From a virus, in the IMG/VR virus record IMGVR_UViG_3300048023_000918, positions 1 to 28,499 of that record: a DNA stretch of 28,499 nucleotides; one strand, written 5' to 3'. The position numbers and the translations under genes were made by a program. A model generated the notes under the pieces. That model was not told where the DNA came from and searched no databases. It saw only the letters and a program-made list of their open reading frames with translations. Every line of letters starts with the position of its first letter. Within the stretch, counting starts at the first letter, position 1. Of the stretch, positions 1 through 28,499 are shown one piece after another.

Positions 1-83
1 CTAAGTAACACATAGTGAGGGGCACTAAGTAACACTAACTGTGCCCCCACTAAGTAACACTTAGCGCCGACACTAAGTAAAAA
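1..83. repeat. Tandem array of 23-25 bp units with an 11-base core and operator-like dyads
   Basis: The core CTAAGTAACAC starts at 1, 25 and 50, and a degenerate fourth copy (CTAAGTAAAAA) starts at 73, giving unit lengths of 24, 25 and 23. The sequence between cores is variable. In the third unit the core extends to a perfect inverted repeat, CTAAGT-AAC-ACTTAG (50-64); the first unit has the same dyad with one mismatch. The array touches the left edge and may continue upstream. All three forward frames hit stops within it, so it is not the end of a long upstream gene. A protein-binding array (operator or iteron) is inferred; no binding protein can be named. Between 84 and 230 I see no gene, only a repeated TTAGCGCC (61-68, 97-104) and a repeated GGTCCC (141-146, 161-166). 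Confidence 0.75.
19..47 (+). other. GC-rich inverted repeat enclosing one array core
   Basis: GGGGCAC (19-25) pairs perfectly with GTGCCCC (41-47), leaving a 15-base loop that holds most of the second array core. No T-run follows the stem, so it does not look like a standard intrinsic terminator. It could still be an RNA hairpin at the 3' end of an upstream transcript, or part of the binding-site architecture. Confidence 0.45.
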
Positions 84-230
84 CCAGTAATGGCGATTAG
101 CGCCCTTATATGTTACCGGCCGCTACGTTTAAAATGCATGGGTCCCTCCTAACCTACAAAGGTCCCCAAGCGACTTCTATATATCAAATAATCCCAAAAA
201 TTTTCTGAGGTAAAAAACCCTCAAAGGGGT

Positions 231-250
231 GATATATAAAGTGGTATACT
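231..250 (+). promoter_or_regulatory. Probable late promoter (TATAAAGT variant) with an overlapping TATACT box
   Basis: GATATATAAAGT (231-242) recurs exactly at 4044-4055 in front of gp25 and ends 19 bases before the start codon at 261. TATAAAGT differs from the T4-type late consensus TATAAATA only at the last two positions. A sigma70-like -10 box, TATACT, lies at 245-250, but the sequence about 17 bases upstream (around 222-227) is a poor -35. The likely target is the four-gene unit 261-2869. Confidence 0.5.
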
Positions 251-260
251 ACTTAAAGGT

Positions 261-467
261 ATGGATGATTTGGACTACGAGGATTATTTAAAGTTTATTT
301 ACAGTGAGGAACAATCGATGACCGGACCAAAGATCGAGTATGAATCAAAGATTGATAAGTTTATTTTAGATTCGCCGGAGGGCGAGCGGTATTATTTTAG
401 GGACTATGAGGGTGCCGAGGATTTTTGGATGTTAAACTTCAAGGAGGATGTAAATTTGGATGCCTAA
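261..467 (+). CDS. Small acidic protein of unknown function, 68 aa
   Basis: I do not recognise this protein. It is rich in Asp, Glu and aromatic residues, with no Cys, signal peptide or membrane segment. It opens the 261-2869 unit: its last eight bases overlap the start of the next gene (ATGCCTAA), so the two are probably translated together. The start codon lies 10 bases after a TATACT box and 18 bases after a late-type TATAAAGT box, so the transcript leader would be very short; AAAGGT just upstream is a poor ribosome site. Its position before two structural genes and a PAAR tip suggests a small virion or assembly protein, but nothing in the sequence proves this. Confidence is in the coding call, not in a function. 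Confidence 0.65.
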   Translation: MDDLDYEDYLKFIYSEEQSMTGPKIEYESKIDKFILDSPEGERYYFRDYEGAEDFWMLNFKEDVNLDA

Positions 468-1833
468 TTATAAGGAAGTTGTCGAGAGTGTCGGCACGGG
501 GTCCTCACAAATTGATATCAAGTATGAGGTAGGTAATGCAGTAAATCTCAGTTATCCTGTGGTAGCAGGTACAGGAGAAGGAAAATATTTTTCATTACCT
601 GTAGGAACGTATCGACAGACATGGAAAGTACCGAATGCCGTTACGACGGATCCATGTGACTCATCAGGGGCAAGTTGGTATGTATCGGGGTATAGTTCCG
701 AGACAGATCGTATTGTGTATGTGGGAGAGGATCTTGGTGAGAAGTTAGTGAATAATTATACAGGGTGTTGTTTTGATGGGGATGGCAATCAATATAGTGA
801 ACCATCATTAAATCAGGCAAGGACGACTGATATTGTATTGGAGGGTGTTCAGTATGATGTATATGGTAAGATGAACACAGCATCTGGTATTGACTATAAG
901 AATGGTTGTACAACCGTTGGTATGGCATCTATCAGAGCAAGTGAGACATTTACCGTAACATTCAATAGCATGATTCCAAATATTGGGAGTAGTGCTCCAT
1001 ATCTGGACGATGATGTCACAGTCACATTATTGCGAAGCGATGGGAACAGTGTGACTGCCACGTCGAGCAGTGGAACTGTGAGTATGAGTGCGGTAGCACC
1101 ACAGACGGTAACAATTAAGTTCGGGGGAGAGTTTGGAAAAAAACTCTTTCCAGAGGAAACCTGGGAGTATTACTATGAAAAAAATTCGGAATACGTACCA
1201 GATAGTAATCATTTAAATTTTGAGATTGATCTACCAGAGAGGGGACCAGATCCAAATAACTTTATCGAACCTTATCGAATTGATAAGGACAATAATGGAG
1301 GATCAATTGATTTAAGTGATGAAGTACCGACCGGAGTATCATTATTAAGATATGAGGGAGACATTACCGAACGTACTGCCGGGACGAGTGATGATCAAAC
1401 CAGAGAGGGTCATCGTGATATGGTATTCAATTTTACAGTGACGAGTAGTATTGCAGGAGTATCAACACTTACCTGGGCAATTGGAGCGACACTACCTACA
1501 GGATCGTATGTATTGAAGGGTGGGAGTACTTATCATGTGGATGTAGGTGGAACGGTGAGTAGTGGCACTACAGGCGATCCTGGTGACCCTTCAGCAGTAC
1601 CACCGATACCACCGACACCTGGTGATCCTGCCGATACTGGACCGAGTGGTACAGGCATCTTTGTAGACGAGAGTGGTATTACCTATCGTTATATTCCACC
1701 AGAAGGATTACTCACAAGTATTGGTGCCGGAACCTGGAGTACTACACTATATGTGATGAATGATTATTTGGTAGGGCAGGCACGATTCCAAGAGATCCTA
1801 GATGCATCTGAAGCAAGGAGAGTAAAATTCTAA
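460..1833 (+). CDS. Probable virion structural protein with a Pro-rich linker, 457 aa
   Basis: A beta-type protein rich in Ser, Thr, Gly, Val and Tyr, typical of phage tail parts. Short Cys-bearing segments occur in the first third (DPCDSS, TGCCFDG, KNGCTT). Around residues 370-400 lies a Gly/Asp/Pro-rich linker (GDPGDP, then VPPIPPTP), followed by a C-terminal domain of about 55 residues that starts near the GIFVDESG segment. The start is supported by a strong AAGGAGG at 441-447, 12 bases upstream, inside the preceding gene. Its stop overlaps the next start (TAATG). With the following protein and the PAAR tip it may form part of the central spike or hub, or a fibre attached to it. This is inferred from gene order only; I do not recognise a named family. 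Confidence 0.7.
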   Translation: MPNYKEVVESVGTGSSQIDIKYEVGNAVNLSYPVVAGTGEGKYFSLPVGTYRQTWKVPNAVTTDPCDSSGASWYVSGYSSETDRIVYVGEDLGEKLVNNYTGCCFDGDGNQYSEPSLNQARTTDIVLEGVQYDVYGKMNTASGIDYKNGCTTVGMASIRASETFTVTFNSMIPNIGSSAPYLDDDVTVTLLRSDGNSVTATSSSGTVSMSAVAPQTVTIKFGGEFGKKLFPEETWEYYYEKNSEYVPDSNHLNFEIDLPERGPDPNNFIEPYRIDKDNNGGSIDLSDEVPTGVSLLRYEGDITERTAGTSDDQTREGHRDMVFNFTVTSSIAGVSTLTWAIGATLPTGSYVLKGGSTYHVDVGGTVSSGTTGDPGDPSAVPPIPPTPGDPADTGPSGTGIFVDESGITYRYIPPEGLLTSIGAGTWSTTLYVMNDYLVGQARFQEILDASEARRVKF

Positions 1834-2567
1834 TGCCAGTACCCGTAGTTTATACACCAATACAACCAAGTTCATCAGTAGTGATGAAACCAGTGGTATG
1901 GTTACCTAATGTATGGCAAGGTGTGATGTGTCCAGGTACGCCACCTATTCCTGAGATATGGAGTATTACTGTAACTAATTTCAAACCTTTGATTGCACCT
2001 GCACCATATAATGGTGATCCTGGTATTACTTTATCATTAACACCAGGAAATGCTACATCTCTTGGTTCTGGTATTATTACGACAGGAGCATTAACAGGAC
2101 CAGTCACTGCAACATTAAATGCTGCTGGTACATATACTGACTATTTGTTTCCAAATAAGCAATATAAGTATCGTAGGGATGTTCTGAGTCCTACACATAT
2201 TCCAACACCTGTTGTATCGCCTTCTGGGTACGTTGCACAGTACGGTACATTGAACCAGGGGTCTGCTCTTCAGAGAGGTTCATTCTTAAATCCGATTGGT
2301 GGTTTGCCTATTGCAGGTACTCCTGCTCTTGGAATGATTAATGAGATTGGCACAACGGATCATATGCAAGAATATAATCCTGATCCCAATTACATGGTAA
2401 TTGTAGAATATACATTAGTCATTACAAGTAGTTGTGGTGTTGGTGCCGGTACGTTTACAATTCGACAAATTGTGTATGATGACAAGGATATTTCATCACA
2501 AAGGTTTGTAACTGCGGTAAATAGTCAGACAGGTCGTAATCCTATTAATCCTAAATTTGTTCCATGA
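1833..2567 (+). CDS. Probable virion structural protein, 244 aa, directly upstream of the PAAR gene
   Basis: The N-terminal 60 residues are rich in Pro, Val and Ile (PVPVVYTP, then VVMKPVVWLP), followed by a Gly/Thr-rich beta-type body. No catalytic motif, signal peptide or membrane helix is visible. AAGGAG at 1815-1820 lies 12 bases before the start. The start overlaps the preceding stop (TAATG) and the stop overlaps the next start (ATGA), so synthesis should be coupled to that of the PAAR protein. That coupling suggests a partner of the spike tip, such as an adaptor between the hub and the PAAR cone. This is inference from order and overlap; the sequence alone does not identify a family. 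Confidence 0.7.
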   Translation: MPVPVVYTPIQPSSSVVMKPVVWLPNVWQGVMCPGTPPIPEIWSITVTNFKPLIAPAPYNGDPGITLSLTPGNATSLGSGIITTGALTGPVTATLNAAGTYTDYLFPNKQYKYRRDVLSPTHIPTPVVSPSGYVAQYGTLNQGSALQRGSFLNPIGGLPIAGTPALGMINEIGTTDHMQEYNPDPNYMVIVEYTLVITSSCGVGAGTFTIRQIVYDDKDISSQRFVTAVNSQTGRNPINPKFVP

Positions 2568-2869
2568 AAGGTTGTACATTTGTTGGTGCTCTATCTACAG
2601 GGCATATCTGCTATCCTCCGACTGCACTTACGCAAGGATCACCTAATGTGCGTGTAAATTTCAGTTTGGCAGGGCGATTGGGAGATTTATTTGCTCCACA
2701 TGCGTGTCCATGTTCAAATTGTCCTCCACCACACCTAATAAGACCCATTTCACAGGGTCCAGTCAACGTATATTTCAATTTTCGTCCACCTGGACGCATC
2801 GGAGACATGATTGGTTGCGGAGATACCATCGCTCAAGGGTCATTTAATGTCTTTGCAGGCGCTTTTTGA
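2564..2869 (+). CDS. PAAR-domain spike-tip protein, 101 aa
   Basis: PAAR proteins form the sharp metal-bound cone at the tip of contractile-tail spikes (T4 gp5.4, type VI secretion tips). The whole length fits the fold: a GH near the start (H14), then three repeats of the GSPNV type at residues 24-29 (QGSPNV), 64-69 (QGPVNV) and 91-96 (QGSFNV). The first two are followed by GRLGD (37-41) and GRIGD (77-81), and then GCGD (84-87). H14, H46, H57 and C85 are candidate metal ligands; known PAAR tips use three His and one Cys. The loop at residues 46-57 adds C48, C50 and C53, which is unusual. The gene is coupled to the preceding one by ATGA and has no clear ribosome site of its own. It caps the 261-2869 unit and is separated from gp25 only by the small cassette. 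Confidence 0.88.
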   Translation: MKGCTFVGALSTGHICYPPTALTQGSPNVRVNFSLAGRLGDLFAPHACPCSNCPPPHLIRPISQGPVNVYFNFRPPGRIGDMIGCGDTIAQGSFNVFAGAF

Positions 2870-2870
2870 C

Positions 2871-2899
2871 TTGACAAAGCGGAAAATTTACTCTATACT
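2871..2899 (+). promoter_or_regulatory. Near-consensus sigma70 promoter for the 2928-3876 cassette
   Basis: TTGACA (2871-2876) is a perfect -35 and TATACT (2894-2899) is one base from the consensus -10, with exactly 17 bp between them. It starts two bases after the PAAR stop codon and about 30 bases before the first cassette gene. It looks like a host-polymerase (early) promoter, unlike the late-type boxes elsewhere in the window. Confidence 0.85.
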
Positions 2900-2927
2900 A
2901 CTGTTGTTCACATAAAAAATTCAAATT

Positions 2928-3077
2928 ATGGCAATGCGTTCCAAGATTGGTCTGTCCGGGGTGCAATTCGTACCCGGAAAACCAAAAAACACTCGTCAAG
3001 GCAGTTCACAGAACACAAAATTGTCTGCAACTTCACGCAATAACAAGAAAAAGCGTTATCGTGGTCAGGGACGTTGA
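2928..3077 (+). CDS. Very basic microprotein, 49 aa
   Basis: Starting at ATG 2928 this encodes 49 residues with 13 Lys/Arg and no Asp or Glu. It has an N-terminal RSKIGLSGVQ segment, a KPKNTRQG segment (residues 18-25), and a C-terminal KKKRYRGQGR tail. From memory, similar short basic proteins recur in T4-like cyanophages; I could not check this. The charge suggests binding to nucleic acid or ribosome, which is inference. It is the first gene after the sigma70 promoter at 2871-2899, and its stop overlaps the start of the next gene (TTGA). A second in-frame ATG two codons in could be the real start. An opposite-strand reading frame covers the same bases but is a shadow. Confidence 0.78.
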   Translation: MAMRSKIGLSGVQFVPGKPKNTRQGSSQNTKLSATSRNNKKKRYRGQGR

Positions 3078-3226
3078 GAGCAGAAACACGTAAATCAATG
3101 GAAATGCTGTTTACTGCTAAATGGAACCTTCCAAAAGCAGCAGCATACTGTAACCTCACTCATAAAGAGATGAAAATCACTTTCAATGAGTATTGTAACT
3201 TTCATCCACCTACTTACGAAGAATGA
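3074..3226 (+). CDS. Microprotein with a Fis-like helix-turn-helix pattern, about 50 aa
   Basis: I prefer the TTG at 3074 (50 residues) because TTGA overlaps the preceding stop and the extension (RAETRKSMEML) is well formed. An ATG at 3098 would give 42 residues and is the safe minimum. The segment NLPKAAAYCNLTHKEMKI, continuing to FNEYC, has the spacing of a Fis-type (HTH_8) helix-turn-helix: N-x-x-K-A-A, four residues, L-T, then a hydrophobic recognition helix ending in E-Y. The tail is HPPTYEE. The match is by eye and the protein is short, so DNA binding is a hypothesis. Its stop overlaps the next start (ATGA), so it sits in the middle of a coupled three-gene operon. A small adaptor or regulator would fit this size. 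Confidence 0.75.
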   Translation: MRAETRKSMEMLFTAKWNLPKAAAYCNLTHKEMKITFNEYCNFHPPTYEE

Positions 3227-3876
3227 GTCAACTAGTCGTCAACCTACCAGCACAAAAAGTATGGGTTCGTAAGGAATACCTTAGGGATCATGTTGACGGG
3301 CATGGCGAATTTGTAGAGGGCGTCTGGGTATCGGCAAAATCGATACCTGGGCGTGCTTTTTATTTTGAGACATACCTACCAGAGTATGCTGCAATGTTCG
3401 ATAAATTGCCCATCAGTGCCTTCCTGAGTCGCCCTGAGACGCCCGAACATGACCTCGACCTAGCAAACCTCCAATTCTGGAATTGCATGGACTATGGGGT
3501 CCGTTGTATTGAGAAGCAATTCATCGGTTCTATGGACTTTGTGTGCAACACTCGTCACTTTGGTGCAATGTCTGGTGAGTATTTGTTCACATTAGACAAC
3601 TTCCACCCTGATATAGACATCACAAACACCAATGTAAGTGAAGTTCCAGAGGAACATAAGTCACATAACTGTATTTTGTTGGAAAATGGGCAGTTTGCAC
3701 TGTATCCAAACAATAGAATCAGGATCTTTGACTTGTCTCTTACCCCCCAAGAACCCAAAACACCTGATTTTAAGGTATCTACCGAGTATTATCAAGTTGA
3801 GCAGGGTATAAGATGGGGTAGATTGGGTGATACCAATGACTATTTCTGGAAAACACCCGAAGAACTGGGTGAATAA
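3223..3876 (+). CDS. Conserved-looking protein of unknown function, 217 aa, last gene of the cassette
   Basis: The protein is globular in composition, rich in aromatic and charged residues, and lacks the Ser/Thr/Gly/Asn-rich make-up of the surrounding virion proteins. It has no signal peptide, membrane helix or obvious catalytic motif. Segments worth searching are KVWVRKEYL near the N-terminus, WNCMDYGVRC in the middle and GIRWGRLGD near the C-terminus. It is coupled to the preceding gene by ATGA. Codon use is clearly richer in G+C than in the following giant gene. Control by the sigma70 promoter at 2871-2899 and its soluble, non-structural look suggest an infection-phase function rather than a virion part. 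I cannot assign one. Confidence 0.72.
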   Translation: MSQLVVNLPAQKVWVRKEYLRDHVDGHGEFVEGVWVSAKSIPGRAFYFETYLPEYAAMFDKLPISAFLSRPETPEHDLDLANLQFWNCMDYGVRCIEKQFIGSMDFVCNTRHFGAMSGEYLFTLDNFHPDIDITNTNVSEVPEEHKSHNCILLENGQFALYPNNRIRIFDLSLTPQEPKTPDFKVSTEYYQVEQGIRWGRLGDTNDYFWKTPEELGE

Positions 3877-3901
3877 ATATAAAAAAGTTCTATTCTATAC
3901 T
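3872..3901 (+). promoter_or_regulatory. Weak promoter candidate before the 42-residue gene
   Basis: AATAAATA (3872-3879) is one base from the late box TATAAATA and overlaps the preceding stop codon. TATACT (3896-3901) is a good sigma70 -10 but has no recognisable -35. Both lie upstream of the start at 3916, the late-type box rather far (36 bases). In such AT-rich sequence either could be chance. Confidence 0.3.
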
Positions 3902-3915
3902 AATTTGGAGAAAAA

Positions 3916-4044
3916 ATGGCAATTCAACCTGTGCCGGATCAAAGTGAAAGTTTTAAAAAATCTGGAATGGTCCTAATTACGGACCCAAAATCAGATTATT
4001 ATTTAAAAAAATCAGTAGAACAGAAAAAAGACAAGAAAAAGTAG
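3916..4044 (+). CDS. Small Lys-rich protein of unknown function, 42 aa
   Basis: ATG 3916 to TAG 4042-4044 encodes 42 residues. The N-terminal part is neutral (AIQPVPDQSESF), the middle reads GMVLITDPKSDYYL (residues 18-31), and the tail is strongly basic, ending in DKKKK-type sequence. GGAG at 3907-3910 lies five bases before the start and supports it. The gene fills the only gap between the cassette and gp25. I do not recognise a family with certainty and can offer no function. The clear ribosome site, and the fact that it fills this gap exactly, make it more than a random frame. Confidence 0.65.
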   Translation: MAIQPVPDQSESFKKSGMVLITDPKSDYYLKKSVEQKKDKKK

Positions 4045-4055
4045 ATATATAAAGT
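4044..4055 (+). promoter_or_regulatory. Probable late promoter for gp25 (GATATATAAAGT)
   Basis: This 12-base sequence is identical to 231-242 and contains TATAAAGT (4048-4055), a variant of the T4-type late box. It ends 16 bases before the gp25 start codon, close to the 16-24 base spacing of the other late-type boxes in the window. Confidence 0.55.
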
Positions 4056-4070
4056 ATAACGGGCGTTAAA

Positions 4071-4463
4071 ATGCGTAAGGTATCCAAAAAATTTGTTGAT
4101 ATTAATCCCAGTTTTGAATCTCACCCTATTACGGGTGATATTAATCTGTTAACAAATGAGAATGCCATTAAGCAATCAGTAAAAAACGTTGTAATGACTA
4201 TGAGGGGTGAAAAATTCTTTCGCCCTCTATTTGGTACTGAAGCACAAACTATATTGTTTGAACTATTTGACCCTATTTTAGCAGATGACATCACGATTTC
4301 GATTGAAGACGCATTAAAAGTTTTTGAACCTCGCGTTAAAGTTATTAATATTGATTATCTTGATAATGTTGACGATAATTCAGTAGAACTTACAATTAAT
4401 TATGAAATTGTAGGATTACCACTGAATCAGCAGTCACTTAACCTTATTTTAGAACGAGTATAA
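4071..4463 (+). CDS. 25: gp25-like baseplate wedge subunit, 130 aa
   Basis: gp25 joins the inner baseplate wedge and contacts the end of the sheath in contractile tails; the family (GPW/gp25, Pfam PF04965) is shared with type VI secretion TssE. Supporting features are the length (130 residues, close to T4 gp25 at 132), the N-terminal segment PITGDINLLTNENAI (residues 19-33), the RGEKFFRPLFG motif (45-55), and the signature EPR at residues 86-88 in FEPRVKV. No strong ribosome site precedes the start. A late-type TATAAAGT box lies just upstream. Its stop overlaps the gp6 start (TAATG), matching the partnership of gp25 and gp6 in the wedge core. Confidence 0.93.
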   Translation: MRKVSKKFVDINPSFESHPITGDINLLTNENAIKQSVKNVVMTMRGEKFFRPLFGTEAQTILFELFDPILADDITISIEDALKVFEPRVKVINIDYLDNVDDNSVELTINYEIVGLPLNQQSLNLILERV

Positions 4464-6307
4464 TGGCGTTTAACACAATCACTAATTTAGATTTTGAGAA
4501 TATCAAACAAAGTTTGAAGGCGTATTTACGTGCGTCTGATACTTTTAGTGATTATAATTTTGAAGGGTCTGTATTGTCCCAATTGATTGATGTACTATCA
4601 TACAACACTTATTATTCAGCGTTAAATGCTAACCTGATTGCTAATGAAGTATTTTTTGATAGTGCCTCTATTAGAGAGAATGTTGTTTCTCTTGCGAGTT
4701 TGATTGGATATACACCAAGATCATCAAAGTCAGCAAAGGCAACAATTAGTATGGATGTACCAGTATCTCCACAGATTGGTGCATTTACTTTAAAAAAAGG
4801 CGAATCATTCATTGGTAGTAATCAAAATGGTTCTTTTGTATATTCAACACTAGATGATATTACAAGAGAAGCATTTGTTGATGTTGATGGTGTCAGAAAG
4901 GTACGTTTTTCAGACATTGACATCTACCAAGGAAATCTTTTAAGTATTGTTTATAATATTGACACTTCAACAAGACAAAGTATTATTATTCCAAGTGCTA
5001 ATGCAGATATTGACTTACTCACAGTCATTGTTAATGAAAATAATTTTAATGCTCCATTAACTTATAAAAAAGCAGAAAGTATTACAGGTTTAACCTCTAA
5101 CGATAAAATTTACTGGATTCAAGAAAATAAAAACGAACAGTTTGAAATATTCTTTGGCGATGATGTTTTTGGACGTAAATTGCAAAATCTTGATTCAGTA
5201 ACTATTGAGTATATTGTTAATAACCAAGACGAAGCGAATCAATGCTCACTTTTTGAGTTTACTGGAGTTTTTAAATATAACAATCAATTTTTTGAAAATA
5301 TAACTCCAACCATAACGGTCGTAAACCCCTCTTCAGGTGGTGCATTACCTCAGAGTATCACTTCTATCAAATACCTTGCTCCTAGGTCATATTCTGCCCA
5401 ACAGAGAGCGGTTACAGTCAGAGATTATGAGACATTAGTCACACAACTATATCCCAATCTTGAAGCGTTGTCAATTTATGGTGGGGAAGATTCCAGTCCT
5501 CCACAATATGGGAAAGTATTCATTGCAGCAAAACCATTTGGTGCTGATAGGATGACTACAACAGCAAAAATGAATCTAACTAAGTCAATTAAAGAATATA
5601 CTATCCTTTCAGTGATTCCTGAAGTCATTGATCCATCATATATTTTCTTAGAAATTGATTCTTACGTTTATTACAATAATAACAAATCAAGAAGGACATC
5701 ACAACAAATTACTGAAGTTTCTAGAGCAGTTATTCAACAATTTGGTGAAGATAATGATTTAGATAGATTTAATGGTAAATTTAAATATAGTAAACTTGTA
5801 GCAGAAATTGATTCTACTGATCCAGGCATTACTTCTAATATTACTAAAATTAGAATAAAGAAAAATATGCCAGTTTTGTCAAATGTGTTTGCTTCATATG
5901 AAATTTGTTATGGAAATAGAATTTCTGATGATACAGATTTGATTTCTAGTGGATTTAAAATTACTGGTGAAGATACTACTAATATTTACTATTTTGAAAA
6001 ATATGGTGTTTCTGGATTAGCAATTTTTAGAATAACTGGTGGCGATAAAATATACTGGTCTAAAAATGCCGGTACAATTGACTATGAAAAGGGTGAAATA
6101 AATATTAATGCTATCAATATTAATTCTGTTGTAGGTAATCTTGAAACTATCTCTTTCTCGGTAGTACCAAAATCAAATGATATCATTGCATTGCGTGATC
6201 TTTATATTTCTATTAAACCAGAAGATATAAGAGTAACCTCAATCCTTGATACAATCTCATCTGCCAACAGAACATCCGGCGTAGGACAAATTCCAGTATC
6301 TAGTTAA
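4463..6307 (+). CDS. 6: gp6-like baseplate wedge protein, 614 aa
   Basis: gp6 forms the ring-making dimer at the core of each T4 baseplate wedge and belongs to the baseplate J family. The length (614 residues; T4 gp6 is 660) fits. The N-terminal region (about residues 8-85) has the expected helical segment with FEGSVLSQLIDVLSYNTYY and the ASLIGYTP turn. The gp6 signature GGEDSSPPQYGKV lies at residues 340-352, after YLAPRSYSAQ and AVTVRDYETLV. The C-terminal third is beta-rich and less conserved. Its start overlaps the gp25 stop, and only two bases separate it from the giant gene that follows. Codon use is strongly AT-biased. Confidence 0.92.
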   Translation: MAFNTITNLDFENIKQSLKAYLRASDTFSDYNFEGSVLSQLIDVLSYNTYYSALNANLIANEVFFDSASIRENVVSLASLIGYTPRSSKSAKATISMDVPVSPQIGAFTLKKGESFIGSNQNGSFVYSTLDDITREAFVDVDGVRKVRFSDIDIYQGNLLSIVYNIDTSTRQSIIIPSANADIDLLTVIVNENNFNAPLTYKKAESITGLTSNDKIYWIQENKNEQFEIFFGDDVFGRKLQNLDSVTIEYIVNNQDEANQCSLFEFTGVFKYNNQFFENITPTITVVNPSSGGALPQSITSIKYLAPRSYSAQQRAVTVRDYETLVTQLYPNLEALSIYGGEDSSPPQYGKVFIAAKPFGADRMTTTAKMNLTKSIKEYTILSVIPEVIDPSYIFLEIDSYVYYNNNKSRRTSQQITEVSRAVIQQFGEDNDLDRFNGKFKYSKLVAEIDSTDPGITSNITKIRIKKNMPVLSNVFASYEICYGNRISDDTDLISSGFKITGEDTTNIYYFEKYGVSGLAIFRITGGDKIYWSKNAGTIDYEKGEININAININSVVGNLETISFSVVPKSNDIIALRDLYISIKPEDIRVTSILDTISSANRTSGVGQIPVSS

Positions 6308-6309
6308 AT

Positions 6310-9300
6310 ATGTTTAACGATCTAAAAGTATCGAGTTCCATTGACAGTCAAGTATCTAATTACTTTGCTTCGGAATATCCAACATTTGTATCTTTCCTTA
6401 AAGAGTACTATGCGTTCTTAGAAACGAATAGTAATCCTTTAGATATTTTAGGAAATATTGAAAAACTTATTAATATTGACACTTACACGTCGGTAACTCC
6501 ATATGCAATTTTATCAGTATCTATCGATGCTAATGATACTGAAATTGAAGTTTATGAAGATGTAAATTTTCCTCCAAATGATGGATTGCTTAAAATTGAA
6601 GACGAAGTTATTTTATATAAAACTAGATCAGTAAAAACTGTTAACGGGCAGAAGCGTACAGTTTTTTCAGGATGCACTAGAGGTTATACGTATAATGATC
6701 TTAGTGTTGAAGGTGTATTATCTCCAAATATTGTTACTGTAGCCGATTCTTATAATGCTAGTAATAATATTAAAGTATATAATCAAGGATTTACATATAT
6801 TCTCTATATTTTAGAAAAAATTAGAGAACAGTATCTTGTAGATTTTCCAAAGCAAGCATTAGAGAAAAATATTGAAAATGTTAATGTAGATACCATTATT
6901 AAAAGGATTAGAGATTTTTATATCTCTAAAGGTACTCCAAAAGCAATTTCATTCTACTTTAAATTCTTATATCAAGAAAATGCTGATATTATAAACTATA
7001 GAGATCTTTTAATGGCATCTTCTGATGCCATATATCAAAATAAAGAAATTGTAAGAATTGAAACATTAGATAATTACCCTTTAAGTTTATTAGCAGATAG
7101 GGGATGCATTTTAGTACAAGGAACAGAGCAGTTTCCAGTACAAACAGTTGAAAATGTATTTTCTTTCGCAAGTCAAGTATTTGAAATTGAAATTTCTAAT
7201 GGAAGGAATTTAATTCCAACTTATTTCACAAAAGTTACTACTCAATTTCGTGTAGTTGATGATATTGCATATGTTTACGTTGATTCAACTTCTAATTTTG
7301 ATCGCGAAGGAACTTTAAGAATTGGCGATAAATTGTTTACGTATTTTGATAAACAGTTTAATTATTTTATATTGAAAGTTTCTGAAAATCCTACTCTATT
7401 AATTAATACAGATGACTATGTTTATGATGTCAATACTTTAGCAAGAGTTAAAGAATTAGATTCAGATATTATTGAAGGTTCGTATTTTATCATATATGCT
7501 GGTGTTAGTGATTTTGAAATTATTGAAAATAGCACATATTACCAAACAGGTGATTTAGGATTTGTTACTAATTTAATTGATGAAACTAATTTATTAGTTA
7601 CTAGTTGGACTTTTAACGACATAACTCCAATTGTATTAAATGAAAATATTGTTGCTGGAATAACTCAAGTATACACTGATATTGAATCAGTTTATGTGTA
7701 TACTTCTAGTATCCCATTTTATAGTATTAATCCTAATCAAGTATTTTTAGAAAATAATAATTTAAAAATTATTAATGCTAATATTTTCAAGAAAATTCCT
7801 AAAGTATTTGATAAATCAGTAGATACTCTTCAGCAAGAAACTAATCCAAATGATGTTGTTGGAATTCTTAGAGATGGAAGTTATATTCATAATTGGAAGA
7901 GTGAAGAGCGTATTATTAACGGTAAAATAGAAAATATTAATATTGTCAACGGTGGAGATAATTTTGCAATTAACAATCCTCCAGAATTAAAGATTGAATC
8001 TCCTCTTATAGATGCAATTGGGGATGTATCTACAATTTCATCTACAACTATTTTAAGTCAAGCAAATCAAGTATATTTGGTAGATGGTTCTTCTTCGGTT
8101 GGTTCTCAAGCTAGATTTGAAGTTATTAGAGATAATTTTGGATCTGTCATATCTACTAAAGTAGTTGATAATTTAGCTGGAAATAATTATGAAGTTGGTA
8201 CTAATATTACTATTGATGGGTCTGATGTGGGCGGATTAACTGAAGATGATGATATTTCATTAGAAGTTGTTTCTATATGGTCAGGTGAACAAGCAACAGC
8301 AGAAATGGTCGTTTCTGGTCGCGTAAGCGAAGTTTATATTAAAAATGGTGGTGTAGGATACCCATCAAATACAACTTTTATAAACGTCATTAGAGACGTT
8401 TCTGACACAGTTTATTCTGGAAATAATTTTAGAGATGCTGTTCTGTCTCCTATTGTAGTTGATGGAAAAATTACTAAAGTAAGAATTATCGATCCAGGTG
8501 AAGGTTATACTAAATCTCCAACCATTGTAATTACACCTGAACTTAATATTGATAATGCTGCAGATATTGAACTTCAAATTGGTGGTCCAGTAACCGATGT
8601 TACGATTGTAAATCCTGGTAAAGGATATAGAATTAACCCATCTGTTGATATTGTTCGAGGATTGGGTGCTTCCGGTATACTTAGTATCGATAATGGTGTT
8701 ATTACATCGGCTTCTATTATTACTGGTGGATCTCAATATAATTCTCGTCCTGTTGTAAGAGTTGTTGATACTTCTGCTCAACCTGGTTTTGGTGCAATTT
8801 TACTTGCAGAATGGGATAGTAATAGTAAGCAGGTGCAGGAAATTAAAATTTTAAATGGTGGTATTGGTTACGATGAACTTAATACTATTATTGAAATTTT
8901 TGAACCTGGTGAGAACCTTATTTTAAATACTACTGCTAAATTTTACACAAAGGTTAATAATACTAATCCAAATTTATCTAATTTGATTAGAACTGATCTT
9001 GGAGCATATTATGCCCAAAAAGGTATTACAACTGATGATCAAGGAAATGAAACGTTTTTAAGTGAATATTCAATCATTGCTGCTCCATTTAAACTTCAAC
9101 TTAAAGATCCATTAACAAATGAAATAGAATTAGTAAATCTTCAAAATGCTTTAGATCACTCTCCACTCATTGGATGGGCATTAGATGGTGCTCCAATTTA
9201 TGGTCCCTATGGATATAGCAATCCCCTAGACCCTGACTCTGATCCTGCTAAGATGAGGAGTGGATATAAATTATTATCTCAAAATAATCTTGAACCTGAG

Positions 9301-12300
9301 AGAAAAGCAAATCGTAATAATGGTGGATTAGAAACTGATTATGCAGTTGGAGAGTTTGAGCAAGATTATATATGGACTGCTAGAAATGCAGATTTAGATT
9401 CAAATAATGGTAGATTTTGTAAAACACCTGATTATCCTCTAGGTGTTTATGCATACTTCATGACAGCAAGTATTAATCCAAATCAACCAAGTAGTGTAGG
9501 ATTTCCATATTTTATTGGTCCTAAATTTTCAGGTAAGATTGATACAGATTTTAACAATCAACAATTCCTTAACCTTGAAGCAATTCCTAATTTGAGCAGA
9601 TATTTAGATTTCAGATCTAATATTGCACCTAAACCAATAGATCCTGGTTTCTTTGAAGTGGCATCTATTCCATCTTCAGCAGAAGCATCGTTAGATTTTA
9701 TTGATATTATCACTCCAGGATCTGGATATAAATTTGGCGATGTTGTTAATTTTAACAATGAAGGAACTGGTGGTTCTGGAGCAGCAAGTTTTGTAAGTGT
9801 TCTTAAAGGAAAAACAATTAGTTCAGTAACAAAAGCAACCTATGATTACTTAGAATATAGAAGTGATGTAGGATCTTTTAATGTTGGAGATCAAATTAAA
9901 ACCATAGAAGGATTTTCTGCTACAATCTATTCAGTTGATAGTGAGAATCAAAACCTATATCTTTCTAATGTTTTAGGCGATCTTCCAAATCCAGATAATA
10001 GAGATAGTTTTTATAATACTACACTTACAGTTGATACTCAATCAGTATCAGAACTTGTAGGTCCAGATGCTTCAGCACCTATAGTTACTGCTTCATTAAA
10101 ATTTGCTTCATTAAATGAAGCATCTGGAATTTCTGATATTCAAACTACATTCCTAATTGATAACTTTAATAATTCATCTATTACTGACTTTAACCAATCT
10201 TCAGGAAATCCTGTTTATGTTAGAGTTAACACTGAAATTATGAGAGTTATTTCTACTCAAAGTACTAATAGATTACTTGTAACTAGAGGTATTAATTCTA
10301 CACCTAGTGCCCATAACAATAACTCAACCGTAGAAATTTTATCTTCAATTCCTGTATACGATAGTTCAAAATTTTCAATTGGTGATTATATTGAAATTGA
10401 TTCTGAAAAAATGAGAATTATTGATACTGTCATTCAAAAAAATACTAACAATGAAGTAGTTGCCGTAAGAATTAATGATGGTACAGGCACTCAAAGTGGA
10501 ATACAGTATTATTTGTATTTTAATGGATATATTCAAAACAATGGTGGAGATACTTCAACAGTAGTGACAATTGATGGTAATGGTGATATTTCAGATATTA
10601 TATTTACTCCAGGTTCTGAAAATTATATTTCAAATCCAATTGCGTATATTTCTACTGATGGTTCATACTCTGGAACAAGTGTTAATGATGCACCTCCTAG
10701 TATTGTAAGTGGTGTAGATTTGACTGCTACAACATATAGTCATACTTTGATTGTTGAAAGATCAGCACTAGCAACTGTTTTAGCAGATCATAACCCTAGA
10801 ACTGAAGTTAACAGATTATTTTTTAGTACAGCAGAAACATTGAAGTATGAAGAAGATAGAATTGTAACTAAATTAAATTCTTCAGATAATGGACTAGTTG
10901 TTGATGATTTTGTAACTATTTCTGCATCTACTGAAAATGAAGAAACATTTAACATATATCAACCAGGTGGTCAGTTAAAATTATCAAATGGTGTTAATTT
11001 TAATTCTGCTTATCCTAATGGACTTACTTTATATGAAAATTCAAAATATGTATTTGAAGTATCATATACTAATCCAAATTGGAAAAATATTGAAGTAAGA
11101 TTTTTTACTCCAGGAACAGATACAAAAAAAGAATATTTTGATATTAAGATTGAAAAAGAATTTAATGTTGATGGTAAATTAACCAAATTTGTATTACTAC
11201 CTGATGATTCAGATTTAAGTAAAGTTAACATGGAAGTTAAAAATGTTAATAATAATGGGGTGACTATTATTCCTTTAATTATTAAATCTGAACCAATTAA
11301 TGGTTCGTATAATGTAATTAATTCTGGATCTACATTCTTTGAAATTTACAGTAAAATTAATCCCGATCCTGATGGAACTCTCCTCAATCAATATAATTTA
11401 AATAAAATTTCATATACAACCACATCAAAAAGTTCAGATGGACCTATTGAAAGAGTTACTTTGACTAATAATGGAGTAAACTATCAACAAGTCCCACGAA
11501 TTACTTCTATTTCTACTGTAGATGGGGAAGGAGCAATTTTAGAAGCAGTTTCTGATAAAGTTGGAACAATTAAAAGTGTAAAAGCAATTAATTCTGGATA
11601 TGGATATAGTCCAGATCCAACCCAAAAACCAACACTAATTTTTCCAGTAATTAGTAAATTAAAAAATAATTTTACTATAGAATCTTTAACAATTAATAAT
11701 CCAGGAGATGGTTACTTATTTTCACCTAGGATGCAAGTTGTTGGTGGTGGTCTTCAGGATGATAGTCCAAATCATGCAAAATTTGAGGGAGTAATTAATT
11801 CTAGAATTATTTCAAATATTAACACACTAAGTTCAGGAATTAAATATAATTCTGCTCCAACAGTCACAGCAGAAAAATATTATTACATTAGTACTATTTC
11901 TGGATCTGATATTAATTTCAATATCAGTTTTAAAGAATTTTTCCAAGAAGGAGATCCTTTTAGAATTAGGGCATACTATTTTGCAAATTTAACCGATGCA
12001 GCAAATCAAGTTTACAGTTATATAGAAAGTAACACTTTCTATGCATTCCTTGGTAATGTTTCACTTAAAGCAAGAGCACAGGGTGGTATTGTTAATTTAT
12101 TACCATTAGATCAAGCATATTGGACTGTTGATATTGAAAATATCATTACTAATCCAGCAAATGGAATATATTATGAAGCAGTTAATTTTGCAAGAAATGC
12201 CCAGTTTACTGCAATAATGAAGAAATCTCCTTTCTCCAATGGTGAACGTGTTAGTATTATTAGATCTATTGGTGATATCGAAACAACTATTGGTTCTGGT

Positions 12301-15300
12301 GAAATTTCTACTATTAATGGATGGCAAGAAAATAATTCTATTTTAAGAATTACTGGAATTACAACTAAATTAAAAAAAGAAGATGAAATTATTGGATTGA
12401 ATACATTAGCAGTTGGTGTTGTTGATGAAACTTTCTCTGTAAAAACTTCAGCAAAATTAGATGCTGTTGTTCAAACACCAGAACAGTTTTTAGATGATGG
12501 ATCTTTTATTGGATCAAATGCATTAAAAATTCAAGATAGTAATCGTTATCAAAAATTTGCATACCAAGTTGGAGTTCAAACCCCATTTGTAGAGTGGCGA
12601 GAAAACTATGAAAACGCTCTGCACCCTGCAGGTTATAAAGTTTTCTCTAAAACACAAATTTTAAGTTCTCCAGAGGATAGTATTCTCCATGAAAACTTTA
12701 GAGATGAGGACGATGAAGATACTAGTTATGATGAAAGGGATTTAATTAAAGAAGGCAATTCTATTGTCAATGTAGGTACTACATCTGCTGAATTAGCACA
12801 ATTAAGAAGAAAATATAATTTCTTAGTTGCTAAAAATGAAAATAACAGATTTGATTCTGTTATTGTTAAAAATAAATTACTGACTGATGTTTTAAACATC
12901 AAAACATCAATTGTTGGAGTATTTGAAGATATATCTGACCAATTTAATGGAATTGAAACTTTATTTGAACTTAAAGTAATCGATCCAGTAACACCAATTA
13001 TAAATGGAAGTCCAAATTACATAATTGACTATGAAGTTGACCAAATGGTTGTTCTTTTGGATAATATTATTCAAACATATGGAACTTCTTGGGAAATTAT
13101 TGATGCGGATAAAGTAATTGATTTTTATTCACAACAACTATCTGGCGATCCGATGCCGGATGGAGAAATGTTAAAATATAGACAATTTAATGAAGCAAAC
13201 TCCATATTTACGATGAATCAAACATCGACTGCTACTAGCAGTGTATTTGATCTCAATCAAACAGATGGAACTGCTTGGCCATCAGGAGTATTTACTTCAA
13301 TTGATAATGATGAATACCTGGTATTTGTTGATGGTATTATTCAAAAAAATAATAACTTCAGCATTAGTGCTGGAGGTGGATCTCCTACAATTACATTTAC
13401 TGATGATGATATTTCCAATACTCCAATTGCATTACCTATTGGTACACAAATTTCAGTAAGACAATCTAATTCATTTATTAAGAATGAATTCTATACGGGA
13501 AGTGGTGGTGTATTTACTCCAGGAAATGTTAGTGTTGGGACTCCAATTGTATTACCAAATAAGACATCAGGACCTTCATCAAAACACGATTACTTTGTAT
13601 TTGTAGATGGTGTTATAATTTCTCCTGATGATTATGGATTAGACACAAATAAAGATATTTTATTTAATTATGGATTTAATTATGATACTTTAATAGTCAT
13701 TATTGATATAAATGGAGCATCGTTGGCTGAATTATCTCATGGTATTAATGGCACAAAATACGTCTATAAAATTGAAGATGGGCAATTAGAAATTCCCACA
13801 GGTTTTGAAATTAAACCAGAGCAGTATTTAGTTGATATTTCAGGTGTAGTTCAATCTCCACATATCGTTTATAATACTAGAAGTAGTGGTGTCAGAAAGA
13901 TTCGTTTCTTTGAACCACCATCTAGGTATATTTTACCCGATGTTGCCTCAGATAGAAGTGAAATTGGTAGACAGTTTATTGGATTTTTATATGAAAGATT
14001 AGATCCAGAGGGTAATACAACTACACCTAATTATCAATTTGATGATGTAAGTATTAGTAAAGTACATGTTAAAGAAGGGTTTGATAATTTTGTTACTGGT
14101 GATTATATTAATACAGCAACATCATCAGCAGTTATTAAACGTAAAGAAGAAAATGTTGTTATTAAATCCATCTCTTTAGGTTTTTCTGGATCTTTAGCAT
14201 CAGGTGCAACAACAAATATAACAATTTCTTCAACACTTAAAGTTTACGTTGGTGATAGAGTATTATTTAATTCTGCTTTTGGATTAACATCTACAGATAA
14301 TGATGAATTAGAAATTACTGCGATTAATGGAAATGTAATCACTTTAACAAATATTAGTAGTTCTGCATTATCTTTAGTTATTCCTACGAGTGGAACTATT
14401 AGATTTATTCATAGAGAACTTACTATTGTTGATATAGTAACAACTGAAGCAGACAGAGATGATGCATTTGCTGATACTGATGTTCTTGAGAGTGGTATTG
14501 TTTCTTCAATTAGAACTGGAGTCCAAACATTAACTAATGAACCTTTCGCAGCACTTGTTACTGATACTGAAATTACTGTAGATAATGCTTCTGGATTTAC
14601 TACAAATGATTACTTACTGATTAATGCAGTTGAAATTGTAAAAATTACTAATATTTCAACAAATACTTTAACAGTTGATCGTGCTCAATTAAGCACATCT
14701 GCAGTTTTGCATCCTGATGGTATAGTTGTGGAAAAAATCACTCCGTATACTTTAACAGTTAACTCTTTTATTAGAGGATTTGATAGTGATAAAACAGTTT
14801 TCCCACTTAAAGAAAATGGAGAACCAGTTAATATTGGAACTGACAAAGATATTTTTGTTATCGTTAATGGTATTTTACAGAAGAAAGGTGTAAATGATTC
14901 TTATGTAATTAATATAACTGGAACCGCACCCAATGAATATTCGGTTCTATCTTTCACAGAAGCACCTCCAGAAGGCGCACCATTGAATGTTTTCTACCTA
15001 GGCGAGGTAAAACCATTAAAAGATATGTCTGGTCTATTCAACGGCACTGACCGAGCATTTAACTTGATTAATCCTACTAATGATGAGGTATTCTCATTAA
15101 TTGCTGAATCTAGACCTGAAGCAAATATCTCTGCAAACTTGATTATTTTTATTGACGGATCCTTACAAATACCATCAACCGAGGAAGCAGGTAGGGTTCC
15201 AGCATATCCAAATTCATTAGTTTCTTACAAATTATTTGGTAGTATTGTTGAATATTCTGCACCTCCACAAAGGGGTGCTACATTTGAAGGATATATTTAC

Positions 15301-16947
15301 GTTGGTTCTAATGACGACTTTGAAGAAATTGACGTTGATCCTCCAGTAGAAAGAGGAGATATTATCATACAGGGGAATGAAAGAAGACCTAGAGAGGTAA
15401 ACTTAGTCGTTAGTGCTGATAAACTTTCAGTAGGATCTTCTTTTGGGCAACTTAATAACGTTCCTAATGCATCTAGACCTCTACTTAATGATGGCACTAC
15501 AGGATATTGGTTTACTGATCTGCTTCAATCTGCTGATGTGCGAGAAACTTTACGAGTAAGAAGATCATTACGATCTAAAATTTTAAGAATTGATGCAACT
15601 CAATATCCTATTACACAATCAACTTTGTTAACTGCACCAATTGGTCTAATAGATATTTCAAATATTTCAGACAATTTGCCTGTAAGTACTGATTCTAACT
15701 CATTTATGTCAGTGTTATTAGCAGCAAATGATAAGTTTCCTCAACGTAAATTAAATTGCATCTATTCTTCTTTTGGTGCTAGACAGAGCAATCAAACAAC
15801 TAATTATGATTTTACACCATCACAAATTATTTCTAGTGATACTTTCCAATTAACAACTAATACTGGAGTTTATGATAGTCATTCTTTAGTTACAGGTGCT
15901 ACTGTAACTTACAGTAATCAAACAAATACTTCTCATGCTCCATTAGTTAATGGTTTAGAATATTACGTTTATGTTGTTGATCAGCATAAAATTAAATTAG
16001 CAACTAATAAATATAATTTGGATAATGGAATTTATGTAAATATAACATCCACTGAAACAGGTACTCATAGATTTTCAGGTAAAGATGTTGATAGCGTTGG
16101 CAATTTAACTGTTGGTTTTGATTTAAAATATGATCAAATTGTTAGGTTAGATTCATCTGCATCTGGTAAAACATATGAAGGATTAGTTACAGTAAGTTCT
16201 GGTGAAGTGGGTTCTTTATCCATTACGGAGCAAGGAACTGGTTTTCCAAATGGAACTTCATCTAATGTAAATATTCAATCATTGCAGAATTTGTCAATGA
16301 ATTCTACAATTACTGGCGGTCTTGGTTATGATAATGGAGTGTATACTAATCTTCAGTTAACTGGAGGAAGTGGTAATGGTGCGAGAGCAAATATTGAAGT
16401 TACTAATGGTTCTGTTACTAAAGTAACTATTATTTCTACTGGATCTAATACTTATAGTGAGGGTGATACTTTGAGTGCTGTTATTCCAAATGGAAGTGGA
16501 TTTTTATATACACTAGGATCTGATATGGATAGTCCTGGCACAGGTTGTACTGTTAATGTTACAGTATTTGCTGGTGTTGTAACATCTGTAACTGTTGTAA
16601 ATAGAGGATCTGATTATATTGATGGTCAGAGTGTTGGACTTGAGGGATTTAATAATGTACGATTAAAAATTAGTCCAATTGATGATACAATTTATTATAA
16701 CAATGCTAATAACACCGCAAAAATAATTAACTATACCTCTGATGAAACTCTCCCTGGTGCTGGCAACACTAGATACTTATATGTAAAACTTGATGATTCA
16801 CAAATTCCAATCACAACCTATGCAACTGATAACGCTCAAGGTACTATCACTACCGCAAAAAATATTAGTTATCAAGTAGAGGAAGATGATTTAATGATTA
16901 AATATCAATCATTGTCATACAATGATGATTTTATATATGATTTCTAA
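6310..16947 (+). CDS. Giant baseplate/tail structural protein, 3,545 aa (positional counterpart of the T4 gp7 wedge initiator)
   Basis: The gene stands between gp6 and gp8, where T4 has gp7 (1,032 residues), but is more than three times longer. The N-terminus carries the tail-protein motif YPTFVSFLKEYYAFLE (residues 23-38) and, at 201-226, RDFYISKGTPKAISFYF with its continuation, both common in phage baseplate proteins. Then come GG/NPGxGY beta repeats (about 540-865), a degenerate YHYH domain (about 898-1075), more repeats (about 1128-1152, 1424-1448 and 1711-1855), a conserved core with HPAGYK at 2105-2110, six VDGxxQ-type repeats (about 2245-2960) and a last repeat group (about 3300-3446). 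The frame is open throughout. The segments match cyanophage tail proteins as I remember them. Identity with gp7 is inferred from order, not from sequence. The start follows the gp6 stop by two bases and has no clear ribosome site. Confidence 0.87.
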   Translation: MFNDLKVSSSIDSQVSNYFASEYPTFVSFLKEYYAFLETNSNPLDILGNIEKLINIDTYTSVTPYAILSVSIDANDTEIEVYEDVNFPPNDGLLKIEDEVILYKTRSVKTVNGQKRTVFSGCTRGYTYNDLSVEGVLSPNIVTVADSYNASNNIKVYNQGFTYILYILEKIREQYLVDFPKQALEKNIENVNVDTIIKRIRDFYISKGTPKAISFYFKFLYQENADIINYRDLLMASSDAIYQNKEIVRIETLDNYPLSLLADRGCILVQGTEQFPVQTVENVFSFASQVFEIEISNGRNLIPTYFTKVTTQFRVVDDIAYVYVDSTSNFDREGTLRIGDKLFTYFDKQFNYFILKVSENPTLLINTDDYVYDVNTLARVKELDSDIIEGSYFIIYAGVSDFEIIENSTYYQTGDLGFVTNLIDETNLLVTSWTFNDITPIVLNENIVAGITQVYTDIESVYVYTSSIPFYSINPNQVFLENNNLKIINANIFKKIPKVFDKSVDTLQQETNPNDVVGILRDGSYIHNWKSEERIINGKIENINIVNGGDNFAINNPPELKIESPLIDAIGDVSTISSTTILSQANQVYLVDGSSSVGSQARFEVIRDNFGSVISTKVVDNLAGNNYEVGTNITIDGSDVGGLTEDDDISLEVVSIWSGEQATAEMVVSGRVSEVYIKNGGVGYPSNTTFINVIRDVSDTVYSGNNFRDAVLSPIVVDGKITKVRIIDPGEGYTKSPTIVITPELNIDNAADIELQIGGPVTDVTIVNPGKGYRINPSVDIVRGLGASGILSIDNGVITSASIITGGSQYNSRPVVRVVDTSAQPGFGAILLAEWDSNSKQVQEIKILNGGIGYDELNTIIEIFEPGENLILNTTAKFYTKVNNTNPNLSNLIRTDLGAYYAQKGITTDDQGNETFLSEYSIIAAPFKLQLKDPLTNEIELVNLQNALDHSPLIGWALDGAPIYGPYGYSNPLDPDSDPAKMRSGYKLLSQNNLEPERKANRNNGGLETDYAVGEFEQDYIWTARNADLDSNNGRFCKTPDYPLGVYAYFMTASINPNQPSSVGFPYFIGPKFSGKIDTDFNNQQFLNLEAIPNLSRYLDFRSNIAPKPIDPGFFEVASIPSSAEASLDFIDIITPGSGYKFGDVVNFNNEGTGGSGAASFVSVLKGKTISSVTKATYDYLEYRSDVGSFNVGDQIKTIEGFSATIYSVDSENQNLYLSNVLGDLPNPDNRDSFYNTTLTVDTQSVSELVGPDASAPIVTASLKFASLNEASGISDIQTTFLIDNFNNSSITDFNQSSGNPVYVRVNTEIMRVISTQSTNRLLVTRGINSTPSAHNNNSTVEILSSIPVYDSSKFSIGDYIEIDSEKMRIIDTVIQKNTNNEVVAVRINDGTGTQSGIQYYLYFNGYIQNNGGDTSTVVTIDGNGDISDIIFTPGSENYISNPIAYISTDGSYSGTSVNDAPPSIVSGVDLTATTYSHTLIVERSALATVLADHNPRTEVNRLFFSTAETLKYEEDRIVTKLNSSDNGLVVDDFVTISASTENEETFNIYQPGGQLKLSNGVNFNSAYPNGLTLYENSKYVFEVSYTNPNWKNIEVRFFTPGTDTKKEYFDIKIEKEFNVDGKLTKFVLLPDDSDLSKVNMEVKNVNNNGVTIIPLIIKSEPINGSYNVINSGSTFFEIYSKINPDPDGTLLNQYNLNKISYTTTSKSSDGPIERVTLTNNGVNYQQVPRITSISTVDGEGAILEAVSDKVGTIKSVKAINSGYGYSPDPTQKPTLIFPVISKLKNNFTIESLTINNPGDGYLFSPRMQVVGGGLQDDSPNHAKFEGVINSRIISNINTLSSGIKYNSAPTVTAEKYYYISTISGSDINFNISFKEFFQEGDPFRIRAYYFANLTDAANQVYSYIESNTFYAFLGNVSLKARAQGGIVNLLPLDQAYWTVDIENIITNPANGIYYEAVNFARNAQFTAIMKKSPFSNGERVSIIRSIGDIETTIGSGEISTINGWQENNSILRITGITTKLKKEDEIIGLNTLAVGVVDETFSVKTSAKLDAVVQTPEQFLDDGSFIGSNALKIQDSNRYQKFAYQVGVQTPFVEWRENYENALHPAGYKVFSKTQILSSPEDSILHENFRDEDDEDTSYDERDLIKEGNSIVNVGTTSAELAQLRRKYNFLVAKNENNRFDSVIVKNKLLTDVLNIKTSIVGVFEDISDQFNGIETLFELKVIDPVTPIINGSPNYIIDYEVDQMVVLLDNIIQTYGTSWEIIDADKVIDFYSQQLSGDPMPDGEMLKYRQFNEANSIFTMNQTSTATSSVFDLNQTDGTAWPSGVFTSIDNDEYLVFVDGIIQKNNNFSISAGGGSPTITFTDDDISNTPIALPIGTQISVRQSNSFIKNEFYTGSGGVFTPGNVSVGTPIVLPNKTSGPSSKHDYFVFVDGVIISPDDYGLDTNKDILFNYGFNYDTLIVIIDINGASLAELSHGINGTKYVYKIEDGQLEIPTGFEIKPEQYLVDISGVVQSPHIVYNTRSSGVRKIRFFEPPSRYILPDVASDRSEIGRQFIGFLYERLDPEGNTTTPNYQFDDVSISKVHVKEGFDNFVTGDYINTATSSAVIKRKEENVVIKSISLGFSGSLASGATTNITISSTLKVYVGDRVLFNSAFGLTSTDNDELEITAINGNVITLTNISSSALSLVIPTSGTIRFIHRELTIVDIVTTEADRDDAFADTDVLESGIVSSIRTGVQTLTNEPFAALVTDTEITVDNASGFTTNDYLLINAVEIVKITNISTNTLTVDRAQLSTSAVLHPDGIVVEKITPYTLTVNSFIRGFDSDKTVFPLKENGEPVNIGTDKDIFVIVNGILQKKGVNDSYVINITGTAPNEYSVLSFTEAPPEGAPLNVFYLGEVKPLKDMSGLFNGTDRAFNLINPTNDEVFSLIAESRPEANISANLIIFIDGSLQIPSTEEAGRVPAYPNSLVSYKLFGSIVEYSAPPQRGATFEGYIYVGSNDDFEEIDVDPPVERGDIIIQGNERRPREVNLVVSADKLSVGSSFGQLNNVPNASRPLLNDGTTGYWFTDLLQSADVRETLRVRRSLRSKILRIDATQYPITQSTLLTAPIGLIDISNISDNLPVSTDSNSFMSVLLAANDKFPQRKLNCIYSSFGARQSNQTTNYDFTPSQIISSDTFQLTTNTGVYDSHSLVTGATVTYSNQTNTSHAPLVNGLEYYVYVVDQHKIKLATNKYNLDNGIYVNITSTETGTHRFSGKDVDSVGNLTVGFDLKYDQIVRLDSSASGKTYEGLVTVSSGEVGSLSITEQGTGFPNGTSSNVNIQSLQNLSMNSTITGGLGYDNGVYTNLQLTGGSGNGARANIEVTNGSVTKVTIISTGSNTYSEGDTLSAVIPNGSGFLYTLGSDMDSPGTGCTVNVTVFAGVVTSVTVVNRGSDYIDGQSVGLEGFNNVRLKISPIDDTIYYNNANNTAKIINYTSDETLPGAGNTRYLYVKLDDSQIPITTYATDNAQGTITTAKNISYQVEEDDLMIKYQSLSYNDDFIYDF
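7930..8900 (+). repeat. First cluster of NGG/NPGxGY beta repeats inside the giant gene
   Basis: Six copies of a unit of about 24 residues occur here, centred on NGGDNF, NGGVGY, DPGEGY, NPGKGY, TGGSQY and NGGIGY. Each is preceded by a short beta strand and followed by a second strand, usually after Pro. The units are diverged, so this is an old protein repeat rather than a recent DNA duplication. Further copies occur later in the gene and in gp8 and the 739-residue fibre. Confidence 0.75.
9001..9534 (+). other. Degenerate YHYH-type domain within the giant protein
   Basis: Residues about 898-1075 contain the hallmarks of the YHYH family (Pfam PF14240): HSPLIGWALDGAPIYGPYG (950-968), NGRFCKTP (1033-1040) and FPYFIGP (1065-1071). 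The eponymous tyrosine-histidine motif after the NGR segment reads YAYF (1047-1050), so both histidines are missing. Confidence 0.75.
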
Positions 16948-16951
16948 CCCC

Positions 16952-16959
16952 TATAAATA
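16952..16959 (+). promoter_or_regulatory. T4-type late promoter TATAAATA before gp8
   Basis: An exact TATAAATA within CTATAAATA lies in the 31-base gap between the giant gene and gp8, ending 19 bases before the gp8 start codon. This is the classic T4-family late box. It should give gp8, the DUF4815-type gene and downstream genes their own late transcript. Confidence 0.82.
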
Positions 16960-16978
16960 AAAGGAAACCGTTCAAGCG

Positions 16979-18457
16979 ATGGCAGCGATACTTACTGATA
17001 AATTTAGGGTTCTACTTGCCGAAAGGTTTAAAGAACGTATCACATTGGATGAGGATAATTCCAGTAAAAGTGGACTATGGTTATTTTTTGCAAGACCTAG
17101 ACCTTGGTTAGATAATGATGGTAATGAAATCAACATTCCAGAAAATCCTGTAGATAATCTGGAAACTGAATTTAAAATTTTTGATTATATTATTGGATTA
17201 AAAAAAGTTCCACCTTCCGAAGTGAGGCAGGTAATTAGGAATAATAAATGGGTGAGTGGAAAACCATACGATTATTATAGACATGATTACGGTTCTGTAA
17301 TTGATACGATTAATCCTGATGCAAACAGTATTCCATACCAGAAAGGTCTTCGTAATGAATCGAAACTTTATGAAACTGATCATTATGTGGTGACTTCTGA
17401 ATACAAAGTTTATAAGTGTTTAGATAATGCTAATGGTTCTGCCTCAACGGTAGAACCTTCATCTACTTCACAATCTCCATTTATACTTGGTGATGGATAT
17501 ACTTGGAAGTATATGTTTACTGTTAATGCAAGTGATTTTGAAAAATTTAAAAGTGATGAGTATATCCCTGTTCCAGAAATTTCAGAAGTTACTAATAGAA
17601 TTAATGCTAGTAGTAACTATGGTGGAGCAATTTATAAAGTAGACATTAAAACACCGGGTAGTGGTTACAGTACTGGCGATGTATTTAATGTAATTGGTGA
17701 TGGTACAAATGCTCAAGTAAGAGTAACTACAGTAAACGCTACTAATGGAGGAATTCTTGGAGTTAAAATTGTTAATCCAGGAACTTCTTATACATATGGT
17801 CAAATTGATTCTACGGTTGTAGTAAATTCTCAAAATAATGAGCAAGCAGGAACTGGAACTGGTGCAGAACTGACACCAATTATTTCAGCAAAGGAAGGAA
17901 TTGCTGTTGATTTTGCAAAAGAACTTGGTGCAAATCGAATTGTTCTTCATGCTAGATTAGAACCAAATGATTTTGTATTTAAAAATGATTTTACAGTTGT
18001 TGGAGTAATTTTAGATCCACAATTTACAGGAAATCCGACAAGTACAGCGATTGGCACTCATGTATTAACATTAGATGCTGCACTTCCTAATGTCACTGAA
18101 CCTAGTAGTTTAGAAGATAAACCACTTAGAGTTACTAGTGGAAACGCTGGTGATCCAAAAGCAACTGGAACTGTTGTCCAGTATGAAGATGATGGTGTTA
18201 CCCGAAAAATTTATTTCCTGCAAGAAAATACTTACAATTCGGGATTGGATTCAAGAGGTGTGAGAACACCTTTTGAGAGAAATGATGATATTGCAATTGA
18301 GTCAATTACAAGTGGATCAATTGTAGATTCTGCCGATGCAGTATCTGCCCCTCAATTAATTAGAGGGTCTGGAGATATCATCTACATAGATAATAGGAAT
18401 AAAATTTCCAGAGCAGACGATCAGACCGAAGATTTCAAAATTATTTTAGAGTTCTAA
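16979..18457 (+). CDS. 8: gp8-like baseplate wedge subunit, enlarged, 492 aa
   Basis: T4 gp8 is a 334-residue wedge protein that forms a dimer joining gp7, gp6 and gp10. The gene order (gp25, gp6, giant protein, this gene) and the N-terminal segments KFRVLLAERFKERI, SGLWLFFARPRPW and PPSEVRQVIRNNKWVSG match cyanophage gp8 as I know it. A YVVTSEYKVYKCLDN segment followed by GYTWKYMFTV (about residues 135-182) completes the N-terminal half. The protein is about 160 residues longer than T4 gp8. Much of the excess is a beta insert at about residues 218-300 with two repeats (TPGSGYSTGD and NPGTSYTYGQ) of the type seen in the giant protein. AAAGGA at 16959-16964 is the nearest ribosome site but overlaps the late promoter. 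Three bases separate its stop from the next start. Confidence 0.86.
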   Translation: MAAILTDKFRVLLAERFKERITLDEDNSSKSGLWLFFARPRPWLDNDGNEINIPENPVDNLETEFKIFDYIIGLKKVPPSEVRQVIRNNKWVSGKPYDYYRHDYGSVIDTINPDANSIPYQKGLRNESKLYETDHYVVTSEYKVYKCLDNANGSASTVEPSSTSQSPFILGDGYTWKYMFTVNASDFEKFKSDEYIPVPEISEVTNRINASSNYGGAIYKVDIKTPGSGYSTGDVFNVIGDGTNAQVRVTTVNATNGGILGVKIVNPGTSYTYGQIDSTVVVNSQNNEQAGTGTGAELTPIISAKEGIAVDFAKELGANRIVLHARLEPNDFVFKNDFTVVGVILDPQFTGNPTSTAIGTHVLTLDAALPNVTEPSSLEDKPLRVTSGNAGDPKATGTVVQYEDDGVTRKIYFLQENTYNSGLDSRGVRTPFERNDDIAIESITSGSIVDSADAVSAPQLIRGSGDIIYIDNRNKISRADDQTEDFKIILEF

Positions 18458-18460
18458 AAG

Positions 18461-21400
18461 ATGCCCCAGTCAACTAATCTGAATACTCCTCCCTACTTTG
18501 AGGATTTCAATTCTGACGATAATTTTCATAAAGTACTATTTCGTCCTGGATTTCCTCTTCAGGCAAGAGAATTAACTACTTTACAATCCATCCTACAGGA
18601 TCAGATTGAAAAGTTTGGTTCTAGTATCTACAAGGATGGCGCGATGGTCATTCCTGGTCAAGTTGGGTATGACTTAAAATACAATGCTCTTTTAATTGAA
18701 GATGAATATTTTGGTATTCAGTCGAATGCTTTAGTTTCCAATAAAAATACAGACGGAACTCCTGTTATTGTTGGCAAAACTATTAGAGGAAATACTTCTG
18801 GGGTAAAGGCAAAAATTGTTAATGTATTAAGTTCAGATCAATCTGAACGAGGTAAGACAACTCTTTATGTTAAATATATCAATGCTGGCAATACTGACTC
18901 CGTAACTGGTACACAATATACTATATTTCAAGATGATGAAATTCTCCTGACGGAAGAAACCTTTTCTTTAGGAACATCTGTAATTCAGGAAAATACTGAC
19001 TTTGCTAAATGTGTTACTTCACAAGCAACTTCGGTAGGATCTTCAGCAAAAATTACTTCAGGTATTTATTTTATTAAAGGTAATTTTGTAACTGTACCTG
19101 AGCAAGAAATTGTTCTTGATCAATTTGGAGTAACACCATCATATAGAGTTGGATTAGAAGTTTTAGAAGAAATTATCACTCCAGAAATTGATAATACTTT
19201 AAATGATCCATCACAGGGATATTCTAACTATTCTGCTCCTGGGGCACATAGATTAAAATTTAGAACGATATTAACTAAAAAAGCATTAGATGATAATACT
19301 GTTATCAATTTTATTGAACTCCTTAAACTTGAAGACGGTGAGTGTCAAGAAATTGTAAGTACTTCTAAAGCACAAATTGCTGCTACTTTAGAAGATACCC
19401 TTGCTAGGAGAACTTTTGATGAATCTGGAGATTATGAAGTAACTCCATATGAGTTCTCTACTCAAGAATGTTTAGACGATGGTAGAAATAATGGGGTATT
19501 TGAATTTAATCAGCAAACTGATAATGATGTATTGGCGTCGGATGATCTATTTGAAATTGTTGCTTCTCCTGGCAAATCTTATGTTCGTGGATATGAAATT
19601 GAAACTATTTCAAACACCTACGTAGATATTGAAAAACCAAGAACTACAGAGGAACAAAATAATAGAACTATTTCTACAGATGGTAGAGGTGTTAGATTTA
19701 ATTTGGAACCTATGACGAAGGTTTCACAACCAGATCTTTCATTAGTTCTTGGTGATGTCAATAGAACAGTATATTTAAAAGAAGATGTATCTACTGTTAT
19801 TGGATATGCAAGTTTAATTAATTATGTCCAAAATAGTAGTGACAATTATATTAGTTTGTCAAATATTGTCATTACTACAGCAGGTAAGAAAATAAAAGAT
19901 GTAACTATTTTAGGAGTTGGTGCAACAACAGGGAATGATTATAGTTTAACTGTTCAGTCAGGTGCTAGAAAAATTACTGGTCAATTTAGTCCATCATTCT
20001 TTGAGGTATATGGAGATAATGATATTAAGGCAATTACTGATCTTAAAGTACAAGATGTACTAACTCATTACACCGGCACTACTACTGGGAATGATATTTC
20101 AGTTAATGGGGAATATTATTCAACATCTGCCGGTGATTATACTATCAGATTGAGTGGTGAAACTACGGAAACATTAGCACTAACAATTAATTCTGTTACT
20201 GCCGGTACTTTAACTGCTACTGTTACTGGAAGATCTGGTAGTGGTAATGTAGCATTTACTTTAATTGGTCCTCAAAAAATTAGTGAACCTAATGTTACTT
20301 TATCTTCTTTACAGAAGATGAGAATTCTTAAATTAGAAAATCTTTCTGGCAACAAGTATGATGTTGATGCTGAAATTCTTCGTCTAGGTTTAACACGTGT
20401 ATGTAAAGTTTATGCAATTTATAATGCAGACACTATAGAAGAAGCAATTCCAGAACTGACTTTAACAAGTGGTAGCGGAACATTTGAGGTTGGTGCTATT
20501 ATTGAAGGTGCGAATAGTGGTGCTAAAGCACGTATTTTAAGGCAAAATGGAACTACTGTTAATTTTACTTACCTTGGAAAAATTAGATTTGTAGTAAACG
20601 AAGATATTAAATCAAAAGAAACAGGTCTTGTTAGAACAATTGATTCTATTGGTACTAATGGTGCCATTAACATTAAAAGAAGATATAAGTTTAGAGATGG
20701 TCAAAGTGCCCAGTCATTTAATTGGTCATACTTAAAGAAAAGATCTTCTGCCAGTAAAATAAATGGCACCCTATGGGTTGTATTAGATTGGTTCAAAGAT
20801 GAAGTACCGGGCAAATTTTATACAGTCAATTCTTATTATGATGCAGATTATAAAGAAATTCCTTACTACCGTATTAGAGGGGAGAGAATCTATCTCAGTA
20901 ACTTGATTGATTGGAGAACTAATCAAGCAAATGTTCTTTCTAATGATGGATCCTACGATAGTCCATTCACTATCAATGCATCCGAAATTGCGACATCTAC
21001 AACTTTAGAAGATTTTGAAAATAGAAACTATAATTTTAATTCATATCTCACACCATCGGGAACTACTGATGGAGACATTGAATATTACTTAGGTAGAATT
21101 GACGATCTTTACCTAGACAAAAATGGTAAATTTATTAATAAGCAAGGTATTCCATCATTAGTGCCCGAAGAACCTGAAGAATCTTTAGCAAATGCTATGA
21201 AGGTTGGTCAAATTACCATGCCTGCATATGTCAGAAATCTTAATAAGGTAACGTTTAAAAGGTCTACTAATAGACGTTATACCATGAAAGATATTGGTAA
21301 ACTAGAGGATAGAATTGATAACGTTGAATATTATACTCAATTAAGTTTACTTGAGAGTGATACTGCTAATTTGTTTATTAGTGATGCTAACGGATTAAAC

Positions 21401-24400
21401 CGTTTAAAGAATGGATTCCTTGTTGACAATTTCACATCACATGATATTGGCGATCCATTACATCCAAACTATAATTGTGCTATTGATTCTGCATATGGAG
21501 AACTTAGACCTCAACATTATACAACTAATGTATCTTTAGTTTATAAGGAAGAACCAACTAATTACATTAAGGGTGATCTCTTAATGCTTGATTATACTGA
21601 CAAATTGTTAGTTGAACAACCTTATGCTGCAGTTTCTGAAAATGTAAACCCATTTGCTGTTGTGTCTTGGGTAGGTTTAATGAATATATTTCCAGCATCT
21701 GATGACTGGATTGATGAGAAAAGATTGCCTGAAACTCTTACACCAGTTGAAGGTGATTTCACAGCAACATTAATGCAAATGGGTGCTGATCCAAATACTG
21801 GATTTGCTCCAGTACAATGGAATGCATGGAGAACTCAATGGTCTAGCACTAGTAGTTCATCTAGCACTCGTAGGGAAAGTAGAAATCAAGCTCCATGGGT
21901 TAGAAATGTTACTAGAACTAGTACTTCTACTACAACTGCTCAATCTAGAACTGGAATTAGAACGAGAGTTACACCAAGACAAGATAGAAGAGTTCTTGGC
22001 GATAGAGTCGTAGACACTACGTTCTCCAGATGGAAGAGATCTAGAAACTTCTCAGCAACTGCATATAGATTAAAACCAAATGTAAGAGTATATGCATTTA
22101 TGGAAGGTAGAAATATTTCTACTTATACCACTCCAAAAATTATTGAAATTGAAATGCGTAGTAGCACTGCTTTTGATAAAAATGAAGATATTGCACTTTC
22201 AGGAAGAAGAAGAGGTAGAAAATTTAGATGTAAGTTAGGTGGACCGAAAGGTGGAATTGCTAAACTTAACAAACCCTATAGTGTAGATCCATATACAGGA
22301 AATCCTATTACTATTAACGATTATAATACCTCTTCAACATTCCTGAATTTAAATATTGCATCTATGCAACAATTATCAGGATCAAACTATGGTGGTTACC
22401 TAATTGAAGGTGATATCATTATTGGTCTTACATCTGGTGCAACTGCAAAGGTTACTAAAAAACACTTTATCGCAGATGAAAAGGGCAATTTACGTACTAG
22501 CACTTTTATTCCAGATCCCTCAGGCGATGGCAATCCTAGGTGGAAGACAGGAGATTCTGTAGTTAGATTTACAGATAGTCCTACCAACTCTATGGTTCCT
22601 GGCGTTGTTGATAGTTCTGCTGAAAATACTTATAGTGCAAGAGGAACAATTCTTACAAAGCAGCAAGATACGCTTCTCGTTAGAAATGCAGATGTTACTA
22701 GGGATGTTGTAACTGATAGTAGAATTATTTCTTCTAGTAGAACTAGTACTAGGGCAGGTGGTTGGTTTGACCCTCTTGCACAATCATTCTTAGTTGAAGA
22801 GCAAGGTGGATGTTTTATTTCTAAAATTGACGTATATTTTAGAACCAAAGATTCCAATCTTCCAGTAACAATGCAAATTCGCGAAATGGTGAATGGTTAT
22901 CCATCTCCAACAGTTCTTGCTACTGAAAACAAAGATCCTTCTGATGTCAATCTATCTGATGATGCTAAAACAAATACCACTTTTGTATTTGAAACTCCTG
23001 TGTATTTGGCAGAAAGAAAAGAGTATTGTTTTGTACTCTTAACATCTTCAGTTGAATATAATGTTTGGTTGTCTGAAATGGGTAAAGATGATTTGAATGG
23101 TGAAAGAATCTCCAAACAACCCTATGCAGGTGTTTTGTTTAAATCTCAAAATGCATCTACTTGGACTACTGCTGAATATCAGGATATGAAGTTCAAGATC
23201 TTTAGATGCAAGTTTAAGACAAATGAAACTCCAACAATTGATTTTGTTGCTAATAATAGTGGAAACCTTTTCTTTAGAGAACTTAGAGAAGATCCTATCG
23301 AACTTACCGTTAATGAGAGTGGTACATCACGTGGATATCTAAAAGTCAATCATAAAAATCATGGTCTTCATGACGAGTCCTCTTTTGTAGAACTTAGAGA
23401 TGTTTCTAGTGGTATTCAAACATCACTTGCTGCTAATTGGAGTGGTTCAACTGCTGATCCAATTTCATTAACAGATACGTCTGGATCTAGTGCAGTTAGA
23501 AACCTATTCTATGCAAATGGTGCTGCGGGATCACCAGAAATGATCTTTAATGCTGGTTCTAGTCCTATTAGAAATGGTATTCTTGGAGCAACGCCAAGTT
23601 CTACAAATCCAGGTTATATTTCTATTGGAGGATATGTATATTCTTACGATCCTACTGTAGTTGGTTCTGTAACTTCAGAGGTTTTTACCATTCAATTACT
23701 TTCAAAAATTACTGAAGATAATGTACCTTCAGGTGGATTCAAAAGTAATGATGAGTGGGAAGTAGAATTGTATGTTAAAAATGGTATTCCACTTACCTTG
23801 ATTAACAAAATTCATCAAAATTTAAAATTTATTACTCTGGATAGTTATCAACTTGATTTTAATTCTTATAGAAGAAATATTGATGATGATAATGTAACTT
23901 TTGGTGGGGATGAAGTAACTGCAAGTACTAACTTACAGTACACATCATTTATGCCTACAATTGCATTTAAAGAACTTCCAGGAACATCTGTTGTTAGTAA
24001 ATTTAAAGGAACTTCAGGAACTTCAATCGGAGATGGTGAATATTCTTTACCCACTCCAAATGTAAAAAATTGGTATAGAGATTCATATAAGAAAGATTCA
24101 AATTACAAGCAAGTTCGTATTAATGAAAATAATTACGTAAATCGACCAAAAGTTATTGCATCTTTGATTAATGAGCAGAGGCAAATGTCTAATGCTAATT
24201 CGTTTGATTTTAGAATTAAATTAAGTAGTGAATCCGACAATTTGAGTCCTGTAATTGATACAGATAGAGTTAGTTTAATTACTACAAATAATAGAATTGA
24301 TAATTTTGATGGATCCACTCGAAGTGCATTTTTTGCAGATAACTTAAGTGCCAATTATACTATTGGTGAATCTGCAGAAGAAGATTTTAATTCTGCAATT

Positions 24401-24733
24401 TATATTACTAAACTTGTTACTCTTGCTCAAGAGTGTACTTCTTTGAAAGTTATTCTTTCTGCATTTAATAACTCTAACACAAACTTTGATGTTTATGTTA
24501 AATTACTTACCGGTGATGAGGAAGATCCAAATAAAATTGAATGGGATCAAATTCCAAATCCATCAACATATTCTAATAGAAAATCTGAAGTTGATTTTGC
24601 TGACTATGAATATGAAACTAGTTTGACAAACAATAATACTTTCACACAGTATTCACTTAAAATTAGAATGAGATCTAATAATGCCTGTGATATTCCAATT
24701 ATTAAAGATTTAAGATGCATAGCACTAGCCTAA
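18461..24733 (+). CDS. DUF4815-type virion structural protein of the outer baseplate, 2,090 aa
   Basis: The N-terminus has the DUF4815 (Pfam PF16075) signature: YFEDFNSDDNFHKVLFRPGF and then LQARELTTLQSILQDQIEKF (residues 33-52), followed by KDGAMVIPGQ. An S/T/R-rich linker spans about residues 1126-1190. It leads into RSRNFSATAYRLKPNVRVYAF (1193-1213, the last residue being F), a segment widespread in phage tail proteins. WFDPLAQSF lies at 1435-1443, followed by a beta-sandwich-like segment (KIDVYFRTKD, MQIREMVNGYPSP) and the terminal motif PIIKDLRCIALA. Three (N/T)SGxxA segments occur near residues 111, 684 and 1323. It follows gp8 by three bases. I place it at the wedge periphery, where T4 has gp9 and gp10, but sequence does not equate it with either. 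The last 19 bases overlap the next gene. Confidence 0.87.
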   Translation: MPQSTNLNTPPYFEDFNSDDNFHKVLFRPGFPLQARELTTLQSILQDQIEKFGSSIYKDGAMVIPGQVGYDLKYNALLIEDEYFGIQSNALVSNKNTDGTPVIVGKTIRGNTSGVKAKIVNVLSSDQSERGKTTLYVKYINAGNTDSVTGTQYTIFQDDEILLTEETFSLGTSVIQENTDFAKCVTSQATSVGSSAKITSGIYFIKGNFVTVPEQEIVLDQFGVTPSYRVGLEVLEEIITPEIDNTLNDPSQGYSNYSAPGAHRLKFRTILTKKALDDNTVINFIELLKLEDGECQEIVSTSKAQIAATLEDTLARRTFDESGDYEVTPYEFSTQECLDDGRNNGVFEFNQQTDNDVLASDDLFEIVASPGKSYVRGYEIETISNTYVDIEKPRTTEEQNNRTISTDGRGVRFNLEPMTKVSQPDLSLVLGDVNRTVYLKEDVSTVIGYASLINYVQNSSDNYISLSNIVITTAGKKIKDVTILGVGATTGNDYSLTVQSGARKITGQFSPSFFEVYGDNDIKAITDLKVQDVLTHYTGTTTGNDISVNGEYYSTSAGDYTIRLSGETTETLALTINSVTAGTLTATVTGRSGSGNVAFTLIGPQKISEPNVTLSSLQKMRILKLENLSGNKYDVDAEILRLGLTRVCKVYAIYNADTIEEAIPELTLTSGSGTFEVGAIIEGANSGAKARILRQNGTTVNFTYLGKIRFVVNEDIKSKETGLVRTIDSIGTNGAINIKRRYKFRDGQSAQSFNWSYLKKRSSASKINGTLWVVLDWFKDEVPGKFYTVNSYYDADYKEIPYYRIRGERIYLSNLIDWRTNQANVLSNDGSYDSPFTINASEIATSTTLEDFENRNYNFNSYLTPSGTTDGDIEYYLGRIDDLYLDKNGKFINKQGIPSLVPEEPEESLANAMKVGQITMPAYVRNLNKVTFKRSTNRRYTMKDIGKLEDRIDNVEYYTQLSLLESDTANLFISDANGLNRLKNGFLVDNFTSHDIGDPLHPNYNCAIDSAYGELRPQHYTTNVSLVYKEEPTNYIKGDLLMLDYTDKLLVEQPYAAVSENVNPFAVVSWVGLMNIFPASDDWIDEKRLPETLTPVEGDFTATLMQMGADPNTGFAPVQWNAWRTQWSSTSSSSSTRRESRNQAPWVRNVTRTSTSTTTAQSRTGIRTRVTPRQDRRVLGDRVVDTTFSRWKRSRNFSATAYRLKPNVRVYAFMEGRNISTYTTPKIIEIEMRSSTAFDKNEDIALSGRRRGRKFRCKLGGPKGGIAKLNKPYSVDPYTGNPITINDYNTSSTFLNLNIASMQQLSGSNYGGYLIEGDIIIGLTSGATAKVTKKHFIADEKGNLRTSTFIPDPSGDGNPRWKTGDSVVRFTDSPTNSMVPGVVDSSAENTYSARGTILTKQQDTLLVRNADVTRDVVTDSRIISSSRTSTRAGGWFDPLAQSFLVEEQGGCFISKIDVYFRTKDSNLPVTMQIREMVNGYPSPTVLATENKDPSDVNLSDDAKTNTTFVFETPVYLAERKEYCFVLLTSSVEYNVWLSEMGKDDLNGERISKQPYAGVLFKSQNASTWTTAEYQDMKFKIFRCKFKTNETPTIDFVANNSGNLFFRELREDPIELTVNESGTSRGYLKVNHKNHGLHDESSFVELRDVSSGIQTSLAANWSGSTADPISLTDTSGSSAVRNLFYANGAAGSPEMIFNAGSSPIRNGILGATPSSTNPGYISIGGYVYSYDPTVVGSVTSEVFTIQLLSKITEDNVPSGGFKSNDEWEVELYVKNGIPLTLINKIHQNLKFITLDSYQLDFNSYRRNIDDDNVTFGGDEVTASTNLQYTSFMPTIAFKELPGTSVVSKFKGTSGTSIGDGEYSLPTPNVKNWYRDSYKKDSNYKQVRINENNYVNRPKVIASLINEQRQMSNANSFDFRIKLSSESDNLSPVIDTDRVSLITTNNRIDNFDGSTRSAFFADNLSANYTIGESAEEDFNSAIYITKLVTLAQECTSLKVILSAFNNSNTNFDVYVKLLTGDEEDPNKIEWDQIPNPSTYSNRKSEVDFADYEYETSLTNNNTFTQYSLKIRMRSNNACDIPIIKDLRCIALA

Positions 24734-24954
24734 TTCCAGTAGAGGGTCATAACAATTTTGCTAGAGACCCTAAAACTGGTGCAATTATTAATGTAAACGA
24801 AACAGAATTTGAAAAATATATTGCAATTAGAAATAAATTGCAAATTGATAGAGATAAATTAAATTCTACTAATGAAGAAGTGCGAAAATTAAAAGAAGAT
24901 GTTCAAGAAATTAAAGACCTATTACTCAAACTAGTAAGTGGTATAAATACTTGA
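24715..24954 (+). CDS. Small coiled-coil protein, 79 aa
   Basis: The first 30 residues carry a segment NFARDPKTGAIINVNETEF (residues 14-32) of a kind I associate with cyanophage small proteins. The rest is a charged helix, LQIDRDKLNSTNEEVRKL and onward, with heptad spacing of Leu, Val and Ile that predicts a coiled coil. The start lies inside the last 19 bases of the DUF4815-type gene, in another frame, so expression is probably coupled. A role as an oligomerising virion part or assembly chaperone is plausible from shape and place only. The late promoter for the next gene lies inside its 3' end. Confidence 0.77.
   Translation: MHSTSLIPVEGHNNFARDPKTGAIINVNETEFEKYIAIRNKLQIDRDKLNSTNEEVRKLKEDVQEIKDLLLKLVSGINT
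24942..24949 (+). promoter_or_regulatory. T4-type late promoter TATAAATA before the fibre-associated genes
   Basis: An exact TATAAATA overlaps the last codons of the coiled-coil gene and ends 23 bases before the start at 24973. AGGA at 24961-24964 would lie within the resulting short leader. It should drive 24973 onward. Confidence 0.78.
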
Positions 24955-24972
24955 TGAAGTAGGAATACAATA

Positions 24973-25311
24973 ATGTTATCTGCGGTAACTAATTTAATTG
25001 TATATCAGGGTGCTGATTTTGAATCAACCTTTTATGTCACTAATAATAATGGTTCTAATTTTGATCTGACAGGTTATACAGGAGCATCTTTAATCAAAAA
25101 ACATTATGATAGTAGTGTATCAACATCATTAGTTGTTGATATTGCTATCCCCCAAAATGCTGGTGCAGTAACTCTTTCTTTAACAAATGCAGTTACTGCA
25201 GCAATGCAATCTGGTAAATATGTTTATGATGTAGTTTTAACTTCTACCGAAGGAGTAAAATCTAGAGTTCTAGAAGGTGTATTAACAGTAGTAGAAGGAG
25301 TAACACTCTAA
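24973..25311 (+). CDS. Small beta-rich virion protein, 112 aa
   Basis: The sequence alternates short hydrophobic strands with polar turns: NLIVYQGADFESTFYV, then SNFDLTGYTGASLIKKHY, then SGKYVYDVVLTS and RVLEGVLTVVEG. This is the layout of a small Ig-like or baseplate-fibre adaptor fold seen in many phages, where LTGYT and a C-terminal ExxLxVxxG strand are typical. AGGA at 24961-24964 supports the start, and a late box stands just upstream. Its stop overlaps the next start (TAATG). The likely role is a connector or collar protein at the base of a fibre. I do not recognise a specific named family, and the fold is inferred from pattern only. Confidence 0.77.
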   Translation: MLSAVTNLIVYQGADFESTFYVTNNNGSNFDLTGYTGASLIKKHYDSSVSTSLVVDIAIPQNAGAVTLSLTNAVTAAMQSGKYVYDVVLTSTEGVKSRVLEGVLTVVEGVTL

Positions 25312-25520
25312 TGGCAAGGATTAGGTTTGGAGATCAATCATTTCCACAAGTTGCCAGAGTTTCGGTTGGTGGCGCTGCCACTATCCAAACACTAGCAGAT
25401 GTTGACACTTACACCAATGGTGTTGAGGATGGATACTTGTTAATTTATAATTCAGCATCTCAAAAGTTTCAATCAGGAAACGTATTAAATAACGTAACGG
25501 TAAACGGAGGATCATTCTGA
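25311..25520 (+). CDS. Small tail-fibre-like protein, 69 aa
   Basis: AAGGAG at 25295-25300 lies ten bases before the start, a strong ribosome site. The protein has a short N-terminal strand region (RIRFGDQSFPQVARVSVGG). This is followed by LADVDTYTNGVEDGYLLIYN, a unit common inside phage and cyanophage tail fibres, and it ends in VTVNGGSF. The next, 739-residue fibre ends in the similar TIDGGTFT. It thus looks like a free-standing fibre segment, perhaps a cap or adaptor that trimerises with the following protein. Stop and start overlap on both sides (TAATG before, TGATG after). The function is inferred from resemblance. Confidence 0.75.
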   Translation: MARIRFGDQSFPQVARVSVGGAATIQTLADVDTYTNGVEDGYLLIYNSASQKFQSGNVLNNVTVNGGSF

Positions 25521-27739
25521 TGGCATCAACCATCCTAATTAAAAGAAGTACAGGTACAGTTGTACCTTCTTCACTAGAATTTGGCGAACTTGCTCTTACG
25601 GTTGGTGCTGGTACACAAGTCAACCGTGGTGATAGAGTTTTCGTTGGAGATAATAGTTCTACAGTTCAAGTAATTGGAGGTAAGTATTTTACTGACCTTC
25701 TTGATCATGTGCATGGAACACTAACTCAAAGTTCTGCAGTTGTTGTTGACACCAACTCTAAAGTTAATAGATTTAGAATCGATGACGTTAACATTGATGC
25801 TAACGTTGTAGAAACTGACACAACAGATACTGATCTAATCTTCAGGGCAAACGGCACTGGTAAACTTGTTGTAGAGGATAGTCAGGAACTTGAATTTGGT
25901 ACTACTGGAGATATTGAGTTTAAATTTGATGAAGTAGCAAACGTTCTTCGATTAGATCGTGTTGGTGCAAACGTACCTGAGTTTCGTTTAGACGATGACC
26001 TTAAACTTCAATTTGGTACTGATGGTGATGGTAGTATTCGGTATGATGAAACTACATTAGATACTATTAGAGTAGAAGGTGCTGATTGGACCTATGATAA
26101 TGGAGTTGCATTACAAATTAATGACACTACAAATGCAACTAATAGCACTACTGGTGCTGTTAAGATTGTTGGTGGTCTTGCTGTTGGCTCGACTGCATGG
26201 ATTGACAACATGGTTGTTGATAACAATGTAACTCTTGGTACTGCTAGTGCTGATATTCTGACTGTTGAATCAACTACTACGTTTAATGCTGATGTAACCT
26301 TTAATGGAACTCAAACCGTTACTGGTACTGTTAATCAAACTGGTCAATTAAATCTTGATAATATACGTTTAGATGGTAATACCATTTCTACGAATGTTGG
26401 TAGTCAACTTATTTTAGATCCAGATCCTAGAAGTGGTGATGCTGCTGGTGATTTAGTAGTTCGTGGTAATCTTCAAGTTGCTGGAACTACTACCACTGTC
26501 AACTCAACCGAGATGACAGTGAATGACCCAGTGTTTAACATTGGCGATACTACATCTGAAAAAGTAGTAGTTAGTGCATCTAGTGCTGGTAATACTACTG
26601 TTAATATTGACAATCCTTCAGGAATTGCCACTGGTGGTCAAGTAAGTGGTACTAATGTTGGTAATATAAAAACTATTATTCAACTTGAAGTTGTACTTCA
26701 CGTCGCATCCAACTTCTCGTCAGCACCTTCTAATGGTGATCCAATCTACCATTTTAAAGGTGGAGTTTATCAACAAATAGGTACTTTCCAATCACAAACT
26801 TCTAGTACTGTTAGAATTACTGCATTAGCAACACTTTCTTTAAGAGAAAGTGCATTTTATGAAGGTGATTCTTTGACGTATGGAAATACTGGATCTCCTC
26901 AGGAAATTACTCTAACTAAGGATGCTACTAATCAATCAGTTTTTGAAACAACCACAATTACATTAGGTGGTCCATTATCTGGTAACCTTGAAGTAGGAGA
27001 TTTCCTTACAATTACTCAAGGTTCAAATGATGGTATGGATCGTGGTATTCAATATTCGTACCATAATGGATCTGCCATTAAGAATGGTTTCTTTGGTTTT
27101 GATAGAACTGCAGGTGAAGATGGTCTTGGTGCATTTACATTTATTGAAGATGCTACCAACACTAATAATATCTTTACCCACGTAGTTGGTTCTATTCAAT
27201 CAATTGCCAGAGAAAAAAATGATCTTGATGTTGATAGTGGTACTATTTTAATTGGTGCTGCTTCTCAGACCTACAGTGGAGTTGCTGCTACTGGTGGTGA
27301 AGGATCTGGTGCAACAATTACTGTTGTGCGAGGAACTTCAGGACAAATTATTTCAGTTGCTGTATTAAATGCAGGAACATATTATCAAGAAGGTGATTTA
27401 CTTACTGTTGCAGGTAACCTTGTTGGAGGTTCTGCCACTACTGATGACATTGAAATTAGAGTTCTCTCTATTGCAGTATCACGAGGTACAGTTTTACTAG
27501 GCGATCTTGAACTTGACGTTGATCTTGCAGTTAAGCAAGGTGGTACGGGAAGATCAGAATTCAACAGTAAGGGTATCCTTTACGGAAACGGTGTTGGTGA
27601 ACTTTTAGAAACCGCTGCAGCAAACATGGCAAACCCAGGCGTTGGTCCTGATGTTGCTACATCATTCCAGATCCTGACAGTCACTGCTGCAGGAGTTCCC
27701 GTCTGGACTGATACAATTGATGGGGGAACTTTTACCTAA
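25520..27739 (+). CDS. Tail-fibre / virion structural protein, 739 aa
   Basis: GGAGG at 25506-25510 lies nine bases before the start. The N-terminus (STILIKRSTGTVVPSSLEFG, then ELALTV and DRVFVGDN) is the attachment-type domain that opens many phage fibres, including proteins of the Mtd N-terminal type. The shaft has repeated strand-turn units such as LEFGTTGDIEF, LQFGTDGDGSIR and FNADVTFNGTQTVTG, and NLQVAGTTTTVNSTEM, which is common in cyanophage fibres. NGFFGFDRT with FTFIEDATN lies near residues 525-550. A NAGTYYQEGD repeat lies at about residues 607-628. The C-terminal part has KQGGTGRSEF and ends in TIDGGTFT. It probably forms a trimeric fibre or fibre base. No chaperone or peptidase domain is visible. 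Confidence 0.83.
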   Translation: MASTILIKRSTGTVVPSSLEFGELALTVGAGTQVNRGDRVFVGDNSSTVQVIGGKYFTDLLDHVHGTLTQSSAVVVDTNSKVNRFRIDDVNIDANVVETDTTDTDLIFRANGTGKLVVEDSQELEFGTTGDIEFKFDEVANVLRLDRVGANVPEFRLDDDLKLQFGTDGDGSIRYDETTLDTIRVEGADWTYDNGVALQINDTTNATNSTTGAVKIVGGLAVGSTAWIDNMVVDNNVTLGTASADILTVESTTTFNADVTFNGTQTVTGTVNQTGQLNLDNIRLDGNTISTNVGSQLILDPDPRSGDAAGDLVVRGNLQVAGTTTTVNSTEMTVNDPVFNIGDTTSEKVVVSASSAGNTTVNIDNPSGIATGGQVSGTNVGNIKTIIQLEVVLHVASNFSSAPSNGDPIYHFKGGVYQQIGTFQSQTSSTVRITALATLSLRESAFYEGDSLTYGNTGSPQEITLTKDATNQSVFETTTITLGGPLSGNLEVGDFLTITQGSNDGMDRGIQYSYHNGSAIKNGFFGFDRTAGEDGLGAFTFIEDATNTNNIFTHVVGSIQSIAREKNDLDVDSGTILIGAASQTYSGVAATGGEGSGATITVVRGTSGQIISVAVLNAGTYYQEGDLLTVAGNLVGGSATTDDIEIRVLSIAVSRGTVLLGDLELDVDLAVKQGGTGRSEFNSKGILYGNGVGELLETAAANMANPGVGPDVATSFQILTVTAAGVPVWTDTIDGGTFT

Positions 27740-27748
27740 GGTTAAACA

Positions 27749-27967
27749 ATGAATAATGATTTAGATATAAATGTCCTTATTTCTACTCTTCAAAAAAGGG
27801 TAACTGACTTGACTCTTACAAATGTCGTTTTAGAAGCGAGAAATACGGATTTAACAAATCGGTTAAATAGTATCATAGAACAGTCACATTCAGAGAATGC
27901 TATAAATGGCAAGCAGAATCAAGCTAAAGAGATCCCTAACCCCGAACTCAGTACCGACGACTTCTGA
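27749..27967 (+). CDS. Small coiled-coil protein, 72 aa
   Basis: Residues about 5-45 (INVLISTLQKRVTDLTLTN and onward to LNSII) form a heptad-type helix, and the tail is polar with EIPNPELSTDDF. It lies between two fibre genes, nine bases after the first. Its last 62 bases are shared, in a different frame, with the start of the next fibre gene, an unusually long overlap for this window. AGG just upstream (in the TAAGG of the preceding stop) is a weak ribosome site. From its position I suggest a fibre assembly helper or a small structural subunit; I do not recognise a named family. Confidence 0.72.
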   Translation: MNNDLDINVLISTLQKRVTDLTLTNVVLEARNTDLTNRLNSIIEQSHSENAINGKQNQAKEIPNPELSTDDF

Positions 27968-28499
27968 TCTTACAGATAAAGAAGTTGGTTTAAATATTGC
28001 CGATAGAACCCTATTTGTTAATAATGGGGGTACTATTACTGAGGTACTGAATGCTGATCCTAATGATGAGACAATTGTCCCATCTATGTTTTCAAGTGCC
28101 ATCACTAATGGTGTTGGAAATACTTGGTACGTATCAGGTAATGGTGTAGATAAAACAACTCTTGGATCTGTCAATCCACGTCATGGTGCAACAACTGGAG
28201 CAAATGTTTGGGGCAAAACTCCAACTACTGCATTTGCTTCTTTAAAGTATGCATTGGATAACTATGCCCAATCTGGGGACACAGTTATTATTTCTTCAGG
28301 TACTTATATTGAAACATTCCCACTGACTGTTCCTGTTGGGGTTGTAATTAAAGGTACTGGAGTAAAATCTACCTTTATTAAACCGACTGTTATTACAAAT
28401 GATGAAGATGCTTTCTTAATTGAGGGTAACTGCAATATTGAAGATCTCTGTGTTTGTGATTTCTACTATGATTCTGTAGGTGATACTGGTTATGGATTT
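27906..28499 (+). CDS. Tail fibre with beta-helix domain, N-terminal 198 codons only (runs off the right edge)
   Basis: An open frame starts at ATG 27906 and reaches the window end without a stop. The N-terminus (RIKLKRSLTPNSVPTTSD, then KEVGLNIADRTLFVNNGG) is the same kind of attachment domain as at the start of the 739-residue fibre. From about residue 80 it reads NPRHGATTGANVWG, KTPTTAFASLKYALDN, SGDTVIISSGTYIETFPL and then VPVGVVIKGTGVKSTFIKP. This is the entry of a right-handed parallel beta-helix of the pectate-lyase type often used in fibres and tailspikes. The start lies within the preceding gene, 62 bases before its stop. Receptor binding or saccharide binding is plausible, but the deciding C-terminal part is outside the window. 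Confidence 0.82.
   Translation, partial: MASRIKLKRSLTPNSVPTTSDLTDKEVGLNIADRTLFVNNGGTITEVLNADPNDETIVPSMFSSAITNGVGNTWYVSGNGVDKTTLGSVNPRHGATTGANVWGKTPTTAFASLKYALDNYAQSGDTVIISSGTYIETFPLTVPVGVVIKGTGVKSTFIKPTVITNDEDAFLIEGNCNIEDLCVCDFYYDSVGDTGYGF

Follow-up and report, generated by a model that had tools for sequence, protein, structure and literature searches.

Gene content between the PAAR gene and gp25

The window, i.e., the whole stretch of DNA that was analyzed, is a virus record of 28,499 bp from a T4-like cyanophage, as indicated by flanking genes for PAAR, gp25-like and gp6-like proteins and by best matches to phages of Synechococcus and Prochlorococcus. The region around the PAAR and gp25-like genes contains the following features:

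2564..2869, plus strand: gene of a PAAR-motif protein, the upstream tail neighbor (Pfam PF05488, 36.6 bits with a cutoff of 27; phrog_281)
2871..2899, plus strand: predicted sigma70-type promoter TTGACA-17-TATACT (from sequence; in 18 of 18 clade lineages), with an inferred transcription start near 2906
2928..3077, plus strand: phrog_516, a basic protein of 49 aa, Syn9 gp96 family (homology, E 4e-23)
3074..3226, plus strand: phrog_1308, a 50-aa protein modeled with three helices and HTH-like at best, TTG start (homology, E 2e-29; structural model)
3223..3876, plus strand: phrog_3704, a cargo protein of 217 aa, predicted to be mostly beta (homology, E 3e-108)
3320..3366, plus strand: intrinsic-terminator-like hairpin within phrog_3704, stem 3320-3354 and U-run 3357-3366 (terminator scan, folding energy, comparison)
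3872..3879, plus strand: putative late-promoter box AATAAATA (from sequence; relatives have the box in 22/34 phrog_1414 gaps and 67/93 gp25 gaps)
3916..4044, plus strand: phrog_1414, a protein of 42 aa, the first gene past the late box (homology)
4071..4463, plus strand: baseplate wedge protein resembling gp25, in the late operon that follows (name taken from homologous annotated loci)

The putative promoter consists of TTGACA (2871-2876), a spacer of 17 nt, and TATACT (2894-2899), and the preceding PAAR open reading frame (ORF) ends at position 2869. The ORFs of phrog_516, phrog_1308, and phrog_3704 overlap successively by 4 bp each. These coordinates confirm the description given in an earlier note on this DNA, in which a TTGACA-17-TATACT promoter two bases past the PAAR stop heads three overlapping genes coding for 49, 50, and 217 amino acids. 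The G + C content steps down at the late box (3876-4071) from approximately 0.44 in phrog_3704 to 0.32 in phrog_1414, gp25, and gp6, and between the late box and phrog_1414 there is a TATACT hexamer (3896-3901) that lacks a good -35 sequence. Past gp6, the tail region contains two very long ORFs (6310-16947, 3545 aa; 18461-24733, 2090 aa). An Rfam search of positions 2400-4500 and a search of a plasmid collection yielded no match.

The small proteins phrog_516 and phrog_1308 are present in 449 and 436 phage records, respectively. The C-terminal half of phrog_516 is rich in lysine and arginine and nearly invariant across the relatives, and searches of PHROG, Pfam, and NCBIfam matched it to no family of known function. 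A homolog resides among the tail genes of S-CBS4, a Synechococcus phage of 69 kb (locus L212, 4001-4138), and the corresponding ORF of P-SSM2 (GU071092; locus L006, 4001-4147) is unannotated. The relatives of phrog_1308 use TTG, GTG, or ATG as start codon. The structural model of this protein (pLDDT 74) contains three helices, and its top Foldseek matches are homeodomain-like but not significant (E values of at least 0.49), which makes the modeled protein HTH-like at best. That the two proteins are nucleic-acid-binding microproteins, for which the earlier note had named them as candidates, is weakly suggested by the basic character of phrog_516 and the three helices of phrog_1308, whereas the insignificant matches and the lack of any family of known function speak against it.

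The model of phrog_3704 is predicted to be mostly beta (pLDDT 75.8) and had no match at E ≤ 0.001 in the PDB; its matches in a viral structure library were unnamed or uncharacterized proteins. A PADLOC search with phrog_516, phrog_1308, and phrog_3704 returned nothing. Public records label phrog_3704 as PurM, ferredoxin, or transcriptional regulator. Ferredoxins of the [2Fe-2S] type contain four conserved cluster cysteines (CX4CX2C...C). The ferredoxin label (PHROG/RefSeq) was rejected, as phrog_3704 has one invariant cysteine (C88) in sets of 12 and 49 sequences and no Pfam ferredoxin match. The PurM label (GenBank) was rejected as well, based on the absence of AIR synthase matches in Pfam and NCBIfam and on the separate 996-bp purM gene that follows phrog_3704 in P-SSM2, and the designation as transcriptional regulator was unsupported by domain searches.

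Promoter motifs and late boxes in the relatives

On the plus strand of the window, two sites matched the promoter motif at 11 or more of the 12 positions, compared to 1.2 expected in shuffles. The exact spaced 12-mer was rarer, with two sites at no more than one mismatch vs. 0.33 expected, and positions 1-14000 contained 59 promoter-like sites, below the 73 of shuffled sequence. Since the stretch alone hardly separates a promoter from chance, relatives were compared; a promoter in a single stretch is weak evidence, and the comparison carries the case. The relatives were retrieved from IMG/VR via phrog_3704, PAAR, and phrog_516, and comprised 188 loci with phrog_516 and sufficient upstream sequence, of which 125 remained after dereplication (85% over the upstream 100 nt). 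Upstream of phrog_516, 54 of these 125 loci scored at least 10/12 (2.2 expected from shuffles), and 82 had either this score or an extended -10 (8.0 expected), some of the 82 within coding sequence. As a control, the sigma70 motif was scored at eight further gene starts of these loci, where it was near chance level.

Noncoding motifs, whose -10 hexamer lies wholly past the upstream stop codon, were found in 44 of the 59 loci in which 20 bp or more separate phrog_516 from the upstream gene (49 if overlap of the -10 with the stop is permitted) and in none of the 64 loci with a shorter gap; two further loci could not be judged. The same rule applied to control genes gave 4/93 for gp25, 0/34 for phrog_1414, and 1/44 for phrog_3704. 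Among 35 dereplicated loci that carry a different gene, phrog_29004, phrog_516 is preceded by a gap of 20 bp or more in 22, each of which has a motif with a -10 extending beyond the stop codon of the upstream gene. Taken together, the excess over gp25 and the phrog_29004 loci argue for a separate sigma70-headed transcription unit among the late tail genes, in line with the earlier note. Sites of the TTGACA-17-TACAAT type inside the preceding coding sequence were not counted as promoters and may reflect coding constraint of a PAAR-like protein; such sites occur among the 30 motif-bearing loci of the 64 with a gap below 20 bp, at a distance from the ATG about equal to that of the noncoding sites.

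The motif was followed on a tree of gp25 and gp6 with 108 lineages, which remained of 145 after dereplication at 95%. It is present in all 18 lineages of the clade that contains the stretch and patchy elsewhere, with 17 changes across the tree. Within this clade the -35 hexamer is TTGACA and the spacing 17 nt in 18/18 lineages, and mean column identity is 1.00 in the -35, 0.94 in the -10, and 0.69 in the spacer. Conservation of the promoter where the genes are, on which the earlier note had made its proposal depend, was thus observed throughout the clade of the stretch.

Of the cultured phages, S-SCSM1, whose host is Synechococcus WH 7803, carries TTTACA-17-TATAAT before phrog_516, with the -10 overlapping the end of the upstream gene, and S-RSM4 has an extended -10. 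The motif is absent directly upstream of phrog_516 in the seven T4-like isolates Syn9, S-RIM2, S-SM1, P-HM1, P-TIM40, P-SSM2, and Sf-FS3, and likewise in the siphovirus S-CBS4; among S-RIM14, S-SKS1, Sf-CH5, S-CAM4, and ACG-2014d, only S-CAM4 has a match, which is inside coding sequence. In the seven T4-like isolates phrog_516 is likewise located before gp25 and presumably is transcribed along with the late genes, which speaks against a pure takeover cassette.

According to passages of PMC2984593, cyanophage late promoters have the sequence NATAAATA, sigma70-like motifs accompany the S-PM2 and Syn9 homologs of T4 early genes, and homologs of alt, mod, motA, and asiA are missing from cyanophages. 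In the window NATAAATA is depleted (6 copies on both strands vs. 19 expected), and three of the five plus-strand copies are located just 5' of gene starts (3872 before 3916, 16952 before 16979, and 24942 before 24973), which agrees with the late-type boxes reported in the earlier note for other gene starts. None of the 125 loci has a late box before phrog_516. The gap before gp25 contains one in 67 of 93 loci, and that before phrog_1414 in 22 of 34.

Intragenic hairpin and exchange of the cargo gene

Two features that go beyond the earlier note are a hairpin within the cargo gene and the exchange of the cargo itself. A terminator scan detected a stem of 15 pairs at 3320-3354 in the 217-aa gene, followed by TTTTTATTTT; the segment 3310-3375 has a dG of -26.8 and a z-score of -5.55. 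Judged by sequence, the element thus combines the stable stem and the U-run expected of an intrinsic terminator. Among 71 phrog_3704 sequences, nt 85-144 of the gene are more stable than synonymous shuffles that preserve protein and codon usage (mean z -4.1), with mean z-scores of 0.2 to -1.1 in the other windows of the gene. Codon choice in the U-run, which could be anchored in 69 of the 71 sequences, is biased as well: its two phenylalanine codons are TTT in 137/138 cases vs. 499/694 elsewhere in phrog_3704, and its alanine codon is GCT in 51/62 vs. 117/517. An extra T co-occurs with the hairpin (49/52 vs. 9/18, p 1e-4). In the hairpin pairs 86.9% of the cells are paired, and covariation is 0.198 vs. 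0.156 in shuffled and at most 0.112 in slid controls; pairs changed on both sides were at chance against the shuffle control (4 vs. 3.5), and RNAalifold gave a weak consensus of -2.94 kcal/mol in which no pair was changed on both sides. The register of the inner stem shifts with serine codon swaps, so that a single set of alignment columns cannot fit all sequences. By these comparisons, the hairpin is kept by selection on synonymous sites. Such conservation demonstrates selection on the RNA, not the function of the RNA.

Strong terminator-like sites occur between phrog_516 and gp25 in 76 of 105 loci, corresponding to a density of 0.80/kb; the densities used for comparison are 0.08/kb in gp25 and gp6, 0.25/kb for the minus strand, and 0.01/kb within the 1 kb that lies upstream (88 loci). 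A coupling of hairpin and promoter was looked for and not found (hairpin in 14/18 with an adjacent noncoding promoter vs. 36/46 without). Among promoter-bearing loci without phrog_3704, the scan detected no terminator in 9 of 20, and two loci that lack cargo altogether (L106 and L171) have a hairpin with a U6 run between phrog_516 and gp25.

Several lineages of the clade carry, in the slot occupied by phrog_3704 in the window, either phrog_29004 (168 aa) or no cargo, with the promoter retained. The gene phrog_29004 is unrelated to phrog_3704 and has a hairpin of its own with a U5 run. This hairpin has a mean z of -3.4 in 33/34 sequences (76% below -2), with 24 cells changed on both sides vs. 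9.4 in shuffles and a covariation of 0.200 vs. 0.110 shuffled and at most 0.086 slid; counted by pairs, changes on both sides did not clearly exceed chance (5 vs. 3.3; 64/500 shuffles). Stems end near nt 132 in phrog_3704 and near nt 187 in phrog_29004. In the scan that was also applied to phrog_3704 copies, 24 of 34 in-slot copies of phrog_29004 had the hairpin element, and both hairpin and U-run are present in the in-slot copy of S-RSM4. The homolog of S-SSM7, located between hli and psbA (locus L377, 1501-2004), has neither. A phrog_29004 protein (locus L104, 3114-3617) gave a weak PADLOC match to Pycsar cyclase (E 0.0046).

For phrog_3704 copies of at least 60% identity, the element was found in 82/101 in the slot vs. 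1/13 elsewhere, the latter in P-SSM2, whose phrog_3704 has the hairpin though it sits outside the slot; copies of lower identity had it in 0/3 and 0/8 cases, respectively. On a phrog_3704 tree of 113 sequences (element in 78/95 in the slot vs. 1/18 elsewhere) the association was represented by three supported independent contrasts and was not significant, and with so few contrasts the link between slot and hairpin is not separable from ancestry. The genes phrog_1308, phrog_3704, and phrog_29004 are variable between phrog_516 and gp25, to the point that S-RIM2 has none of them there; phrog_516 itself is not variable. A natural deletion of phrog_3704 that leaves 17 codons is present in two loci (L091, 5484-5708; L092, 1550-1774), both of which retain the promoter, phrog_516, and phrog_1308. 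In L091 cargo and hairpin are lost and the promoter is kept. A list of loci in which L092 appears with its phrog_3704 deleted was not drawn on for the counts.

A possible early island and its alternatives

These features are best explained, with a probability of roughly two in three, by a moron-like early island within the late tail operon that is headed by a host promoter, ends within the cargo gene, and is followed by a late restart at phrog_1414/gp25. Host RNA polymerase in its unmodified form, carrying the primary sigma factor, would initiate at TTGACA-17-TATACT directly past the PAAR stop and transcribe phrog_516 and phrog_1308 early, the overlap of these genes making translational coupling probable. 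Many transcripts would then end at the putative intrinsic terminator, in the 5' quarter of phrog_3704 or about one third of the way into phrog_29004, and, because they stop in the cargo gene, early host-driven transcription would be kept out of gp25, gp6, and other baseplate genes. The late polymerase would restart at the AATAAATA box, and synthesis of the complete cargo protein would depend on read-through, possibly aided by a closely trailing ribosome. In the sequence comparison promoter motif, hairpin, and U-run are conserved, late boxes recur, and the cargo is exchanged; we infer early promoter activity, termination at the hairpin, translation-gated read-through, and the roles of the proteins. 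According to passages of PMC4824070, terminators are efficient in Escherichia coli if located within 100 bp of the ORF start, and those farther along are subject to repression by the ribosome, the effect depending on ribosome distance. By analogy, stems ending near nt 132 and 187 would make ribosome-gated read-through plausible. More tentatively, and with somewhat less than even odds, cargo genes in the slot may acquire an in-CDS terminator, largely by synonymous changes, as a boundary between early and late transcription, at least two unrelated genes having done so independently, with read-through gated by the closeness of the ribosome.

An incidental promoter match, with the whole segment transcribed solely within the late operon, would agree with the window alone, which has about as many sites as shuffles. 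It is highly improbable given the 18 of 18 lineages, the better conservation of the hexamers than of the spacer, and the chance level at other gene starts. A real promoter might instead provide the baseplate operon itself with early or middle transcription, under dual sigma70 and late control, with the island as operon leader; overlapping early and late promoters have been proposed for middle genes of S-PM2 and Syn9 (in passages of PMC2984593), and some promoter-bearing loci have no terminator before gp25. This is quite unlikely, however, as terminator-like sites cluster between phrog_516 and gp25 (0.80/kb vs. 0.08/kb) and gp25 or phrog_1414 mostly have a late box of their own.

Hairpin and U-run could also be another kind of RNA element that tunes the cargo protein, such as a translational pause, an RNase processing site, or a protein-binding site. 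Synonymous conservation indicates selection on the RNA and leaves its function unspecified, and the hairpin is independent of an adjacent promoter, which both fit such an element; it is nevertheless rather unlikely, as selection also acts on the U-run, which is linked to the hairpin, the combination occurs in two unrelated genes, and the cargo-less loci L106 and L171 have a hairpin with U6. The earlier note had suggested a host-takeover or timing module, in which phrog_516 and phrog_1308 act as early nucleic-acid-binding regulators of host transcription or translation. This is compatible with the early island, an explanation that covers transcription only, and draws on the sigma70 head, the conserved basic tail of phrog_516, the HTH-like model of phrog_1308, and the presence of phrog_1308 in TTGACA-17-TATACT islands behind gp5 in S-RIM2 and P-RSM1. 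We regard it as somewhat doubtful, since neither protein has a homolog of known function, Foldseek matches were not significant, and several isolates have phrog_516 next to gp25 but lack the promoter, an arrangement suggestive of an additional function connected with the late genes.

As for the early island, its components resemble known arrangements, and the earlier note's term "undescribed" applies in part, as early genes among conserved genes, and morons, are kinds already known from passages of PMC1524935. There a moron is an inserted gene with its own promoter and terminator in lambdoid phages, and most novel ORFs of T4-like phages are said not to look moronic (Nolan et al., 2006). The island shares with morons the extra genes among conserved late genes, the host-type promoter, the terminator-like site, and a cargo that varies between relatives. 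It differs in that it belongs to a lytic phage of the T4-like type, its terminator-like site is within the cargo ORF instead of flanking it, phrog_516 is near-universal and no occasional insert, and the G + C content resembles that of the upstream neighbors (phrog_3704 exceeds gp6 in 67/68 loci, with PAAR and upstream genes equally GC-rich). Like the novel ORFs covered in the passages of Nolan et al., it has an early-type promoter amid conserved T4-like genes, but it additionally has a terminator-like site, a putative late restart, and a location in the baseplate cluster.

Further islands were found behind gp5, with TTGACA-17-TATACT or TATAAT at the gp5 stop in S-RIM2 (L008, 2541-2569), P-RSM1 (L203, 438-466), and Syn19 (L201, 463-491). 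They also have a putative promoter at a late gene's stop and small genes, including phrog_1308 in S-RIM2 and P-RSM1, but occupy a different place in the genome and lack phrog_516. Premature intrinsic termination in E. coli ORFs (PMC4824070, PMC7815308) likewise involves terminators within coding regions, whereas here phage cargo genes are concerned, two unrelated ones in the same slot. The region upstream of psbA in S-PM2 combines sigma70 motifs and a late Gp55 site near one cyanophage gene (passages of PMC5931967); both act on that one gene, whereas here they would head adjacent units. Literature searches among open-licence papers gave no title or abstract on this cassette or on intragenic terminators in cyanophages.

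For phages without motA, asiA, alt, and mod (as stated in passages of PMC2984593), the proposed island would provide a testable rule by which early genes may reside among late ones and the late genes are not switched on early: a host promoter where a late gene ends, a terminator hidden in the next coding sequence, and a late box after it. S-RSM4 and S-SCSM1 are isolates that carry testable parts of this arrangement, and phrog_516 and phrog_1308 are candidates for early expression in some lineages.
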